Of a stretch of 64,000 nt of DNA, positions 1-64,000 are shown piece by piece. How positions within the stretch are numbered: position 1 is the stretch's first letter; each line of letters opens with the position of its first letter. The translations under genes and the position numbers were made by a program. Under the pieces are notes generated by a model. That model had not been told where the DNA came from and searched no databases. It was given only the letters and a program-made list of their open reading frames with translations. The stretch covers positions 1 to 64,000 of the forward strand of contig NZ_JAEHFX010000007.1 in NCBI RefSeq assembly GCF_016623615.1, in the 5' to 3' direction. The stretch comes from Adhaeribacter terrigena. Lineage in GTDB: Bacteria; Bacteroidota; Bacteroidia; Cytophagales; Hymenobacteraceae.

Positions 1-420
1 TCTTTTACAAAACATTCAGTGCCAGTTCCTAAGCCTTTCAAACGTGCGGAAGAAGCTGCCCTTTTTCCGTTTTGGTGTTGCAAAGATACGGTAAGTTGAA
101 CCGGATTTCCTAACCACTATTTTGCCAAATTCCTGTTAGCGGCGCGAAAGCTGCAGTAACATTTATAAAAACAGTGCTTTAAGGCCGGAAATATTTTATA
201 ACTTTTTTCTAAAGGCCGCGTTCAAGGCTTTTTTTACTGCCGGAAAAGCAAAACCATTTGGCTGGGTGACCTTCGCTTCTCCCTTTTTTGCCCTTGTTTA
301 TCTCTATACCAATTATCGGTAGAAGAAGTATTTTGAAAGCTTGCCATTATATAGTATATAGAAACCCCCTTCCGACTTTTTTCCTTTAAAATGATACCGT
401 TTTTATCCGCCTGTCTGGTT
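1..420. other. Intergenic region without a convincing gene
   Basis: No reading frame here looks coding on either strand. It holds one copy of the 29-bp bipartite element (375-403) and ends at the terminator of the following minus-strand permease. The left edge may belong to the flank of a gene outside the window. Confidence 0.5.
375..403 (+). repeat. 29-bp bipartite element
   Basis: ACTTTTT-N13-TACCGTTTT, beyond the permease terminator. Confidence 0.75.
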
Positions 421-466
421 AAAAGTAAAAAGCCGCTTCTTTAAAAGGAGGCGGCTTTTTACTTTT
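421..466. terminator. Bidirectional intrinsic terminator
   Basis: Positions 421-436 and 451-466 are perfect 16-bp inverted repeats around a 14-nt loop, with T-rich ends in both directions. It lies just beyond the stop of the minus-strand amino-acid permease, with the 29-bp element at 461-489 between stop codon and hairpin. Confidence 0.85.
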
Positions 467-489
467 TATGCTTTTAACGATAGCGTTTT
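461..489 (+). repeat. 29-bp bipartite element
   Basis: ACTTTTT-N13-TAGCGTTTT between the permease stop codon and its terminator, touching both. Confidence 0.85.
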
Positions 490-1958
490 TATAAGGCTTC
501 GTTCTCTTTTCTTAGTTTGCTGTGCTTTCTTCCATATAAGAAATAGATCGCTATTCCTAATGCCATCCAGACGATGAGGCGTAACCAGGTATCCCACGGC
601 AGATTGATCATCATGTAACCGCAGATCAGGATTCCCAGGATCGGAACCACAGGTACAAATGGCGTTTTGAACGGACGTGGAATATTGGGATTCGTTTTCC
701 GGAGCATTAAAATACCGCCGCATACAATCACGAAGGCTAATAATGTGCCAATACTTACCAGTTCTCCCAAAAGCCCGATCGGGAAAATCCCGGCCACGGT
801 GGCAGCAATTACGCCGGTTACGATGGTTGTAATGTGCGGGGTGTGGAAACGCGGGTGAATTTTACCGAAAACCGGAGGCAATAATCCGTCGCGGGACATG
901 GCGTAGAAAATACGGGGCTGGCCCATAAGCATTACTAAAACCACGGAAGCCAAACCGGCCACAGCACCAATACCGGTAAAGAAGAATAACCATTTCAGGC
1001 CCGGGCCGGCAGCCGTTAATGCTACCAGAACAGGATCAGGAACGTTCAGATTTTTATAAGATGTAAGGCCCGTCATTACTAAAGACATGGCTACATATAA
1101 TAGTGTACAGATACCTAAAGAAGCTAACATCCCGATCGGCATGTCGCGTTGCGGGTTCTTGGCTTCCTGGGCGGCAGTACTAACGGCATCGAAACCGATG
1201 TAAGAGAAGAATACTACGGCCGCGCCGCGCACAATTCCTTCCCAGCCATAGCGGGAACTGCCATCAGGCAATAATTCGCGGGCAGGAATAAACGGCTCCC
1301 AGTTGGCAGAATTCACATATTGAAAACCAAAACCGATAACCAGTAATACGATGGCTACTTTTATGAAAACAATTAAGTTATTGAAACGCGCCGATTCCTG
1401 AATTCCCACTACTAATAAAGCCGTCATGGCCAGAATAAGCAGCACGGCCGGCAGGTTGATAATTGTGCCGGTGGTGGAAAATACTCCGGCTTCATACGCT
1501 AAAGGCGCACTGGCGATGGATTCCGGAATGTTTATGCCGGAAGATTTCAGTAAACTGACCACGTTTCCGGACCAGCCAACGGCCACGGTAGCAGCCCCAA
1601 ACAAATATTCCAGAATCAAATCCCAGCCAATGATCCAGGCAATGAATTCACCTAACGTGGCATAGCCGTACGTATAGGCCGAACCAGCGATGGGAATCAT
1701 GGAGGCAAATTCGGCGTAACATAAACCTGCAAACAAACATCCTAACCCCGCAATAATGAAAGAAAGTACAATTGCCGGACCAGCTGCGTTGGCGGCGGCA
1801 GTACCGGTAAGTACGAAAATACCGGCTCCTATAATAGCGCCGATTCCAAGCATGGTGAGGTTGGTAGCCGAAAGTGTGCGCCGAAGCCCATGTTCGCCAC
1901 TCTCCGACTCCTGCATTAGTTTCGCAATAGATTTGGTTGCGAATAAATTGTTAGCCAT
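489..1958 (-). CDS. APC-superfamily amino acid permease
   Basis: A 489-residue polytopic inner-membrane protein predicted to import amino acids by proton symport or exchange. The glycine-rich TM1 motif (GIGAIIGAGIFV, residues 38-49) and about 12 hydrophobic segments, followed by a short basic C-terminal tail, are typical of the APC family and closest in feel to the cationic amino acid transporter (CAT/YfnA-like) branch. A longer frame reaches position 2003, but its extra 15 residues are not conserved-looking; the ATG at 1956-1958 puts the cytoplasmic N-terminus directly before TM1. The gene stands alone, with its terminator at 421-466. Substrate cannot be read from sequence. Confidence 0.88.
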   Translation of the reverse strand: MANNLFATKSIAKLMQESESGEHGLRRTLSATNLTMLGIGAIIGAGIFVLTGTAAANAAGPAIVLSFIIAGLGCLFAGLCYAEFASMIPIAGSAYTYGYATLGEFIAWIIGWDLILEYLFGAATVAVGWSGNVVSLLKSSGINIPESIASAPLAYEAGVFSTTGTIINLPAVLLILAMTALLVVGIQESARFNNLIVFIKVAIVLLVIGFGFQYVNSANWEPFIPARELLPDGSSRYGWEGIVRGAAVVFFSYIGFDAVSTAAQEAKNPQRDMPIGMLASLGICTLLYVAMSLVMTGLTSYKNLNVPDPVLVALTAAGPGLKWLFFFTGIGAVAGLASVVLVMLMGQPRIFYAMSRDGLLPPVFGKIHPRFHTPHITTIVTGVIAATVAGIFPIGLLGELVSIGTLLAFVIVCGGILMLRKTNPNIPRPFKTPFVPVVPILGILICGYMMINLPWDTWLRLIVWMALGIAIYFLYGRKHSKLRKENEAL

Positions 1959-2179
1959 AAAAAGAGTTAAAGTAATAACTGTTTTAAATATTTGAAGAGC
2001 CAATATAGGAAATTACTATGCAATTGCACTATAAAGACTCAGGGAAACTTTGATTTTTCTGCCTTATTTGCATTTTTAACCAGTCCAGACTGTACTTTTC
2101 ACATTAAAACCGCATAAAATATGATGATAAAATTGGCAGACTCGTAAAGAAATAAAGTACCTGCACATTTTATTAAGTC

Positions 2180-3010
2180 ATGGAAACAATCTTACTCACC
2201 GATTTCAACACCTTTCATCTGGTTGGCTACCTGGCCGCCATTCTGATCGGGGTGTCTTTGGGGCTGGTAGGAGGCGGAGGATCCATTCTTACGGTTCCGG
2301 TGCTGGTTTACCTGATCGGTATCAATCCGGTGGTTTCTACTTCGTATTCGCTTTTTGTGGTGGGGCTCACGTCTTTGGTTGGCGCGGCCACCTACATGAA
2401 ACGCAAACTTATAAACTACCGCACCGCTATTGTTTTTTCCATTCCCTCTTTTATATCCGTTTTTCTGACCCGGAAATTCCTGGTGCCGGCCATTCCGGAG
2501 GTAATTTTTGAAAATGCGGACTTCATCATTTACAAAGAACATTTTATTATGGTATTGTTTGCTGGCCTTATGACGGTGGCGTCGTATGCCATGATCCGGC
2601 AAAAACCGCTGCACGGCCATACGCTTCCCAACCCGAAAGTTATTTCTTACCGCTTTATCTGGGCTCTGGGAGCTATTTTAGGCGTGCTAACCGGCACCGT
2701 GGGCGCCGGCGGCGGTTTCCTGATCATTCCGGCGCTGATCTTGTTTGCGGGCCTGGAAATGAAAACGGCCATTGGTACTTCGCTCTTAATAATTGCCATC
2801 AATTCCCTGATCGGTTTTACCGGCGATATCAGCACCCACCACATCGACTGGATTTTCCTGGGAGGTTTTTCGTCGCTGGCCATTGGGGGGATTTTAACCG
2901 GAACGTACGTTTCTACCTTCGTGCCGGGCCAAACGCTGAAGCCGGCTTTCGGGTGGTTCGTGCTTTTAATGGGCTGCGGCATTATTGCCAAAGAAATGCT
3001 GCAATTCTAA
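2180..3010 (+). CDS. TSUP family (TauE/SafE-like) sulfite/organosulfur exporter
   Basis: A 276-residue membrane protein with two internally homologous halves, each opening with a glycine-rich turn: LGLVGGGGSILTVP near residues 27-40 and GTVGAGGGFLIIP near 170. This duplicated pattern is diagnostic of the TauE/SafE (TSUP) family, whose members export sulfite, sulfoacetate or related small anions, though most are uncharacterised. About eight transmembrane segments. No sulfur-metabolism gene is adjacent, so the substrate is open. It is the same strand as sbcD downstream but separated by 335 bp, so probably its own transcript. Confidence 0.85.
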   Translation: METILLTDFNTFHLVGYLAAILIGVSLGLVGGGGSILTVPVLVYLIGINPVVSTSYSLFVVGLTSLVGAATYMKRKLINYRTAIVFSIPSFISVFLTRKFLVPAIPEVIFENADFIIYKEHFIMVLFAGLMTVASYAMIRQKPLHGHTLPNPKVISYRFIWALGAILGVLTGTVGAGGGFLIIPALILFAGLEMKTAIGTSLLIIAINSLIGFTGDISTHHIDWIFLGGFSSLAIGGILTGTYVSTFVPGQTLKPAFGWFVLLMGCGIIAKEMLQF

Positions 3011-3035
3011 CCGGAAAATTTCTTTACCCTGAAGC

Positions 3036-3064
3036 ACTTTTAAAGCCCGAAACCCTAGTGTTTT
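3036..3064 (+). repeat. 29-bp bipartite element
   Basis: ACTTTTA-N13-TAGTGTTTT, first of three copies. Confidence 0.65.
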
Positions 3065-3104
3065 ATAAACTTCAAACTGAATGTTTGTCTATACTGTCCC
3101 TTTA

Positions 3105-3133
3105 AGTTTTAAGGCTGAAATTCATAGCGTTTT
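3105..3133 (+). repeat. 29-bp bipartite element
   Basis: AGTTTTA-N13-TAGCGTTTT, second of three copies. Confidence 0.7.
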
Positions 3134-3165
3134 TTTACTACATATATAATAAAGGATAAGCACCT

Positions 3166-3194
3166 ACTTTTTCCGCCCGAAAGCATAGCGTTTT
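3166..3194 (+). repeat. 29-bp bipartite element
   Basis: ACTTTTT-N13-TAGCGTTTT, third of three copies. Confidence 0.8.
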
Positions 3195-3348
3195 CACAGG
3201 CTTGCGAACGGGAGCAAACAATTTCAGAACTTCAGAAACCGCGTGCCGGATCGATCTTTCTTTTTTTCAACTTCCCAACAACCAGTAACTAGTAACCAAC
3301 AAGCAAAAACAGTATCTTTACTTTCTGGAAAGAAAGGCTGATACTGTG

Positions 3349-4572
3349 ATGAAAGTTTTACATACCTCCGACTGGCATTTGGGCAAACGCCTGCTGCACC
3401 ACGAACGCACTGAAGAACACCAGCATTTTTTAAACTGGCTGCTCGAGATCATTCAAACCGAAAAAGTGGATGCGTTGCTGGTGGCCGGCGACATTTTTGA
3501 TACCGGTGCGCCTTCCAACACGGCTTTAAAACAGTATTACGATTTTCTGCGGGCCCTTTATTTAACCGGCTGTAAACACGTAATTATTACCGGCGGCAAC
3601 CACGATTCCATTTCTACTTTAAATGCCCCGAAAGAATTACTCAAGTATTTCAACATTCACGTAATTGGCGGCGTACCGGCCGATCTGCAGGATGAAATCA
3701 TTCCGTTAAAAAATGAAGCCGGCGAAGTAAAGTTGGTCGTATGCGCGGTGCCTTTTCTGCGAGATAAGGATGTGCGCCTTTCGGTTGCCGGCGAAACGGC
3801 CGAAGAACGCGAACAGCGCATTAAAGACGGCATCTGCAACCATTATAAAGCATTAGTACCTTTCATTTCAGAATTTAAAACGGCCGGAATTCCGGTAATT
3901 ACTACGGGCCATTTGTTTGCCGCCGGCAGCAGCCCTTCCGATTCGGAAAAGGAAATTCACGTGGGCAACCTCGGCCAGATCTGCGGCGACCAGTTTCCAG
4001 TGGAGTTCGATTATGTGGCGTTGGGGCATTTGCACCGGCCGCAAATTGTGGGCGGCTTCAACCACGTGCGTTATTCGGGTTCGCCTATTCCCTTAAGTTT
4101 CAGCGAGAACGACGACCGGAAAAGTATTTTGCTGCTTGATTTTGAAGATGGAAAACTCAGTAATTTAACGGAAATGCCGGTTCCGCGGCAGCGCCGGCTG
4201 GTGCGGTTTAAAGGCAGCCTGGAAAAAGTACACATCCAGATGCTGAGTTTCGAAAACGATAATCCGTTACCGGCCTGGGCCGAAATCCAGGTAGATACCG
4301 AAAGCTTTATTCCAAACCTGGAAGAAAACCTGCGCGAATTACTCGGCGGAAAAACGGACCTGGAGCTGATAACCTGTCGGCAGAATCTGGTGCGGGCCAA
4401 AGTTACGTTAGACAGCCAGGTGCAGGAAGAATTGCATTTGCACGACCTGCAACCCAAAGAAGTTTTCCGCAAGCGTTGCGAAGCCGAATTCCCGGAACTG
4501 AGCCACGAAGACTTGTTGCAGACTTTCGACGAATTGCTGGAAAATATGGGCGAACAACTGGCTAAAAACTAG
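3349..4572 (+). CDS. sbcD: Exonuclease SbcCD, D subunit (Mre11-type nuclease)
   Basis: A 407-residue calcineurin-like metallophosphoesterase, the nuclease half of SbcCD, which cleaves hairpins and trims blocked DNA ends during repair. Metal-binding residues are visible in order: D8 and H10 in the SDWH motif, D48 in GDIFD, N84/H85 in GGNHD, H188 in TTGHLF, and H227/H229 in LGHLH. About 400 residues is the normal length. The first ATG (3349) follows a GTG at 3346; either could serve. It is followed after 9 bp by sbcC, so the two subunits are co-transcribed, as in most bacteria. Confidence 0.95.
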   Translation: MKVLHTSDWHLGKRLLHHERTEEHQHFLNWLLEIIQTEKVDALLVAGDIFDTGAPSNTALKQYYDFLRALYLTGCKHVIITGGNHDSISTLNAPKELLKYFNIHVIGGVPADLQDEIIPLKNEAGEVKLVVCAVPFLRDKDVRLSVAGETAEEREQRIKDGICNHYKALVPFISEFKTAGIPVITTGHLFAAGSSPSDSEKEIHVGNLGQICGDQFPVEFDYVALGHLHRPQIVGGFNHVRYSGSPIPLSFSENDDRKSILLLDFEDGKLSNLTEMPVPRQRRLVRFKGSLEKVHIQMLSFENDNPLPAWAEIQVDTESFIPNLEENLRELLGGKTDLELITCRQNLVRAKVTLDSQVQEELHLHDLQPKEVFRKRCEAEFPELSHEDLLQTFDELLENMGEQLAKN

Positions 4573-4581
4573 GAAACTGCT

Positions 4582-7500
4582 GTGAAGATAAAATCGATCC
4601 GTTTTCTGAATCTGAACTCGCTGCGCGGCGAACACGAGATCTGCTTTGATGCCGCGCCGCTCAGCGATTCGGGCTTGTTTGCTATCACCGGACCGACCGG
4701 CGCGGGCAAAACCACCATTCTCGATGCCATTACCCTGGGTTTGTACGGCCGCGTAAACCGCCACGACCGCGATCTGCCATCCGAAATCATGACGCGCCAC
4801 ACGGCAGAAGCTTTTTCGGAAGTTACGTTTGAAGCGCGCAACGTGGTTTACCGGGCCAAATGGAGCGTTTACCGGAGCCGCAAAAAAGCCGACGGCAACC
4901 TGCAGCCCATTAAAATGGAATTGTGCCGCGTGGCCGACGAAGAAATTTTCGACCTGAAATCGCATGAAGTTCCGGGGAAAATCTCGGAGTTGTGCGGGCT
5001 GGATTACAACCAGTTTCTGCGCTCGGTCATGCTGAGCCAGGGGGAATTTACGCGCTTTTTAAAAGCCAACGAAAACGAACGCAGCGAACTGCTGGAACGC
5101 ATAACCGATACCGGCATTTATACCGATATTTCGCGGCAGGCGTACCAGCGGGCTAAAACCGAAAAACAAACCTTACAATTACTGCGAAGCGAACTTTCCG
5201 GGCAAACCTTGCTGGCCCCCGAACTCGTGGCGGAGTACGAAAATACGCTGGATGAATTGCAGCAATCGGAAAAGGAGCTGAAGCAAAACCACAGTGAAAC
5301 CGAAACTCAGATCGCCTGGCTGAAGAACCGGGAAAAACTAACCGAAAAGAAAGAACACACCCGGAAAGCTTTGCACGAACTGCAGGAAAACGCGGCGAAA
5401 TACGAAGCTGATTTTGCGCGCCTGGGGCAACATAAAATTGCGCTGAATTTCCGGCCGGAACTGGTAAAACTGGAACGCGAACAGCAATTCTTAACGGACC
5501 TGCAAAGCCAGCAAACCGAAATCCTGACCCAGCTTCCGGAACTGAAAAAGGCCGTAGAAACGTCGCAGCTAAAATCGGAAGAAGCCAAAACGGTATTGAA
5601 ATCGGCGGAAAAAGTGCTGCATGAAATTGCACCGCTGCTGGACGAAGTGCTTCAGAAAGACGCCGGCATCGAAAGCATCCGCAAACAATTCCTTAAAAAC
5701 AAAGAAGCGTACCAGCTGGCAAAATCGGCGTTCGATTTGGATGCTTCAGAAGTAGCGCGTTACCGCCAAACGGTAGTTGAACTGGCCGAAAAACTATCGG
5801 AACTAAAAAGCTGGTTGCAGCAACACGCCGCGGAAAAAGAACTGAGCAGCGAACTGAATATTTTTGAGCGCTACCTGAAAGACCTGCAGGAAATTATGCA
5901 GGCCGGGCAGAAGTGGAAAAAGGAAAAATTAACAGCTACGGAGGCTATTCAGACTGCCAAAATGCAGGCCGCAACCGCTGATGAAAAACTGACTACCCTG
6001 GCCACTGAAAAAGCAAAATTGCAATCGGAGATTGCCCAAAATTCCGAAACGCTGCAAACGACTTTGGCCGGAACCTCGGAAACGGAACTGGAAGCGGCGG
6101 TGCAGGAATTACCCGTGAAACTAAACAATCTGGAAAAACTGCGCCAGCTGAGTTTGCAGTTTGCGGCAACAGTTTTAAAAGAACAGAATTTAGCGGCGCA
6201 GAAAAATTCGGCTTCGGAAAAACTGGCCACGCTGCAAAATACTGAAACAGAACTGAGCCAAAAACTGGAAGCAGCCCGCGGCATTTTAACGCAGTACCAG
6301 GAAATTGTAGAGTTTCAGTTGCAGGTGCAGCATTACGAAGAAGCGCGCAAACAATTGCAGCCCGATTGCGAATGTCCGCTTTGCGGCGCGCTGGAACATC
6401 CGTTTGCCAACGGCCAAACACCCAAACTGACCGATGCCGCCGAAAAACGCAATGCGCAGCAAAAAACGGTAGCAGAACTGGAGAAAAAATCGGCGGAAAC
6501 AGTTGCGGACCGATCGGTATTGCAGGCGAATCTGAAAACGCTGGAAAATTCTTTAGCGGAAATGGTGCAGCTGCAGGAAACAATTAAAAAGGACTTTTCG
6601 GAAATAAATGCGGCGCTGAAAAATGAGTTTGTTATTTCGGAAACGGATGTAATTTCGGAAGCGATCGCGGCAAATCAGGCGGTGCTTGCCACAAATAAAG
6701 TGCAGCTGGAAAATGTAAAAAAAGCAAATCAGCAGATGCAGTTTTTAACTGAAAAACAATACCGTTTGCAAACCGAGACCCTGACCACTACTTCGGTAAA
6801 GGAACAGGCTTTGGAACGGCAAAAAACTTCGGAAGAAACGCTGCAAAACGCCGGAAAAGAACTCCACGATCTGCATGAACAATACGCTAATATTGCCGCG
6901 GAAGCCACTTCGTTTGCAAACCGTTTCGGCCTGACTTTTTCGGTGGAAAAAGGTAGCGTTTTACTGCAGCAACTACGGCAACGGGCGCAACAGTTTTCTT
7001 CCCAAACGGAGACTTTGCAGCTTACCCAGTTACGCGTAGCCGAAGCTGAAGGAAACCTGCAAAAAGTAGAAGCTACGCAAAGCCAAAAGCAAACCCAGCT
7101 CGATGCCTTGCAGGCCACTTTAACGCGGGAACATCAGGAATTAACGGCGCTGAAAACCGAACGCGAACAGCTTTTCGGACAGAAAAATCCGGCTGAAGAA
7201 AGGACACGTTTAACGGCTGACTGCGAACAGAAAAAAGCGGCGGCGGAAACGGCGCAAAACCTTTGGCAACAGCAAACCGAAAAGCTGAACCTGGCAGAAT
7301 CTTTCCGGGAAAAATTGCAGCGCGATGCCGCCGTTGCGCAGGAGCATGTGCAACAATTACAAGCGGATCTGGAAGCAAAACTGGTTACGCAAAATATTAT
7401 TTCAATACCAGCTTTAAAGGCTTTATTCCTGCCCGATGAAGAAGCTACGCAATTGGTTAATCTGCAAACGCAGCTCGAAAAACTGCTTACCGAAACCAGC

Positions 7501-8253
7501 CAGACCTTAGCCGATACCAGCGCCGAGCTAAAAGCGGAAGAAGCCAAAAACCTGACCCAGGAAACGGTAGCCATTTTAACCGAAAAACTGCTGCAAACCG
7601 ATCGCGAGATCAGCCAGGCCAACCAGCAAATGGGCAGCATTACCCAGATCCTGAAACGCGAAAAGGAACTGCAGAAAAAGCACCAGGCCCTGGCAATCCG
7701 GATTTCCAACCAACAGAAAGAAGCCGAACGCTGGGAAAAATTATCGGAACTGATCGGTTCGGAAAGCGGCAAGAAATTCAGCAAGTTTGCGCAGGGCCTT
7801 ACGCTGGCTAAACTGGTTACGCTGGCCAACCGCCACCTGCAGAAACTAAACGACCGTTACCAGTTACTCAAAGCACCAAACGCCGACCTGGAACTGCAGA
7901 TGATAGATACCTACCAAGCCGATGCCGTGCGTTCGGTCAATACTTTGTCGGGCGGCGAAAGTTTCCTGGTAAGTTTAGCGCTGGCTTTGGGCCTTTCCGA
8001 TCTGGCCAGCCATAAAACGCAGATCGATTCGCTGTTTATTGACGAAGGTTTTGGCACCTTGGATGCGGAAACGCTGGATATTGCCATTACAGCTCTGGAA
8101 AACCTGCAGGCCAGCGGTAAAATGATCGGGATCATTTCGCACGTAGAAGCGTTGAAAGAACGCATCAGCACCCAAATCCAGGTAAAGAAAATGAGCGGCG
8201 GGGTGAGTAAGATCGAAGTTTCGGCGTATAGTTATGATGGTGTTTTTGTGTGA
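4582..8253 (+). CDS. sbcC: Exonuclease SbcCD, C subunit (Rad50-type ATPase)
   Basis: A 1223-residue SMC-like ATPase that partners SbcD. Walker A GPTGAGKTT lies at residues 37-45. Two very long coiled coils (about 190-590 and 610-1050, rich in E, K, Q, A and L) flank a zinc-hook CPLC (C598, C601), where two molecules dimerise through one zinc. The ABC signature LSGGES is near residue 1120 and Walker B FIDEG follows, with D1154/E1155. Length is typical. Start is GTG at 4582, which places the first beta-strand (KIKSIRFLNLNSL) correctly. The stop overlaps the next small gene by 4 bp. Confidence 0.95.
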   Translation: MKIKSIRFLNLNSLRGEHEICFDAAPLSDSGLFAITGPTGAGKTTILDAITLGLYGRVNRHDRDLPSEIMTRHTAEAFSEVTFEARNVVYRAKWSVYRSRKKADGNLQPIKMELCRVADEEIFDLKSHEVPGKISELCGLDYNQFLRSVMLSQGEFTRFLKANENERSELLERITDTGIYTDISRQAYQRAKTEKQTLQLLRSELSGQTLLAPELVAEYENTLDELQQSEKELKQNHSETETQIAWLKNREKLTEKKEHTRKALHELQENAAKYEADFARLGQHKIALNFRPELVKLEREQQFLTDLQSQQTEILTQLPELKKAVETSQLKSEEAKTVLKSAEKVLHEIAPLLDEVLQKDAGIESIRKQFLKNKEAYQLAKSAFDLDASEVARYRQTVVELAEKLSELKSWLQQHAAEKELSSELNIFERYLKDLQEIMQAGQKWKKEKLTATEAIQTAKMQAATADEKLTTLATEKAKLQSEIAQNSETLQTTLAGTSETELEAAVQELPVKLNNLEKLRQLSLQFAATVLKEQNLAAQKNSASEKLATLQNTETELSQKLEAARGILTQYQEIVEFQLQVQHYEEARKQLQPDCECPLCGALEHPFANGQTPKLTDAAEKRNAQQKTVAELEKKSAETVADRSVLQANLKTLENSLAEMVQLQETIKKDFSEINAALKNEFVISETDVISEAIAANQAVLATNKVQLENVKKANQQMQFLTEKQYRLQTETLTTTSVKEQALERQKTSEETLQNAGKELHDLHEQYANIAAEATSFANRFGLTFSVEKGSVLLQQLRQRAQQFSSQTETLQLTQLRVAEAEGNLQKVEATQSQKQTQLDALQATLTREHQELTALKTEREQLFGQKNPAEERTRLTADCEQKKAAAETAQNLWQQQTEKLNLAESFREKLQRDAAVAQEHVQQLQADLEAKLVTQNIISIPALKALFLPDEEATQLVNLQTQLEKLLTETSQTLADTSAELKAEEAKNLTQETVAILTEKLLQTDREISQANQQMGSITQILKREKELQKKHQALAIRISNQQKEAERWEKLSELIGSESGKKFSKFAQGLTLAKLVTLANRHLQKLNDRYQLLKAPNADLELQMIDTYQADAVRSVNTLSGGESFLVSLALALGLSDLASHKTQIDSLFIDEGFGTLDAETLDIAITALENLQASGKMIGIISHVEALKERISTQIQVKKMSGGVSKIEVSAYSYDGVFV

Positions 8254-8501
8254 TAAAATCTTGTGCGATGAAACCGAAAATTAAATTTACTTCACTGGAA
8301 GCTCAATCAGACCAAAGTGCTTACTGGAAAACCAAAAGCTACGCTGAACGGCTGGCCGAAGGCTTCCGGTTAAACCAAAAAGCATATTGGGAATATTATT
8401 CGCAGCCTGAGCCTAAAATGGAGCGCCGGTCAAGGTTATTTATTAAAAATCCGGAGGAAAGTCTGGAAGAATTCTTCGCCCGTAAAAACAGAAGCAAATA
8501 A
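8250..8501 (+). CDS. Small hypothetical protein coupled to sbcC
   Basis: 83 residues from a GTG that overlaps the sbcC stop by four bases (an ATG at 8268 is an alternative). The protein is charged and soluble, with no signal peptide or membrane segment. The segment SYAERLAEGFRLNQKAYWEY loosely resembles small Bacteroidota proteins that often sit beside nucleotidyltransferases, but no such partner is here. Tight overlap suggests translational coupling with sbcCD, perhaps by chance of position. I do not recognise a family with confidence. Confidence 0.6.
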   Translation: MIKSCAMKPKIKFTSLEAQSDQSAYWKTKSYAERLAEGFRLNQKAYWEYYSQPEPKMERRSRLFIKNPEESLEEFFARKNRSK

Positions 8502-8681
8502 TGCTTTAATTGGAAGCCCACACATAAATAAATTTACCGTCCTGAAGATAGCGGAGTACCTTCTTGGCTCCTTGTAGAAACTTTTCTGTAAAGTGCCGAT
8601 GAGTTGTTTCGCTAACGCTCAACATGACAGTTATTTTTGAAACAGTTCTTCTTCTTTTTGCAAATCCCTGAGAATCCCCAC

Positions 8682-8710
8682 ACTTTTACGGCTCTAAAAC
8701 ATACCGTTTT
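8682..8710 (+). repeat. 29-bp bipartite element
   Basis: ACTTTTA-N13-TACCGTTTT, ending 12 bp before the methyltransferase start codon, pointing toward it. One of the minority of copies found directly upstream of a gene. Confidence 0.7.
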
Positions 8711-8722
8711 CTCTATATAAAC

Positions 8723-9346
8723 ATGAGCCTGAACTCGAACCGCTGGAACCGCATCCGGTACACGTTTTACACCCCGATCTACGATCTGTTGGTGGGCAAA
8801 ATTTTTACCAGTTCGCGCCGGAGTTCCATTGATTTATTGCAAATTAAGCCGAACGAAAAAGTGCTTTTGGTGGGTGCCGGAACCGGGCTGGATTTTCAGT
8901 TTCTGCCGAGACAGGCACAGGTTTACGCCGGCGATATTACGCCTTCCATGGTTGCGAAAATGGAGCATCGCGCCAGGGAATTAAAACTGAACGCAACCAT
9001 AGATGTAATGGACGGGCAGAATTTGCAATTCCCGGATAATACTTTCGATAAAATAATTTTGCATCTGATCGTAGCGGTAATTCCGGACCCGGTAAAATGT
9101 TTGCAGGAAGTAGAACGGGTTTTAAAACCGGGCGGCGAAGCGGTGATCTTCGATAAATTCCGGCCTAAAAACCAGCGGCTTTCAAGCCTAAGGGCATTTT
9201 TTAATAAACTTACTTCATTCCTGTTTTCGGATATTACACGGGTGATTGAAACGCTTTTATCATACACGAACCTGAAAATCCGGAAAGATATTCCGGCTAA
9301 TTTTAACGGTAATTTCCGGATCATATTGGTAAAGAAACCGGTTTAA
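8723..9346 (+). CDS. Class I SAM-dependent methyltransferase (PmtA/UbiE-like)
   Basis: A 207-residue Rossmann-fold methyltransferase. The SAM-binding motif I is VLLVGAGTGLD near residues 48-58, the acidic motif II loop is YAGDITPSM near 72-80, and the post-motif VLKPGGEAVIFD is near 137. The N-terminal YTFYTPIYDLLVG resembles the start of phosphatidylethanolamine N-methyltransferases and ubiquinone/menaquinone methyltransferases, so a lipid or quinone substrate is possible but unproven. It stands between sbcC and a DUF4385 gene with no obvious functional link. Confidence 0.85.
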   Translation: MSLNSNRWNRIRYTFYTPIYDLLVGKIFTSSRRSSIDLLQIKPNEKVLLVGAGTGLDFQFLPRQAQVYAGDITPSMVAKMEHRARELKLNATIDVMDGQNLQFPDNTFDKIILHLIVAVIPDPVKCLQEVERVLKPGGEAVIFDKFRPKNQRLSSLRAFFNKLTSFLFSDITRVIETLLSYTNLKIRKDIPANFNGNFRIILVKKPV

Positions 9347-9394
9347 GTTTTCCCTTTTTCGTTTTTTTCGTAGAAGCTGAAATACTTCCGGAAA

Positions 9395-9922
9395 ATGAAG
9401 AAAAACGCGTTCCCTTACCAGTTAGATTTCAACCAGACCGATTTCCGTCAACACCCGGAATTGTACCGCATTGGCGTGGGCGAACAGGGCGTTTTGCTGG
9501 TGCAGCCTTACAAAGCCGAGCTCCTGCCCCACTGGAAATTCAGGACCGAAGCAATTGCCAAAGTTTCGGCGGAAAAAATTTATGCGCTGTTTGAAAATTA
9601 CCTGCAGGAAAAAGATTTTGTAGGCGCCGATATGGCCCGGAAATTCCTGCAAATGGGTTTCACCCGCGCCCGCCGCTATGCCAACCACAAAACCGGCCGC
9701 AAGTATAAAACTGGTGAAGAAGATAAAACCGATGGGTTGGAATATCCTTATTCTTCGGGCAGTAAAAACAAGGGCAACGCCATTATTAGACAGGAATCCG
9801 ACGCACTTACCAGCGAAAAAGCCCGGGCCGCGGCTGTATTCAAGGAATACTGGTTCAAGGCTAAAGACCACCCCGAATACCTGCAACAAAAAGCGGCTTT
9901 CCGGGAAAAATATTATGAATAA
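9395..9922 (+). CDS. DUF4385 family protein
   Basis: A 175-residue cytosolic protein. The sequence around RIGVGEQGVLLVQPYK and LPHWKFRTEAIAKVSAEKI, and the basic stretch ARRYANHKTGRKYKTGEE, match my memory of the DUF4385 family, whose function is unknown. No catalytic motif is obvious; the conserved RRYANHK patch suggests a nucleic-acid or phosphate contact, which is inference only. Its 3' end overlaps an in-frame upstream ATG of the next gene. Confidence 0.75.
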   Translation: MKKNAFPYQLDFNQTDFRQHPELYRIGVGEQGVLLVQPYKAELLPHWKFRTEAIAKVSAEKIYALFENYLQEKDFVGADMARKFLQMGFTRARRYANHKTGRKYKTGEEDKTDGLEYPYSSGSKNKGNAIIRQESDALTSEKARAAAVFKEYWFKAKDHPEYLQQKAAFREKYYE

Positions 9923-9962
9923 AAATCCTAGCTTTTCAGCACTGAAAACTAAACCTGAACCT

Positions 9963-10670
9963 ATGCCCCTGAAACCAACTTATTTCCGCAGTTTGTTTTG
10001 CTGGTTTTCCGTATTGCTGCTTTTTAATGCCTGCCAGGGCAAAACCCAGGAGGGATATAAAGTGATCGGCATAAAAGACGGCGACACCATTGAAATTCTG
10101 GTTGATAATAAACCGGTTACGGTGCGGCTGTACGGCGTGGATGCTCCCGAAAAAAAACAGCCCTACGGCACGCAAGCCCGCAATTTTGCTTCGGAGCTGG
10201 CTTTCGGAAAATTTGTAACGCTGAAAGATAAAGGCAAAGACCGCTACGGCCGCACCATTGGGGAAATTATGCTGCCCGACGGTAAATCCCTGAATAAGGA
10301 ACTGGTGGCCAACGGTTATGCCTGGTACTACAAAGCCTACGCCAACGACCCGAAGCTGGGTTATTTAGAGAACGATGCCCGAAGACTGGAGCGCGGTTTA
10401 TGGAGCCAGCCCAACCCACAGGCGCCCTGGGATTTCCGGAAGAATAAACGCGATAAAAGCAAAGCTGCTGCCAACAAACCCATTGCCAAACCCACCGATG
10501 CCGACCGCGAAGTTTTCATTTGTCCGACCGGCAGCAGCGCCGTTTACCACCTAAAACCCGATTGTTACGTTCTGAAACGCTGCCAGGGCCAGATAGAAGC
10601 GGTAACGCGCGGCCACGCCGTAATGAATTTAAGAAGAACGGCCTGCAAAGTTTGCAGCAAAAAACGCTAG
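9963..10670 (+). CDS. Thermonuclease-family (SNase) lipoprotein
   Basis: 235 residues. From the ATG at 9963 it begins with a lipoprotein-type signal peptide (hydrophobic WFSVLLLFNAC, lipobox Cys24), so the nuclease is predicted to be membrane-anchored outside the cytoplasm; an ATG at 9915 would give a longer leader. The SNase-like fold follows: KDGDTIEILVD, VRLYGVDAPE (catalytic Arg and acidic residues), and GKDRYGRTIGEI (second catalytic Arg). A cysteine-rich C-terminus (CPTGSSAVYHL, CYVLKRC, CKVC) looks like a small metal-binding or disulfide domain seen in several Bacteroidota nucleases. Probably degrades extracellular nucleic acid. Followed by two 29-bp elements and a terminator. Confidence 0.85.
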   Translation: MPLKPTYFRSLFCWFSVLLLFNACQGKTQEGYKVIGIKDGDTIEILVDNKPVTVRLYGVDAPEKKQPYGTQARNFASELAFGKFVTLKDKGKDRYGRTIGEIMLPDGKSLNKELVANGYAWYYKAYANDPKLGYLENDARRLERGLWSQPNPQAPWDFRKNKRDKSKAAANKPIAKPTDADREVFICPTGSSAVYHLKPDCYVLKRCQGQIEAVTRGHAVMNLRRTACKVCSKKR

Positions 10671-10699
10671 AAAGTGGTATGGTTTCCGCCAGTAAAAGT
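10671..10699 (-). repeat. 29-bp bipartite element (degenerate)
   Basis: Reverse-orientation copy AAAGTGGTA-N13-TAAAAGT directly after the nuclease stop codon, 7 bp before a second, better copy. Confidence 0.5.
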
Positions 10700-10705
10700 G
10701 CCGTT

Positions 10706-10734
10706 AAAACGCTATGGTTTCAGGCTTAAAAAGT
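10706..10734 (-). repeat. 29-bp bipartite element
   Basis: AAAACGCTA-N13-AAAAAGT on the plus strand, between the nuclease stop and its terminator. Confidence 0.8.
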
Positions 10735-10735
10735 A

Positions 10736-10773
10736 AAAAGCAGTGCCCGGAAACCCGGGCACTGCTTTTTTTT
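10736..10773 (+). terminator. Intrinsic terminator of the nuclease gene
   Basis: AAAAGCAGTGCCCGG and its complement flank a 3-nt spacer and run into eight T residues. Placed 66 bp after the stop codon of the plus-strand nuclease. Confidence 0.85.
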
Positions 10774-10786
10774 GACTTGCTGAAAA

Positions 10787-11641
10787 TTAAACCGTAGCCT
10801 GGGCTTTTTCGTCCAGCACCAGCATCGGGAATTTGGAATGGTAGGTCAGTTTTTCGGTTAAGCTGCTGTGGAACAGGTTACTGAAAAAGCTGCGGTGCCT
10901 TTTCAGGATCACGAGCAGGTCGGTGTTCGTTTTGGTCAGGTAATCTTTCAGGCCCACTTCTTCGTCGGGGTGGATAATGGCGGAAAAATGGACGTTCTGG
11001 GCCGCAAACATTTCTTCTATTTTCCGGCCGAATTCAGCTGCTTTTTGCTGGCCTTCGGTATCGGTTTTTTTATCGATGTGCACCACTTCTACATGGGCGC
11101 CGGTAAGGGCAGCAAGTTCCAGCACCTGTTTCAACGCCTGGGTATCGGCGTTTTGCAGATCCGAAGCGTAGGCAATTTTCTGAATGCGCGGTTTGCGGGC
11201 GTTGGTAGGTATGGAAAGCACCGGGCAATACACATCTTCAATAATAGCCAGGGTATTGCTGCCGATCAGAATTTCTTCCAGGGTATTGCCGCCCCCGGTA
11301 GAACCCACCACCACCAGGTCGTAACCTTCGTGCACTACGTAATTGCGCACCGCATCGGCCAGAAAAGCGGTTTTTACTTCATAATCGCAATCCCAGCCCG
11401 AGCCGCCATATTGTTCTTTTAGGTAATTGCAGGCCGAAGCCAGCTTATCGGTGGCGTCGCGGTTCATTTCGCCTACTACTTCGGTAGCCACCAAAGCTGT
11501 TTCTGCAGTTTCGGCTAAAGGCAGGTGGGTTACGTGCAGCAAAGTAAGCTGGGCGTTCGCCTGACTGGCCAGAAATGCAGCGTACTCCATAGCACGGGTA
11601 GAGGTCTTCGAAAAATCGGTGGGGCAAAGTATCTTTCTCAT
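10787..11641 (-). CDS. Universal stress protein, tandem UspA domains
   Basis: 284 residues made of two UspA-type domains in tandem: the first from residue 1 (KILCPTDFSKTSTRAMEYA), the second from about residue 148 (RKPRIQKIAYASDLQNADTQAL). The first domain keeps the ATP-binding pattern G-x2-G-x9-G near VVGSTGGGNTLEEILIGSNT. The second is degenerate there. A longer frame starts at 11668, but the ATG at 11639-11641 begins exactly at the first beta-strand. Such tandem Usp proteins act in the cytoplasm under starvation and stress. A -7-like box lies about 25 bp upstream. Confidence 0.88.
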   Translation of the reverse strand: MRKILCPTDFSKTSTRAMEYAAFLASQANAQLTLLHVTHLPLAETAETALVATEVVGEMNRDATDKLASACNYLKEQYGGSGWDCDYEVKTAFLADAVRNYVVHEGYDLVVVGSTGGGNTLEEILIGSNTLAIIEDVYCPVLSIPTNARKPRIQKIAYASDLQNADTQALKQVLELAALTGAHVEVVHIDKKTDTEGQQKAAEFGRKIEEMFAAQNVHFSAIIHPDEEVGLKDYLTKTNTDLLVILKRHRSFFSNLFHSSLTEKLTYHSKFPMLVLDEKAQATV

Positions 11642-11665
11642 AGGTTTTATGCTGGTAAAAACGCG

Positions 11666-11673
11666 CAAAAATA
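11666..11673 (-). promoter_or_regulatory. Bacteroidota -7 promoter element for the Usp gene
   Basis: TATTTTTG on the minus strand matches TAnnTTTG, 25 bp upstream of the start codon. No clear -33 TTTG was seen, so only moderately sure. Confidence 0.45.
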
Positions 11674-11749
11674 ACAGTTCTGCTACGCTTCTGGGTTTGA
11701 TTGCTTAAAGATAACAATTTTTTAATATTACAGTTTACGGCAAGGCCTC

Positions 11750-11778
11750 ACTTTTTAGCTATAAAAGCATAGCCATAT
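11750..11778 (+). repeat. 29-bp bipartite element (decayed right half)
   Basis: ACTTTTT-N13-TAGCCATAT, downstream of the minus-strand HNH gene stop. Confidence 0.5.
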
Positions 11779-11793
11779 TAACAGAAATAATTT

Positions 11794-12081
11794 TCAGCGG
11801 CGGCCCCGTTTATTGGAAAGGCTGTTTATGGGTTTGTTCTGCACCCAGCGCAGGTATTTCTGCAAGGGCCCGGCCTGCTGCAAAGCCGGAATGGAATTGT
11901 ACAACAAAGCAAGTTCGCGGTTGGTAAGCCGGTTATGAATGGTGGCGTGGCAGGGCTGGCAAAGTTCGGCTGTAGGCCCGTACCGGCCGCCTTCTTCGCG
12001 CGGCACCAGATGATGCCGGCTCAGGCTATCCACTTCGCGGCGGCATAATTCGCAGATCTGGGTTTTAGCTTGCTTTTTCAT
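11794..12081 (-). CDS. Small HNH-fold protein
   Basis: 95 residues with a compact HNH/zinc-finger signature: CELC near residues 10-13, SRHHLVP near 21-27, and CQPCHATIHN near 42-51, giving two CxxC pairs and the catalytic-type histidines. Basic C-terminus (SNKRGRR). HNH proteins of this size in Bacteroidota are usually annotated only as HNH endonucleases, with unknown targets. A copy of the 29-bp element straddles the start codon, so the ATG lies inside the element's CTATG. Confidence 0.8.
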   Translation of the reverse strand: MKKQAKTQICELCRREVDSLSRHHLVPREEGGRYGPTAELCQPCHATIHNRLTNRELALLYNSIPALQQAGPLQKYLRWVQNKPINSLSNKRGRR

Positions 12082-12089
12082 AGCGTTTT
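12061..12089 (+). repeat. 29-bp bipartite element overlapping a start codon
   Basis: GGTTTTA-N13-TAGCGTTTT. On the minus strand this reads AAAACGCTATG, the ATG being the start of the HNH gene. Confidence 0.5.
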
Positions 12090-12163
12090 TCAGCTTTCCT
12101 GCCCTACTTCAGGCCTTCCTGAACAATTTTTCTTACGGTAAAATACATTTACAAACGAATGCG

Positions 12164-12171
12164 TACTTTTG
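12164..12171 (+). promoter_or_regulatory. Bacteroidota -7 promoter element for the MFS gene
   Basis: TACTTTTG followed by C-rich sequence, 64 bp before the chosen ATG. Matches TAnnTTTG; no good -33 box. Confidence 0.45.
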
Positions 12172-12234
12172 CCCCCTGGCTTTTTGTTTTTACGTAAACA
12201 GGGGCCGTTTACGCTTTCAATTCTTTTACAATTT

Positions 12235-13494
12235 ATGTCCGAATTTCAGGAACGTGCGCCGCAAGCTTCCACCGGCAGCCTGGGCGCCGATCAACTGGTA
12301 CCAAAAGTGGCGATCCGCGAAGGGTTGCTTTTATTTATCCTGGCTGCCATCCAGTTTACCAACGTCATGGATTTTGTGATCATGATGCCGCTTGGCCCGC
12401 AACTGATGCGCGTTTTCGATATTAATCCGAGTCAGTTTGGCTTGGTGGTTTCGGCTTATACTTTCAGCGCCGCGATCTCCGGTTTCTGTTCCGCGTTTTA
12501 CATCGACCGGCTGGACCGCAAAAAAGCCTTGCTGGGACTGTACTTAGGTTTTGCCATTGGCACCGCGCTTTGCGCCCTGGCTCCCACGTTCGAATTACTG
12601 GTGGCGGCGCGCGTAGTGGCCGGTTTGTTTGGCGGTGTTTTAGGAGCGCTGGTTTTAGCCATTATCGGTGATGCCATACCGGAAGAACGGCGCGGCGCGG
12701 CTACCGGCAAAGTGATGGCTTCTTTTTCCATTGCTTCTATTGCGGGTATTCCGGTGGGTTTGTACCTGGCGAGTAAAACCAGCTGGCACGCGCCTTTTTA
12801 TCTGCTTGCCGGTATGAGCCTGTTGGTTTTGGGCTTAGCCATGAAATTCCTGCCCGAACTGAAAGGCCACTTAACCAATGCACCGCACGAAAAACCGCAC
12901 ACAGTATTGCTGAATATTTTCCGGAAAAAAAACCTGCTCTGGGCCTTGCTGCTGGTGGTAATTCTACAGCTGGCGGGTTTTACGGTAGTGCCTTTTGTGA
13001 GCCCGTACATGGTGGCCAATATTGGCTTTGAGGAAACTGAACTAAGCTACATTTATTTGTTTGGCGGCCTGGCTACCGTGGTTACTTCGCAAATGGCGGG
13101 CCGGCTGGCCGATAAATACGGCAAAAAACGCGTTTACATCATTTCGGCGCTGTTTTCTATTATCCCGATCCTGGCCATTACCCACCTGCCGCGCATGGAG
13201 CATTACCTGGTTTTTATCGTTACTACGCTTTTCTTTATCGTTTTCGGGGCGCGTTTTGTGCCGGCCATGTCCCTGATTACCTCCAGCGTAGAACCCAAAC
13301 AGCGGGGCAGTTTTATGAGCATCAATTCCTCGGTGCAGCAGGCGGCTTCGGGTATTGCGGCGTTTGTATCGGGCCTGATCGTGCAGAAAGCCTCTAACGG
13401 CCAGTTGCTGCATTTCGGCACGGTTGGCATTCTGGCTTCGGTAGCTACGGTAATTTCCATTTTTGTAATTCTCAAGCTGAAGCCTGTGAGTTAA
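12235..13494 (+). CDS. MFS transporter (drug/sugar efflux type)
   Basis: A 419-residue major facilitator with 12 hydrophobic segments in two halves. The loop 2-3 signature appears as FYIDRLDRKKALL, and its counterpart in the second half as GRLADKYGKKRVY. The N-terminal TM1 region FTNVMDFVIMMPLGPQLM, with the acidic residue, is typical of DHA1 drug:H+ antiporters and AraJ-like exporters. The ATG at 12235 is preferred over a longer upstream frame from 12169 because the -7-like box at 12164 would lie right at that earlier start. Followed by two 29-bp elements and a strong terminator. Confidence 0.85.
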   Translation: MSEFQERAPQASTGSLGADQLVPKVAIREGLLLFILAAIQFTNVMDFVIMMPLGPQLMRVFDINPSQFGLVVSAYTFSAAISGFCSAFYIDRLDRKKALLGLYLGFAIGTALCALAPTFELLVAARVVAGLFGGVLGALVLAIIGDAIPEERRGAATGKVMASFSIASIAGIPVGLYLASKTSWHAPFYLLAGMSLLVLGLAMKFLPELKGHLTNAPHEKPHTVLLNIFRKKNLLWALLLVVILQLAGFTVVPFVSPYMVANIGFEETELSYIYLFGGLATVVTSQMAGRLADKYGKKRVYIISALFSIIPILAITHLPRMEHYLVFIVTTLFFIVFGARFVPAMSLITSSVEPKQRGSFMSINSSVQQAASGIAAFVSGLIVQKASNGQLLHFGTVGILASVATVISIFVILKLKPVS

Positions 13495-13522
13495 AAACGG
13501 TATGGTTTTGGGCTGAAAAAGT
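13494..13522 (-). repeat. 29-bp bipartite element
   Basis: AAAACGGTA-N13-AAAAAGT beginning at the last base of the MFS stop codon. Confidence 0.8.
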
Positions 13523-13534
13523 ATAAAGCCCGGC

Positions 13535-13563
13535 AAAACGCTATGGTTTTAGCTGCAAAAAGT
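13535..13563 (-). repeat. 29-bp bipartite element
   Basis: Second tandem copy AAAACGCTA-N13-AAAAAGT; its AAAAAGT half is also the left arm of the terminator hairpin. Confidence 0.8.
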
Positions 13564-13598
13564 AGGGCCCGGGAAAAACTTCCGGGCCCTACTTTTTT
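13556..13598 (+). terminator. Intrinsic terminator of the MFS gene
   Basis: AGTAGGGCCCGG and its complement, extended by A and T runs, form a strong hairpin ending in T6. Confidence 0.85.
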
Positions 13599-13693
13599 GT
13601 GAACATTCCGATACCGATTCTAATTCATGAAAGATCAGACTTTAAAATAAAATTGAACAGCAACCGCATGGTAGTTTCTCCATGTTTTTCCGG

Positions 13694-13701
13694 TAATTTT
13701 G
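13694..13701 (+). promoter_or_regulatory. Bacteroidota -7 promoter element
   Basis: TAATTTTG followed by C, 67 bp before the secreted protein gene at 13769; matches TAnnTTTG. Confidence 0.45.
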
Positions 13702-13768
13702 CAGCTTCAAAATTTCCTTGATATTAACCTAACAGTATCATTCATATTTATTTCCCCGGTCACTTCTC

Positions 13769-14437
13769 ATGAACAAAATTTTTTACGTATTTTTCATTGT
13801 TATATTTTCCTGGTCGGCAACTCAGGCTCAGCATCTGATTACAGATGCGAACGTAGCGCTGAAACCTGGTATTTATAGGAATTTCTCCGAATTCAAACAC
13901 AATAAGCCTTCCATAAACCTGCCAGAAAACCATAAGATCAGCAGATCGGGGCCGAAATCAGTAAGCAGTAAAGCCGTTTTCAGAAGGCGGCCGCTTGAAA
14001 AAACCGAGATATATGGTTTCTGCGATGGCAAAAACATTTATGTATACCCCCGGCTGGCAGATGTAAGTAAAAAGCCGGCTACGTTTAATAAGATCACCTA
14101 TTTAGGCCGCTATGCTACATACGCAAGTAAAAGCAAATATGAAGTACCTTCCGCTTCATCCGCTTCCGGCACTATGCCGGTAACTGATAAAGCGGAATAC
14201 GCGCTGGATATGGGCATGGGCCAGTTTATTGCTTTAACGCCGGAAAAAGTAGCCAAATTGATTGCCGATGATGTCGAGCTTTCAGCAGCCTTTAAAAAAC
14301 AAAGCTTCAAGAAAAAGCACCTTACTGACTACATCATCCGGTATGCGCAGAAACACCCGGAAATTCCAACGCCACAGCTCAACGTAAAGTCCCCGGAAAT
14401 TGCACCGGTAAGAAACGCACCCATAGAGCTTGAATAA
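13769..14437 (+). CDS. Secreted hypothetical protein (GIYRNFSEF family)
   Basis: 222 residues with a clear signal peptide (FYVFFIVIFSWSATQAQ, cleavage near residue 21). The mature protein starts with LKPGIYRNFSEFKHNKPSI, a motif I have seen in several uncharacterised Bacteroidota exported proteins (possibly the DUF6563 group, from memory). A second recognisable part is GFCDGKNIYVYPRLADV. No enzyme motif. It converges on the secreted hydrolase gene and shares a bidirectional terminator with it. Function unknown. Confidence 0.75.
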   Translation: MNKIFYVFFIVIFSWSATQAQHLITDANVALKPGIYRNFSEFKHNKPSINLPENHKISRSGPKSVSSKAVFRRRPLEKTEIYGFCDGKNIYVYPRLADVSKKPATFNKITYLGRYATYASKSKYEVPSASSASGTMPVTDKAEYALDMGMGQFIALTPEKVAKLIADDVELSAAFKKQSFKKKHLTDYIIRYAQKHPEIPTPQLNVKSPEIAPVRNAPIELE

Positions 14438-14468
14438 ACATCAGCATCAACGCCGTTTTTTTCTACCT

Positions 14469-14506
14469 AAAAAAGTCCCGCCAGAGGTTTCCGGCGGGAC
14501 TTTTTT
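14469..14506. terminator. Bidirectional intrinsic terminator
   Basis: AAAAAAGTCCCGCC and its exact complement around a 10-nt loop, serving two convergent genes. Confidence 0.85.
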
Positions 14507-14527
14507 ATGCTTAAAGCATAGCGTTTA
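14499..14527 (+). repeat. 29-bp bipartite element
   Basis: ACTTTTT-N13-TAGCGTTTA; lies between the minus-strand hydrolase stop and the terminator, sharing ACTTTTT with the hairpin arm. Confidence 0.8.
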
Positions 14528-14530
14528 AAA

Positions 14531-15757
14531 TTACTGCAAAGAAGCAAACCACGGAATAAGCTCCATGATCATCGGCTGGAAAGTAGTGCCGTGCGTGCCT
14601 CCCGGAATCGGGTAAAGATCAAGCTGTTTAGCCCCGTTCTTTTTTAGTTTGGAATACGTGATCTGTGAATTCTGGAACGGAACCACATCATCGGCGGTGC
14701 CATGATACAAGCGGGTTGGCGCCTGCGGAGCCCAGTCGGTGAGGCTGTTTTCGGCTAAAGCGTTTATAAACTGTGTTTCGGTTCCGGTTTTAAGGCCGTT
14801 GTAAAAAGCTTCGGTAAAAAGCTGGCTGGGCAATTTCGGCAATTCAGAATTTACCTGTCCGCCGGTCTTGGAGCCATCCAGCAAACCCGGAATTTTAGAG
14901 GCGTAAGGTTCTTTAAAGAGCTGATTCAGGGGCCGGTTCCAGTTATTGGCCGTGTTGTAAGCCTGCGTTAAAAAGGCCAGGTACGATGGATGGTTATACG
15001 TTTCGCCGGAAGCAATATTGCCGATCATGGCCGTAAGATCGTACCCGCCCGCGCCGGCCGCTACCCCGGCCAAAGTCAGGCCCGGCAACGGATTCGCTTC
15101 CAGGTTTTTCTGCGCGGCCAGCGTTACGTAACCCCCTTCGGAATAACCGGCCAGGAATAATTTATTGCCCAGCGGAATATTCTGATCTTTACAGAAAAAG
15201 CGCCCTGCCCGGATGATATCGCGCACTGCAGTGGCTGAATAGGTTTCGTTGTAGTACGGATGTAAGATCTGTTTCGAAGCACCGTAACCTAAATAATCGG
15301 GTATAAACGTGGCATAACCCGCCGAAGCAAACAATTCCGGGCCGTTAAAGGAAATCGGGAAATTGCTCGGGGCATCTTTATGAGCAAACAAGGTTCCGTG
15401 CTGCGCGCTCAGAATGGCCGGCGGGGTTTCTTTGTTTCTTGGAAAAACCAGTAAACCCGAAGCCTGTGTTTCGCGGCCCTGATACGTGGTATTATACACT
15501 ACGCTGAAAACGGTAATGTCGTATTTAAACTCGTTGTTAAATTGCGGATACCCGTTTTTAGAGGCAATATCCCGGATGGTTTCTACGGGAATAATGCCCA
15601 CGAACTTAAACGAAACCAGATTGCTTTTTTCGCTCTGGGCGGCTTCTACAGCCGGCGGATTCGCCTCGGCTTCTTTTTTACAGGCAGTGCCGGTTAGCAG
15701 TGAGAAAAATAAGACCGAGGAATATAAAACTGTTCGGAAATTCTTTATGAAATGCAT
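14531..15757 (-). CDS. Secreted alpha/beta hydrolase (lipase/esterase)
   Basis: 408 residues with an N-terminal signal peptide ending in a possible lipobox cysteine (LLTGTAC, residue 26). The alpha/beta-hydrolase core has the nucleophile elbow GYSEGG, an acid in HGTADDVVPF and a histidine in GGTHGTTF near the C-terminus. The arrangement resembles secretory lipases (LIP family) and Bacteroidota esterases that act on short-chain esters in the periplasm or at the surface. Single-gene unit with a terminator and 29-bp element downstream. Confidence 0.82.
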   Translation of the reverse strand: MHFIKNFRTVLYSSVLFFSLLTGTACKKEAEANPPAVEAAQSEKSNLVSFKFVGIIPVETIRDIASKNGYPQFNNEFKYDITVFSVVYNTTYQGRETQASGLLVFPRNKETPPAILSAQHGTLFAHKDAPSNFPISFNGPELFASAGYATFIPDYLGYGASKQILHPYYNETYSATAVRDIIRAGRFFCKDQNIPLGNKLFLAGYSEGGYVTLAAQKNLEANPLPGLTLAGVAAGAGGYDLTAMIGNIASGETYNHPSYLAFLTQAYNTANNWNRPLNQLFKEPYASKIPGLLDGSKTGGQVNSELPKLPSQLFTEAFYNGLKTGTETQFINALAENSLTDWAPQAPTRLYHGTADDVVPFQNSQITYSKLKKNGAKQLDLYPIPGGTHGTTFQPMIMELIPWFASLQ

Positions 15758-15935
15758 ATTTTACAAATAAGGAATGCAATTAATAAAGATAAAAACACCG
15801 TTTAAAGTTCCGGAAAGCCGGGTTAACCCAAGGCAAGCTGCCGAAATTTTAAGGCAAACTTTCTTCCGGAATCTATCATAAAACCAAGCTACCTTGCGGC
15901 CGTAAAAACAAACTCCGAAAACAACTCAGAAAGCC

Positions 15936-16244
15936 ATGGCCAAAAAATCTTTTAACGAACTGATAAACGCTCCGGGAATGCCCGTTCTGGTAGACTTTTT
16001 CGCCGAGTGGTGCGGCCCCTGTAAAGCCATGGCGCCCGTTTTACAACAAATAGCCGCGGAGCATGCCGGGAAAGTAAAAATTATTAAAGTAGACGTAGAT
16101 AAAAATCCGGCGGCAGCGCAGCAATTCCGGGTGCAGGGTGTGCCAACGTTAATTTTGTTCCACCAGGGCAAAACCATCTGGCGGCAATCCGGGGCAATGC
16201 CGGCGCAACAGCTAAGCCAGGTATTAAAACAGCATATTCAATAG
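15936..16244 (+). CDS. trxA: Thioredoxin
   Basis: 102 residues, a minimal single-domain cytoplasmic thioredoxin. The redox motif is WCGPC (residues 26-30) after VLVDFFAEW, and the cis-proline loop is GVPTLILF near residue 70. No signal peptide. It reduces protein disulfides with thioredoxin reductase, not seen here. A decayed copy of its 3' end is recognisable about 5 kb away at 21318-21387. Bacteroidota usually carry several thioredoxins, so the symbol is tentative. Confidence 0.9.
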   Translation: MAKKSFNELINAPGMPVLVDFFAEWCGPCKAMAPVLQQIAAEHAGKVKIIKVDVDKNPAAAQQFRVQGVPTLILFHQGKTIWRQSGAMPAQQLSQVLKQHIQ

Positions 16245-16277
16245 TTTGTGCTTCGGGTTTTTAAAGCCTTAGGAATT

Positions 16278-16306
16278 AGTTTTTAGAGCTAAAACCATAG
16301 CGTTTG
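16278..16306 (+). repeat. 29-bp bipartite element
   Basis: AGTTTTT-N13-TAGCGTTTG, between convergent trxA and the SulP gene. Confidence 0.75.
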
Positions 16307-16500
16307 GCAGGTATCCAACCTATTATGGACAGCATTAAACCTGTTCCATCTTTTCGCGGTTTCGAAAACGTGTTCCTTTTAATTAAGAGCCCTTTCAACG
16401 CTACAGAAAGGAAAACAGCGTGAACGTAATGCCCGAACTGTTTTGCAGAAATAGCGAACAAAAGCTCAAGAGCCGTTTTTATTATTTTTTACAAGATCAA

Positions 16501-18315
16501 CTAACTTCTTTCTGCATTATCCGGCCCGGCCACCGTTTGGGGATCGTCCTTTTCCTGGCTGCCAATACTAGCAAGCCAACGCTGGGCTTCGAGCACGACC
16601 TGACGGGTGCTTCGCCCAATAATAGCTTCTTTTTTCCGGATGTACATGCCGTGTAAAACTTCCGATGCGGCCTGAATATTAAACGAGGCGTAACTGTTGG
16701 CGCCTAATTCCGTGATGTAAAACCTGCCATTTGCCTGTTTTATTTTCTCGTAAAATTTTTCCAGCACTTCAATCAGCGTGGCGCCAATGTTATTCCGGCC
16801 CCTTAACTCCAGAATTATTACCGGGTGTTGCGTTTCCCGGCTTATTTTGGGCCATTGGTGTTCCAGCATGCGGGCACCGGCAAAATGCAAATCACCATCC
16901 ACCGCAAAAATATGGATCGTGGCATTTTCAAGCTGTTCCGGTACGGCTATTTCTTCAAAGCTGCCATCGGGCAGAAGCCGTCGCCGGTGCAGTTTTACCA
17001 GCTGGGAAGAAGTAAAAAAATAAAGCGTAAAAGATAAGATCACCCCGATGAGTACGGCCACCTGAATAGGCATAAATAAAGTAATGAGGAACGTGCCGAT
17101 TAAGCCGATCCGGGAAGCCAGCCCCGCGTTCCACACCTGCTTATTTTCCTCGAAATTCAACGCGCTGGCCATGGCAAAGATCATAATGGCGGCCAGTACC
17201 GGCATGGCCACGTTTCCCACCAGTTTCGGCAACAACAAGATCAGGGCTAATACCAGGAGCGCGGAAAAAATGGCAGCCCACCGGCTTTTAGCCCCCGAAA
17301 TAATGTTTAACGAAGTAGAACCCAAAGAGCCGCCTACGCCAATGCCTCCTAACATTCCGGACGAAACATTGGCAATGCCCTGACTGATAAAATCTTTGGA
17401 AGTGTTGGAACGGGAACCATCCGGGTTGGGCACGCTCTGACTAACGCCTGCCGCCTGAATAAGCGTAACGAATGCCAGGGAAAACGCACCGCTGAAAAGC
17501 GCTGTATCTAACAATGAGAAATCAGGCAGGCGCAAAGGTGGCAGACCACTTGGGATCTCTCCCACATCACTTACCAATTCTACGTTGTTCCACTTCAGAA
17601 AAAAAACAAGCAGGGACGGCAGGGCAATGGCTACAATGGCAGATTTATTTCCCAAGGGCGTTTTAGGCAAGAGAATCATCAGAATAATGGTAGCCAGTCC
17701 CGGTATAAGCGCATGCCAGTTGGTGCGATCAAGATGCTGGAACAGGTTAATGGTCTGCATAATTTTATTAGAACCTTCGGCCGCGAAACCAAAAAGCGTA
17801 GGCAACTGGCTTAAAATGGTAAGCACAGATATGCCCGCTAAAAAACCCGTAATTACGGAATAAGAAACAAACCGCACGAGGTTACCCAGCTTCAGCAAAC
17901 CCATAATAATCATGATGGCACCAGATAAGATCACCAATAAAATGATGGCGTCTACCCGCTGCTCCTCCGGATACGTTTGGGTGAGCTGAAACAAAAGAAA
18001 GGCTGCGGCGCTGGTAGTAGAAATGATCATCAGTTTGGAACTGTTAAATAATCCGCCGGCCAGGCAGCCCCACACAGCCGCGAACAAACCCATGATCGGG
18101 CTTACCCCGGCCAGCAAACCGCAGGCCATGCCGTCCGGGATTTCGTTCATGGCCACGGTCAGGCCGGCATTCAGATCATCCTTAAAAGTTGCTTTCTTTA
18201 TGTGCTTCTGGAAGTAACGGGCTACCGTGTGCCTGAGTGCGACCTCGCCCGGCAGCAAATCTTCGGGAAGCTTTACTTTCTCTTTTTCCGTCTGATTTTC
18301 TGGAGGAACCGCCAT
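16501..18315 (-). CDS. SulP family anion transporter with STAS domain
   Basis: 604 residues: a SulP (SLC26-like) transmembrane domain from about residue 30 to 430, opening with DLNAGLTVAMNEIPDGMACGLLAGVSP, followed by a cytoplasmic STAS domain (about 450-570) with the HIFAVDGDLHFAGA core. SulP proteins move sulfate, bicarbonate or other anions. It is the last gene of a three-gene minus-strand unit behind an arylsulfatase and a BASS-type symporter (51 bp gap), which favours sulfate as its substrate here, whether exported after ester cleavage or taken up. Confidence 0.88.
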   Translation of the reverse strand: MAVPPENQTEKEKVKLPEDLLPGEVALRHTVARYFQKHIKKATFKDDLNAGLTVAMNEIPDGMACGLLAGVSPIMGLFAAVWGCLAGGLFNSSKLMIISTTSAAAFLLFQLTQTYPEEQRVDAIILLVILSGAIMIIMGLLKLGNLVRFVSYSVITGFLAGISVLTILSQLPTLFGFAAEGSNKIMQTINLFQHLDRTNWHALIPGLATIILMILLPKTPLGNKSAIVAIALPSLLVFFLKWNNVELVSDVGEIPSGLPPLRLPDFSLLDTALFSGAFSLAFVTLIQAAGVSQSVPNPDGSRSNTSKDFISQGIANVSSGMLGGIGVGGSLGSTSLNIISGAKSRWAAIFSALLVLALILLLPKLVGNVAMPVLAAIMIFAMASALNFEENKQVWNAGLASRIGLIGTFLITLFMPIQVAVLIGVILSFTLYFFTSSQLVKLHRRRLLPDGSFEEIAVPEQLENATIHIFAVDGDLHFAGARMLEHQWPKISRETQHPVIILELRGRNNIGATLIEVLEKFYEKIKQANGRFYITELGANSYASFNIQAASEVLHGMYIRKKEAIIGRSTRQVVLEAQRWLASIGSQEKDDPQTVAGPDNAERS

Positions 18316-18365
18316 GCCGTCTGGTGCTTTTTTTTAGATCGGGTTGTTAATATTGCCTTTATCAA

Positions 18366-19259
18366 TCAGGTTTTCTGGTGCCCCATTTTCCGGTCAGGGT
18401 ATATCACTTTAATTTTGTTGTCTTTGGAAAGCATTTTCGCAATCATCAAAAGCATGGCTATGCCTATGGTATTCGCAATGGTAATAATTACCAGCACCTC
18501 CGGGTTATTGGCAAAATTTTCGGCGGCAATGATCATGCTGGCGGCAGTGTTTCGCTGAGCTGTTCCCAGCGCCCCTACGTCCTGCAAATTGTCTTCGCCG
18601 GTTAAACCGCCCATAAAGTAACCGATGCCGAAAGCTCCTAAAACGAAAACAATCCCGATCAGAATCGCGCCCTCTCCCCAGATTCCTTTAAGTTCCGGAA
18701 AGTAGCCGGCCAGCGTTGAAAAAATTACCAGGTACAAAACCCAGTTACCGATCTTCGCTACCCAGGGCTGCATAGCTCCCGTTATTTTGGGCAGAAATTT
18801 GGCAACCAGTAATCCCAGAATGATAGGAAGTATCAGCTGCTTTATTAAGGTCCAGGCAATTTTAAAACCGTCGATCTCGATCTCAGAAATAAGCCGGGGC
18901 AATACCAGCGGCACAATTACCACCGTACCTAAAATCAGCTTGATCATGGTACTGGCACCCAGCGCCAGTTCATGGTCGGCCTCCTGGGTGAGTTTGATGA
19001 GAAACGGCGCACCGGCACAAAGGCTGAAGATGGCGAGCCCGGTGCTCAGGTAAGGGTCTGTAGGAAAGAAATACAAAATTGCCCACATGAGCAAGGGGGC
19101 AAAAACGAAGTTGGCAACTAGCATCAGCAGGGCAAACTTCCGGTCCCGAAAGTAATACAGAATGTCGCTTACCTGCTGCGTCAGGCCTACATTGAACATG
19201 GTTAAAAAAACGAAGACCGGAAGTAGCGTTGCCGATATTTTTATAAGGACTTCAAACAT
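18366..19259 (-). CDS. Bile acid:sodium symporter (BASS) family transporter
   Basis: A 297-residue membrane protein with nine to ten hydrophobic segments. Features of the BASS/SLC10 fold are the unwound-helix signatures SLCAGAPFLIKLTQEADHE and GTAQRNTAASMIIAAENF. Family members cotransport organic anions such as bile acids, steroid sulfates or pantoate with sodium; arsenite (ACR3) carriers are distant relatives but lack this pattern. It is 11 bp from the upstream arylsulfatase gene, so sulfated organic anions are the natural candidate substrate (inference). Confidence 0.82.
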   Translation of the reverse strand: MFEVLIKISATLLPVFVFLTMFNVGLTQQVSDILYYFRDRKFALLMLVANFVFAPLLMWAILYFFPTDPYLSTGLAIFSLCAGAPFLIKLTQEADHELALGASTMIKLILGTVVIVPLVLPRLISEIEIDGFKIAWTLIKQLILPIILGLLVAKFLPKITGAMQPWVAKIGNWVLYLVIFSTLAGYFPELKGIWGEGAILIGIVFVLGAFGIGYFMGGLTGEDNLQDVGALGTAQRNTAASMIIAAENFANNPEVLVIITIANTIGIAMLLMIAKMLSKDNKIKVIYPDRKMGHQKT

Positions 19260-19270
19260 GGCCCGTTTAT

Positions 19271-20971
19271 TTAATCCCCTAATTTAACCGGCTGTGCCGC
19301 TTCCCTTGTTGCGTTTTGAGTTTCCGTGCCGGAATCGATACGGTTTTTAGGATCGAAGCGGTAAAATTCTTCAAAACCTAATTTAGCCAGAGCCGGATCG
19401 CCGTTGGATTTTATGTAGCCTACCGAAATTGCGTACGCCTGCCAATCGGCCATCAGCTCATTAAATTTGGCCGGGAATTCTGCGGCAAGGTCATGCTCTT
19501 CTTTCAGGTCTTCTTTCAGGTTGTATAAATGCCACGTATTGCCGGTGCCATAAGGCGGGGGCATAAAGATCAGTTTCCAGTCGCCTTTTATTACGGCTTT
19601 GCATTCGCCCATTTCAAAACCCAGTACGTCAAAATCATTTCGAACAGATTGTTTGGTTTCTTCCTGTAAATAAGGTTTTAGCGAGGTTCCATAAAGTGGT
19701 TTCAGGTTTTTACTTGTTTGCGGGTACTTTAAATTGGCAAAGTCTAAAATGGTAGGAAGCAGGTCGGTTACGTGCAGCAATTCATCTGTTACTACGCCTC
19801 GTTTATGCACCCGCTTCCCGGAAACGATCAACGGCGTTTGGGTGCCGCCTTCGTAAGTAGTGAGTTTAAAGTAAGATAGCGGGGTATTGGCCACTTCGGC
19901 CCAGGCCGGGCCAATGGAAATAAAGGAATTGATTTTGCCGTAATTTTCCAGGCTGTTATCGAAATTGCTGTTAATGAATGGTTCGGTATTGGGAGCGTAG
20001 AAACTTGGTTCTTTGGGGTTGGCGCCGTTGTCGGAGAGAAAGAAAATGATGGTGTCGTCGAACTGGTTCAGTTCTTTCAGCTTGTCAAACAAGCGCCCCA
20101 GGTTCCAGTCCAGATTTTCGATCATGGCGGCATAGATCTCCATTTTCCGGGCGGCTTCTATTCGCTCGTCCCCGGTGAGTTCGCCCCAGCTTTTAAACAG
20201 GCCGCTACCTTCATTTGCGGTAAGGGTTTCGGGAATCAGGCCTAATTCCTTCATCCGTTGCCGCCTTTTTTCCTTAATAACGTCGTAGCCGCCATCGTAC
20301 ACGCCTTTGTATTTATCCAGCCAATTGGCTGGCACCTGCAGCGGGTCGTGGGGCGAGGTGAAAGCCAGGTAAGCAAAAAAAGGCTGCTGGTCGTTTTGCT
20401 CCGCTATATACTGCATCATTTTATCGGTGTAATAGTCGGAGGAATAAAAATCGGGCGGCAGGTTTTCTACGGTTCTTCCGTCTTCGGAATACTTGGTGTG
20501 GGGCTGCTCGAAAGCGCTCAAAGCCCGCTGATCGTTGAAGTGACTCACGCCGCCGCCTAAAAAAGAGAATGTTCGTTCGAAACCGCGGGCATGTGGCCGC
20601 CGCTCTTCGTGTTCGCCCAAGTGCCATTTTCCCGCCATGTAGGTGTGGTAGCCCGCATCTTTCAATATTTCGGGAATAGTCAGCACATTGGCGTTCAGGT
20701 AGCCTTCGTAGCCCGGCTGCATATATTGATTGGTGGCGTGCATGGTTGGCATAGCGCCCAAACCGGCATGGTGGTTATCGCAGCCGGAAAGCAACATAGA
20801 CCGGGTGGGGGCGCACAGCGAAGAAACATGAAAATGCCGGAACCGGACGCCGTGATCGGCCAATTGCTGCAGGTTCGGCGTACGGATCTCGCCGCCAAAC
20901 GGCTCGCAATCGGAATAGCCCATGTCGTCTACCACAATGAGCAGGAAATTAGGTTGCCGTAAATTACTCAT
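19271..20971 (-). CDS. Arylsulfatase (sulfatase family, type I)
   Basis: 566 residues. The N-terminus carries the metal-binding VVDDMGYSD (D15, D16) and the active-site signature SSLCAPTRSMLLSG, whose C53 is the residue converted to formylglycine (C-x-P-x-R). Further conserved parts are KWHLGEHEERRP and the second metal site LSDNGANP. There is no signal peptide, so the enzyme is predicted cytoplasmic and would need substrate import, which fits its operon with a BASS-type symporter and a SulP transporter. Likely removes sulfate from an imported sulfate ester; the exact ester is unknown. Confidence 0.9.
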   Translation of the reverse strand: MSNLRQPNFLLIVVDDMGYSDCEPFGGEIRTPNLQQLADHGVRFRHFHVSSLCAPTRSMLLSGCDNHHAGLGAMPTMHATNQYMQPGYEGYLNANVLTIPEILKDAGYHTYMAGKWHLGEHEERRPHARGFERTFSFLGGGVSHFNDQRALSAFEQPHTKYSEDGRTVENLPPDFYSSDYYTDKMMQYIAEQNDQQPFFAYLAFTSPHDPLQVPANWLDKYKGVYDGGYDVIKEKRRQRMKELGLIPETLTANEGSGLFKSWGELTGDERIEAARKMEIYAAMIENLDWNLGRLFDKLKELNQFDDTIIFFLSDNGANPKEPSFYAPNTEPFINSNFDNSLENYGKINSFISIGPAWAEVANTPLSYFKLTTYEGGTQTPLIVSGKRVHKRGVVTDELLHVTDLLPTILDFANLKYPQTSKNLKPLYGTSLKPYLQEETKQSVRNDFDVLGFEMGECKAVIKGDWKLIFMPPPYGTGNTWHLYNLKEDLKEEHDLAAEFPAKFNELMADWQAYAISVGYIKSNGDPALAKLGFEEFYRFDPKNRIDSGTETQNATREAAQPVKLGD

Positions 20972-21317
20972 GCATTAGATACTTTAATTGTTAAAAGCGG
21001 CTCTCCTGATTTTCAGGAAGGGAACAATTATTAAATGCAGTATGGAATAAAAAGGAAAGTACAAACAAGAACTGCGGAACGGTTACAGTAATACGTGTAA
21101 GCTGTTTCTCAGGATCCTATTTTCAACAAGCAGGAATTCGGATTTGTTTGGAAAATGCGGGGAAAACGGAAAAGGATTAAAATCGAAAACTTGCACGAGG
21201 CCCGGCAAATTCACCTTCCTAAACCGCTGTTGCGGAAAAGAGGATTTATAAAAAAACGAAAATTCTATTGGCTGAAGTCGACAGAATTTTGGCATATCGC
21301 TTTAAGCTGAAAGCATC

Positions 21318-21387
21318 GGGGCAAATCCGCATGGCGGCAATGGCGCAACTATTAAGCCTGGTGCAGAAGTAGTATATTCAGTAGTTT
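21318..21387 (+). pseudogene. Remnant of a thioredoxin gene 3' end
   Basis: Aligns to the end of the intact thioredoxin gene at about 16164-16249. Shared blocks, in order, are GGCAAA, TGGCGGCAAT, GGCGCAAC, AAGCC and ATATTCA-n-TAGTTT, with a 13-bp deletion after the second block that breaks the frame. Translation of the first part gives GK-x2-WRQ as in the real gene. Too short and broken to be functional. Confidence 0.6.
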
Positions 21388-21411
21388 TTGGGGCGAAAAG
21401 GATAGCGTTTT
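21383..21411 (+). repeat. 29-bp bipartite element
   Basis: AGTTTTT-N13-TAGCGTTTT just after the thioredoxin remnant, paralleling the copy after the intact trxA. Confidence 0.75.
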
Positions 21412-21527
21412 GGGAAAGGAAACTGCCTTTGTTGGTGAAAACACCAATAACCGCATGCTAAATACCAATTTTTGTTATATTGACTAAATTACATAAAGTA
21501 TATTCGTTAATTCCATTACATTTATCC

Positions 21528-21579
21528 GCCTAACGGTGGTGGGATAAGCGTAGTGATTACATACATACAGTAGTTAGCA
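21528..21579 (+). repeat. attC-like recombination site, left
   Basis: GCCTAAC (fits RYYYAAC) at 21528-21534 and an imperfect GTTAGCA at 21573-21579 bracket 38 bp. The ORF begins 9 bp after the site, as in integron gene cassettes. Second simple site does not match GTTRRRY exactly. Confidence 0.4.
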
Positions 21580-21587
21580 ATAATAAA

Positions 21588-21899
21588 ATGGATATTAAAA
21601 ATTCTCGTTGGGACAGTTCAACAATTACAAAAACTATTTCATTGATAATTTATTGTAGTTGGTGGGTTTACGCGTTTGATTTTCTTTATAATAAGGATTA
21701 TGACAATAATTATGCAGGTGCAACTGCTTCATTGGGAATAAGTTTAATGGCACTTCTTGTAATAGTGGTTTTTACTACAGGATTTATAGTTGCAGCAATT
21801 AAGGAAAGAAAAACCAAAAGGTTGTTTTGGAACATAATTTCCTTACTTATTATACTCCTTATTCCTTTAGGTGGTATATTCTTATTTGAGAACTTATAA
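21588..21899 (+). CDS. Small AT-rich three-TM membrane protein (putative cassette gene)
   Basis: 103 residues with three hydrophobic helices (about 17-33, 47-69, 80-100) separated by short charged loops (KERKTKR). No family recognised. Its base composition is visibly more AT-rich than the neighbours, and AT-ending codons dominate, suggesting recent acquisition. It is bracketed by two attC-like sites with the spacing of an integron cassette: ATG 9 bp after the left site, stop 17 bp before the right one. No integrase is present in the window. Function unknown. Confidence 0.6.
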   Translation: MDIKNSRWDSSTITKTISLIIYCSWWVYAFDFLYNKDYDNNYAGATASLGISLMALLVIVVFTTGFIVAAIKERKTKRLFWNIISLLIILLIPLGGIFLFENL

Positions 21900-21916
21900 A
21901 AGAAAAAATTACTAAA

Positions 21917-21970
21917 GGCTAACCACACCTAAACGTCAGCTTCGCTGCCGTTTAGCCAAGTACGTTAGAC
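21917..21970 (+). repeat. attC-like recombination site, right
   Basis: 54 bp ending in GTTAGAC (fits GTTRRRY) at 21964-21970 and starting GGCTAAC. Between them CTAAACG (21929-21935) and CGTTTAG (21949-21955) flank CAGC-TTC-GCTG, so the strand can fold into the stem expected of a cassette attC. Confidence 0.5.
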
Positions 21971-21998
21971 AAAAAAGCCCGCCCCTTTTCCAGACCAG

Positions 21999-22040
21999 AC
22001 TTTTTCCCTTCAAAACGCTACCGTTTTCCGCCTAAAAACT
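21999..22040. repeat. Two 29-bp elements overlapping head to head
   Basis: Forward copy ACTTTTT-N13-TACCGTTTT (21999-22027) and reverse copy AAAACGCTA-N13-AAAAACT (22012-22040) share the core AAAACGCTACCGTTTT. It lies at the 3' end of the histidine kinase gene. Confidence 0.75.
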
Positions 22041-23410
22041 CACTTATAAAACAGCAAACTAAAAACCGTTCCCTTCGGCTCGGCGGAGCGCATTTGCAGG
22101 CTGCCGTGGTGCAGTTTCATGATCTGGCGCGACAAGCTTAGACCAATGCCGGAGCCTTGCTTTTTGGTGGTGTAGAACGGCACAAAGATCTTATCCAGGA
22201 TTTCTTCGGGTACGCCGGGGCCGTTGTCTTTCACTTCGATGCGCACCAGATCCCGCTGTTTTTCATCGGAAAAAGCGGAAAGTTCGATGACCGGTTCGGC
22301 TACATTTTCGCAGGCTTCCACCCCGTTTTTCACCAGGTTCAATAATACCTGCTCGATCAGTTCCGGATCGGCGGTAATTTTAATGGGCGTTTCCGGAAGC
22401 AACAAGCGCAGTTCCGCCCGCTGGAAAGCCGGTTCGTTTTGCAGCAACCGGGCTACTTGTTTCAGCAGGTCATTAACCACTACGGTTTCTAAATGCGGCG
22501 GCGGTACGCGGGTTAAACGGCGGTAATTCTGCACGAAATGCAACATGCCGGTGCTGCGTTTTTCAATGGTCTGCAAACCCGTCCGGATATCGTCCAGGTT
22601 TTCGTCTTCTGCAATTTCTTCTGCCGAATACAAAGTTGCCACGCGTTCATCTACTAATCCTCTTATGGTAGAAGTAAGCGAAATAATGGGCGTAACCGAA
22701 TTCATGATCTCGTGGGTTAACACGCTGATGAGTTTCTGCCAGGCCGCCAGTTCCTGCTCTTCCATTTCCGACCGGATATTTTGTAACGAAACGATGCGGA
22801 TACGTTTGTTCTGTGAATAAAAACCGGCCACCGAAACCAGCAGCATCAACTGGTCCTTTTCGCGGTCTATTTTTATCAGTTTGGTTTGCCCGCTTTCCAG
22901 ATGCTGAGCCGCCTGCACCAGTTCCGGACTGATCCGTTCCAGCGCTTTCACGTTTTTAACGAACGGCACCTGCAACACCTCCTTGGCAACTTTGTTAAAA
23001 AGCTGCACCTGGCCTTCATCGTCGAAAGTAAAAACGCCGATGCGAATGTGCTCTACAATGGCCTGCAAATAATGGTAATGCGCTTCCTTTTCCGATTTTA
23101 TTTTCTGAAAGGCATACATCATTTCGTTCATCTGGCCGTGCAATTCCTTAAAAGAACTGCTTTGGGCGTTTTCGGTGAACCGTTGCGTGAAGTCGGAATG
23201 CCGGATAGCGGTAAAAAAGCGGGAAAGCTCGCGGTTGGTACGTTCTACGAAAAAAATCAGGTCGTAGATCAGCGCGAAAATCACAAGGCCTAAACAAAAG
23301 CCCGTTACAAACCAATGCTTCACAAAAAAAGCCAGTACCAGCAACATGGCCGCCAGCGTAATGAGACCTACGCGCAACACCACCCCGGCCCGAAAACGGT
23401 TATAAGCCAT
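22040..23410 (-). CDS. Sensor histidine kinase (NtrY-like, membrane-bound)
   Basis: 456 residues: two N-terminal transmembrane helices (about 12-28 and 32-50), a HAMP-like linker, a PAS-like segment (about 110-210, IRIGVFTFDDEGQVQLFN), the dimerisation/phosphoacceptor helix LTHEIMNSVTP (His near 233), and an HATPase_c domain with N-box EQVLLNLVKNGVEA, G1 VKDNGPGVP and G2 GSGIGLSLSRQIM. Its start overlaps the end of the upstream NtrC-type regulator gene by 11 bp, so the pair is a co-translated two-component system, probably controlling the divergent efflux operon. Confidence 0.9.
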   Translation of the reverse strand: MAYNRFRAGVVLRVGLITLAAMLLVLAFFVKHWFVTGFCLGLVIFALIYDLIFFVERTNRELSRFFTAIRHSDFTQRFTENAQSSSFKELHGQMNEMMYAFQKIKSEKEAHYHYLQAIVEHIRIGVFTFDDEGQVQLFNKVAKEVLQVPFVKNVKALERISPELVQAAQHLESGQTKLIKIDREKDQLMLLVSVAGFYSQNKRIRIVSLQNIRSEMEEQELAAWQKLISVLTHEIMNSVTPIISLTSTIRGLVDERVATLYSAEEIAEDENLDDIRTGLQTIEKRSTGMLHFVQNYRRLTRVPPPHLETVVVNDLLKQVARLLQNEPAFQRAELRLLLPETPIKITADPELIEQVLLNLVKNGVEACENVAEPVIELSAFSDEKQRDLVRIEVKDNGPGVPEEILDKIFVPFYTTKKQGSGIGLSLSRQIMKLHHGSLQMRSAEPKGTVFSLLFYK

Positions 23411-24779
23411 GTTTCTCGATTCTGCGGTACAAAGCGGTGCGCGTAATGCCCAGGTCGCGGGCGGCGTGCGTAATATTTCCCGAATGTTTACTCAGCGTTT
23501 TCTGCACCATCATTTTTTCCAGGGCTTCCAGCGTAATTTCGGTGTCGGGAATAGCTGTTGTTTTTGCGGGCGCGGCCGAACCGAAATAAAAATCTTCGGG
23601 TTGCAGGGCGCTTTGGTCGCAGAGAATAACGGCGCGCTCCACAGCGTGCTCCAATTCCCGGATATTGCCCGGCCAGCTGTAAGTTTCCAGTTTCTGCAAG
23701 GTTTTGGCAGCAATGCCCAGGTTTGGTTTCTGGTACTTGCGCCGGAAATTCTGCAGGAAATGCTCCACCAGAAGCCGGATATCTTCGCGGCGTTCGCGCA
23801 GCGGCGGCAAATTAATTTCTACGGTATTGATCCGGTACAAAAGGTCCTGCCGGAATTTTCCTTCGGCCACCATGTCGTATAAAGGCATGTTCGTGGCGCA
23901 GATCAACCGGATATCGATCGGTTTGGGTTTGTTCGAGCCCAGGCGCGTGATCATGCGGCTTTGCAGCGCGGTGAGCAATTTCGATTGCAGCGGCAAACTC
24001 AGGTTGCCGATCTCATCCAGAAAAAGGGTACCGCCGGAAGCAATTTCGAAGCGGCCGGCACGGTCTTCTTTTGCATCAGTAAATGCGCCTTTCATGCTGC
24101 CGAATAACTCGCTTTCGAACAAGGTTTCGGAAACGGCACCCAGGTCTACGTTTATAAAAACTTCCGAAGCCCGTTTCGATTTCCGGTGCAGCGCTCTGGC
24201 TGCCAGCTCTTTCCCGGTTCCGTTTTCGCCCAGGATCAGCACATTGGCATCGGTAGCGCCTACTTTTTCGATGGTTTGATAAACTTTTTGCATGGCCGGC
24301 GAAGTGCCGATGAATTCACCGTAATGCCGGTCCATGACCTGGTTCAGGTGCTGTTGTTTGGTTTGCAATTCCTTTACTTCCTGCCCGGCACGGCGTAATT
24401 TACAGGCGCTCATGAGCGTGGCCAGCAATTTTTCGTTTTGCCAGGGCTTGGTTACAAAATCGGTAGCGCCTTCTTTCAGGGCCCGCACCGCCAGCTCAAT
24501 ATCGCCGTAAGCCGTGATCAGAATTACGATGGCGTTCGGATCGAACCGGAGGATGCGTTTGAGCATGGAGAACCCTTCCTGGCTGCTGGTAGCCCCGGCT
24601 GAATAATTGAGATCGAGCAAGATCACGTCGTAGGTTTCCGCCTGCAACAGCGCCGGTATCTTTTCCGGATTGGGTTCGGTACGCACCAGCGAAAAATGCT
24701 GTTTCAGGAAAATGCGGCCGGCCGTTAAAACGTCTTCTTCATCGTCTACGATCAGGATCTTGCAGTCTATTTTGCTCAT
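23400..24779 (-). CDS. Sigma-54-dependent NtrC-family response regulator
   Basis: 459 residues. Receiver domain with acidic pocket VDDEED (D12/D13) and phosphoacceptor D56 (VILLDLNY). A central AAA+ sigma-54 activation domain has Walker A GENGTGKE near 183 and the sigma-54-contacting loop GAFTDA. A C-terminal Fis-type helix-turn-helix follows (NITHAARDLGITRTALYRRI). It would activate sigma-54 promoters when phosphorylated by the adjacent kinase. The divergent intergenic region carries a sigma-54-like promoter and three matching dyads, so the efflux operon at 25346 is the likely target. Confidence 0.93.
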   Translation of the reverse strand: MSKIDCKILIVDDEEDVLTAGRIFLKQHFSLVRTEPNPEKIPALLQAETYDVILLDLNYSAGATSSQEGFSMLKRILRFDPNAIVILITAYGDIELAVRALKEGATDFVTKPWQNEKLLATLMSACKLRRAGQEVKELQTKQQHLNQVMDRHYGEFIGTSPAMQKVYQTIEKVGATDANVLILGENGTGKELAARALHRKSKRASEVFINVDLGAVSETLFESELFGSMKGAFTDAKEDRAGRFEIASGGTLFLDEIGNLSLPLQSKLLTALQSRMITRLGSNKPKPIDIRLICATNMPLYDMVAEGKFRQDLLYRINTVEINLPPLRERREDIRLLVEHFLQNFRRKYQKPNLGIAAKTLQKLETYSWPGNIRELEHAVERAVILCDQSALQPEDFYFGSAAPAKTTAIPDTEITLEALEKMMVQKTLSKHSGNITHAARDLGITRTALYRRIEKHGL

Positions 24780-24812
24780 TTTTTCAAACGGAATTTGGGT
24801 AAATTATGCGGA

Positions 24813-24841
24813 AAAACGGTAGGGTTTCAGGGCTTAAAAGT
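24813..24841 (-). repeat. 29-bp bipartite element upstream of the regulator
   Basis: AAAACGGTA-N13-TAAAAGT on the plus strand, i.e. pointing ACTTTTA to TACCGTTTT toward the regulator start codon 34 bp away. Confidence 0.75.
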
Positions 24842-24850
24842 CGGGCTAAA

Positions 24851-25070
24851 TAGCTGAATGGTTAAATGGTTAAATTGTTAAATGGTTTTATAAAAAGAAA
24901 ATGCTTTTTCAACCCATTACCATCCTGAAAGGAACTTGTTATTTCTGTGCAACTATACAATAAGGTTCTTACAGAATTACAAGTTGGGGCGGGAATAAAT
25001 TCCGAATTAAAACCCAAATGATTTTTCAACCATTAAACAATTCAGCCATTTAACCATTTAGCATTTCAGC
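24851..25070. repeat. AT-rich imperfect inverted repeat pair
   Basis: 24851-24890 (units of ATGGTTAAATGG and AATTGTTAAATGG) and 25028-25070 (ACCATTAAACAATT, GCCATTTAACCATTT) are imperfect inverse complements around about 140 bp. A similar pair recurs at 26603-26714. Confidence 0.55.
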
Positions 25071-25119
25071 CACATAATAAAATTTAACATTTCAACATAT
25101 ATGCCATTTCGCGGGGCAA

Positions 25120-25135
25120 TGTCCGAAAACGGGCA
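25120..25135 (+). promoter_or_regulatory. Putative NtrC-type enhancer dyad 1
   Basis: TGTCCGAAAACGGGCA fits TGTnCn4AACGnnCA, shared with two more copies nearby; 160 bp upstream of the sigma-54-like promoter. Confidence 0.5.
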
Positions 25136-25192
25136 ATACGAGCTAAAATCGTAAATTTCGGTTTTTGCGGCTTCCACGAAGATACAAAACAA

Positions 25193-25208
25193 TGTCCGGA
25201 AACGTACA
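25193..25208 (+). promoter_or_regulatory. Putative NtrC-type enhancer dyad 2
   Basis: TGTCCGGAAACGTACA, a near-palindrome with the same pattern as dyads 1 and 3. Confidence 0.55.
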
Positions 25209-25214
25209 CTTCAT

Positions 25215-25230
25215 TGTTCAGTAACGCACA
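25215..25230 (+). promoter_or_regulatory. Putative NtrC-type enhancer dyad 3
   Basis: TGTTCAGTAACGCACA; starts 22 bp after dyad 2, i.e. two helical turns, so on the same face of the DNA. Confidence 0.5.
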
Positions 25231-25294
25231 AAATATTTACCTCCCTTACGGTTAAAAACCGCATTTCTGCCTCCGGAACCCACCTTTTCCTTTG

Positions 25295-25310
25295 TGGCAT
25301 GTAAGTTGAA
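25295..25310 (+). promoter_or_regulatory. Sigma-54-like promoter of the efflux operon
   Basis: TGGCATG-N4-TTGAA has the GG and TTG spacing of the -24/-12 consensus TGGCACG-N4-TTGCA, with A instead of C at the -12 GC. It lies 35 bp before the start codon and faces the NtrC-type regulator gene. Confidence 0.6.
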
Positions 25311-25345
25311 AAGCTGCATACAGCATTCCCGAAATTTTACCGCAT

Positions 25346-26602
25346 ATGGACCGCATTCTTGAAAAGAAAACCTGGACGCCTAAAAAGATCGCGCTGATAG
25401 CTGCGGGCGTTATTTTAGCGGTTTTCCTGTTTTATACCCTGGTTTTTGCCGATCACAAAGCTTCCCTGAATGTAAATAACGAACGCATTACCATTGGCCA
25501 GACCACTACCGGAAATTTCCAGGAATTCATTGCCATAGACGGCAACGTGGAACCACTCAAAACTATTTATTTAGACATGGTGGAAGGCGGCCGCGTGGAG
25601 AAATTGTATACCGACGACGGCCGCAAAATAAATGCCGGCGACACCATTCTGAAGATCTCGAATTCAACCTTGCAGATCGATTTTCTGAACCGCGAAACGC
25701 AGCTTTTCGATCTGGTAAATGAGCGCCAGAATTCGGAAATTACCATGAAGCAGGACCAGATCAAAGCCCTGAATGCGCTGGCCGAAATTGAGTATAACCT
25801 GAAACAAGCCGAAAACAAATACAAACGCAGCAAAAACCTATTCGCCGAAAAAGTAATTCCGCAAGCCGAGTACGAGCAAACTGAAGACGAATTTAATTAC
25901 CTGAAACGCCGCAAAGAACTGGCCGAACGCTCCCTGAAACAGGATGCCGAACTGATGACCAAACGCCTGCGCCAGCTCGACCAGAGCATAAACCGCATGC
26001 AGCAGAACATCAACATTGCCCGCAGCACCCTGAGCAACCTTTACATCACCGCCCCGATCAGCGGGCAACTTTCTACTTTAAAAGCGGAAGTGGGTGAAAG
26101 CAAAACCGCCGGCGAGAATATTGGCCAGATAGACGACCTGAACGGTTTTAAAGTGAAGGCCAGCATCGACGAACACTACATTTCTAAAGTATATCCAGGG
26201 CTGAAAGCAGCGTTCGATTTTAACGGCCAAACCCATAGCGTTTCAGTTGCTAAAGTTTTCCCGGAAGTGCAGAACGGCCAGTTTCAGGTAGACCTGGAAT
26301 TTCCAGAGGGCAAAACCCCGGAAGGCATCCGGCGCGGACAATCGTTGCAGATCCGTTTGCACCTTTCCGGCGGCGATAAAGCAACGTTAATTCCGCGCGG
26401 CGGTTTTTACCAGAGTACCGGAGGTGCCTGGGCGTTTGTAGTAGATAAAAGCGGTAAATTCGCCGAAAAACGCACCATAAAACTGGGCCGGCAGAACCCG
26501 CAATACTACGAAGTGCTGGCCGGCTTAAAGCCCGGCGATCAGGTAATTGTATCGAGCTACGACGGCTACGGCGATATTGAAAAACTTAATCTTGAAGATT
26601 AA
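25346..26602 (+). CDS. Periplasmic adaptor of an ABC efflux system (HlyD/MacA-like)
   Basis: 418 residues: one N-terminal membrane anchor (about 13-33), a split biotinyl-lipoyl domain, a long alpha-helical hairpin (about 125-230; repeated heptads such as LRQLDQSINRMQQNINIARSTL), then beta-barrel and membrane-proximal domains ending in VLAGLKPGDQVIVSSYDGYGDIEKL. This is the membrane-fusion subunit that links an inner-membrane ABC pump to an outer-membrane duct. First gene of an operon with ATPase and permease genes; no outer-membrane duct gene is present. Its promoter looks sigma-54 dependent. Confidence 0.88.
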   Translation: MDRILEKKTWTPKKIALIAAGVILAVFLFYTLVFADHKASLNVNNERITIGQTTTGNFQEFIAIDGNVEPLKTIYLDMVEGGRVEKLYTDDGRKINAGDTILKISNSTLQIDFLNRETQLFDLVNERQNSEITMKQDQIKALNALAEIEYNLKQAENKYKRSKNLFAEKVIPQAEYEQTEDEFNYLKRRKELAERSLKQDAELMTKRLRQLDQSINRMQQNINIARSTLSNLYITAPISGQLSTLKAEVGESKTAGENIGQIDDLNGFKVKASIDEHYISKVYPGLKAAFDFNGQTHSVSVAKVFPEVQNGQFQVDLEFPEGKTPEGIRRGQSLQIRLHLSGGDKATLIPRGGFYQSTGGAWAFVVDKSGKFAEKRTIKLGRQNPQYYEVLAGLKPGDQVIVSSYDGYGDIEKLNLED

Positions 26603-26714
26603 TTGAATTGCTTAATTGTTTAATGGCTAAATGGTTGATATTAAAACCCTAATCTCAGATAAAAGAATTTATCCAGATCAACAATTTAACAATTAAGCCA
26701 TTTAACCATTAGGT
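26603..26714. repeat. AT-rich imperfect inverted repeat pair
   Basis: 26603-26641 (TTGCTTAATTGTTTAATGGC) and 26682-26714 (ACAATTTAACAATTAAGCCA) are inverse complements; same word family as the pair at 24851-25070. Confidence 0.5.
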
Positions 26715-26717
26715 CAC

Positions 26718-26746
26718 ACTTTTTACCCCGAAAACCCTACCGTTTT
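26718..26746 (+). repeat. 29-bp bipartite element upstream of the ABC ATPase
   Basis: ACTTTTT-N13-TACCGTTTT, ending 18 bp before the ATPase start codon and pointing toward it. Confidence 0.8.
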
Positions 26747-26764
26747 ACCTAACCGAAAAATACC

Positions 26765-27466
26765 ATGCTCAGAACCCTAAACCTCGATAAAAAATATACC
26801 ACCGATGAAGTGGAAACCACGGCCCTGAACCGCGTAAGCTTCGAAATTAAGCAGGGCGAATTTGTGGCGATCATGGGGCCTTCGGGTTGCGGAAAATCTA
26901 CTTTGCTCAACATCATTGGTTTACTCGATAATCCTTCGGGCGGGGAATTTTATTTTCTGGATAAAGAGGTTTCTAAATTTTCGGAACGCCAGCGGGCCGA
27001 TCTGCGAAAGGAAAATATCGGGTTTGTATTCCAGAGTTTTAACCTGATCGATGAGCTGACGGTGGCCGAGAATATTGAACTGCCGCTGATCTATTTGAAA
27101 ATGCCTTCGGCGGAAATTAAAAAACGGGTAGATGAAGTGATGGAACAAATGCAGATCGCGCACCGCCGCAACCACTTTCCGCAGCAACTTTCCGGCGGGC
27201 AGCAGCAACGCGTGGCCATTGCCCGCGCCGTGATCAGCAAACCAAAATTAATTCTGGCCGATGAACCAACCGGTAATCTCGATTCCGCCCACGGCCAGGA
27301 AGTAATGAACCTGCTCACCGAACTAAACGAAGCCGGCACCACCATTGTAATGGTTACCCACTCTCCTTCCGACGCCGAATACGCGCACCGCATCATCCGG
27401 TTATTCGACGGCGAAATTGTAACCGAAAATATCAACGCCCGCAGTTTTGCCAAGGAAATGCTGTAG
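26765..27466 (+). CDS. ABC transporter ATP-binding protein (MacB/LolD type)
   Basis: 233 residues, a single nucleotide-binding domain: Walker A GPSGCGKST (38-46), Q-loop in VFQSFNLID, signature LSGGQQQRVAIARA, Walker B LILADEPTGNLD and H-loop VTHSP. The LSGGQQQRVAIARA and DEPTGNLD wording is typical of the MacB/LolD/FtsE family, whose partners are extracytoplasmic-domain permeases rather than classical importers. It powers the adjacent FtsX-like permease. Confidence 0.93.
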   Translation: MLRTLNLDKKYTTDEVETTALNRVSFEIKQGEFVAIMGPSGCGKSTLLNIIGLLDNPSGGEFYFLDKEVSKFSERQRADLRKENIGFVFQSFNLIDELTVAENIELPLIYLKMPSAEIKKRVDEVMEQMQIAHRRNHFPQQLSGGQQQRVAIARAVISKPKLILADEPTGNLDSAHGQEVMNLLTELNEAGTTIVMVTHSPSDAEYAHRIIRLFDGEIVTENINARSFAKEML

Positions 27467-27469
27467 AAT

Positions 27470-27640
27470 CGTTTTTCGTTATTCGTTGTTCGATTTCTAA
27501 TAATCAAAATTGAATGAACGTGGCGAGCATTTCAACATTACTGCAGAACAAAAAACGCTATCCTTTTCAGGCTAAAAAGTCAAAGTCCAACCCAAAGCTC
27601 TGATCGACAAAACCGAATAACGAGCAACGAACAACGAAAA
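27470..27640. repeat. Inverted repeat flanking a 29-bp element
   Basis: CGTTATTCGTTGTTCG (27477-27492) and the imperfect complement CGAATAACGAGCAACGAACA (27612-27631) bracket the gap between ATPase and permease genes. The 29-bp element at 27552-27580 (AAAACGCTA-N13-AAAAAGT) lies inside. Confidence 0.5.
27552..27580 (-). repeat. 29-bp bipartite element
   Basis: AAAACGCTA-N13-AAAAAGT, 85 bp after the ATPase stop codon, in the usual downstream orientation. Confidence 0.8.
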
Positions 27641-30042
27641 TGCTAAAAAACTACATAAAAATTGCCTGGCGGAACCTGGTGCGCAATAAAGTTTATTCGG
27701 CGATCAATATTCTGGGTTTGGCTATTGGCATTTCGGCCTGCATCCTGATATTTTTGTTTGTGCGCGATGAACTGACCTACGAAGCGCATTTCGACAAAGC
27801 CGACCGCATTTTCCGGGTTACGAACGATATAAACCTGCAGGGCCAGACTGATAAATTTGCCCTCACACCTTTTCCCCTGGCCGAAACTTTAAAAAAGGAT
27901 TTTCCGGTGGTGGAAGCCGTAACGCGCGTAATGCCCATTGGCAAGCAAACCGTGTGGCTCGAAGATAAGGTTTTCAGCGAAGAGAATTTTTACTTTGCCG
28001 ACAGCACCTTTTTCCGCATTTTCAACTACCCTTTCCTCTACGGCGATCCGGCTACGGTGTTAGATGCGCCTAAAACCGTGGTAATTACCGATGAGTTGGC
28101 CAAAAAGTATTTCGGCACGCCGGAAAACGCCATGGGACAAACCCTGAAATTTAGCAAAAACACGCATAAAATAACCGGCGTTTTCCGCGACCCGGGGCAT
28201 TCCCATTTTAAACTGAACGCGCTGCTTTCGGTAAATACCTTCGATGAAACGCTGAAAAAACAGTTCAGCGGCGATTGGTTCCGGATGAGTTTATACACCT
28301 ATGCCTTATTACCTGAAGCGAGCAAAAAAAGCGAATTTGAAGCCAGCCTCGACACTTTTTACGCCAAAACGGTAGTACCCTGGATGAAGGAAAACAAGCT
28401 GAATGCCAGCATGCAATACCACGTGCAACCCCTGCCCGACATTCATTTAAACAACGAATTTTCCTACGATCTTTCGCCGGCCGGCAATAAGGCTTACGTG
28501 TATATTTTCGGGTTGGTGGCCTTGTTTATTTTGCTTATTGCCTGCATCAATTATATGAATCTTTCCACGGCGCGTTCCGCGAAAAGAGCCAAGGAAGTGG
28601 GTTTGCGCAAAGTGATCGGGGCGCACCGCTCGCAGCTGGTACGGCAATTTGTTGGGGAATCGGTTTTTATAACCATGCTGGCTATTTTAGTGGCTTTGGC
28701 TTTGGTAGAATTGCTGCTGCCGTATTTCAATGCTTTAACCGAAAAGAACTTCTCGCTGGCAAATTTCGGCAACGGCCCGTTCCTGCTGGTCATGCTGCTG
28801 ATCGTAGCGTTTGTTGGTTTGGTTGGTGGTTCGTATCCGGCATTTTTCTTATCGGCATTTAAGCCGGTAGATGTGCTGAAAAGTGATAATAGTCCGCGGG
28901 GCTCCAACGCCTGGATGCGCCGGATACTGGTCGTTACGCAGTTCACCATTTCGCTTATTCTCATCATCGGCACCATCGTGGTTTTCAGCCAGATGCAGTT
29001 CCTGAAAAACAACGACCTTGGTTTCAATAAAGAACAAGTGGTGGTAATTGATATTCCGAACGGGGATACTATTTTGGTAAACCGCTTGCCTGTGATCCGG
29101 CAGAAATTTTTGAGCAATCCGAACATCACAAAAGTATCGAACGCAGCCTCAATTCCTGGCGAACGTACCGGCCGCTTATTGTACCTGGCAGAAGGCGCAA
29201 ACGGTGGACAGATGGAGGAAAAAACCCTGAGCACGATTTTCGTAGACTACGATTTCCTGGATATGATGGAGATTAAACTCAAGGCCGGCCGTAACTTTTC
29301 GCGCGAGATAAAAACCGATGATTCTATGGCTTATATAATAAATGAAACGGCGGCAAAATGGCTGGGCTGGAAAGACCCGATTGGCCGGAGTATGGAAAAT
29401 GGTTTGGGCGCGAAAGGTAAAGTAGTAGGCGTGGTAAAGGATTTTCATTTTGCTTCGCTGCACAATAAAATTGAGCCGCTTGCCCTAATGCTGGCCCCGA
29501 AAAGCCAGGGTTTTTTAATGGTACGCGTAGCGCCGCAGAATTTGCCGGCCACGCTAAGCTTTATAGAAGAAAACTGGCGGGCTTTCGATAACAAGCACCC
29601 GATGGAATATTTTTTCCTGGATGAGAATTTCAACAAACAGTACCGCGCCGAAGAAAAAATGCTGACCGTTTTCGGGTATTTCGCCGCGCTTACTATTTTA
29701 ATTGCCTGCCTGGGTTTATTCGGGTTGGCCAGTTTCACGGCCGAGCAACGCACCAAAGAAATTGGGATCCGGAAAGTATTGGGCAGTTCGGTTACCGAAA
29801 TTATGCTGCTGCTGAGTAAAGATTTTGCCTGGCTGGTGCTGATCTCCATTTTGCTGGCCGCGCCCATTGCCTGGTACGGCATGAACCGCTGGCTCCAGGA
29901 TTTTGCTTACCGCACCGAAATACATTGGTGGATCTTCGTTTTATCGGGTTTGGCAGCCTTAATAATCGCCATGCTTACGGTCAGTTTTCAGGCGGCAAAA
30001 GCAGCCCGGTTAAACCCGATCAAAGCCCTGCGCGCCGAATAA
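27640..30042 (+). CDS. ABC transporter permease (MacB/FtsX family, eight-TM type)
   Basis: 800 residues. An N-terminal helix (about 20-42) is followed by a MacB-type periplasmic domain, an FtsX block of three helices (about 283-430) starting FGLVALFILLIACINYMNLSTARSAKRAKEVG, a second periplasmic domain, and a second FtsX block near the C-terminus (FGLASFTAEQRTKEIGIRKVLG). This duplicated layout is common in Bacteroidota and probably moves small molecules, lipoproteins or peptides out of the inner membrane together with the adaptor. Substrate unknown. The RAKEVGLRKVIG and RTKEIGIRKVLG coupling motifs, one in each half, contact the ATPase. Confidence 0.9.
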   Translation: MLKNYIKIAWRNLVRNKVYSAINILGLAIGISACILIFLFVRDELTYEAHFDKADRIFRVTNDINLQGQTDKFALTPFPLAETLKKDFPVVEAVTRVMPIGKQTVWLEDKVFSEENFYFADSTFFRIFNYPFLYGDPATVLDAPKTVVITDELAKKYFGTPENAMGQTLKFSKNTHKITGVFRDPGHSHFKLNALLSVNTFDETLKKQFSGDWFRMSLYTYALLPEASKKSEFEASLDTFYAKTVVPWMKENKLNASMQYHVQPLPDIHLNNEFSYDLSPAGNKAYVYIFGLVALFILLIACINYMNLSTARSAKRAKEVGLRKVIGAHRSQLVRQFVGESVFITMLAILVALALVELLLPYFNALTEKNFSLANFGNGPFLLVMLLIVAFVGLVGGSYPAFFLSAFKPVDVLKSDNSPRGSNAWMRRILVVTQFTISLILIIGTIVVFSQMQFLKNNDLGFNKEQVVVIDIPNGDTILVNRLPVIRQKFLSNPNITKVSNAASIPGERTGRLLYLAEGANGGQMEEKTLSTIFVDYDFLDMMEIKLKAGRNFSREIKTDDSMAYIINETAAKWLGWKDPIGRSMENGLGAKGKVVGVVKDFHFASLHNKIEPLALMLAPKSQGFLMVRVAPQNLPATLSFIEENWRAFDNKHPMEYFFLDENFNKQYRAEEKMLTVFGYFAALTILIACLGLFGLASFTAEQRTKEIGIRKVLGSSVTEIMLLLSKDFAWLVLISILLAAPIAWYGMNRWLQDFAYRTEIHWWIFVLSGLAALIIAMLTVSFQAAKAARLNPIKALRAE

Positions 30043-30057
30043 AACCAAACCTTGCTG

Positions 30058-30086
30058 AAAACAGTATGTTCTGAAAGATAAAAAGC
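30058..30086 (-). repeat. 29-bp bipartite element (degenerate)
   Basis: AAAACAGTA-N13-AAAAAGC, 15 bp after the permease stop codon. Confidence 0.5.
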
Positions 30087-30150
30087 AGCGCATTGCATTT
30101 TTCCGCCACGGCGTTTTCTTTTCTACTTCCAATTTCTAAACTCCAAACGC

Positions 30151-32019
30151 ATGCATATTCTTTCTAAAGCAATGTTGCTACTGGCTTTCAGCGGCACTTT
30201 CTTCACAGCTTCCGCTACCGATCTGCCTTCCGGCGATCGCTATAAAGTAAACATCGACCTTACCAAAGTGCAGGACGATAAAGTGCCCGTAACCATAAAA
30301 GTACCCGAAATAAAGGAAAAGGAAATTATTTACAACCTGCCTAAAATTGTACCCGGCACCTATTCCATTTACGATTTTGGCAAATTCCTGAACGAATTTA
30401 AGGCTTATGATAAAAAAGGGCGCGAACTGGAAACCGAGCGCCTGGATCTGAACCGCTGGAAAATTGAGGACGCAAAAAAACTCGATAAAATTACCTATTG
30501 GGTGAACGACACCTGGGACACGCCCAATAAAGAAGACATTGTTTTTGAACCGGGCGGCACCAACATAGAAGCCGGCGAAAATTTCCTGATCAACACGCAC
30601 GGTTTTGTAGGGTACTTCGATAAAATGAAGCAGGTACCTTACGAACTTACCATCACCAAACCCGAACGCTTTTACGGCGCCACACCCTTGGTAGCTTCCT
30701 CATCTACGGCTACGTCCGATACGTACGTGATCCCTTCGTATATGGAACTGGTAGATTCGCCGCTGATGTATAACAAACCTGATACTACAGTGCTGAAAAT
30801 CGGCAATGCCGATGTGCTGGTTTCGGTTTATGCCCCTTCCGGGAAGGTAACTTCCAAAACGGTAGCCAAAGAGCTCGAAAAAGTGCTTAATGCCCAGAAA
30901 AATTATTTGGGCGGCAGCCTGCCGGTAGAAAAATATGCCTTTCTGATCTACGTGGCCGAAAAACCCAACCGCACGGGGGCTTATGGCGCGCTGGAACATT
31001 CGTATTCGTCGGTTTATTATTTCCCCGATATGCCGGAGCAAATGATGGCTGATCAGGTCAGGAATATTGCCGCGCACGAATTCTTTCACGTGGTAACGCC
31101 GCTGAGCATTCATTCGGAAGAGATCGGAAATTTCGATTATATGAACCCGAAAATGTCGCAGCATTTGTGGCTTTACGAAGGCGTAACCGAATATTTTGCC
31201 ACCCATGTGCAGGTAAATCAGAAACTGATAGACAAAGAAGAATACCTGGATAAATTAAAGGAATACCTTGCCGGCGCCAACGCTTTTAACGATTCGCTGC
31301 CCTTTACCGAAATGAGCAAAGGCGCGCTGGACAAGCACAAAAAAGAATACGGCAACGTGTACCAGAAAGGCGCTTTGATCGGCCTGGCGCTCGACATCCG
31401 GCTGCGGGAATTATCGGACGGCAAATACGGCGTCCTGAACCTGATGAAAGACCTTTCGAAGGAATACGGCAAGAATAAAGCTTTTAAAGACGAAGAACTT
31501 TTCGACAAAATTGCCCAATTGACTTACCCCGAGATCCGCGATTTTTTCCGGAAATACGTGGAAGGAACGCAGCCTTTGCCTTTAACCGAGATGTTTAAAA
31601 AAGTGGGCGTAAATTATGCTACCAATGGCACCGAACCCCGCCAGACCCTGGGCCGCTTCACCATCGGTTTCGACCCCAAATCCCGCCGCCTGATCGTAGC
31701 CGATACGGAAAACATGAATGCGTTCGGCAAGAAAATGGGCTTTAAAAAAGACGACCAGCTTATATCTATTAACGGTGAAGACATGAGCCCCGAAACTGCC
31801 GCCGAAGTGCTGGAAAAAAACGTAAAATATGCGCCTGAAGGAAGCAGAATTACCGTGGTTGTGAACCGGAAAAATGCGGCCGGAAAAATGCAGGAGGTCA
31901 AGCTGAAAGGCAGACTGATGAAGACGCTGGAAAAAACCGAAAATCAGCTTAGCCTGGATCCGATGGCAACGCCGAAGCAAAAGAAATTACGCGATGCGTG
32001 GTTGTATGGTGGTTTGTAG
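30151..32019 (+). CDS. M61 family metallopeptidase with PDZ domain
   Basis: 622 residues with a signal peptide (MHILSKAMLLLAFSGTFFTASA). An N-terminal beta domain precedes the gluzincin catalytic core HEFFH (H309, E310, H313), with the third zinc ligand in YEGVTEYF (E343), typical of M61 glycyl aminopeptidases. A PDZ domain occupies about 515-590 (GFKKDDQLISINGEDM). Acts in the periplasm or at the surface, trimming peptides, probably with preference for small N-terminal residues as in the family type. It is 108 bp after the efflux operon and may be separate. A 29-bp element overlaps its stop codon. Confidence 0.9.
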   Translation: MHILSKAMLLLAFSGTFFTASATDLPSGDRYKVNIDLTKVQDDKVPVTIKVPEIKEKEIIYNLPKIVPGTYSIYDFGKFLNEFKAYDKKGRELETERLDLNRWKIEDAKKLDKITYWVNDTWDTPNKEDIVFEPGGTNIEAGENFLINTHGFVGYFDKMKQVPYELTITKPERFYGATPLVASSSTATSDTYVIPSYMELVDSPLMYNKPDTTVLKIGNADVLVSVYAPSGKVTSKTVAKELEKVLNAQKNYLGGSLPVEKYAFLIYVAEKPNRTGAYGALEHSYSSVYYFPDMPEQMMADQVRNIAAHEFFHVVTPLSIHSEEIGNFDYMNPKMSQHLWLYEGVTEYFATHVQVNQKLIDKEEYLDKLKEYLAGANAFNDSLPFTEMSKGALDKHKKEYGNVYQKGALIGLALDIRLRELSDGKYGVLNLMKDLSKEYGKNKAFKDEELFDKIAQLTYPEIRDFFRKYVEGTQPLPLTEMFKKVGVNYATNGTEPRQTLGRFTIGFDPKSRRLIVADTENMNAFGKKMGFKKDDQLISINGEDMSPETAAEVLEKNVKYAPEGSRITVVVNRKNAAGKMQEVKLKGRLMKTLEKTENQLSLDPMATPKQKKLRDAWLYGGL

Positions 32020-32046
32020 TTTTTAGGGGGAAAAGCATAGCGTTTT
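32018..32046 (+). repeat. 29-bp bipartite element overlapping a stop codon
   Basis: AGTTTTT-N13-TAGCGTTTT; its first two bases are the AG of the M61 peptidase TAG stop. Opposite orientation to the usual downstream copies. Confidence 0.75.
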
Positions 32047-32834
32047 TCTTTCGGTTATCTTGGCTTTTTCCGTCATCTTGACGTGAGGAGGGATCTATTT
32101 AAGCTGATAAGAAAGGTTGTTATTGAGTTTTTGAGCCTGAAAGGATACCGTTTTCATAGTTTGCTTCTGTTTTTAGCTACAAGCATAATACTTTCAATTA
32201 AACTTTCTCCCTCAAGCCGGGCGGCTTCGTTTCTGCGTTCGCGGCTGCAACCCTTCTTGCCCTGCCGGGCTGCCTCGTTCCTCGGCACCGGAAGTCTTGG
32301 AGGCCGCTCTCACAGAAACTGGTGTCATTTTCCCTCCGTAGTTGGCTTTCTTTTAGTTTAGTTATCTGGATAACTTGATTCTCAGGAGACGCTGCGCTGG
32401 CGATAGGCGTGAAATTGATAATCCTGGAAATTCTAAAATTTGCTACGCCTAACTTCGCTTCTGAAAATTCTGATTCAGACAAGAATCTTTTAATCCTTAA
32501 TTCTAGAAATCCCAATTGGCTTCGCCGGATTACGTTTCAGACAAAAATCCTGGCAATCATATAAATCCTGAAAATCGTGTTCAGACATTCATAGCCGTCT
32601 GCTTTAGCTGGCGGTACTACAGGAGAAAAGCTACCTCTCCGGTTTGTAGAAGAGGGCTGGGGTTGTTCGCCATGCTTGCTGAATGGTTTACCACGCATAC
32701 GGATCTTCTCCCAATTTAAACTGTACCATTTCTGATAACACACAGCTTGCAGAGCCGGACCTAATTGAGTATATTTAAATCTGCAATGTGCAAAAGGAAA
32801 AGGGAAAAGTTAAACCAAAAAGCCGGAATCGGAG
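32047..32834. other. Repeat-rich intergenic region without a gene
   Basis: About 800 bp with only short unconvincing frames. It holds a spacer like the interspersed Bacteroidota repeat CATCTTGACG-n-GAGGAGGGATCT (about 32075), one 29-bp element (32126-32154), a GC-rich patch (32215-32340), and a degenerate run of TCAGACA/AATCCTG words (about 32405-32590) resembling a widely scattered repeat. I see no transposase. Confidence 0.45.
32126..32154 (+). repeat. 29-bp bipartite element
   Basis: AGTTTTT-N13-TACCGTTTT with the consensus middle GAGCCTGAAAGGA; free-standing, about 100 bp past the M61 gene. Confidence 0.75.
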
Positions 32835-32864
32835 TTTAAAATAAGCCGGGCTTTCCTACGTTTG
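32835..32864 (+). promoter_or_regulatory. Bacteroidota housekeeping promoter of the TonB receptor operon
   Basis: TTTA (-33, consensus TTTG) 19 bp before TACGTTTG (-7, TAnnTTTG), 66 bp upstream of the receptor start. Confidence 0.6.
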
Positions 32865-32929
32865 CTCTCTGGAAGCGCCGCAGTGCCGGGCCGGATTTTT
32901 TTATTAAAAAAGGCGCAAGCCTTTGTTTC

Positions 32930-35251
32930 ATGGTTTTCAAACGCTTACAATTTTATTTCTGCGGCCTTGTTTTGCTGCTTGTCTGGTCTGCCGCGCCGGC
33001 CCAAACGCAATATACGGTAAGTGGTACCCTGCGTGATGCCAGCACCCGAGAACCGCTGATCGGGGCTACCGCCATGATCGCTGCTTTAAACAAAGGCGCT
33101 ACCACCGACCTTCAGGGAAATTACGCTTTTTCGGTTCCGGAGGGCAGCTACACCATTCAGTTTTCTTACTTAGGTTACCAGACTATTTCGCGCGAGATTG
33201 CAGTTACTAAAGATCTGGAATTGCAGATAGCGCTGTCTGCTTCTGAAAACCAGTTACAGGAAGTGGTAATCGAAGCCGGAAACCTGAACGAAAAGCTGCG
33301 GACCACGCAAATGAGCGTAGAAAACCTGACCACCCGCGAAGCGAAACTGCTGCCGGCCTTATTTGGCGAAGTGGACCTGATAAAGGTGCTGCAGCTGAAA
33401 CCCGGCGTGCAAAGCGGCGGCGAAGGAACCAGCGGCTTGTACGTGCGCGGCGGGGGCGCAGATCAGAATCTGTTTTTAGTGGATGGCGCTACGGTTTACA
33501 ACGCTTCGCATTTATTTGGCTTCTTCAGTATTTTTAATCCTGATGCGGTGCACAGCGTGGACCTTTACAAAGGGGGGTTTCCGGCGCAATACGGTGGCCG
33601 GCTTTCGAGCGTGGTAGATATAAACATGCGCGAAGGCAACAAGCAGCATTATGTAACGAGCGGCGGCATCGGGCTGATCGCTTCGCGGGTTACCGTAGAG
33701 GGCCCGATCCAGAAAAACCGTTCGTCGTTTCTGCTTTCCGGGCGCCGCACGTATTTCGATGTTTTTACCCGCAAATACAATGATATAAACGAGGGCAAAA
33801 AAGATTTCGACCCGATCCCGGATTATTATTTCTATGATTTTAACGGCAAAGCCAGCTTCGAGATCGGCGAAAAAGACAAGCTTTTCTTTACCGGCTATTT
33901 CGGCAACGATGTGTTTGGGTTCCAGAGCCCTTCGGGTTTCAACTTCGATTTTAAATGGGGGAATAAAGTGGGGGCTTTGCGCTGGAATCACCAGTTTTCG
34001 CCGAAATTCTTTACCAATACCACTGTTTCCGTTTCCGATTACCAGTATAATATCACGAACAAAGTTGCCAACCGCAGCTTTAATTTAGGTTCCAGCATTC
34101 GCGATTATAGTTTCCGTTCTGATTCCGATCTTTTGCTCGACAGTGCCCATACACTTAAATTCGGCGCTTCGGCAACCCATCATAATTTTGGCGTAGGGCG
34201 GTTAAGTGGCGGGACTTCCGATGGAACCGTGGCCTTTAATTCGGAAGTGGCGCATACGGGCACGGAATTCGGCGTTTATATTTCCGACGATTTTAATGTA
34301 AACAGCCGGCTGGCTTTGAATTACGGCGTGCGGCTTTCGGGTTTTGCGAAAGATACCAGTGTGTTTTTTGGCCTGGAACCGCGGTTTTCGGCCCGCTACA
34401 ACCTTACCGAATCGCTGAGTCTGAAAGGCAGTTACACGCGCATGGTGCAGTATGTGCATTTGGTTACCAATTCGGGTGCGAGTTTGCCTACTGATGTGTG
34501 GTATCCTTCCAACAACATTGTAAAACCGCAGCTTTCGAACCAGGTGGCCGTGGGCGTAACCAAACTTTTCGGGCAGGGCAGGTTTTTGTTCAGCAACGAA
34601 GTTTATTATAAATGGATGAACCGCCAGATCGATTTCCGGGATGGTGCCCAGCTTTTTGTGAACCCGAATCTGGATCAGGAATTTATTTTCGGCAAAGGCT
34701 ACAGCTATGGCAGCGAATTCTATTTCGAAAAGAAAACCGGCAAAACCACCGGCTGGCTGGGCTATACGCTTTCCTGGACCAACCGTAAATTCCCCGATAT
34801 TAACCAGGGCAAGATCTTCCCTACCCGTTTCGACCGTCGCCACGACGTTACGTTTGTGGTTTTACACCAGCTCAACAAACGCCTGAACCTGACCGGCAGC
34901 TGGGTTTACGGCACGGGCAGTTCGTATTCGGTGCCGCTGGGTAAAACTGTTTTCCAGGATATTGCTTACGCCAATGTGCAATACGTACCGCTTTATCCGC
35001 AGGAACGCAATAATTACCGCATGGTGGCTTATCACCGTTTAGACCTGGGGATGGTTTATAAACTGAAACCGAAACGCGGCGAATCGGACCTGACGTTCAG
35101 TATTTACAACGTTTATAACCGTAAAAACCCGTATTTTATTTACATCGATGCCATTGAGAACGGCGACGAAACCAAGATCCTGGGCTTCCGGGCAAAACAG
35201 GTTTCGTTGTTTCCGGTAATCCCGGCCGTAACCTATAATTTTAAATTCTGA
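32930..35251 (+). CDS. TonB-dependent outer-membrane receptor with CarboxypepD_reg-like N-domain
   Basis: 773 residues. A signal peptide (to about APAQTQ, residue 27) is followed by a carboxypeptidase-regulatory-like beta domain (28-105, YTVSGTLRDASTREPLIGATAMI), a plug domain (about 125-230, GGGADQNLFLVDGATVYN) and a 22-strand-type barrel ending in the aromatic VTYNFKF. This is a DUF4249-partnered receptor rather than a classical SusC: shorter, and without the SusC signature. Its stop codon shares a base with the ATG of the DUF4249 lipoprotein, so the two are translationally coupled. Ligand unknown. Confidence 0.92.
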   Translation: MVFKRLQFYFCGLVLLLVWSAAPAQTQYTVSGTLRDASTREPLIGATAMIAALNKGATTDLQGNYAFSVPEGSYTIQFSYLGYQTISREIAVTKDLELQIALSASENQLQEVVIEAGNLNEKLRTTQMSVENLTTREAKLLPALFGEVDLIKVLQLKPGVQSGGEGTSGLYVRGGGADQNLFLVDGATVYNASHLFGFFSIFNPDAVHSVDLYKGGFPAQYGGRLSSVVDINMREGNKQHYVTSGGIGLIASRVTVEGPIQKNRSSFLLSGRRTYFDVFTRKYNDINEGKKDFDPIPDYYFYDFNGKASFEIGEKDKLFFTGYFGNDVFGFQSPSGFNFDFKWGNKVGALRWNHQFSPKFFTNTTVSVSDYQYNITNKVANRSFNLGSSIRDYSFRSDSDLLLDSAHTLKFGASATHHNFGVGRLSGGTSDGTVAFNSEVAHTGTEFGVYISDDFNVNSRLALNYGVRLSGFAKDTSVFFGLEPRFSARYNLTESLSLKGSYTRMVQYVHLVTNSGASLPTDVWYPSNNIVKPQLSNQVAVGVTKLFGQGRFLFSNEVYYKWMNRQIDFRDGAQLFVNPNLDQEFIFGKGYSYGSEFYFEKKTGKTTGWLGYTLSWTNRKFPDINQGKIFPTRFDRRHDVTFVVLHQLNKRLNLTGSWVYGTGSSYSVPLGKTVFQDIAYANVQYVPLYPQERNNYRMVAYHRLDLGMVYKLKPKRGESDLTFSIYNVYNRKNPYFIYIDAIENGDETKILGFRAKQVSLFPVIPAVTYNFKF

Positions 35252-36069
35252 TGCTGCGCCTGAACCGACTTTTTACCTTGATTTTGATAGCGTTTTCATC
35301 GGCATTTTCGGGCTGCGACATGGATAAGGAAATTGACCTGAACCTGCCCGAATTTGAAAGCCAGATAACCGTAGAATGCTACCTGGAACCCGGCAAACCA
35401 TACCGCGCCACCATTACCGAAAGCACCAGTTATTTCGGCCGGCCGGAACCCATTTTAGTGCCCGATGCTACCGTAATTATTACGCACAACGGCAAAGCCG
35501 ACACGCTGCTTTTTAAACCAGGCTATGACTCTGATGTACGCAAAATTTACACGCATTTTTCGGAAACCGTTGTGACTGGAAATCCGGGGGATGCGTATTC
35601 GCTGGAAGTTTTTGATTCGCGCGGGCGGCGGGTTACCGGCTTTACCAGGTTTATGCCAACGGTTCCGCTCGATTCGGTTGAATGGAGTATGAACGATGAA
35701 CGCTCCATATCGTTGCTGGCTAAATTTACGGACAACGGCAGCCAGGAAGATTTTTATCGGTTCACGGTGCACCAGGACAGCCTTTCGGACCAGAAACGAA
35801 CACACGATTTTTACAGCAACGACCGGCTTTATAATGGACAGAAATATGCCTTTGGCACTTCCTACCGCTTTTCCCCTGACGACACGGTTTTTGTAACCCT
35901 GTACCACCTGGAGCCGCAGTATTATGTTTTTTTAAATACGATGGATGATGCGCAGGATGCGAACGGCAACCCGTTTGCGCAGCCAATTGCTTTGAAATCT
36001 ACCGTACAGGGCGGTATCGGGGTTTTTGCAACGCTTTCTTTTGACCGGAAAAGGGTGATTTTGAAGTAG
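35251..36069 (+). CDS. DUF4249 family outer-membrane-associated lipoprotein
   Basis: 272 residues with a lipoprotein signal peptide (FTLILIAFSSAFSGC, lipobox Cys24) followed by the DUF4249 signature DKEIDLNLPEFESQITVECYLEPGKPYRATITES. DUF4249 genes regularly follow this class of TonB receptor and probably provide a surface ligand-binding lid, analogous to SusD. Start ATG overlaps the receptor TGA (ATGA-type). Unusually, a full copy of the 29-bp element is embedded in the signal-peptide coding region at 35268-35296. Confidence 0.85.
   Translation: MLRLNRLFTLILIAFSSAFSGCDMDKEIDLNLPEFESQITVECYLEPGKPYRATITESTSYFGRPEPILVPDATVIITHNGKADTLLFKPGYDSDVRKIYTHFSETVVTGNPGDAYSLEVFDSRGRRVTGFTRFMPTVPLDSVEWSMNDERSISLLAKFTDNGSQEDFYRFTVHQDSLSDQKRTHDFYSNDRLYNGQKYAFGTSYRFSPDDTVFVTLYHLEPQYYVFLNTMDDAQDANGNPFAQPIALKSTVQGGIGVFATLSFDRKRVILK
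35268..35296 (+). repeat. 29-bp bipartite element inside a coding sequence
   Basis: ACTTTTT-N13-TAGCGTTTT within the signal-peptide codons of the DUF4249 gene. The only good in-gene copy I found. Confidence 0.6.
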
Positions 36070-36127
36070 GTTGTTTTATTCTATTCAGAGTAGAAACGAA
36101 CAAGCATTTGGCCTTTCGGTATTAACG

Positions 36128-36156
36128 ACTTTTTTGGCTTAAAAACATAGCGTTTT
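36128..36156 (+). repeat. 29-bp bipartite element
   Basis: ACTTTTT-N13-TAGCGTTTT between the DUF4249 stop and the phosphorylase terminator. Confidence 0.8.
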
Positions 36157-36268
36157 TTTATCAACCCGACTTCATTTCTAATACAATTCCTCGAAGCTAA
36201 ATCGGAACTGAATGGTTGGAACGTTATCCGTTTTAGGTTAGGTATTTTGCCGGCGCTTCCACCAAACA

Positions 36269-36300
36269 AAAAGCCCGGAACAAAATATGCTCCGGGCTTT
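36269..36300 (-). terminator. Intrinsic terminator of purine nucleoside phosphorylase gene
   Basis: AAAGCCCGGA (36270-36279) pairs with TCCGGGCTTT (36291-36300); on the minus strand the stem ends in T5. Confidence 0.8.
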
Positions 36301-36316
36301 CTGTAATTTTCAATTT

Positions 36317-37147
36317 CTATTGATTGCTGGTTTTAGGCTGGCGTTCGATGAGGCTTTTGATGAGCAGCGTCATGCGGGGTTCGGCTTTGGCAGCAGCTTC
36401 CAGAATATCGAGCAGAATTACCTTTTTGATCTTGCCGGGCACGCACATATCGGTAATTACCGAAACGGCAAAGCAAGGCAAACCCATGTGGCGGGCGGCA
36501 ATAATTTCCGGAACGGTGCTCATACCCACGGCATCAGCGCCGATCAGACCTAAATAACGGTATTCGGCTTTGGTTTCGAGCATAGGTCCGGGTACGCTTA
36601 CGTATACGCCAAACTGCAACGCAATTTCTTCTTCCTTGCTGATGATCTTTGCCAGGTGGATGAGTTCTTCGTCGTAGGGTTCGCTCATATCCGGGAAACG
36701 CGGCCCGAGTTCATCCAGGTTTTTACCGATGAGCGGGTTGGTTGGCTGCAAATTGATGTGATCGGTAATCACCATCAGATCGGAAGTATTGTATTCCGGG
36801 TTCAGGCCACCGGCGGCGTTAGAAACGAATAATTTCTGAATACCCAGCATTTTCATGATGCGCACCGGGTAAGCAACCTGTTCCATGGTATAGCCTTCGT
36901 AATAATGAAAACGCCCCTGCATTACAATAACTTTGCGGCCGGCAAGCTCCCCTAAGATCAGTTTCCCCGAATGGCTTTCTACCGTAGAAACCGGGAAAAA
37001 GGGAATTTCGTCGTAAGGAATCGTGTCATAAATAACCAGGTCGTTTACCAGGGCGCCAAGGCCGGTACCTAAAATAATACCAAATTCCGGCATAAATTCT
37101 CCGGCCCGGTTCTGCAAATAAGCTACTGTTTCAAAGTATTGCTGCAT
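36317..37147 (-). CDS. punA: Purine-nucleoside phosphorylase
   Basis: 276 residues from the ATG at 37145-37147, which begins at the first helix (MQQYFETVAYLQNR). A longer frame to 37225 adds unconserved residues. Motifs of the trimeric (PNP-I) family: FGIILGTGLGAL (22-33), GRFHYYEGYT (phosphate site), VSNAAGGLNPEY, and GMSTVPEIIAARHMGL with the purine-binding loop. Cleaves inosine and guanosine (and deoxy forms) by phosphorolysis in cytoplasmic purine salvage. Single-gene transcript. Confidence 0.92.
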   Translation of the reverse strand: MQQYFETVAYLQNRAGEFMPEFGIILGTGLGALVNDLVIYDTIPYDEIPFFPVSTVESHSGKLILGELAGRKVIVMQGRFHYYEGYTMEQVAYPVRIMKMLGIQKLFVSNAAGGLNPEYNTSDLMVITDHINLQPTNPLIGKNLDELGPRFPDMSEPYDEELIHLAKIISKEEEIALQFGVYVSVPGPMLETKAEYRYLGLIGADAVGMSTVPEIIAARHMGLPCFAVSVITDMCVPGKIKKVILLDILEAAAKAEPRMTLLIKSLIERQPKTSNQ

Positions 37148-37222
37148 GGTGGTTCTCTTTTTTATGCGAAGGTAAAACCTTGCTCCTAAATTTAAAGGAT
37201 AATTTATCGGTTTTATAACAAA

Positions 37223-37262
37223 CAAACCTCACAGGTTTCTTACGCCTGTGAGGTTTTATTTT
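37223..37262 (-). terminator. Hairpin between punA and sppA
   Basis: AAACCTCACAGG and CCTGTGAGGTTT around a 10-nt loop. It could terminate sppA on the minus strand, though the T-run there is interrupted. Confidence 0.6.
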
Positions 37263-37270
37263 TCAGAAGT

Positions 37271-37299
37271 AGTTTTTGCAGCTGAAACCCTACCGTTTT
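37271..37299 (+). repeat. 29-bp bipartite element
   Basis: AGTTTTT-N13-TACCGTTTT, downstream copy between the sppA stop and its hairpin. Confidence 0.8.
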
Positions 37300-37313
37300 A
37301 TAAGTTGGTTCTG

Positions 37314-37342
37314 AGTTTTCAGGCTGAAAAAGCTACCGTTTG
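37314..37342 (+). repeat. 29-bp bipartite element
   Basis: AGTTTTC-N13-TACCGTTTG, tandem with the previous copy and ending 4 bp from the sppA stop. Confidence 0.7.
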
Positions 37343-37345
37343 GGG

Positions 37346-39109
37346 TTACTGTATTTGCATTTCGAAAGGCAGGCGTGCCTGGATTCCGTTCAGGGTTTTT
37401 AGTTTCCGGATCATTTGCAGGTACCGGTAATTTTCGCCAAGTTCGGTTTCGATCATAGAAGCGCGGGCCTGATCCTGGAAACCGGACATTAATTGCTCCA
37501 TAAAACCTTTCTGAGCCGGTAAACGACGCACGCGGTAATCGCCTTCTTTTAGTTTGGCAGCAGCGGCGGCAAGTTTCACGGCATCGTCCAGGCCGCCAAA
37601 AACGTCAACCAAACCGTGTTGCTTGGCTTCTATACCTGACCACACGCGGCCGGAAGCTATTTTCTGCAATTCGGCAACCGGCATGTTTCTACCTTGGGCG
37701 GCTTTGGTGGTAAAGTCGGCGTAAATGCGCTCTACTTCGTGCTGAATGGTTTGTTTTTCGTAATCGGTCATGTCGCGGGTTACGGTTGGCACGTCGGAGA
37801 ATCTACCGGTCTTTACGCGGTCTACGGTTACGCCGATCTTGTTTTTCAGGAAATCTTCGAAGTTCGCCAGCACACCAAAAACGCCGATGCTGCCGGTAAT
37901 GGTGTTGGGGTGCGCCACAATGGTATCGCAGGCCATGGCCATGTAATAACCGCCGGAAGCTGCCACATCGCCCATGGAAGCAATTATTGGTTTTACTTTT
38001 TTGGTGAGCATCACTTCGCGCCACATCACATCGCTGGCCAGGGCACTGCCGCCACCGGAATTAATACGCAGCACCACAGCTTTCACTTTATCGTCTAAAC
38101 GGGCTTTGCGGATCGCTTCGGCGTATTTAGTGCCACCAATGTTGTCTTCGTCGCCGTCGCCGTCCACAATGTCGCCGGAAGCGTAGATTACCGCAATGCG
38201 GTTGCGGCCGCTTTCTTCGTCTTCAGGTTTTACTTTTTCATATTTTTTCAGGCTAATCAGGTTCAGCTCTTTTTTAAGTTCGGTACCGGTTTTCTTTTTC
38301 ATAAAATCCAGCGCTTCGTCGAAATAACCCAGATTCGTAACCAGGCCATATTTTAAAGCATCGTCGGCGTTGTGCACCAGCATAGAATCGGAAACGGCTT
38401 TCATTTTTTCGAACGGAAGCTTGCGGGATTTGGCAATATTCTGGAGCGCAAAGGTATTCAGGGAATTCAGGAAAGCAGTGGTTTGCAAACGGCTCGGTTC
38501 GCTCATTTTATCTAAGAAAAAAGGCTCTACGGCACTTTTAAACTCGCCCACTTTAAAGATATACGGCTGAATGTCAAGCTTTTCGAACATGCCTTTAAAG
38601 AACACCACTTCCGAGCTTAAACCGTTAAATTCCAGCGTTCCGGCCGGGTTCAGGTAAATTTTATCGGCTACGGAGTTGAGGTAATACGATTTTTCGGAAC
38701 ACAGATCGTTGTAAGCCACAATAAACTTACCCGACTTTTTAAAGTTCAGCAGTTCGTTGCGGATCTCTTCGAGCGTGGCCATTCCGGCCTGCACGCGCGT
38801 TACATCCAGGTAAATGCCTTTGATATTGGCATCGGTTTTGGCCTTGCGGATCGCATCTTTAATTTCCTGCAAACCCAGGTCGTTGCGCACCCCTACCATC
38901 GGAATACCCAGGTCGGTGAAAGGATCGTTGGTTTTACGTTCGGCAATCGGTTTATCGAGTTTCAGCTCCAGTACCGAATTTTCGTCGATAGAAACTTCTT
39001 TATCGGAGCTGGCTACCGATGCAATACCAATGAGCAGGATGAAGCCAATGAAAAAAAATAACAGCAGCCCGACAATGGTTGCTAATACATATTTAAAAAA
39101 TTGCCACAT
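37346..39109 (-). CDS. sppA: Signal peptide peptidase SppA, 67-kDa type
   Basis: 587 residues: one N-terminal membrane anchor (about 7-33) and two tandem ClpP-fold (S49) domains. The general-base lysine sits in the N-terminal domain (KVGEFKSAVEPF) and the nucleophile serine in the C-terminal domain (GDVAASGGYYMA), the arrangement of the long E. coli-type SppA. It degrades cleaved signal peptides in the inner membrane. Length is normal. Three 29-bp elements lie upstream and two downstream. Confidence 0.93.
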   Translation of the reverse strand: MWQFFKYVLATIVGLLLFFFIGFILLIGIASVASSDKEVSIDENSVLELKLDKPIAERKTNDPFTDLGIPMVGVRNDLGLQEIKDAIRKAKTDANIKGIYLDVTRVQAGMATLEEIRNELLNFKKSGKFIVAYNDLCSEKSYYLNSVADKIYLNPAGTLEFNGLSSEVVFFKGMFEKLDIQPYIFKVGEFKSAVEPFFLDKMSEPSRLQTTAFLNSLNTFALQNIAKSRKLPFEKMKAVSDSMLVHNADDALKYGLVTNLGYFDEALDFMKKKTGTELKKELNLISLKKYEKVKPEDEESGRNRIAVIYASGDIVDGDGDEDNIGGTKYAEAIRKARLDDKVKAVVLRINSGGGSALASDVMWREVMLTKKVKPIIASMGDVAASGGYYMAMACDTIVAHPNTITGSIGVFGVLANFEDFLKNKIGVTVDRVKTGRFSDVPTVTRDMTDYEKQTIQHEVERIYADFTTKAAQGRNMPVAELQKIASGRVWSGIEAKQHGLVDVFGGLDDAVKLAAAAAKLKEGDYRVRRLPAQKGFMEQLMSGFQDQARASMIETELGENYRYLQMIRKLKTLNGIQARLPFEMQIQ

Positions 39110-39181
39110 TTTGTTAAAGATTAATTTTTAATTTTTAATGAATAATGAATCGCGGATTTTACAGATTTAAGGATCTCGCGT

Positions 39182-39210
39182 AGTTTTACGGGTGTAAAGC
39201 AAAGCGTTTT
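39182..39210 (+). repeat. 29-bp bipartite element (variant)
   Basis: AGTTTTA-N13-AAGCGTTTT; the T of TA is lost. Confidence 0.55.
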
Positions 39211-39245
39211 TAATCGCTGCGTTTTAGGATTAAATGATTTCGCTG

Positions 39246-39274
39246 CGTTTTTTAGCCTGAAAGTATACCGTTTT
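39246..39274 (+). repeat. 29-bp bipartite element
   Basis: CGTTTTT-N13-TACCGTTTT with consensus middle TAGCCTGAAAGTA. Confidence 0.7.
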
Positions 39275-39302
39275 CGATAAATCAAATTAAATGATTTCGC
39301 TG

Positions 39303-39331
39303 AGTTTTAACATCTGAAAGTATAGCGTTTC
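39303..39331 (+). repeat. 29-bp bipartite element
   Basis: AGTTTTA-N13-TAGCGTTTC. Confidence 0.65.
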
Positions 39332-39438
39332 GGAGAAATTCAGCAGCATTATTTTCTGCCTTCAGTACTTCGCTTTGCAATTTCAGCCATAAAATTAACG
39401 AATAACAATATTAATCATTATTCATTAATCCTTAACCA

Positions 39439-40707
39439 TTAATAGCCGTACTTTTCGCCCCACATGTTACGCAGGTTTTTACGCATTTCGTTTTCGCGCG
39501 GGTTGTTTCCGGGGTCAAATAAAACCGTATTTTTCAGGGCATCGGGCAGAAATTCCTGCACCACAAAATTACCGTCGTAATCGTGCGAATACTTATAATT
39601 CTGGCCGTAACCTTGCTCTTTCATGAGTTTGGAAGGCGCATTGCGCAAATGCATGGGCACCGGTAAATTTCCCTGTTCACGCACCAGTTTCTGGGCATTG
39701 CGAATGGCCATATAAGCTGCATTGCTTTTGGGTGAAGAAGCCAGGTAAATGGTGGTTTGCGAAAGTAAAATATCGCTTTCCGGGTAACCAATTACCGATA
39801 CGGCCTGGAAACAATCGTTGGCCATGACCATGGCAGTCGGGTTGGCGTTACCAATGTCTTCGGAAGCTAAAATGAGCAAGCGCCGGGCAATGAATTTCAC
39901 GTCTTCGCCGCCTTCAATCATGCGCGCCAGCCAGTAAACGGCCGCATTGGGATCGGAGCCGCGAATGGATTTGATAAAAGCCGAAATAATATCGTAATGC
40001 ATTTCGCCGCTTTTATCGTAGAGCACCACGTTCTGCTGCGCGATCTGTTTCACCCATTCGTCGGTAATAACTACTTCTTCCGAATTGGTACCTTCTACTA
40101 CAATCTCAAGTAAATTGAGCAGTTTCCGCGCATCGCCGCCCGAAATATTGAGCAACGCTTCGTATTCCTGCACGGTTACTTTCTTCTTTTTCAGGTACAC
40201 ATCGTTCGCCAGCGCATTTTCTACCAGCGCGATGAGTTCTTCTTTAGTTAAATGCTTCAGCACGTAAACCTGCGAACGCGATAACAAAGCCGAGATCACC
40301 TCGAACGAAGGGTTCTCGGTGGTGGCACCAATCAAGGTTACAATGCCTTTTTCCACCGCGTTCAGCAAGGCATCCTGCTGCGATTTGCTGAAGCGGTGAA
40401 TCTCGTCGATAAACAGAATGGTTCCAGGGCGGCTTTTGGCTTTTTCAATAACTTCCCGGATATCTTTTACGCCGGCATTTATTGCACTGATAGCCGTAAA
40501 AGGCAATTTCAATTGCGAGGCGATGATATTGGCGAGCGTCGTTTTTCCCACGCCCGGCGGCCCCCAGAGAATAATGCTCGGGATCATGCCCGACTGGATA
40601 TAGCGGCGCAAAACGCCGTTTTCGCCCACCAAATGCTGTTGCCCGGCAAACTGATCCAGGTTGTGCGGGCGCATGCGTTCGGCCAATGGTATTTTAGGTT
40701 GGTTCAT
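39439..40707 (-). CDS. rarA: Replication-associated recombination protein A (RarA/MgsA)
   Basis: 422 residues from the ATG at 40705-40707 (MNQPKIPLAERMRPHNLDQFAGQQHLVG). The upstream extension to 40761 is not conserved-looking. AAA+ clamp-loader-like core: Walker A GPPGVGKTT (49-57), Walker B LFIDEIHRF, sensor 1 in GATTENPSFEV. A C-terminal tetramerisation domain carries GYPESDILLSQTTIYLASSPKSN. RarA acts at stalled replication forks with SSB. Single-gene transcript. Confidence 0.94.
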   Translation of the reverse strand: MNQPKIPLAERMRPHNLDQFAGQQHLVGENGVLRRYIQSGMIPSIILWGPPGVGKTTLANIIASQLKLPFTAISAINAGVKDIREVIEKAKSRPGTILFIDEIHRFSKSQQDALLNAVEKGIVTLIGATTENPSFEVISALLSRSQVYVLKHLTKEELIALVENALANDVYLKKKKVTVQEYEALLNISGGDARKLLNLLEIVVEGTNSEEVVITDEWVKQIAQQNVVLYDKSGEMHYDIISAFIKSIRGSDPNAAVYWLARMIEGGEDVKFIARRLLILASEDIGNANPTAMVMANDCFQAVSVIGYPESDILLSQTTIYLASSPKSNAAYMAIRNAQKLVREQGNLPVPMHLRNAPSKLMKEQGYGQNYKYSHDYDGNFVVQEFLPDALKNTVLFDPGNNPRENEMRKNLRNMWGEKYGY

Positions 40708-40986
40708 GCTGAAAGGATGGTTAATGAACTCACGATTAAGGTTAATTGCATCATGAGCCAATAAAATGGTAGTGCTTATACGCAGGATACAAATATCGGA
40801 ATATTTGGAATGATTGAATTAGAGAATGTTGGAATTGAGGAAATATGAGAATTTAAAAATCAGAGATGCGGTAAAGTTTTGCTGTTTTACTCTACAGGTT
40901 AAAACCCGTAGAGCAGTAGCGTTTCCATATTCCTGCATGCAATCATTTCCCTATTCATTCAATCTCTAATTCCATCATTAAAAACC

Positions 40987-40994
40987 TATCTTTG
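40987..40994 (+). promoter_or_regulatory. Bacteroidota -7 promoter element for the EamA gene
   Basis: TATCTTTG followed by CGG, 21 bp before the start codon; matches TAnnTTTG. The -33 box is unclear. Confidence 0.5.
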
Positions 40995-41014
40995 CGGCCT
41001 TTCTTTAGCAGTAC

Positions 41015-41890
41015 ATGAATCAGCAATTAAAAGTACACCTGGCGCTTTTCAGCGTGGCGCTTATTTACGCGGCCAATTACAGCATTGCCAAAACCGTAAT
41101 GCCGGAATTTGTAAAGCCTTTCGGGTTGATCGTGATAAGAGTAGTATCGGCGGCAATATTTTTCGGTTTCTTATCGCGCTTTGTGGTGAAGGAAAAAATT
41201 ACCGGCCGCGCCGATAATATCCGGTCGGTTTTGTGTGGAATTACAGGCATTGCGGTAAACCAGCTGTTCTTTTTCGGTGGCCTGAACCTCACCTCTCCTA
41301 TTCACGCTTCGCTCATCATGGTTATTACGCCGGTAATTGTGTTGCTGATGTCTGCGATTTTGCTCAGAACACCAATTCGCTGGCTGAGTTCGCTGGGTAT
41401 TTTTGTGGCTGGTGCCGGTGCCATGCTGCTCATTTCCGGCAGCGGGAAAGAAGCCGGCGGCAGCAGCGTGATCGGCGACATTTACATTCTTTTGAATGCG
41501 GTTTCTTATGGTATTTACCTGGTTTTGGTAGCCCCGCTCATGCAGAAGTACAAAGCTATAACTATAGTAAGCCGCATATTTTTCGTAGGCGCAATTATTG
41601 TAATACCATTTGGTTACGACCAGGTTTTAGCCGCCGACTGGCAGCATTTACCCGCGCAGGTTTGGCTGGCTATTGTGTTTATGGTGGTAGCGGTAACGTT
41701 TCTTACGTATCTGTTTAATGCCTGGGCCTTGCGATTTGCTACCCCAAGTTTGCTGGGCGTGTACATTTACCTGCAACCGGTTCTGGCTATTCTTATTGCT
41801 GTTTTTCTGGGCCAGGATGTTTTCACGCTGGAAAAAGGGCTGTATGCTTTACTGATCTTTATCGGGGTATTCCTGGTGAGCAGAAAGTGA
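41015..41890 (+). CDS. EamA/DMT family transporter
   Basis: 291 residues with ten transmembrane helices in two EamA repeats (about 5-140 and 155-288). Typical patterns are YAANYSIAKTVMPEF at TM1, PIHASLIMVITPVIVLLMS in the first repeat and PSLLGVYIYLQPVLAILIAVFLGQD in the second. Family members export amino acids, metabolites or drugs; the substrate cannot be read here. Solitary gene. Confidence 0.87.
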   Translation: MNQQLKVHLALFSVALIYAANYSIAKTVMPEFVKPFGLIVIRVVSAAIFFGFLSRFVVKEKITGRADNIRSVLCGITGIAVNQLFFFGGLNLTSPIHASLIMVITPVIVLLMSAILLRTPIRWLSSLGIFVAGAGAMLLISGSGKEAGGSSVIGDIYILLNAVSYGIYLVLVAPLMQKYKAITIVSRIFFVGAIIVIPFGYDQVLAADWQHLPAQVWLAIVFMVVAVTFLTYLFNAWALRFATPSLLGVYIYLQPVLAILIAVFLGQDVFTLEKGLYALLIFIGVFLVSRK

Positions 41891-42013
41891 AAAAACCGCA
41901 CGTTAAAAATGCTGAACCTGACAAATGTTGCGCTACCTGCTACAACGTTTCAGGTTTAAAGGTTGAATAATAAACGGAAAATAAAGTGCTGGCTTTTTAT
42001 TCAGCGGAAAGCT

Positions 42014-42047
42014 GACGTTTCTTTAGCCCGGACGTTTCTTTAGCCCG
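42014..42047 (+). repeat. Perfect 17-bp tandem duplication
   Basis: GACGTTTCTTTAGCCCG occurs twice back to back. Confidence 0.9.
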
Positions 42048-42117
42048 GTAGTAATTTCCATTTCCAGAAGCTTCGTTTCAACCGCCAGACTACCAGAAGT
42101 TATTTCATAAATTTTAA

Positions 42118-42160
42118 TATCAACGTAGCGTAGGATTTAAACCTTACGCTACGGTTATAT
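42118..42160. repeat. Imperfect inverted repeat/hairpin
   Basis: CGTAGCGTAGG and CCTTACGCTACG around ATTTAAA, extended outward by AATAT and ATATT. Possibly the terminator of the EamA gene or a remnant of a small mobile repeat. Confidence 0.5.
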
Positions 42161-42224
42161 TAAAAAGCAATAAGCTAACCGGAGCCCGCGCCCGACTCTT
42201 TAATAGAAAGCTTCTAAAAATCGA

Positions 42225-42253
42225 AAAACGCTATACTTTTCCGGCTAAAAACT
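42225..42253 (-). repeat. 29-bp bipartite element
   Basis: AAAACGCTA-N13-AAAAACT. Confidence 0.75.
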
Positions 42254-42348
42254 CATACTGCCCGCTTCACCTTTTAAGGCGGAAAAGAATATAATTCACG
42301 CCGATCTATCGAATAACTATAAGCTCTCTGCTTTTAAGATCAACTCCT

Positions 42349-42377
42349 AAAACGCTATGGTTTAAGCCTTAAAAAGT
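42349..42377 (-). repeat. 29-bp bipartite element
   Basis: AAAACGCTA-N13-AAAAAGT. Confidence 0.8.
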
Positions 42378-42448
42378 AATAACCGGTGTGTATCAAAATA
42401 GTTTTTTGATTGCAAAACCTTGACGTCTTGCAATCAACCGGAAACAAA

Positions 42449-42479
42449 AAAAAGCCCCGGCATAATGCCGGGGCTTTTT
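42449..42479. terminator. Bidirectional intrinsic terminator
   Basis: AAAAAGCCCCGGCAT (42449-42463) and its exact complement (42465-42479), flanked by A and T runs. Ends the sigma/anti-sigma/surface-protein transcription unit. Confidence 0.88.
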
Positions 42480-42501
42480 ACTTGATGGTTATTTCTTAAA
42501 G

Positions 42502-44736
42502 TTAGTCGCGAACAATCTCGAACCAGCCTTTGTAAGATTTACCGCCGTTTGGCTCTTGCATGATGTAGTAGTAAGTACCATCGCTCACACCTTCGCCACC
42601 GAAGCTGTTATCGTAGCTGCTGTATTCTTTGATCAGCACACCCCAACGGCTGAAGATTTTCAGGGAAGTGTTTGGCTGAATGCCTACGTATTCGAATACA
42701 TCGTTCAGCTTATCGCCGTTCGGAGTAATTACGTTAGGTAAGAAGAACGGACCAACAATTACGTCTACTGATTTAGTTGCCTTACACTGACCGTCTGCTG
42801 ATTTAACAGTTAAGGTATATTTGGTAGTTTTCAGCGGAGATGCGATCGGGTTCATTACAGTAGAATCTGATAAATCTCTGCCAGGTGACCAGCTGTATGT
42901 GAAACCAGTATCAACTTTTGAAAGGTTTACATTGATCTGAGCAGAACGGCCGTAAACGATGTGTTGTTTATTTTCCTTGTTAGGTCCGTAAGCAACTTTA
43001 ATATCGTTGATAACCGGAATTGGATTCACTTTAACCAGGATCGAGTCATAATCGAAGCAACCGTTCAGAGAAGCATTTCTAACAGTAACTCTGTACCAGG
43101 TATCCTGAGTAGGCGTTACTACAATGTTTTTCTTTTTCTGATCGGCAGGATTTAAGCCTGGCGCTGCTTCCCACTGGTATCTGTAACTAGCCGTATCACC
43201 CAGGATTGAATCCGGACGCATTAAGTTAGCTGTAATTGGCAGTGATTCGCCTAAGCAGATGGTTTGTACGGTATCCAGAATATCTACGCGGTTATTAGAG
43301 ATAACTTCGATCTTGATAACTTCGTTGGAAACCCCTTTCAGCGGGCAAGAGTTGTCTTCTAAACGAACCGGGATCAGGAATACTCTACCGATATCGCTTG
43401 GAAGCGGCGTAATGTTGATCACCGCTCTGGTTTTAGAAGTACCGTTATCGAATACCTGGAAGCTACCGTTAGGCAGTGTAGAACCGGCACCTGGGTTGAA
43501 GAATACGGTTACGCTATCATTTGCATTCTGATCTTTGAAATCTACAGTAATGCGCGTAGAAGTACAAGTCTGAACCTTATAAACTGTATCACCGATAACT
43601 GTACCGAAAATTGGAGGAACCGGACGAGGGTCTGTTACTGGAGGAGTGTTGCCACCGCAGTCTTCAATAATGAACATGATATCGCGACGGATGTAACCAA
43701 CGTTTACCATAACGCCGTTGATTTTGCGCCACTCTTTGATCTTAACCACTACCGCGTATTTGTTTTTACCTAAGTTAGAAGCAGTGTTAGGATAATATTC
43801 AGACGGACGGAAGGCGATTTCACCTGTTTGTGGATCGAGGAAGAAATATGGTTGGGCAAATACAACCTGCTGACCCTGAGTCCAGGTTACGTTGTAAGAT
43901 GAAAGCGGATATGTAGGTGAATAATTAGTAGTAACACCACCACCGAAGATCGCGATCTGAGGATTTGAACCTGGCTGGCCTGGAGGAATAGTGTTAAAAG
44001 GAGGTTGCGGAGCAGGGTTGATAATTGTTCCATTTGGACCGCTGCCAATTGGGTTATAAGTAGCTGGCAGAGTTGCGCTTTCCATAGATGAATCTAACTC
44101 ATAAGATACTGAGTCACCGTCAAATTCAAGGGCGTTCATACTGTATCTAACTTCCTGGTTGTAGCAAACGAACGGAATTGGAATGTTCAGGTTGTTGAAC
44201 TCAGGAGAGCTGTTGTTGTGTACGATATTGGTTGGGGTTGCACCAGGCAGGTTCGGAGTGAATAATTTCACATAAGCCTCCAGGTAAAGTGTACCCTGAC
44301 CGTTTAAGTTAGCAGTAGAAGGACGGCAGCATTCGCTCCAGCTGAAGATCCAATCGGCGCACTGCGCTTCTGTTGCAGAGAAAGTAACGGTTGCTTTAAA
44401 AACTACTTCCTGGTAGTTAACCAATTGGTTGGAAGCACAGGTCTTCGGAATGCTTGGGCAATAAGGGTCACCAATTCTGGTTGCCCCGATCTTGGTCATA
44501 GGAATATTACGGCCCGGGTTACAGCCCGTAGATTTCGCATTAAGCGAAGCCGACGAAGGCGGGGTAACACCAGAACAGTCGCTGTACAGCTTCATTGTTA
44601 CAACGAAAGTGTTTGGCGCGATACAGGCATACGTCATATCTCCACCTTGCATGTGGGTAGCGTAGCTCTTTTGGGAGGAGAATGCGAGCAACACGGCGGT
44701 TACCAGCAAACTGCTTAATCGTAGGAGTTTTTTCAT
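42502..44736 (-). CDS. Secreted surface protein with ATHxxG N-domain and T9SS type B C-terminal domain
   Basis: 744 residues. Signal peptide (LLVTAVLLAFSSQKSYA), then the family head ATHMQGGDMTYACIAPNTF with conserved cysteine pairs, an acidic FDGDSVSYEL near residue 210, and the core block KYAVVVKIKEWRKINGV followed by DCGGN. Unlike its seven relatives at 47.7-60.7 kb it continues with extra Ig-like/PKD-like domains (about 380-650) and ends in a gliding-motility type B sorting domain (VITPNGDKLNDVF, SRWGVLIKEY, GTYYYIMQEP, KGWFEIVRD). Exported by T9SS to the cell surface. It lies 132 bp after the anti-sigma gene and has no promoter of the GGCAAC type, so it may be read from the sigma operon. 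Confidence 0.85.
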   Translation of the reverse strand: MKKLLRLSSLLVTAVLLAFSSQKSYATHMQGGDMTYACIAPNTFVVTMKLYSDCSGVTPPSSASLNAKSTGCNPGRNIPMTKIGATRIGDPYCPSIPKTCASNQLVNYQEVVFKATVTFSATEAQCADWIFSWSECCRPSTANLNGQGTLYLEAYVKLFTPNLPGATPTNIVHNNSSPEFNNLNIPIPFVCYNQEVRYSMNALEFDGDSVSYELDSSMESATLPATYNPIGSGPNGTIINPAPQPPFNTIPPGQPGSNPQIAIFGGGVTTNYSPTYPLSSYNVTWTQGQQVVFAQPYFFLDPQTGEIAFRPSEYYPNTASNLGKNKYAVVVKIKEWRKINGVMVNVGYIRRDIMFIIEDCGGNTPPVTDPRPVPPIFGTVIGDTVYKVQTCTSTRITVDFKDQNANDSVTVFFNPGAGSTLPNGSFQVFDNGTSKTRAVINITPLPSDIGRVFLIPVRLEDNSCPLKGVSNEVIKIEVISNNRVDILDTVQTICLGESLPITANLMRPDSILGDTASYRYQWEAAPGLNPADQKKKNIVVTPTQDTWYRVTVRNASLNGCFDYDSILVKVNPIPVINDIKVAYGPNKENKQHIVYGRSAQINVNLSKVDTGFTYSWSPGRDLSDSTVMNPIASPLKTTKYTLTVKSADGQCKATKSVDVIVGPFFLPNVITPNGDKLNDVFEYVGIQPNTSLKIFSRWGVLIKEYSSYDNSFGGEGVSDGTYYYIMQEPNGGKSYKGWFEIVRD

Positions 44737-44868
44737 TGTGTAGTAATTGTTGAAGTTGTGAAATTATTAATTTTTTAAATTATATAAAACAGTTTTTAAA
44801 ATTTATTGAAAATAATTTAATAAGGATAATTATCTGATTATCAATTATTTGCAACAATTTCTATTAAA

Positions 44869-46341
44869 TCAGCGCAGAATCTCTACCCAACCTTTGTAGG
44901 TTTTATTTTCGCGGGGGGTAGTTATTATATAAAAGTAAGTTCCGGATGCCAGTTTTGGCGCGTTCCATCTATTATCGTATTTTTTCTGTGCGTAAACCAT
45001 TTTACCGTCGCGGTCAAAAACTTCGAGGTTATAAGGGCCTTCTTCCGGCAGCTGCACTTCAAAATAATCGTTCAGGCCATCGTTGTTTGGCGTAAAGATA
45101 TTCGGAATAGCTTTTGCCGTTGCCAGCATATCGCCGGGAGCTACTTCTACTTTCAGGCTGTCGGTGAACACGCAGCCGGTTGGAGCGGTTACCAATACCC
45201 GGTAAGTGGTAGTTTGAACTGGGGCAGTTACCAGGCGGCCGGTTTCATTTTCAGCTACGAGCTTATTACCGGTAACCCATTGGTAGGTAGAACCGCGCGG
45301 TGCGCCTTTTACTTCGAGCGTAGATTCCTGGCCTTTGCTAATGCGGGTAAGTCCGTTGAAAGAAGCCGTGAAAGCCGGGCTAACCTGAACGGCAAACTGG
45401 TAAGCCCGCGGCGTGGCATTGGCACAACCTGCATCGGCCACCCAAACGGTAAAGTTATAAGGCTGTTGACGAGCCATATCCGGAGCCGGCTGCCATTGCA
45501 GCTCAGTGGTGTTGGTTTCAGCATTGGTTACGAGCTGGGCACCCGGAAGCACCTGGGCTACGTTGCTGGTAAGGTTTACTTTTTCCGCTTCGTTGGTTTT
45601 AATAAAGATCCGGGCTTGTAGCATCTGGCAGCTCGAAAGTGCAATGCGGCTGCCCTGCAAGGTATCTTTTCCAATTAAAACGGTAGCAATTTCAGGTTTA
45701 AAAGTCTGGTTGCAAGGCAGGCCCAATGCAACCGGCTGACCGGCTGACATGCCCTGATTACCCATATTGGAACCTGGCCGGTTAGCGGCAACTGCAGGCC
45801 AGGCCCAATTGGTAGTTGCTGTGCGGTTCGCTTGTGCAGCATTTCTTACAGCAGTTTTCTTGTTAGTAGTTACAGCTGCAGGTTTTACTACGGCTACTTT
45901 ATCTGTACCATACTCGGCAGTTACTGCCGGAAGCGTATTTAATACCGGGGTGGTTTGATTTTGATCGATTTCAGCTGCCTTATTTTCAGCAGCATTTACT
46001 CCAGAAACTTCGGTGCGGGTATTATCAGGAGCAATTTCAGCTTCCGTTTGCGGCATTTGCGCAGCAGCTACCGCTTTTTCTTCCAGACCGATAGCGTCTT
46101 TCATCACCTCAGGTTTAACCAGAAGCGCTACATTTAAGGCGGTAACCAGAATAGCCGAGGCCACAACACCCAGCTTAGCCAGGCCGGCGCTGGCAGAAGT
46201 GGCGGCGGCCGCGTTTGGCTGGGCAGCGTTCAGGTTGTGCAGGCGGTCTTCCAGCTTGTCCCAGTCGGCCGGGTTGTATTCCGGTTCCGGCTGGTTATCG
46301 AAGGCTTGCTGTATAAACCGGTCGAAGTCTTTATCTTGCAT
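44869..46341 (-). CDS. Anti-sigma-like membrane protein with T9SS type B (gliding) C-terminal domain
   Basis: 490 residues. The cytoplasmic head (MQDKDFDRFIQQAF, PADWDKLEDRL, residues 1-36) has the acidic/Trp pattern of Bacteroidota anti-sigma-like N-domains. One transmembrane helix follows (about 55-76, GVVASAILVTALNVALLV), then a low-complexity Ala/Thr/Asn linker (about 80-205), two Ig-like domains, and a type B gliding-motility C-terminal domain (IFTPNNDGLNDYFEV, GTYFYIITTP, KGWVEILR). There is no cleavable signal peptide. Its ATG overlaps the ECF sigma gene stop by 11 bp. Reading: it holds the sigma factor at the inner membrane and reports the state of the envelope, T9SS or cell surface. 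The domain combination is seen; the sensing role is inference. Confidence 0.8.
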   Translation of the reverse strand: MQDKDFDRFIQQAFDNQPEPEYNPADWDKLEDRLHNLNAAQPNAAAATSASAGLAKLGVVASAILVTALNVALLVKPEVMKDAIGLEEKAVAAAQMPQTEAEIAPDNTRTEVSGVNAAENKAAEIDQNQTTPVLNTLPAVTAEYGTDKVAVVKPAAVTTNKKTAVRNAAQANRTATTNWAWPAVAANRPGSNMGNQGMSAGQPVALGLPCNQTFKPEIATVLIGKDTLQGSRIALSSCQMLQARIFIKTNEAEKVNLTSNVAQVLPGAQLVTNAETNTTELQWQPAPDMARQQPYNFTVWVADAGCANATPRAYQFAVQVSPAFTASFNGLTRISKGQESTLEVKGAPRGSTYQWVTGNKLVAENETGRLVTAPVQTTTYRVLVTAPTGCVFTDSLKVEVAPGDMLATAKAIPNIFTPNNDGLNDYFEVQLPEEGPYNLEVFDRDGKMVYAQKKYDNRWNAPKLASGTYFYIITTPRENKTYKGWVEILR

Positions 46342-46900
46342 AACTGGTGCGGTTTTCTCTATCTGAAAGCGTGATCATTTTCTGTAATTTCATGCGGGCC
46401 TTAAACAAATTCGATTTAGAGGCTCCTTCGGTGATCTGCAGTTTTTCGGCTATTTCCGGATGGGAATATCCTTCTATCACGTGCAGGTTAAAAACCAGGC
46501 GGTAAGAAGGCGAAAGCAACTGCACCATAGCCAGAATTTCTTCTGCCGAAATGGTATCTAAAACATCTTCAAAACCCATTTCGCTTTCGGCGTAAACCAG
46601 GTCGAGGCTGTGGTAGTGCTTGCTGTTTTTCCGGTAATGGTCTATGGCCGTATGCACCATGATCTTGCGCAGCCAGCCCCGGAAGGCTTTGTCTTGCTGG
46701 TAAGTCTGTAAATTGGTGAATACTTTCATAAATCCGTCGTTCAGAATTTCAGCAGCTTCCTCACGGCTATCGGCGTAACGCAGGCAGATGGCCATCGAAA
46801 AACCATAGTACTGTTTGTAGAGCATTTTCTGGCTTTTCAGATCGCCGCGAATGCATCCATCAATCAGGTCTTTCTCGTAAAGGTCTACTGCGGTGCTCAA
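46331..46900 (-). CDS. ECF RNA polymerase sigma factor
   Basis: 189 residues. Sigma region 2 (about 10-80: CIRGDLKSQKMLYKQYYG, ILNDGFMKVFTNLQTYQ, FRGWLRKIMVHTAIDHYRKN) and region 4.2 (about 125-175: LSPSYRLVFNLHVIEGYSHPEIAEKLQITEGASKSNLFKARMKLQ), without regions 1 and 3, i.e. a compact ECF factor. The only in-frame start that keeps region 2 intact is TTG at 46898-46900; no in-frame ATG lies nearby. Two promoters of the GGCAAC-N17-CGACCT type lie upstream at 46932 and 47041, the same type found before seven neighbouring genes, so it probably transcribes itself and that regulon. Confidence 0.92.
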   Translation of the reverse strand: MSTAVDLYEKDLIDGCIRGDLKSQKMLYKQYYGFSMAICLRYADSREEAAEILNDGFMKVFTNLQTYQQDKAFRGWLRKIMVHTAIDHYRKNSKHYHSLDLVYAESEMGFEDVLDTISAEEILAMVQLLSPSYRLVFNLHVIEGYSHPEIAEKLQITEGASKSNLFKARMKLQKMITLSDRENRTSYAR

Positions 46901-46931
46901 CAGAATGGGGTTTTAAGCTGTTTCTAAATAT

Positions 46932-46960
46932 AGGTCGGATAAAGTTTTGCAACCGTTGCC
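46932..46960 (-). promoter_or_regulatory. ECF-type promoter P1 of the sigma gene
   Basis: GGCAAC (46955-46960), 17 bp, CGACCT (46932-46937); the -10 ends 32 bp before the TTG start. Confidence 0.75.
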
Positions 46961-47040
46961 TGCCTTCTAAAAAAAAGTTTATTTTTTTTTCAACCCTGTT
47001 CAGCATCCGGTTCTCTTTACCGGGAAGCATAATTATAAAC

Positions 47041-47069
47041 AGGTCGGAATGAAAGCGTTAAGGGTTGCC
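47041..47069 (-). promoter_or_regulatory. ECF-type promoter P2 of the sigma gene
   Basis: GGCAAC (47064-47069), 17 bp, CGACCT (47041-47046), in tandem with P1 and 109 bp farther upstream. Confidence 0.7.
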
Positions 47070-47144
47070 TGGGGCTTCAGACTTTTTTTAAATTTAAGAA
47101 AAAAAAAGCACAATTACCCGTTTCCGGGGCCTGGTGCGACCGGG

Positions 47145-47178
47145 CAAAAAAAAATCCCGCCGTAACAGCGGGATTTTT
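47145..47178 (-). terminator. Intrinsic terminator without an assigned gene
   Basis: AAAAATCCCGC and GCGGGATTTTT around CGTAACA; the minus-strand T-run has nine T residues. It may end a short untranslated transcript. Confidence 0.65.
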
Positions 47179-47613
47179 CCAGGAATATATGCAAATCATT
47201 ACTACTCAATTTCAGGAAAACAGTTGGCGGCACCAGATAAATCTGCTTTAAAATAGCTTTGTGCGCTTTGCCAATGTTTAACGATACAATTTTACGGCGG
47301 CTATTGCCCGAAAAAAAGGAAACTATGCCATGCAACGTAACAATTGTTTTACCACCTTTTCAGGAATATTTTCAGAACCACAATTCAATTTCACAAAATA
47401 TAAAAACGGCAAAAACCTCAAAAACAACCGTTTTTAGTCTGAAGCTGTCTTAATTTACTTCAATTTATGCGCTAATAATTTTCCGGAATTATAATTAAAA
47501 CGCAACATACTGCTTACACTATATTCAACAAAAAGCGCGTTCTGAAATTGAATCTGAAGCTCTAAAACCGGTGGAAACTGAAAGGCCCAGCGGTGATTTT
47601 ATAAACAGCAAAA

Positions 47614-47642
47614 AAAAAGTCCGGGCTTAACCCGGACTTTTT
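47614..47642 (-). terminator. Intrinsic terminator of paralogue 1
   Basis: AAAAAGTCCGGG and CCCGGACTTTTT around CTTAA; follows the 29-bp element after the stop codon at 47668. Confidence 0.88.
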
Positions 47643-47664
47643 GAGGCAAAAAGGATAGCGTTTT
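47636..47664 (+). repeat. 29-bp bipartite element
   Basis: ACTTTTT-N13-TAGCGTTTT between the paralogue 1 stop and its terminator, sharing ACTTTTT with the hairpin. Confidence 0.85.
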
Positions 47665-47667
47665 TGC

Positions 47668-49302
47668 TTATTGCAGTTTGGTAAACTTCAGGGTTTGTAC
47701 AGTTTTGCCCGCGGCAACCAGCCTGGCAACATAAATACCGGAAGCATGTTTACCTGCGTTCTGCCACTGCACATGCTGTTCGCCGGTAGTAGTTTTAGAA
47801 ATGCTGATCTGATCTACCTGCTGGCCTAGTACGTTACAGATCACAATTTTTTCGGCTTTGGCAGGCAGGTTGAACTTAAAGCTTACCTGGTTGGTGAACG
47901 GGTTGGGATAAGCCAGGAAACTGGTATTGGCGGCAATTGTTTCGTTGGTAGCGGTTACGCCGCCGGTATTGCTTACGCGCACGCCAAAGGTTTGCACCTG
48001 AGCTCCTCTTACCGGGCAGGCATTATCGCGCACGGTAACCCGGAAATAGTAGATCTGGTTGCTTACATCGTTGGCCGTCGGGATCCAGACCAGGGTTCCG
48101 GTTGGGCGGTTGCCCGGCGAAACGGAGAAATTGGCGCCTGGCAATATCTGGGCCGCATCGCTGGTCATTTCCAGCACATCATTGGCGTTGTTATCGTCGG
48201 CGGCCATCACAAAGTTAAGCGGGGTGCCCGGCCGAAGCGTGATGATATCGTTTGGTGTGATTTGCTGGCCATTGGCTAGCGGATTAGCTACACGTGGGTT
48301 TTGGTTCGGACCGCAATCCATAACGGTAATGAACATATCACGGCGGATGCTGCCGATCTTAACAGCCTGGCCGTTGATCCGGCGATATTCATCTACTTGT
48401 ACAACCGTTACATATTTATTCAGTCCCTGGTTAGATGGCGAATTCGGGAAATAGGCCGTTGGCGTAAAGGAAAGACTGCCGTTCTGGCTGTTCAGATCGA
48501 AATAAGGAATCGCAACCGGGGTGGCCTGGGTCCAGTCTACATTAAAGGAATGCATGGGAAAAGTGGCCGTAAATGTGCCGGCTGGTGCCATGGCGGTTTT
48601 GGTAGAATTTGTATCCGGATCGTTTATCAGGATTGAAGCGTAATTATTGTACGGCACCGAGGTAGTTGGATTATCGAGCGGGGTGGTAAAGCTGTAAACC
48701 AGGGAATCTTCGTCTATATCGGTGGCATAGGCGCTCAGCGTTATAGGTTGGTAAGCATTTACGTAAGGTACTACCAGCGAGCCGAATTCCGGCGAATTAT
48801 TATAGATCGGGTTCGTTGGCGAGCCTAAATTCAAATAGGCTTCGGTATACATGGTACCCTGCCCCTGTAAGTTAGCTGTAGAAGGGCGGCAGCATTCGTT
48901 CCAGCTCAGAATCCAGTCCGGGCATTGCTTTTCAGCCGGCGAAAACGTTACCGTAGTGGTAAAAGTGGTTTCTTCGTAATTAGCATAAAGAGAATTGGCA
49001 GAGCAAGTTGCCTGGATCTGCGGACAATACGGACTGCCTATTACTCCCACCCCTACTTTCGTCATCGTTACATTTCTTCCGGCATTACAGCCCTGCGATT
49101 TTATGTTCAAACTTGCTGTTGTAGGCGCAGCAATCCCGGAACAATCGCGGTACATCTTTAATTTCACAAGGTACACACCCGGGGCGGCACAGGTGTAATT
49201 CATTTCGGTGCCCTGAACGTGGGTAGCTTCAACATTCTGCGTAATGCCGGCAAACATCAAGGCCAGGGTTCCGGCCATCAGGTTTCGTAATTTTTTCTTC
49301 AT
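47668..49302 (-). CDS. Secreted surface paralogue 1, T9SS type A C-terminal domain
   Basis: 544 residues. Signal peptide to about residue 26 (GTLALMFAGITQNVEA). Head domain ATHVQGTEMNYTCAAPGVY with conserved cysteines (CSGIA, GCNAGRN, CPQIQATC, CPDWILSWNECCRPSTANL), an acidic DIDEDSLVYS near 200, the block KYVTVVQVDEYRRINGQ with DCGPNQNP, then a cadherin/Ig-like domain (LPGANFSVSPGNRPTGTLVW, RDNACPVRGAQ) and a type A sorting domain (AYPNPFTNQVSFKFN, VLGQQVDQI, GIYVARLVAAG, QTLKFTKLQ). Exported and surface-attached by T9SS; role likely adhesive or structural. ECF-type promoter at 49401-49429. Confidence 0.87.
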   Translation of the reverse strand: MKKKLRNLMAGTLALMFAGITQNVEATHVQGTEMNYTCAAPGVYLVKLKMYRDCSGIAAPTTASLNIKSQGCNAGRNVTMTKVGVGVIGSPYCPQIQATCSANSLYANYEETTFTTTVTFSPAEKQCPDWILSWNECCRPSTANLQGQGTMYTEAYLNLGSPTNPIYNNSPEFGSLVVPYVNAYQPITLSAYATDIDEDSLVYSFTTPLDNPTTSVPYNNYASILINDPDTNSTKTAMAPAGTFTATFPMHSFNVDWTQATPVAIPYFDLNSQNGSLSFTPTAYFPNSPSNQGLNKYVTVVQVDEYRRINGQAVKIGSIRRDMFITVMDCGPNQNPRVANPLANGQQITPNDIITLRPGTPLNFVMAADDNNANDVLEMTSDAAQILPGANFSVSPGNRPTGTLVWIPTANDVSNQIYYFRVTVRDNACPVRGAQVQTFGVRVSNTGGVTATNETIAANTSFLAYPNPFTNQVSFKFNLPAKAEKIVICNVLGQQVDQISISKTTTGEQHVQWQNAGKHASGIYVARLVAAGKTVQTLKFTKLQ

Positions 49303-49400
49303 TGGTCGTTTTTTTTAAGTGAGGAATATTTGAAAATTAAAGAATCACAACAAGCTTTGAAAGCATTCTACTAAAATTGTTCTTATATTTATTTTTCAGG

Positions 49401-49429
49401 CAGACACCGAATTGTGGTTCCGGGTTGCC
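49401..49429 (-). promoter_or_regulatory. ECF-type promoter of paralogue 1
   Basis: GGCAAC (49424-49429), 17 bp, TGTCTG (49401-49406); 99 bp before the start codon. Confidence 0.7.
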
Positions 49430-49460
49430 CGAGCGTGCCAGAATATATTTTAAACCCAAA

Positions 49461-49490
49461 ACCCGGAATGAGAGCTTCATCCCGGGCTTC
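49461..49490 (-). terminator. Probable terminator of paralogue 2
   Basis: ACCCGG-AATGA-GAGCT-TCAT-CCCGGG forms a hairpin with one mismatch; the minus-strand side runs into TTTTGGGTTT. Confidence 0.55.
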
Positions 49491-49534
49491 GGATAATTCG
49501 GCAATAAATAAACAGGATCAGTTATCAGGCCATG

Positions 49535-49563
49535 AGTTTTTCAGGCTGAAACCCTAGCGTTTT
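49535..49563 (+). repeat. 29-bp bipartite element
   Basis: AGTTTTT-N13-TAGCGTTTT with consensus middle CAGGCTGAAACCC, just after the paralogue 2 stop. Confidence 0.85.
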
Positions 49564-49568
49564 ACTTA

Positions 49569-51230
49569 TTACAGTTTGGTAAACTTCAGAGTTTGCACGG
49601 TTTTATCGGCGGAAACCAGTTTGGCAACATAAATACCGGCGGCGTGTTTTCCGGCGTTTTCCCACTGCAGGTGCTGTTCGCCTGATGCGGTTTTAGAAAT
49701 TTCGATCTGATCTACCTGACGGCCTAAAACGTTGTAGATGATAATGCTTTCGGCTTTTACCTGCTGGTTGAATTTAAAGCTTATTTTATCGGTGAACGGG
49801 TTTGGATAAGCGGTAAAATTGGCGTTAGCAGCGAAAGCCTTTTTAATGCCGGTTACATTTCCGTTCTGCCGCACCCGGACGCCGATGGTTCTTTCGTGGT
49901 AGCCGCGCATCGGGCTGACATTGTCTTTCAGCACCACATTGAAATAATACGGCTGGTCGCGTACATCGCTGGCAGTTGCCGTCCAGGTAACAGAGCCAGC
50001 CGGCAGATTTAAACCATTTTGCGAAAACACCGCTCCCGGCAAAATGCTGCTTACGTTCGAAGTCATCAGGACCGTACTGGTAGAATCCTGATCGGTGGCG
50101 GTTAGTTTCAGGTTCATGGTAACGCCCGGCCGAAGCTCAATCAGATCGCCTTCGGCAATAGCGGTTGCATTCATTTCTACCTGGCTCAGATATGGGTTAG
50201 CGTTGCCTGCACCATCTATTACATCGATATACGTTTCGCGGCGCACCGAACCGATTTTGGTAGGTACTCCGTTTATTTTCCGGTATTCATCTACCTGAAT
50301 GGTGAGCACGTAGCGGTTCTGGCCCATTTGAGAAGGCGGCCCGGAAGTGGTAATATAATATGCCGGTTGGAAAGCAATATTACCGGTATGGGGATTCAGC
50401 TCGAAAAATGGTTGGGCATTGACCACTTGTTGCCCGACCACCCAGTCTACAATTATAGAGAACAACGGAAACGATGGAGAATAATTCGTACCTAGTGCCG
50501 GCATAACAGCAATTTGCGGATTATTAATAGTATCGAAAGGTGGCTGCGGATTTGGATTTATGAAATGCCCTGCACCATTACCTGGAAGAGGCCCATACGT
50601 CAATGGCTGGTTGGCGGAGGTTAAAGGCGCTACCGAACTGTATACCAGCGAATCGCCGTCGGCATCCTGGGCTAGCGCGCTTACCAGTATTTTCTGATTA
50701 TAGCCAGCTGGTGGGGCATTGAAATTAATGGTATCGAACTGCGGTGAGCTGTTTACCAGGTTAGGCAGCAATTTTAAATGCGCTTCGGTGTAAATAGAAC
50801 TGGTGCTGGCGTTGTTGAGATTGGCAATATCGGTCCGGCAGCAGGTGCTCCAGCTCAGGACCCAATCGGTGCAGCTTTGTTCGGCTGCCGCAAAAGTGAG
50901 GGTTCCGGTGTAGGTGCCCAGGGAGAGAATTCCCTCGTAACCGGCATTACAACCACCTAAAGCCGCCGGCCCTTTCACCGATCTTATTTGCTGGCTTGCC
51001 AGGTTCAGGGTAATATTGCGGCCGGTATTGCAACCCGGCGCGGCAACCGTTATTCCCATGCTGGTCGGGAAAGCTGTGCTGTTGCATTCACGGTAAAGTT
51101 TAAAGGTTACTTCGTAGGTGTTGGGCGCAAGCGCTTTGTAAGTAAGCTCGGTGCCGGCAAAGTGCGTGGCATAGGTACTAAATTTAATGCCAGCCAGGAA
51201 AAGTAAAAGCAAGAGTAGTTCTTTTTTCAT
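49569..51230 (-). CDS. Secreted surface paralogue 2, T9SS type A C-terminal domain
   Basis: 553 residues. Signal peptide (LLLLLLFLAGIKFSTYA), head domain ATHFAGTELTYKALAPNTYE, DADGDSLVYSS near 195, the NPNPQPPFDTI-NPQIAV segment and the block YVLTIQVDEYRKINGVPTK, an Ig-like domain (LPGAVFSQNGLNLPAGSVTW, KDNVSPMRGYHE) and type A sorting domain (AYPNPFTDKISFKFN, GIYVAKLVSAD, QTLKFTKL). Lacks the CGGN cysteine after the block (DGAGN instead). Its 3' end is nearly identical in DNA to that of paralogue 3, suggesting gene conversion. ECF-type promoter at 51302-51331. Confidence 0.87.
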   Translation of the reverse strand: MKKELLLLLLFLAGIKFSTYATHFAGTELTYKALAPNTYEVTFKLYRECNSTAFPTSMGITVAAPGCNTGRNITLNLASQQIRSVKGPAALGGCNAGYEGILSLGTYTGTLTFAAAEQSCTDWVLSWSTCCRTDIANLNNASTSSIYTEAHLKLLPNLVNSSPQFDTINFNAPPAGYNQKILVSALAQDADGDSLVYSSVAPLTSANQPLTYGPLPGNGAGHFINPNPQPPFDTINNPQIAVMPALGTNYSPSFPLFSIIVDWVVGQQVVNAQPFFELNPHTGNIAFQPAYYITTSGPPSQMGQNRYVLTIQVDEYRKINGVPTKIGSVRRETYIDVIDGAGNANPYLSQVEMNATAIAEGDLIELRPGVTMNLKLTATDQDSTSTVLMTSNVSSILPGAVFSQNGLNLPAGSVTWTATASDVRDQPYYFNVVLKDNVSPMRGYHERTIGVRVRQNGNVTGIKKAFAANANFTAYPNPFTDKISFKFNQQVKAESIIIYNVLGRQVDQIEISKTASGEQHLQWENAGKHAAGIYVAKLVSADKTVQTLKFTKL

Positions 51231-51301
51231 GATTGTAGTGATTGAGGATTACAACAGCCCGGACTTTTGAAGCGCTTCTGGGGTTGGGCCTTTCTAATAA
51301 C

Positions 51302-51331
51302 AGGTCGTAAATAAGCGCCCAAAGGGTTGCC
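51302..51331 (-). promoter_or_regulatory. ECF-type promoter of paralogue 2
   Basis: GGCAAC (51326-51331), 18 bp, CGACCT (51302-51307); 72 bp before the start codon. Closely matches the promoter of paralogue 3 beyond the core: GGCAACyCTTTG and CGACCTrTTATTA. Confidence 0.78.
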
Positions 51332-51368
51332 TTGTTAGCAAAATATTTCTCCGGAAATATCAGGCTTT

Positions 51369-51397
51369 ACTTTTTCCGGCTGAAAGCATAGCGTTTC
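51369..51397 (+). repeat. 29-bp bipartite element
   Basis: ACTTTTT-N13-TAGCGTTTC, about 70 bp downstream of the small secreted gene. Confidence 0.75.
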
Positions 51398-51444
51398 TGA
51401 AACTACCTAAGAACATAAGGAAGAGATGCGGAATAATGCACAGG

Positions 51445-51473
51445 AGTTTGGGGAGTTAAAAGGCTAGCGTTCG
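51445..51473 (+). repeat. 29-bp bipartite element (degenerate)
   Basis: AGTTTGG-N13-TAGCGTTCG overlapping the stop codon of the small secreted gene. Confidence 0.4.
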
Positions 51474-51694
51474 GCGCTGCAGATCAGGTTATTTACCGGG
51501 CTTAAACTGCTTTTCGGTTTTTCTTTGCTGGCCGGTTCATCAGCCGAAAAGATTTCTCCGGTTGCTTGTATTTCCTGCGGGTCACAAAATTTACCGGAGG
51601 CAGTGAGCAAAAGAGTGCGGCGGGCGGCGGTTTCATTTGCTGCAATAGAAAAACCCGTTAACAGCCAAAGCAGCAGATAGCAAAATCGTTTCAT
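51464..51694 (-). CDS. Small secreted protein of the ECF regulon
   Basis: 76 residues with a signal peptide (FCYLLLWLLTGFSIAA, cleavage near residue 19), leaving a mature peptide of about 57 residues with two cysteines (KFCDPQEI and NLICSAER) that could form a disulfide. No family recognised. It lies between two of the large surface paralogues and has its own ECF-type promoter at 51761-51789, which supports it being a real gene and part of the same response. Could be a regulator, a ligand or a small surface component. Confidence 0.7.
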   Translation of the reverse strand: MKRFCYLLLWLLTGFSIAANETAARRTLLLTASGKFCDPQEIQATGEIFSADEPASKEKPKSSLSPVNNLICSAER

Positions 51695-51760
51695 CTTGTC
51701 GGGTTTTAAAAGTTTAGGTAATAAACAGCTCGTATTTTCTACCAGGTTGCTTACATAAAC

Positions 51761-51789
51761 AAGACACCTGAAAACTCCAAACCGTTGCC
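51761..51789 (-). promoter_or_regulatory. ECF-type promoter of the small secreted gene
   Basis: GGCAAC (51784-51789), 17 bp, TGTCTT (51761-51766); 67 bp before the start codon. Confidence 0.7.
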
Positions 51790-51827
51790 CGGGCCGGCAG
51801 GCATTTCTCTCTTAAGAAGCATAAAAA

Positions 51828-51857
51828 AACCCTTCCTGAATTTCTTGAGGAAGGGTT
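51828..51857 (-). terminator. Intrinsic terminator of paralogue 3
   Basis: AACCCTTCCT and AGGAAGGGTT around a 10-nt loop, with seven T residues on the minus strand. Confidence 0.85.
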
Positions 51858-51859
51858 AG

Positions 51860-51888
51860 AGTTTTCAGGCCTGAAACCCTAGCGTTTT
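51860..51888 (+). repeat. 29-bp bipartite element
   Basis: AGTTTTC-N13-TAGCGTTTT; the middle contains the perfect palindrome TTTCAGGCCTGAAA. Confidence 0.85.
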
Positions 51889-51890
51889 GC

Positions 51891-53567
51891 TTACTGCACT
51901 TTCGTAAATTTCAGGGTTTGGAGGGTTTTACCTTCCGAAATCAGTTTGGCAACGTACAAGCCGGCGGCGTGCTTGCCGGAGGTTTCCCATTTAATTTCCT
52001 GAGTGCCGGAAGCGGTTTTAGAGATCGTGATCTGATCTACCTGCTGGCCTAATAAATTGAAGATCATGATGCTTTCGGCTTTGGCCTGCTGGTTGAATTT
52101 AAAGCTTATTTTATCAGTGAACGGGTTTGGATAAGCAGTAAAATTGGCGTTAAAGATCAGGGCATCTGTGGTACCGGTTACGCCCCCGGTGTGGCTTACC
52201 CGAACGGCAAACGTTTCGGTGTGTACGCCGCGCAGCGGGTTAGCATTATCGCGGAGCTGCACCTGGAAATAGTACGGCTGGTCACGCACATCTGCGGCGG
52301 TTGGCGTCCAGGAAATGGTGCCGGTTGACGCATTGCCGGTTGTGTTTGTAAGGGTGGCGCCGGTTAAAATAGCCGAAACGTTGGAGGTTATGCTTACGGC
52401 ATCCGCAGCATTTCCATCGGAAGCGGCAATCTGCAGGTTAAGCGGGGTTCCGGGACGCAACTGAATTTCGGTGCCACTGGCAATGGGTTGGTTATTAGCC
52501 ATACGGGCAGTTACCTGCGGATTCTGATTGGCTCCGCCATCCATTACCTGGATCAGGGTTTCGCGGCGGACGGAGCCTACTTTCACAATTACATTATTGA
52601 TCTTCCGGAATTCTTCAACCTTGACAGAAACCAGGTACCGGTTTTCCCAATAAGCGGCGCTGTCGTAGTAAACGGAAGTATTGAACTTAAGCGCTCCGTC
52701 GGCAGCTTCTAAATAAAAGTAAGGCGCCGCAAATACAACCTGTTGCCCGGGAGTCCAGGTCACATGATAAGAATCCATGGGGTAAGTTGCTGAATAATTA
52801 GTAATGCCACCGGCAAAAATAGCGACCTGCGGATTAGAACCAGGATTACCAGGCGGTAAATTGTTGAAAGGAGGCAGTGGATTATAGTTTATCATAAAAC
52901 CACCAAGGCCACTATGACCAATGGTATCATAAGTGATCATGGTATTATGGCCTTCCAGCGGGGTTACCAGGGTATAAACCAGAGAGTCGCCGTCAAGGTC
53001 CCGGGCAGACATGCTCAGTTGGTGATCCTGGTATTTGTTTACGAAGAGTACCGGCGCATTGATAGAATCGAATTCCGGGGAGCTGTTTACCAAACCGGCT
53101 TGCAGTTTCAGTTCCGCTTCAGTATAAAGCACGGTTACCGTTGGATTGAGGGCATTCCTGGCTGGCGTGCGGCTTGCGTTGGTTACGCTTAGCCGCCAAT
53201 CGGAACAGCTGAATTCGGCGCTGGAAAAAGTTACTTTGCCGCTGTAGGTTACCACTTCATATACCGAAAAAGCAGCAAAAGAAGCGCAGTTTACAGTGGT
53301 TGCGGGTCCGTAAGGATTAACAAGTTTGCGGGAATCCTGATACAAAACCACAGTTCTGCCGCTGTTGCAGCCAGGTGCTTTCAATTCCAGATCCATGGTT
53401 GCCGGAATTGGGGCGCCCGTACAATCGCGGTAATGTTTGTAGGTAACCTGATAAGAATCGGTTCCGGTTTGCAGGTAAGCTATTTCACCGCCCAGATCGT
53501 GGCTGGCCACGGAAACCAGGCTGGTACCCAAAAAGAAAAAAGCAAGCAATGGTATTAATTTCTTCAT
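51891..53567 (-). CDS. Secreted surface paralogue 3, T9SS type A C-terminal domain
   Basis: 558 residues. Signal peptide (LLAFFFLGTSLVSVAS), head ASHDLGGEIAYLQTGTDSYQVTYKHYRDC (a diverged ATHxxG motif), DLDGDSLVYTL near 195, NPLPPFNNL-NPQVAIFAGG, block RYLVSVKVEEFRKINNVIVK, Ig-like domain and type A sorting domain (AYPNPFTDKISFKFN, GLYVAKLISEG, QTLKFTKVQ). Same architecture as paralogues 1, 2 and 6. ECF-type promoter at 53655-53683. Confidence 0.87.
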   Translation of the reverse strand: MKKLIPLLAFFFLGTSLVSVASHDLGGEIAYLQTGTDSYQVTYKHYRDCTGAPIPATMDLELKAPGCNSGRTVVLYQDSRKLVNPYGPATTVNCASFAAFSVYEVVTYSGKVTFSSAEFSCSDWRLSVTNASRTPARNALNPTVTVLYTEAELKLQAGLVNSSPEFDSINAPVLFVNKYQDHQLSMSARDLDGDSLVYTLVTPLEGHNTMITYDTIGHSGLGGFMINYNPLPPFNNLPPGNPGSNPQVAIFAGGITNYSATYPMDSYHVTWTPGQQVVFAAPYFYLEAADGALKFNTSVYYDSAAYWENRYLVSVKVEEFRKINNVIVKVGSVRRETLIQVMDGGANQNPQVTARMANNQPIASGTEIQLRPGTPLNLQIAASDGNAADAVSITSNVSAILTGATLTNTTGNASTGTISWTPTAADVRDQPYYFQVQLRDNANPLRGVHTETFAVRVSHTGGVTGTTDALIFNANFTAYPNPFTDKISFKFNQQAKAESIMIFNLLGQQVDQITISKTASGTQEIKWETSGKHAAGLYVAKLISEGKTLQTLKFTKVQ

Positions 53568-53654
53568 AAGTAGTAGTTAAAGAGGCAGAATGTGGTTGAA
53601 GAAAACGGCTTTGCAACAGAAGCGCTTCAGGAAGATAACAGGCCGTTTAATAAT

Positions 53655-53683
53655 AGGTCGTATGTTAAGAGCAAAGAGTTGCC
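53655..53683 (-). promoter_or_regulatory. ECF-type promoter of paralogue 3
   Basis: GGCAAC (53678-53683), 17 bp, CGACCT (53655-53660); 88 bp before the start codon. Confidence 0.78.
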
Positions 53684-53723
53684 TTGCTCTTAACAGTTAT
53701 TTCATTTTTTCTCTAACCGTTGC

Positions 53724-53772
53724 AAAAAGTATGAAGCCCGCTCTTTTTACAGCAGCGGGCTTCATACTTTTT
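53724..53772. terminator. Intrinsic terminator of paralogue 4
   Basis: A 19-bp perfect stem (53724-53742 with 53754-53772) with A and T runs on both sides. Confidence 0.88.
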
Positions 53773-53794
53773 TACCTTAAAACGATACCGTTTT
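53766..53794 (+). repeat. 29-bp bipartite element
   Basis: ACTTTTT-N13-TACCGTTTT between the paralogue 4 stop and terminator. Confidence 0.85.
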
Positions 53795-53796
53795 GC

Positions 53797-55308
53797 TTAT
53801 TGCACTTTCGTGAATTTCAGGGTTTGCGTGGTCTTGCCGGCTACTTCCAACCGGGCTAAATAAACGCCGGAAGAAAATTTATGCGCATTTTCCCAGGTAA
53901 TCTGCTGCGTTTCTGAAGATGTACTTTTCAGTGGAATGCGATCTATTTCCTGGCCTAAAATATTGCAGATCACGAGGGTTTGTACTTTATCTTTCGAGCT
54001 GAACCGGAAATGAACCGCAGTAGAGAACGGGTTAGGAAATGCAGTGAATTCGGGATCGAAGGTAGCTGCGTTTTGTATTCCTGAAGGACCTGCCACTACT
54101 TTAATACCGTAGATCTGCGTAACCGTGCCGCGAACCGGACAGGCATTATCTTTTACCATTACCGGGAAATATACGATCTTATTGCTGGCAACCGGCGGCG
54201 CCTGCCACCTGATGGTGCCGGTAGGTCTTTTGCCACCGCTGGAAGTAAAGCTAAAGCCGGAAAGGGCCGGACCGGGCATCAGGGCCGTGAGGCTATCGGC
54301 GGCGTTTGCATCGTCGGGGGCAAATTTAAAGATCAGGGAACTGCCGGCCGGCACCTGAATGATGCTGTTTGGCGCAACCGCCTTGCCATTGGCTGTAACC
54401 TTACTGATCTCCGGGTTTACATTTGGCGCATTGTTAACCATGTATACCGGCAAATTGCGTTGCGCAGTACTTACTTTGGTCATTACGCCGTTAATCTTCT
54501 CATAAGCCGTTGCCTGAATTACCACTGCATAAGCATTATGCTCGGGATTAGCAGAGGGCACAAATACGTTCGGAATAAAAGAAAGCAGGCCTGTATTGGG
54601 GTTCAGTTTTAAGCCCGTAGCGGTCGGAACTGGATTGTTGTAGGATAAACCCGGCGCGTAAACCAGCGGCGTATTATAATTCTCGAGGGCGGGCACCAGG
54701 GAGTATGCCAGCGAATCGGGCCCATAATTTTTTCTTTCTTCAGTAAAGTTGCTGATCGTGGCCGGTGCATTTACCGTTACAAACATATCTGAAGGCGCTA
54801 CAAAACCAGGCGAACTGTTGTTTCCGGAATAGGCTGCGGTATTAATGTAAGCTTCTACATATAAACAGGATTTTATGGCGTCGGGAAGATTGGCAAATCC
54901 GGAACGGTCGCAGTTTCTTACGCTGAGTAACCAGTCTTTACATTGCAGCTGCGCAGGCGTAAAAGAAAACGTAGCACTATACACCGACATGCGCAGATTA
55001 ATTAAAGCATTGCTGGTGCAGTGGTTCCCGGCAGATTCACAGTAAGGGTTCAGGCTCTGGCTGACAATGGTCTGATGTTCGGAAGTAAACGTTGTGCCAG
55101 TATTGCAGCCCGGCGATTTTAAATTGAACTGAATGCTGGCCGGCGGAATGGTGGAACGGCAATCATAAAAAACTTTATAGGTAGCCAGGAAAATATTGGG
55201 CGCTAAACCTGTATATTCTATCTCCCCTCCTATTAAATGGGTGGCCTGGCTGTTTTTTGTGCCGAAAAGTGCCAGAAAAAGCGAAAAAACAGCGGTTAAT
55301 TTTTTCAT
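53797..55308 (-). CDS. Secreted surface paralogue 4 (short subfamily), T9SS type A C-terminal domain
   Basis: 503 residues. Signal peptide (FSLFLALFGTKNSQA), head ATHLIGGEIEYTGLAPNIF, cysteine-bearing CKDWLLSVRNCDRSGFANL. The acidic DxDGDSLVY of the other paralogues is replaced by YGPDSLAYSLVP near 205, and the segment between head and C-terminal half is shorter. Ig-like domain with KRPTGTIRW and KDNACPVRG, then type A sorting domain (AFPNPFSTAVHFRFS, GVYLARLEVAG, QTLKFTKVQ). Forms a subfamily with paralogue 5. ECF-type promoter at 55406-55434. Confidence 0.86.
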   Translation of the reverse strand: MKKLTAVFSLFLALFGTKNSQATHLIGGEIEYTGLAPNIFLATYKVFYDCRSTIPPASIQFNLKSPGCNTGTTFTSEHQTIVSQSLNPYCESAGNHCTSNALINLRMSVYSATFSFTPAQLQCKDWLLSVRNCDRSGFANLPDAIKSCLYVEAYINTAAYSGNNSSPGFVAPSDMFVTVNAPATISNFTEERKNYGPDSLAYSLVPALENYNTPLVYAPGLSYNNPVPTATGLKLNPNTGLLSFIPNVFVPSANPEHNAYAVVIQATAYEKINGVMTKVSTAQRNLPVYMVNNAPNVNPEISKVTANGKAVAPNSIIQVPAGSSLIFKFAPDDANAADSLTALMPGPALSGFSFTSSGGKRPTGTIRWQAPPVASNKIVYFPVMVKDNACPVRGTVTQIYGIKVVAGPSGIQNAATFDPEFTAFPNPFSTAVHFRFSSKDKVQTLVICNILGQEIDRIPLKSTSSETQQITWENAHKFSSGVYLARLEVAGKTTQTLKFTKVQ

Positions 55309-55405
55309 AACTCAGAAAGGATAAAACCCGGGTGTATTGCTCTCAGAAAGTTCTAATATTTCAGGCAAAATTCCAAAAATATCTGGGCATAAACTAGATA
55401 CGAAC

Positions 55406-55434
55406 CAGACACTGAAAACAGCCGGACCGTTGCC
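55406..55434 (-). promoter_or_regulatory. ECF-type promoter of paralogue 4
   Basis: GGCAAC (55429-55434), 17 bp, TGTCTG (55406-55411); 98 bp before the start codon. Confidence 0.7.
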
Positions 55435-55517
55435 TGCTGTTTCAGGTACTTTCCAATAAAATCCGGGGCAATTTGGCTGGTTTTATCTTTTGCGCCTGCC
55501 AGAATAATACCGGTAAG

Positions 55518-55546
55518 CGTTTTCAGGGCTAAAATCCTAGCGTTTT
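55518..55546 (+). repeat. 29-bp bipartite element
   Basis: CGTTTTC-N13-TAGCGTTTT, 14 bp past the paralogue 5 stop codon. Confidence 0.75.
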
Positions 55547-55559
55547 AATTACCACTTCC

Positions 55560-57071
55560 CTACAGCTTCGTGAATTTCAACGTCCGGATGGTTTTATCGG
55601 CGGAAATAAGTTTGGCAACGTAGGTTCCGGCGGCGTATTTACCGGCATTCTGCCAATGGATATTTTGTTCGCCGGAAAGGACTTTTGGAATTAAAATTTC
55701 GTCTATTTGCTGACCCAGCAGGTTGCAGATCATAATCCTTTCCGCTTGGGCTGTCAGATTGCAGGTAAAACTTACGGCCTCGGTAAACGGGTTAGGATAC
55801 GCCTGAAAACCTGCATCAAAACGGGCATCATTTTGCAACCCGAGCGGGCTAGCCAGTAATTTCACGCCATAAACCCGGGTGGTTACGCCTCTTGCCGGGC
55901 AGGCATTATCCATAACCATAACCGGGAAATAGAATATCTGATCGGTAGCAATTGGGGCGGTATTAAACGTTAAGGTACCAGTAGGCCGGTTTCCGGTAAC
56001 TATTGCAGTGTTGGTATTAGCAGGGAAACCGGGAAATTGCGGATCAGGCAAAACAAGGGTTACAACATCGCCCGCGTTTGCATCGGCGGTACTGAACTGG
56101 AAATTTAATACATTTCCCGACCGGATTGAAACAAGTTCGTTGGGCTGCACAGGTTGTCCGTTGGCGCTAACGTTAAGCAATTCCGGATTGAGGTTAGCCG
56201 GGTTGTTCACAATAAAAATGGGCAGATTCCGCTGCGATGCACTTACTTTCCGGGAAATGCCGTTTATTTTCCGGTAGGCTGCGGCTTCCACCACCACAGT
56301 ATAAGCATTGGGGATTGTAGCGTTGCTATGATACACATTCGGCGTAAAAGTCATGATACCGGTATTCGGATGCAGCGTTACACCAGAACTTGTTGGCAAA
56401 GGCTGGCTAAAGGAAGTATTGGCAGTATAATTCAGAAAAACATTCTGGTCATTCTTTGCCGGCTTTAAGCTGTATACTATAGAATCTGGCTGGGAATTAC
56501 TCAGTATGGCCTGATTATTATAGGTAGCCGGCGCATTGAGGTTAAAAATTAAGGAAGCCGGGGGTACAAACGCGGGCGAATTTGCCTGTAAACTGCCCGT
56601 GAACGCCGTTAACGTTGCTTCCACATAAAGGCAGGCATTCTGGGAAGGCTCAATATTGGCCACCACGCTTTTCGAACATTCTCTTACGCTTAAAAACCAT
56701 TCTGCACACTGAAACTGGGGAAGCGAAAGGGCGAAAGTAGCCGTGTAGGTAGCTACCATGGCAAGCTGAGGCGGGTTTGCACCACAATTATTGCTGGTTC
56801 CGCCATTTATAAACAGTGATGTATTGGTTTGTAAATTTCCTGTAAGGGGAAAACCCACATTACAACCCGGCGACCGCAAGTTAAAAGTAACATTTGAAGC
56901 AGGGGGAATGACACTATTTGCTAAAGCGTAACTTTTATAAACGGCTAAAAAAACCCCGGGCGAAACGGCTTCATACGAAATTTCTGCGCCGATAATGTGG
57001 GTTGCCTGGCTGTTGCGCGAGATGAAATTTAAAGTGCATACAAGCAATAAGATAGCAGTAAAATTTTTCAT
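55560..57071 (-). CDS. Secreted surface paralogue 5 (short subfamily), T9SS type A C-terminal domain
   Basis: 503 residues from the ATG at 57069-57071, which gives a clean signal peptide (FTAILLLVCTLNFISRNSQA). A longer frame to 57173 is rejected because it would cover the ECF-type promoter at 57134-57162. Head ATHIIGAEISYEAVSPGVF, CAEWFLSVRECSKSVVANI, PDSIVYSLKP in place of the acidic motif, Ig-like domain (NRPTGTLTF, MDNACPARG) and type A sorting domain (AYPNPFTEAVSFTCN, GTYVAKLISAD, RTLKFTKL). Confidence 0.86.
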   Translation of the reverse strand: MKNFTAILLLVCTLNFISRNSQATHIIGAEISYEAVSPGVFLAVYKSYALANSVIPPASNVTFNLRSPGCNVGFPLTGNLQTNTSLFINGGTSNNCGANPPQLAMVATYTATFALSLPQFQCAEWFLSVRECSKSVVANIEPSQNACLYVEATLTAFTGSLQANSPAFVPPASLIFNLNAPATYNNQAILSNSQPDSIVYSLKPAKNDQNVFLNYTANTSFSQPLPTSSGVTLHPNTGIMTFTPNVYHSNATIPNAYTVVVEAAAYRKINGISRKVSASQRNLPIFIVNNPANLNPELLNVSANGQPVQPNELVSIRSGNVLNFQFSTADANAGDVVTLVLPDPQFPGFPANTNTAIVTGNRPTGTLTFNTAPIATDQIFYFPVMVMDNACPARGVTTRVYGVKLLASPLGLQNDARFDAGFQAYPNPFTEAVSFTCNLTAQAERIMICNLLGQQIDEILIPKVLSGEQNIHWQNAGKYAAGTYVAKLISADKTIRTLKFTKL

Positions 57072-57133
57072 AGGCGCAGGCAAATTACGTTCAGTGCTAC
57101 AATTGATAACTCCGGGCTCCGGCAGACAAATAT

Positions 57134-57162
57134 AATTCGGAATTAACTGATAAACAGTTGCC
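57134..57162 (-). promoter_or_regulatory. ECF-type promoter of paralogue 5
   Basis: GGCAAC (57157-57162), 17 bp, CGAATT followed by ATAT (57134-57139); 63 bp before the start codon. The weakest -10 of the set. Confidence 0.6.
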
Positions 57163-57267
57163 TTAGACTGCAAATTTATTTTTTACAATAAAAATCCTCC
57201 GTTATTGTTATCAATGAAGTTCTTTTTTATGGAAATCGGTACAAACAGCCAGACAGACCGTTCCTAC

Positions 57268-57296
57268 AGTTTTTGCACCAGAAACCCTAGCGTTTT
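57268..57296 (+). repeat. 29-bp bipartite element
   Basis: AGTTTTT-N13-TAGCGTTTT directly after the paralogue 6 stop codon. Confidence 0.85.
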
Positions 57297-57298
57297 TT

Positions 57299-58960
57299 TT
57301 ATTGCAGCTTGGTGAATTTCAGGGTTTGGATGGTTTTATCCTCTGAAATCAGTTTGGCTACATAGGTTCCGGCGGCATGTTTGTCTGCACTTTGCCAAGT
57401 GATCGAATGTCCAGCAGAAGTATTTTTGGGAATTGCAATTTCCTCTATTTGCTGGCCAAGGAGGTTGTAGATGGTGATAGTTTCGGCTTTGGTTGGCTCG
57501 TTTAAACGGAAGGTAATTTCATTGCTAAACGGGTTGGGAAAAGCAGTAAGGCTACTTTTGGTATTAAGATTTTCAGAAACGGATAAAGGATTCTTTATGA
57601 CCTTTACGCCAATTAAAAAATCATTTCTCCCTCTAAACGGACAGAAATTATCGGCCACCCGGATATTAAAGTACCTTACCTGATCACAATTCGGGCTTAA
57701 GGTTGCGAGCCAGTTAATGTTGCCAACCGGTTTAGCGGCACTGCTCAGGTTAAAGGTAGCTCCGGGCAGAACGGTAGTTACGTCACTTTCAATACTCAGG
57801 ATGTCATTCGGATCCTGATCGAAAGTAGTAAACTGCAGATTAAGCACAGAACCCTCCTGAACGGTATAAATACTATCTGCAGGAAAAGGATGACCGGGGA
57901 TAACGGGTGGCGTAATGTGGGGTAAATTATTTCCGCCGCAATCTTCAATCTTGAATACAAATTCGCGGCGGATAAAGCCAATTTTCTTTATTACCCCGTT
58001 AACCTTGCGCCATTCGTTTATCTGCACCGTTACGTAATATTTATTGGTAGTAGAAGCGGCTGTATTGGGGTTATAAGTGGCTGGAATGAAATTTAAGATG
58101 CCTAGTTTGGAATTTAATTTAAACCATGGGGTAATCGTCCCGGTTGGCTGGCTTCCCCAGTTAACTAAATAGGATTGAAGCGGAAAGGTTGGAGAGTAAT
58201 GCGTTCCCAAGTTAGGTGCATAAGCAATTTGCGGATTAGAGGGATTGCTGAATGGTGGATTAGGAGAAGGATTAAACACAATGCTCCCCGCCACTACGCC
58301 GTGCGGCTTATAAGTTACCGGCGTATTCGGGCCGGCCAAGGGCGCAACCAGTTCATAGGAAAGCGAATCGCAATCGGGATCAGTAGCGTTAAAAATGTAT
58401 TGCGCTTGCCTCATATAGCAAAAGAACGCAATCGGGTCGTCCATTGAATTTATCTGCGGAGAGCTATTCAGAATACCGGATTCCAGCTTCAGAAAAGTTT
58501 CATTATACATTCCTGCCGGAATAACTACGTTTTCGGTTTGCTGCCTGAAACTATTTCCGTAATTAAAACTAATTACCCAATCGCTGCAGGTTTGCTCTGC
58601 GGTACTGAAAGTAACAATTCCCTGGTATTGAACAAGCTGGAAAGCCAGCATTCCCGGGTTACAGTTAAAAGGAGCGGTAGCACAAAAAGGGTTTCTTAAA
58701 ATGCGGGTATTGGTAAGGTTTAGCGCTATGAAACGACCAGCATTACAGCCCGGGGCTTTAATCTCTATATTTTCTACAGGTCCGGCTGCAGGACCATTAC
58801 AATCACGGTAAGCATGTAACGTAACCTGGTACGTAGCCGGGGCAATGTTAAGATACGTTATAGTGGAGCTCACCAAGTAACTGGCCTGCACGAAATTAAT
58901 AAAAGCAGGAAACACCAATAGGCAAATTGTAAAAACGAGCAGGCTTGGTTTTATCTTCAT
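57299..58960 (-). CDS. Secreted surface paralogue 6, T9SS type A C-terminal domain
   Basis: 553 residues from the ATG at 58958-58960 (a further ATG at 58978 adds six residues). Signal peptide (LLVFTICLLVFPAFINFVQA), head ASYLVSSTITYLNIAPATYQ without the ATHxxG motif, DPDCDSLSYEL near 200, NPSPNPPFSN-NPQIAYAPNLGTHYSPTFPLQSY, block KYYVTVQINEWRKVNGVIKK with DCGGNNLP (closest to the 42502-44736 protein), Ig-like domain and type A sorting domain (AFPNPFSNEITFRLN, GTYVAKLISED, QTLKFTKLQ). ECF-type promoter at 59010-59038. Confidence 0.86.
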   Translation of the reverse strand: MKIKPSLLVFTICLLVFPAFINFVQASYLVSSTITYLNIAPATYQVTLHAYRDCNGPAAGPVENIEIKAPGCNAGRFIALNLTNTRILRNPFCATAPFNCNPGMLAFQLVQYQGIVTFSTAEQTCSDWVISFNYGNSFRQQTENVVIPAGMYNETFLKLESGILNSSPQINSMDDPIAFFCYMRQAQYIFNATDPDCDSLSYELVAPLAGPNTPVTYKPHGVVAGSIVFNPSPNPPFSNPSNPQIAYAPNLGTHYSPTFPLQSYLVNWGSQPTGTITPWFKLNSKLGILNFIPATYNPNTAASTTNKYYVTVQINEWRKVNGVIKKIGFIRREFVFKIEDCGGNNLPHITPPVIPGHPFPADSIYTVQEGSVLNLQFTTFDQDPNDILSIESDVTTVLPGATFNLSSAAKPVGNINWLATLSPNCDQVRYFNIRVADNFCPFRGRNDFLIGVKVIKNPLSVSENLNTKSSLTAFPNPFSNEITFRLNEPTKAETITIYNLLGQQIEEIAIPKNTSAGHSITWQSADKHAAGTYVAKLISEDKTIQTLKFTKLQ

Positions 58961-59009
58961 AATCAACAGGTATAACAATTCCCGGAATTAAATGTAGGTT
59001 ACTTTAGAT

Positions 59010-59038
59010 AAGTCGGGACAAATAGGCAAACCGTTGCC
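59010..59038 (-). promoter_or_regulatory. ECF-type promoter of paralogue 6
   Basis: GGCAAC (59033-59038), 17 bp, CGACTT (59010-59015); 50 bp before the chosen start codon. Confidence 0.75.
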
Positions 59039-59110
59039 TGTTGTTGTAAAATATTCACCTATACAAAAAGCCTCACCGATTTTCTTCAGGGAGACTAAGG
59101 CAAGGCAAAC

Positions 59111-59139
59111 AAAAAGAGACGCTCAAATTGGGCGTCTCT
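59111..59139 (-). terminator. Intrinsic terminator of paralogue 7
   Basis: AGAGACGC and GCGTCTCT around a 9-nt loop; the minus-strand side runs into TTTTTGTTT. Confidence 0.8.
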
Positions 59140-59141
59140 AC

Positions 59142-59170
59142 AGTTTTCCGGGCTAAAACCCTACCGTTTT
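59142..59170 (+). repeat. 29-bp bipartite element
   Basis: AGTTTTC-N13-TACCGTTTT between the paralogue 7 stop and its terminator. Confidence 0.8.
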
Positions 59171-59171
59171 T

Positions 59172-60689
59172 CTATTGCAGCTTCGTGAATTTCAGGGTTT
59201 GAATGGTTTTGCTTTCTGTAATCAGTTTGGCTACGTAAGTTCCGGCGGCATGTTTACCGGCATTTTCCCAGGTAATTGAATGTTCAGCAGAAGCAGTTTT
59301 GGGTATTGCAATTTCGTCTATCTGCTGACCTAGTAAGTTATAAATAAAAATACTTTCGGCTTTGGTCACAGAACTTATTCTAAAATTTACTTTAACAGTA
59401 AAAGGGTTGGGATAAACCTGAAAGCTTGCCGCCCCAAAGCAATCCGAGGTAATACCCGTAATATTTCTAACCCGGATCCCGTAAGTATTCGTGAAAGTAC
59501 CCGGATAAGGGCAGGCCCCATCTATGGCGCTTACGTTAAAGTAATAGGGCTCATCCCGAACATCTGCGGAAGTTGGGGTCCAGCTTATCTGCCCTGAATT
59601 CGGACTTTGTCCGGGCGTTGAAGTAAAGGTGGCTTGGGATATTATATTCTGAATATTCGAAACCAGTGAAATAATATTTGATGCATCTAAATCGGAAGCA
59701 CTGAAATCCAGCGTTATTGTAGCCCCCGGATTCACATCGATGTAAGTATTCGGAGCGATAATCGAACCGTTTCGGGTAGCCGTAAGGGCGGGGGTATTAT
59801 TCGGATCGCTGAATACGTTTACCATAATACAGCGTTGGATAGTACCGATCAAAGTCATCTGCCCGCTGATTTTCCGATATTCTTCTACTTCCAGCCCAAC
59901 CATGTATTTATTTTCTGTTGCCCCGAGGCCGGCCGTAGCATTATAAGCGGTTGGTTTAAAAGTAATATTACCGGTGCGGGAATTCAGGGATAATGCCGGG
60001 CTGGCAGTAATGGGATCTAAATAGGTAAAACCTGGTGCATAGCCGGCCCACGGACCAAGTGACTGGAGATTATAAACAAGCGAATCACCATCCATATCTA
60101 TGGCAGCTGTGCTATAACTTATTAGTTGGTTTACATTTGCAAAAATAACTGGGGGGTTAATAAATTTAGGCGCCCTATTTATCATACCTGCTGATACTTT
60201 ATTTAAAGCTATTGGCTCTATAGCATAAGTCCCCCCCATATTGGCTGCTTCAAAATTACCGAAACCAGTTACCCCAAATTTGGTTTGCAAAGTATGTAAA
60301 CCTGGAGCCGCTATATTGGCTTTGGGTGTGAACGTAAACTTAACTTCAGCATTCTGGTAATTAAGCGGCCCGGTAGATGTACAAGCTGCTGTAACTGACG
60401 AACAAAAAGGATTCCCAAAACTCACGATTGGATTCCATGAATAAGTGTCGTATACCGGCGAACCATTATCGAGCGTATAAGCAACCGGACCTGTCTGGAA
60501 ACTACCAGGAACCGGATTGCAATTCCGATATAAATTAAATGTAAAACCATGGTCTACCAAGTTAGACGCCGGGGCAGCATAATCATGATAAACAAAATCG
60601 TACCCTTGGGCAAAACTTTTACCGGAACTTAGAAGCAAAGGTAGCAAAAGCAGGGCTTTTAAAATCTTTGTTTGGAAATCAGATCTCAT
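59172..60689 (-). CDS. Secreted surface paralogue 7 (diverged), T9SS type A C-terminal domain
   Basis: 505 residues with a signal peptide (LKALLLLPLLLSSGKSFA). The ATHxxG head is absent, replaced by GYDFVYHDYAAPASNLVDHGFTF; the later parts match the family: DMDGDSLVYNL near 200, block KYMVGLEVEEYRKISGQM, Ig-like domain (QSPNSGQISWTPTSADVRDEPYYF) and type A sorting domain (VYPNPFTVKVNFRIS, GTYVAKLITES, QTLKFTKLQ). Unlike the other six it has no GGCAAC-type promoter, so it may be under different control; a TTTCAA-n-TTGAAA palindrome lies at about 60768-60780. Confidence 0.84.
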   Translation of the reverse strand: MRSDFQTKILKALLLLPLLLSSGKSFAQGYDFVYHDYAAPASNLVDHGFTFNLYRNCNPVPGSFQTGPVAYTLDNGSPVYDTYSWNPIVSFGNPFCSSVTAACTSTGPLNYQNAEVKFTFTPKANIAAPGLHTLQTKFGVTGFGNFEAANMGGTYAIEPIALNKVSAGMINRAPKFINPPVIFANVNQLISYSTAAIDMDGDSLVYNLQSLGPWAGYAPGFTYLDPITASPALSLNSRTGNITFKPTAYNATAGLGATENKYMVGLEVEEYRKISGQMTLIGTIQRCIMVNVFSDPNNTPALTATRNGSIIAPNTYIDVNPGATITLDFSASDLDASNIISLVSNIQNIISQATFTSTPGQSPNSGQISWTPTSADVRDEPYYFNVSAIDGACPYPGTFTNTYGIRVRNITGITSDCFGAASFQVYPNPFTVKVNFRISSVTKAESIFIYNLLGQQIDEIAIPKTASAEHSITWENAGKHAAGTYVAKLITESKTIQTLKFTKLQ

Positions 60690-60824
60690 TTGGGGGAAGT
60701 TGGTGTTAGAATTTAAAATATCCTTTTTGATAAAATATCATTTTAATCAGGCTGCAAGGTGTTAATTTCAACTTGAAATACCTAACACTACACGATTAAT
60801 CTTTAGAAAACCCGCATAAATAAC

Positions 60825-60856
60825 AAAGCCTCCCCGAATTGCTTCAGAGAGGCTTT
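60825..60856 (-). terminator. Intrinsic terminator of lpdA
   Basis: AAAGCCTC and GAGGCTTT around a partly paired loop, downstream of the lpdA stop and its 29-bp element. Confidence 0.7.
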
Positions 60857-60858
60857 AG

Positions 60859-60887
60859 ACTTTTTCGGGCTGAAACCCTAGCGTTTT
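60859..60887 (+). repeat. 29-bp bipartite element
   Basis: ACTTTTT-N13-TAGCGTTTT; consensus-perfect copy whose last base touches the lpdA stop codon. Confidence 0.88.
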
Positions 60888-62278
60888 TACAGGTGAATCA
60901 CTTCGCCGTAAGCAGCAGCGGTAGCTTCCATAATGGCTTCGCTCATGGTTGGGTGCGGGTGAACGGCTTTGATGATCTCGTGGCCGGTCGTTTCCAGTTT
61001 GCGGGCAACTACCACTTCGGCAATCATTTCAGTTACGTTCGCGCCGATCATGTGTGCGCCTAACCATTCGCCGTATTTGGCATCGAAAATTACTTTTACG
61101 AAACCGTCTTTGGCACCGGCGGCGCTGGCTTTACCACTGGCCGAGAACGGGAATTTACCTACTTTAATTTCGCGGCCCTGGGCTTTGGCTTCTTTCTCGG
61201 TTAAACCTACCGAAGCAATTTCCGGGGAGCAATACGTACAGCCCGGGATGTTGCCATAATCCAACGGTTCCGGGTGGTGACCGGCAATCGCTTCCACGCA
61301 GATAATGCCTTCAGCAGAAGCAACGTGCGCTAAAGCAGGACCTTTTACGATGTCGCCGATGGCGTAAACGCCGTCCATGTTGGTTTTGTAGAAATCGTCT
61401 ACTAATACGCGGCCTTTTTCGGTTTTAATGCCCATTTCTTCCAGCCCTAAACCTTCCAGGTTTGTCTGGATACCTACGGCTGAAAGTACAATGTCGGCTT
61501 CAATAACCTGTTCGCCTTTGGCGGTTTTCACGTTCACTTTACAGCCTTCGCCTTTGGTATCTACGCTGGTAACTTCGGAAGAAACCATGATATCGATGCC
61601 GGCTTTTTTCAGCGATTTTTCGAGTTGTTTTGATACGTCTTCGTCTTCTACCGGCACAATGTTCGGCATGAATTCTACGATGGTAACTTTAGTACCCAGG
61701 GCGTTATAGAAGTAAGCGAACTCCACGCCGATGGCACCGGAACCAACTACAACCATTGATTTTGGCTGGTTTTCCAGCACCATGGCCTGGCGGTAACCGA
61801 TGATCTTTTTGCCATCGATCGGCAGGTTTGGCAACTCGCGCGAACGGGCGCCGGTTGCTAAAATAATATGGTTGGCTTCTACAATCTCTTTCTTGCCTTC
61901 GTTGGTAACTTCCACTTTGCCTTTGCCGGTAACTTTACCGAAACCAACGATATGATCGATTTTGTTTTTGCGGAATAAAAACTGGATGCCTTTGCTCATG
62001 CCGCCGGCAACGCCTCTTGAGCGTTCCACCACGGCTTTAAAATCTACTGAAGCATCGGAAACGTTGATGCCGTAATCTTTGGCGTGCGTTAAATATTCGT
62101 AAACCTGGGCACTTTTCAGCAACGCTTTGGTCGGGATACAACCCCAGTTCAGGCAGATACCGCCTAATTCCGCTTTCTCTACCACGCCTACTTTCATGCC
62201 TAACTGCGACGCGCGGATAGCCGCCACGTAACCGCCCGGACCGCTGCCAATAACTACTAAATCGTATTTCGATGCCAT
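60887..62278 (-). CDS. lpdA: Dihydrolipoyl dehydrogenase
   Basis: 463 residues. FAD site GSGPGG (11-16), redox-active disulfide GGICLNWGCIPTK (C42, C47), NAD site VVGSGAIGVEFA near 178-189, second FAD motif VYAIGDIVKGPALAHVASAEG, and the catalytic His-Glu in HPHPTMSEA near the C-terminus. The E3 subunit of pyruvate, 2-oxoglutarate or branched-chain dehydrogenase complexes and of glycine cleavage. It stands alone, away from E1/E2 genes, as is common in Bacteroidota. A textbook promoter lies just upstream. Confidence 0.96.
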   Translation of the reverse strand: MASKYDLVVIGSGPGGYVAAIRASQLGMKVGVVEKAELGGICLNWGCIPTKALLKSAQVYEYLTHAKDYGINVSDASVDFKAVVERSRGVAGGMSKGIQFLFRKNKIDHIVGFGKVTGKGKVEVTNEGKKEIVEANHIILATGARSRELPNLPIDGKKIIGYRQAMVLENQPKSMVVVGSGAIGVEFAYFYNALGTKVTIVEFMPNIVPVEDEDVSKQLEKSLKKAGIDIMVSSEVTSVDTKGEGCKVNVKTAKGEQVIEADIVLSAVGIQTNLEGLGLEEMGIKTEKGRVLVDDFYKTNMDGVYAIGDIVKGPALAHVASAEGIICVEAIAGHHPEPLDYGNIPGCTYCSPEIASVGLTEKEAKAQGREIKVGKFPFSASGKASAAGAKDGFVKVIFDAKYGEWLGAHMIGANVTEMIAEVVVARKLETTGHEIIKAVHPHPTMSEAIMEATAAAYGEVIHL

Positions 62279-62303
62279 AATTTCTGGATTAATATTTTGC
62301 GGG

Positions 62304-62334
62304 CAAAGCTAAGGGAAATCGGGGATTTCGCAAA
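62304..62334 (-). promoter_or_regulatory. Bacteroidota housekeeping promoter of lpdA
   Basis: TTTG (62331-62334), 19 bp, TAGCTTTG (62304-62311): a full match to TTTG-N19-TAnnTTTG, 26 bp before the start codon. Confidence 0.78.
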
Positions 62335-62428
62335 ACCGGAGAATTGTTGATTGCTGATTGTTAATTGTTGGGTGGTTAATTGGTATTGAGAACGGGTTTT
62401 AAAGTAGCGTGTTGTTTTCAGGCGCTAT

Positions 62429-62457
62429 ACTTTTAGCCCGAAAAACCATAGCATTTT
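62429..62457 (+). repeat. 29-bp bipartite element
   Basis: ACTTTTA-N13-TAGCATTTT, 35 bp upstream of the zinc-ribbon-like gene. Confidence 0.65.
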
Positions 62458-62492
62458 TACACTTCCGGTTTTTTTCGTAACTTCCTGTAATT

Positions 62493-63308
62493 ATGGCAAA
62501 AGTAAAATTACAAATAAACGTTCCGGAGCCCTGCGAACAGGACTGGAACGCGATGATTCCGCAAGGCAACGGACGGTTTTGCGACGTTTGCCAGAAATGC
62601 GTGATCGATTTCAGCACCAAATCCGACCGGGAAGTAATTGAAATTTTCAGCCGCAGCAATAATAAAGTTTGCGGACGTTTCCGGGAAGATCAATTAAACC
62701 GGAATCTGATCTTGCCGCAACAGGCCCTCATTTCCGGCTGGCGCTTGTTTGCCCTGACTTTTGGAGCTCTTTTCGCTACCGATCTTGCACATGCCCAAAC
62801 CACCAAGCCGAAACAAGCTGTACTGAAAAACTATACTTCTGCCAAACCTGCGCAGCAAAACTGCAAATTCCTGATGATCAGCGGAACCGTAAAAAACCGT
62901 TACGGCGAACCATTGAAAGAAGCGTTTATCGGCTTAAAAAATAAACCCGGCATTCTGGCTTATACAGATAGCTCTGGAAATTTCCGGTTCAAACTTCCGG
63001 AAAACTGGATCACCAATTCGAAGCAAAAACGGGTAATTTTAACGTTCAGCCGCACGGGATATCATTTATATGAACAGCCGGTTTCCACGCTCAAAAATCA
63101 CAGGTTTGCCATTACGCTGGATGCTTTGCCGGAAGAAATGAAAAAGGAAGAAAATGTGGCTGAAATTACAGCTTATGAACCGCCGGTAATTGGCCCTGAA
63201 AAAATTAGCACAATTATTACTGGAGAAATTCTTCGTATTCCAACAAGAATAATTGTTACTTCGAAAGACGACAGCTACTACAAAATGAAGCACGACCTGA
63301 AAGATTAA
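62493..63308 (+). CDS. Membrane protein with CxxC N-domain and carboxypeptidase-regulatory-like domain
   Basis: 271 residues. The N-terminus (EPCEQDWNAM, GRFCDVCQKCVIDFST, residues 11-50) is a cysteine pattern common at the start of many uncharacterised Bacteroidota proteins, probably cytoplasmic and metal- or redox-binding. One hydrophobic helix (about 80-100, GWRLFALTFGALFATDLAHA) is followed by an exported CarboxypepD_reg-like beta domain (SGTVKNRYGEPLKEAFIGLKN, TDSSGNFRFKLP). Some relatives look like sensors linking envelope to cytoplasm; here function is unknown. Its 3' end overlaps the convergent protease gene by 4 bp. Confidence 0.78.
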   Translation: MAKVKLQINVPEPCEQDWNAMIPQGNGRFCDVCQKCVIDFSTKSDREVIEIFSRSNNKVCGRFREDQLNRNLILPQQALISGWRLFALTFGALFATDLAHAQTTKPKQAVLKNYTSAKPAQQNCKFLMISGTVKNRYGEPLKEAFIGLKNKPGILAYTDSSGNFRFKLPENWITNSKQKRVILTFSRTGYHLYEQPVSTLKNHRFAITLDALPEEMKKEENVAEITAYEPPVIGPEKISTIITGEILRIPTRIIVTSKDDSYYKMKHDLKD

Positions 63309-64000
63309 ATTCTTCGTTTCAGGGTAACTTCTGCATAGATCAATTGCCCGTCGCGTTTTAAAAGCAAATTCATCTTCCGGTCAGGATAGGAATGAAAAAT
63401 GCGGCTGATCTCGGTTAGGGTATAAGACGAAGCGGAATGAAGGTCCAGCGAAAGCAGTTCATCGCCGGGGAGAATGCCGGCTTCCGCGGCGGCAGAATTT
63501 TCGTGTACATTTGTAACGCGGTAAGTCCGGTATTTTGGCGGAACGGCAACCAGGTCGATGCCACACATATCGTATTCAAAAGGCCGGGCCAGCGAAATAC
63601 GGTTACGTAAATAAAGTTTTTGGTGCGGGTAATCGAAAATAACGGAAAACCGCTTGAATAATTCCAGACCCAGACTGCCGTTCCGGGAAACGGTGGTTTT
63701 GGCCTGAATATCCGCCGAATCGGGAAAAGAAGCCAGCACTGCATTTACGGTATAGCGCCCCAGTTTTAGCGCCGGAATGCGGCCCAGAAAACCACTAACG
63801 CTGCCCGCCAAACCTACGCCCAAATGCGAACGCAATACTTTTTCCGGTAATTTAATTCGTTTATCGGAGCTGCAATCCAAAGACAAGGCAAAGCCGGCGC
63901 CGGTGTCGAGCAGGAGTTTTACGGGTACTTTTCCGGCGTCAGTTTCTATTTCGGTTTGCAGGTAAGGTTTGTTTCCTTCCAGTTTCAAGGGCAAGGCTTC
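63305..64000 (-). CDS. Aspartyl protease-like protein with PDZ domain (partial)
   Basis: The 5' end lies beyond the window; at least 231 codons are present. A retropepsin-like half-domain has the DTGAG motif (LLLDTGAGFALSL), a flap region (VGLAGSVSGFLGRIPALKLGRYTV) and GSLGLELFKRFSVIFDYPHQKLYLR. A PDZ domain follows at the C-terminus (AEAGILPGDELLSLDL). This pairing is frequent in Bacteroidota exported proteins of unknown role. A signal peptide would be expected in the missing part. Confidence 0.82.
   Translation of the reverse strand, partial: EALPLKLEGNKPYLQTEIETDAGKVPVKLLLDTGAGFALSLDCSSDKRIKLPEKVLRSHLGVGLAGSVSGFLGRIPALKLGRYTVNAVLASFPDSADIQAKTTVSRNGSLGLELFKRFSVIFDYPHQKLYLRNRISLARPFEYDMCGIDLVAVPPKYRTYRVTNVHENSAAAEAGILPGDELLSLDLHSASSYTLTEISRIFHSYPDRKMNLLLKRDGQLIYAEVTLKRRI

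Follow-up and report, generated by a model that had tools for sequence, protein, structure and literature searches.

Putative ECF sigma factor promoters upstream of T9SS cargo genes, and a candidate anti-sigma factor bearing a T9SS sorting domain, in Adhaeribacter terrigena

ECF sigma factors associated with the T9SS

To our knowledge, little is known about the regulation of T9SS cargo genes beyond Porphyromonas and Flavobacterium. In Porphyromonas gingivalis, the PorX/PorY two-component system activates SigP, which controls the genes of the T9SS machinery and for which C(T)AAA(G/C/T)A(T)A(C)T(A/G)A has been proposed as the motif (PMC4800418). PorA, a CTD-bearing surface protein, feeds a signal into this PorXY-SigP pathway (PMC7712824). 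In Flavobacterium psychrophilum, promoters of the SM6 class, which were mapped by transcription starts and have a CGT -10, drive an ECF/anti-sigma operon and T9SS components; the sigma factor responsible for them is not settled (PMC9723704). A class I anti-sigma domain is present in the neighbourhood of only 6% of Bacteroidetes ECFs (PMC7406223). Our literature search found no cargo-directed ECF regulon with a T9SS sorting domain on the anti-sigma factor and no report of GGCAAC with a Bacteroidetes sigma factor, and the PorA work (PMC7712824) was the only study found that joins a type-B CTD, the T9SS and an anti-sigma factor.

We analysed a locus of A. terrigena that encodes an ECF sigma factor, an overlapping protein of 490 amino acids and a series of T9SS cargo proteins. 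The explanation that we favour, and in which we have good confidence, is that the two overlapping genes encode an autoregulated sigma/anti-sigma pair, that nine sites in the locus are its promoters, that it controls a T9SS-cargo regulon, and that the 490-aa protein senses the status of surface proteins or of the T9SS. Such a system would resemble PorXY-SigP in being an autoregulated ECF sigma factor tied to the T9SS, but its targets are cargo genes, its anti-sigma factor itself carries a sorting domain and its motif is different. It thus fails the definition of a SigP/PorXY-type system, namely T9SS machinery targets reached through the SigP motif. It likewise differs from the SM6 class, whose targets are T9SS components rather than cargo.

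Genes and promoter sites of the locus

The window analysed here is a 64 kb stretch of A. terrigena DNA. The genes of the locus, with the search results that support their assignment, are:

42502..44736, minus strand: surface protein, 744 aa, CHU_C type-B T9SS domain (CHU_C 1.1e-16); no site of its own found by weight matrix
44869..46341, minus strand: probable membrane anti-sigma factor, 490 aa, 11-nt overlap with the sigma gene (CHU_C 1.2e-21, Ig_7 0.00098, TIGR04131 above cut-off; N-terminal profile E 2e-10; BLAST to cargo paralogues; low-confidence AlphaFold layout)
46331..46900, minus strand: ECF sigma factor, 189 aa, TTG start (Sigma70_r2 1.4e-13, Sigma70_r4_2 1.1e-15, TIGR02937 above cut-off; A. 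soli orthologue 87% identical)
47668..49302, minus strand: secreted paralogue, 544 aa, T9SS type-A sorting domain (PF18962 3.1e-8)
49569..51230, minus strand: secreted paralogue, 553 aa, T9SS type-A sorting domain (PF18962 1.6e-8)
51464..51694, minus strand: small protein, 76 aa, signal-peptide-like start, no family in the domain search, no homologue in the fetched loci
51891..53567, minus strand: secreted paralogue, 558 aa, T9SS type-A sorting domain (PF18962 match at C22:51921-52133 in the whole-genome search)
53797..55308, minus strand: secreted paralogue, 503 aa, T9SS type-A sorting domain (PF18962 2.2e-6)
55560..57071, minus strand: secreted paralogue, 503 aa, sub-threshold type-A sorting domain (PF18962 1.4e-4, under the curated cut-off)
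57299..58960, minus strand: secreted paralogue, 553 aa, T9SS type-A sorting domain (PF18962 5.8e-7)
59172..60689, minus strand: paralogue, 505 aa, type-A sorting domain (PF18962 4.5e-6); no site found by weight matrix

The original prediction had described nine minus-strand GGCAAC sites with a 17-bp (once 18-bp) spacer, placed 30-140 bp before gene starts and without an intergenic counterpart elsewhere in the window. A pattern scan with GGCAACN{17,18}YGWMYK bore this out, finding exactly nine matches, all on the minus strand and each where it had been placed:

46932..46960, minus strand: GGCAAC-N17-CGACCT, proximal promoter site of the sigma gene, kept in A. soli at G001:C9:63064
47041..47069, minus strand: GGCAAC-N17-CGACCT, distal promoter site of the sigma gene, kept in A. 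soli at G001:C9:63158
49401..49429, minus strand: GGCAAC-N17-TGTCTG, promoter site of 47668-49302
51302..51331, minus strand: GGCAAC-N18-CGACCT, promoter site of 49569-51230
51761..51789, minus strand: GGCAAC-N17-TGTCTT, promoter site of the small gene 51464-51694
53655..53683, minus strand: GGCAAC-N17-CGACCT, promoter site of 51891-53567
55406..55434, minus strand: GGCAAC-N17-TGTCTG, promoter site of 53797-55308
57134..57162, minus strand: GGCAAC-N17-CGAATT, promoter site of 55560-57071
59010..59038, minus strand: GGCAAC-N17-CGACTT, promoter site of 57299-58960

The spacer is 17 bp at eight of the nine sites and 18 bp at 51302. The -10 edge lies 31-140 nt from the start codon (31, 140, 98, 71, 66, 87, 97, 62 and 49 nt in order from 46932 to 59010, taking ATG 57071 and ATG 58960 as the true starts of two of the genes). 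GGCAAC by itself is frequent in the window, with 71 copies, so the information must sit in its pairing with a -10 box and in its position. Equal frequency of such matches by chance would have refuted the prediction; 0.59 matches to the full pattern were expected in the window against the nine observed, and none of 100 dinucleotide shuffles reached nine. A weight matrix ranked the same nine as the top nine places of the window (weakest site 16.4, next place 14.6). This matrix was derived from pattern hits and partly trained on these nine sites, and its invariant GGCAAC is a matter of construction.

The sites precede six paralogues of 503-558 aa, the small gene and, as a pair, the sigma gene. 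The expectation that they would lie before the sigma gene, the large secreted paralogues and the small gene was met in these cases, but even the weight matrix gave no site for the seventh paralogue (59172-60689) or for the CHU_C paralogue (42502-44736). The latter gene starts 132 bp downstream of the anti-sigma gene and perhaps belongs to the same operon. The sigma gene had also been placed in the middle of the set, which proved wrong, as every paralogue with a site lies at higher coordinates than it does. The type-A sorting domain scored above the curated cut-off in five of the six site-bearing paralogues and below it in one. No solved structure related to a secreted paralogue was found. The 76-aa open reading frame 51464-51694 has a strong site, yet a homologue is absent from every fetched locus.

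Several other origins of the sites were considered. The Bacteroidota housekeeping -7 box TAnnTTTG is missing around seven of the nine sites and is without a -33 partner near the other two, which ruled out housekeeping promoters. Chance was ruled out by the shuffles together with the control motifs described below. A hairpin or RNA element was rejected since the inverted repeats seen at some sites, such as 53655 and 59010, are not common to all. The site at 53655 is enclosed by a perfect inverted repeat, GTTAAGAGCAA-GGCAACTCT-TTGCTCTTAAC (approximately 53665-53694, minus strand), and the site at 59010 includes GGCAA-CGGT-TTGCC.

The sigma factor family and its predicted regulon

The product of 46331-46900 satisfies the domain definition of an ECF (group IV) sigma factor, with Sigma-70 regions 2 and 4 only in 189 aa, and its nearest solved relatives are ECF sigmas. 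We compared it with the 79 closest homologues encoded in named genomes (L111-L189), which are 46-57% identical to it. In an unsupervised count of hexamers upstream of these sigma genes, GCAACC (65/79) and GGCAAC (53/79) ranked at the top. The element VSCAAC-N17-CGW was found before 67 of the 79 sigma genes but before only 23 of 1145 other ORFs in the same loci, and the stricter GGCAAC-N17-CGW before 47/79 and 3/1145, respectively. The two-part, autoregulated promoter expected of an ECF sigma factor, with its fixed spacing and an AAC-containing -35, is therefore present, and on these sequence comparisons the GGCAAC-type element is predicted to be the promoter by which this ECF group regulates itself throughout Bacteroidota.

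Outside Adhaeribacter the -10 before these sigma genes is mostly CGT, and CGA occurs only where residue 83 of the sigma factor, which lies in region 2.4, is His. CGA was found at three of the seven His83 loci with a site, in Adhaeribacter and two Hymenobacter, and at none of the 65 Asn83 loci. Asn is the common residue at this position, also in the alignment with solved ECF sigmas. The numbers are small and the species related, and we take this covariation as no more than a hint. In 15 genomes of the same bacterial family, one -10 form, as intergenic GGCAAC-N17-CGTGAT, was located mostly at the sigma gene itself. An exception, in another genus of the family (L199, G027), precedes a gene of 221 aa whose C-terminus resembles a T9SS sorting domain.

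The locus is conserved in a second species of the genus, Adhaeribacter soli MA2 (contig NZ_VTWT01000002.1, G001:C9), where it is syntenic and flanked by the same dihydrolipoyl dehydrogenase gene. Two sites lie upstream of the A. soli sigma gene, so that the tandem pair is kept, and single sites lie upstream of four paralogues; two more genes of the locus have weaker weight-matrix matches. The adjacent anti-sigma-like protein has the same architecture in both species and is only about 46% identical between them, yet the sites are kept.

Among the other sigma genes of the A. terrigena genome, none is preceded by GGCAAC-N16-18 and such a -10. The partial exception is an ECF gene (L045, G000:C3:8285) that is preceded by a looser relative, CGCAAC-N17-TGACAT, and adjoins a T9SS type-A cargo gene; this may be a sister system or a case of cross-talk. 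T9SS genes also flank two other ECF loci: L035 (G000:C18:304733) has a CHU_C gene of 1954 aa nearby, together with a gene judged by eye to be PorP/SprF-like, and L038 (C11:217118) adjoins a 1126-aa CHU_C gene.

Taken with the family-wide enrichment, the conservation in A. soli, the near absence of the element from other sigma genes and the lack of TAnnTTTG at seven of nine sites, these results support the original assignment of the nine sites to the locally encoded ECF sigma factor. They are very probably its promoters, in the absence of transcription start or binding data. We also considered whether GGCAAC...YGWMYK might instead be bound by an activator or form part of an RNA leader, for which the inverted repeats held by or surrounding some sites, such as 53655, could be cited. 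A pair of hexamers at an invariant distance of 17 bp, with CG[AT] as the -10, is, however, the format of an ECF promoter, only some of the sites have the repeats, the element accompanies homologous ECF genes throughout the phylum, and its -10 base covaries with sigma residue 83; we regard this alternative as very improbable.

We then considered the rest of the genome. GGCAACN{17,18}YGWMYK has 67 matches in the A. terrigena genome (58 outside the locus) and 60 in A. soli (54 outside). These were compared with the T9SS sorting-domain genes of each genome: 145 type-A and 25 type-B entries in A. terrigena, with one sub-threshold locus paralogue added by hand that does not affect the outside count, and at least 180 entries in A. 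soli, at least 150 of them type A. Just upstream of a sorting-domain gene and on the correct strand lay eight of the 58 outside sites in A. terrigena, against 0.61 expected, and, among the genes listed, at least 11 of the 54 in A. soli, against 0.53. Expectations assume uniform placement, under which eight or more at 0.61 has a Poisson probability of about 3e-7. As a control, a motif in which the -35 was read backwards (CAACGG) gave 0/31 before cargo genes in A. terrigena and 0/42 before those listed in A. soli. The opposite-strand control over all sites gave 0/67 and, for the genes listed in A. soli, 1/60. Products encoded downstream of outside sites include PKD, GEVED, MAM, CUB and ice-binding-like proteins and an OmpA/PD40 protein. 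Both Adhaeribacter genomes encode the T9SS core protein SprA. A near-identical site in both genomes (L054, G000:C18:320154; L064, G001:C8:781818) precedes a lipoprotein-like gene without a sorting domain, the products being 69% identical.

The local surface-protein regulon originally proposed is thus too narrow, as a clear subset of the 58 further matches precedes T9SS cargo genes elsewhere in the genome. In each genome, about 80% of the matches outside the locus do not adjoin listed cargo genes, and many of these are probably chance occurrences. The breadth of control is the point at which a more restricted reading has to be weighed, in which the sigma factor and its promoters are correctly identified but act only locally, and the cargo sites in the rest of the genome are served by at least one further ECF sigma factor whose -35 preference is similar. 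Several outside sites do have CGTCTT or CGTCCT rather than CGACYT or TGTCTK as their -10 and might be read by a different ECF sigma factor, and the L045 gene, with its related upstream element and adjoining cargo gene, offers a candidate. Many outside cargo sites nevertheless share the exact locus types CGACCT, CGACTT and TGTCTG, four homologous outside gene pairs (50-69% identity) retain the site in both Adhaeribacter genomes, and none of the other sigma genes has the GGCAAC element with such a -10. We consider purely local control unlikely.

The overlapping 490-aa protein and a model for control of cargo genes

The protein encoded at 44869-46341 begins with an N-terminal two-helix domain (about residues 1-40), followed by a transmembrane helix (about 55-72) and a long linker. 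Its outer part comprises a cargo-type Ig domain (about 217-321), Ig_7 (332-400) and a T9SS type-B CHU_C domain (412-490). By BLAST, residues 250-321 are homologous to the Ig domains of the cargo paralogues (best E 7e-10), and the region that follows, with Ig_7 and CHU_C, matches the C-terminal end of the neighbouring 744-aa protein over residues 350-490 (E 8e-19). An AlphaFold model built from a two-sequence alignment agrees with two helices, a transmembrane helix, a long linker and beta domains, though at low confidence (pLDDT 49); no solved structure related to the protein was found.

These features raise the possibility that the 490-aa protein is ordinary T9SS cargo, that its gene overlaps the sigma gene without any functional link, and that the actual anti-sigma factor is encoded elsewhere. 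Its Ig domains are cargo-like and its C-terminal domain meets the definition of type-B cargo above the curated cut-offs (CHU_C 77.1 bits against 27; TIGR04131 43.8 against 35). The cleavable N-terminal Sec signal peptide that such cargo requires is, however, missing as judged by sequence without a predictor: the hydrophobic helix, itself placed by the low-confidence model, begins only after some 50 residues, most of them polar. A profile of the N-termini of 77 proteins encoded beside sister sigma genes also finds the 490-aa protein (E 2e-10), the overlap is conserved, and the same gene order recurs beside those 77 genes, as is expected of an anti-sigma factor. The ordinary-cargo reading is, in our judgement, quite improbable. 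More weakly, the profile finds other proteins adjoining ECF genes of the A. terrigena genome. No curated anti-sigma domain model in Pfam or NCBIfam matches the 490-aa protein. We conclude that it is a probable membrane anti-sigma factor, its binding and inhibition of the sigma factor being inferred.

The sister pairs share with the Adhaeribacter pair the related sigma factor, the upstream GGCAAC-N17-CGW and a related N-terminus and transmembrane helix. Whereas the Adhaeribacter protein ends in Ig and CHU_C domains, its counterparts end in an OMP_b-brl_2 barrel (by Pfam in the five examined, two of them far below the curated cut-off). Judged by C-terminal sequences, the Ig and CHU_C architecture occurs only in Adhaeribacter among 80 loci.

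In the autoregulated sigma/anti-sigma model that we favour, the sigma factor would switch on its own operon from the two tandem promoters, and would also drive the six neighbouring T9SS cargo genes, the small secreted gene and roughly ten more genes or operons elsewhere for surface proteins exported by the T9SS. The short cytoplasmic N-terminal domain of the 490-aa protein is inferred to hold the sigma factor at the inner membrane, which a single transmembrane helix would cross, and the outer part, with its cargo-like Ig and type-B sorting domains, may sense the state of the surface proteins or of the T9SS. Once this part was engaged, displaced or cleaved, the sigma factor would be freed, and its activity would be reinforced through the two autoregulatory promoters. 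The topology, the signal and the release step are likewise inferences.

In the flagellar system, the anti-sigma factor of sigma-28, FlgM, is a small soluble protein that is exported whole. If coupling exists in Adhaeribacter, which is hypothetical, the anti-sigma factor would similarly link a sigma factor to an export machine, but the 490-aa protein, unlike FlgM, is predicted to be membrane-anchored. Since such a protein cannot be exported whole, signalling would likely proceed by cleavage, by competition for cargo partners or through surface assembly, among which we do not choose. A more specific proposal, which we offer tentatively and would not yet back over others, is that the 490-aa protein is a membrane-tethered mimic of T9SS cargo. 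The T9SS or partners of the cargo would act on its sorting and Ig domains, the amount of free sigma factor would be set directly by the capacity for export or by the load of cargo, and cargo-gene control would thereby be coupled to export. Such a protein may have arisen in Adhaeribacter when half of a cargo protein, the C-terminal one, took the place of an outer-membrane barrel, the regulon expanding alongside.

These results yield a concrete promoter code for one ECF group of the Bacteroidota, together with a candidate anti-sigma family. They also provide a case in which the putative sensor part of a regulator resembles the product that it would regulate, and with them export-coupled control of T9SS cargo becomes directly testable.
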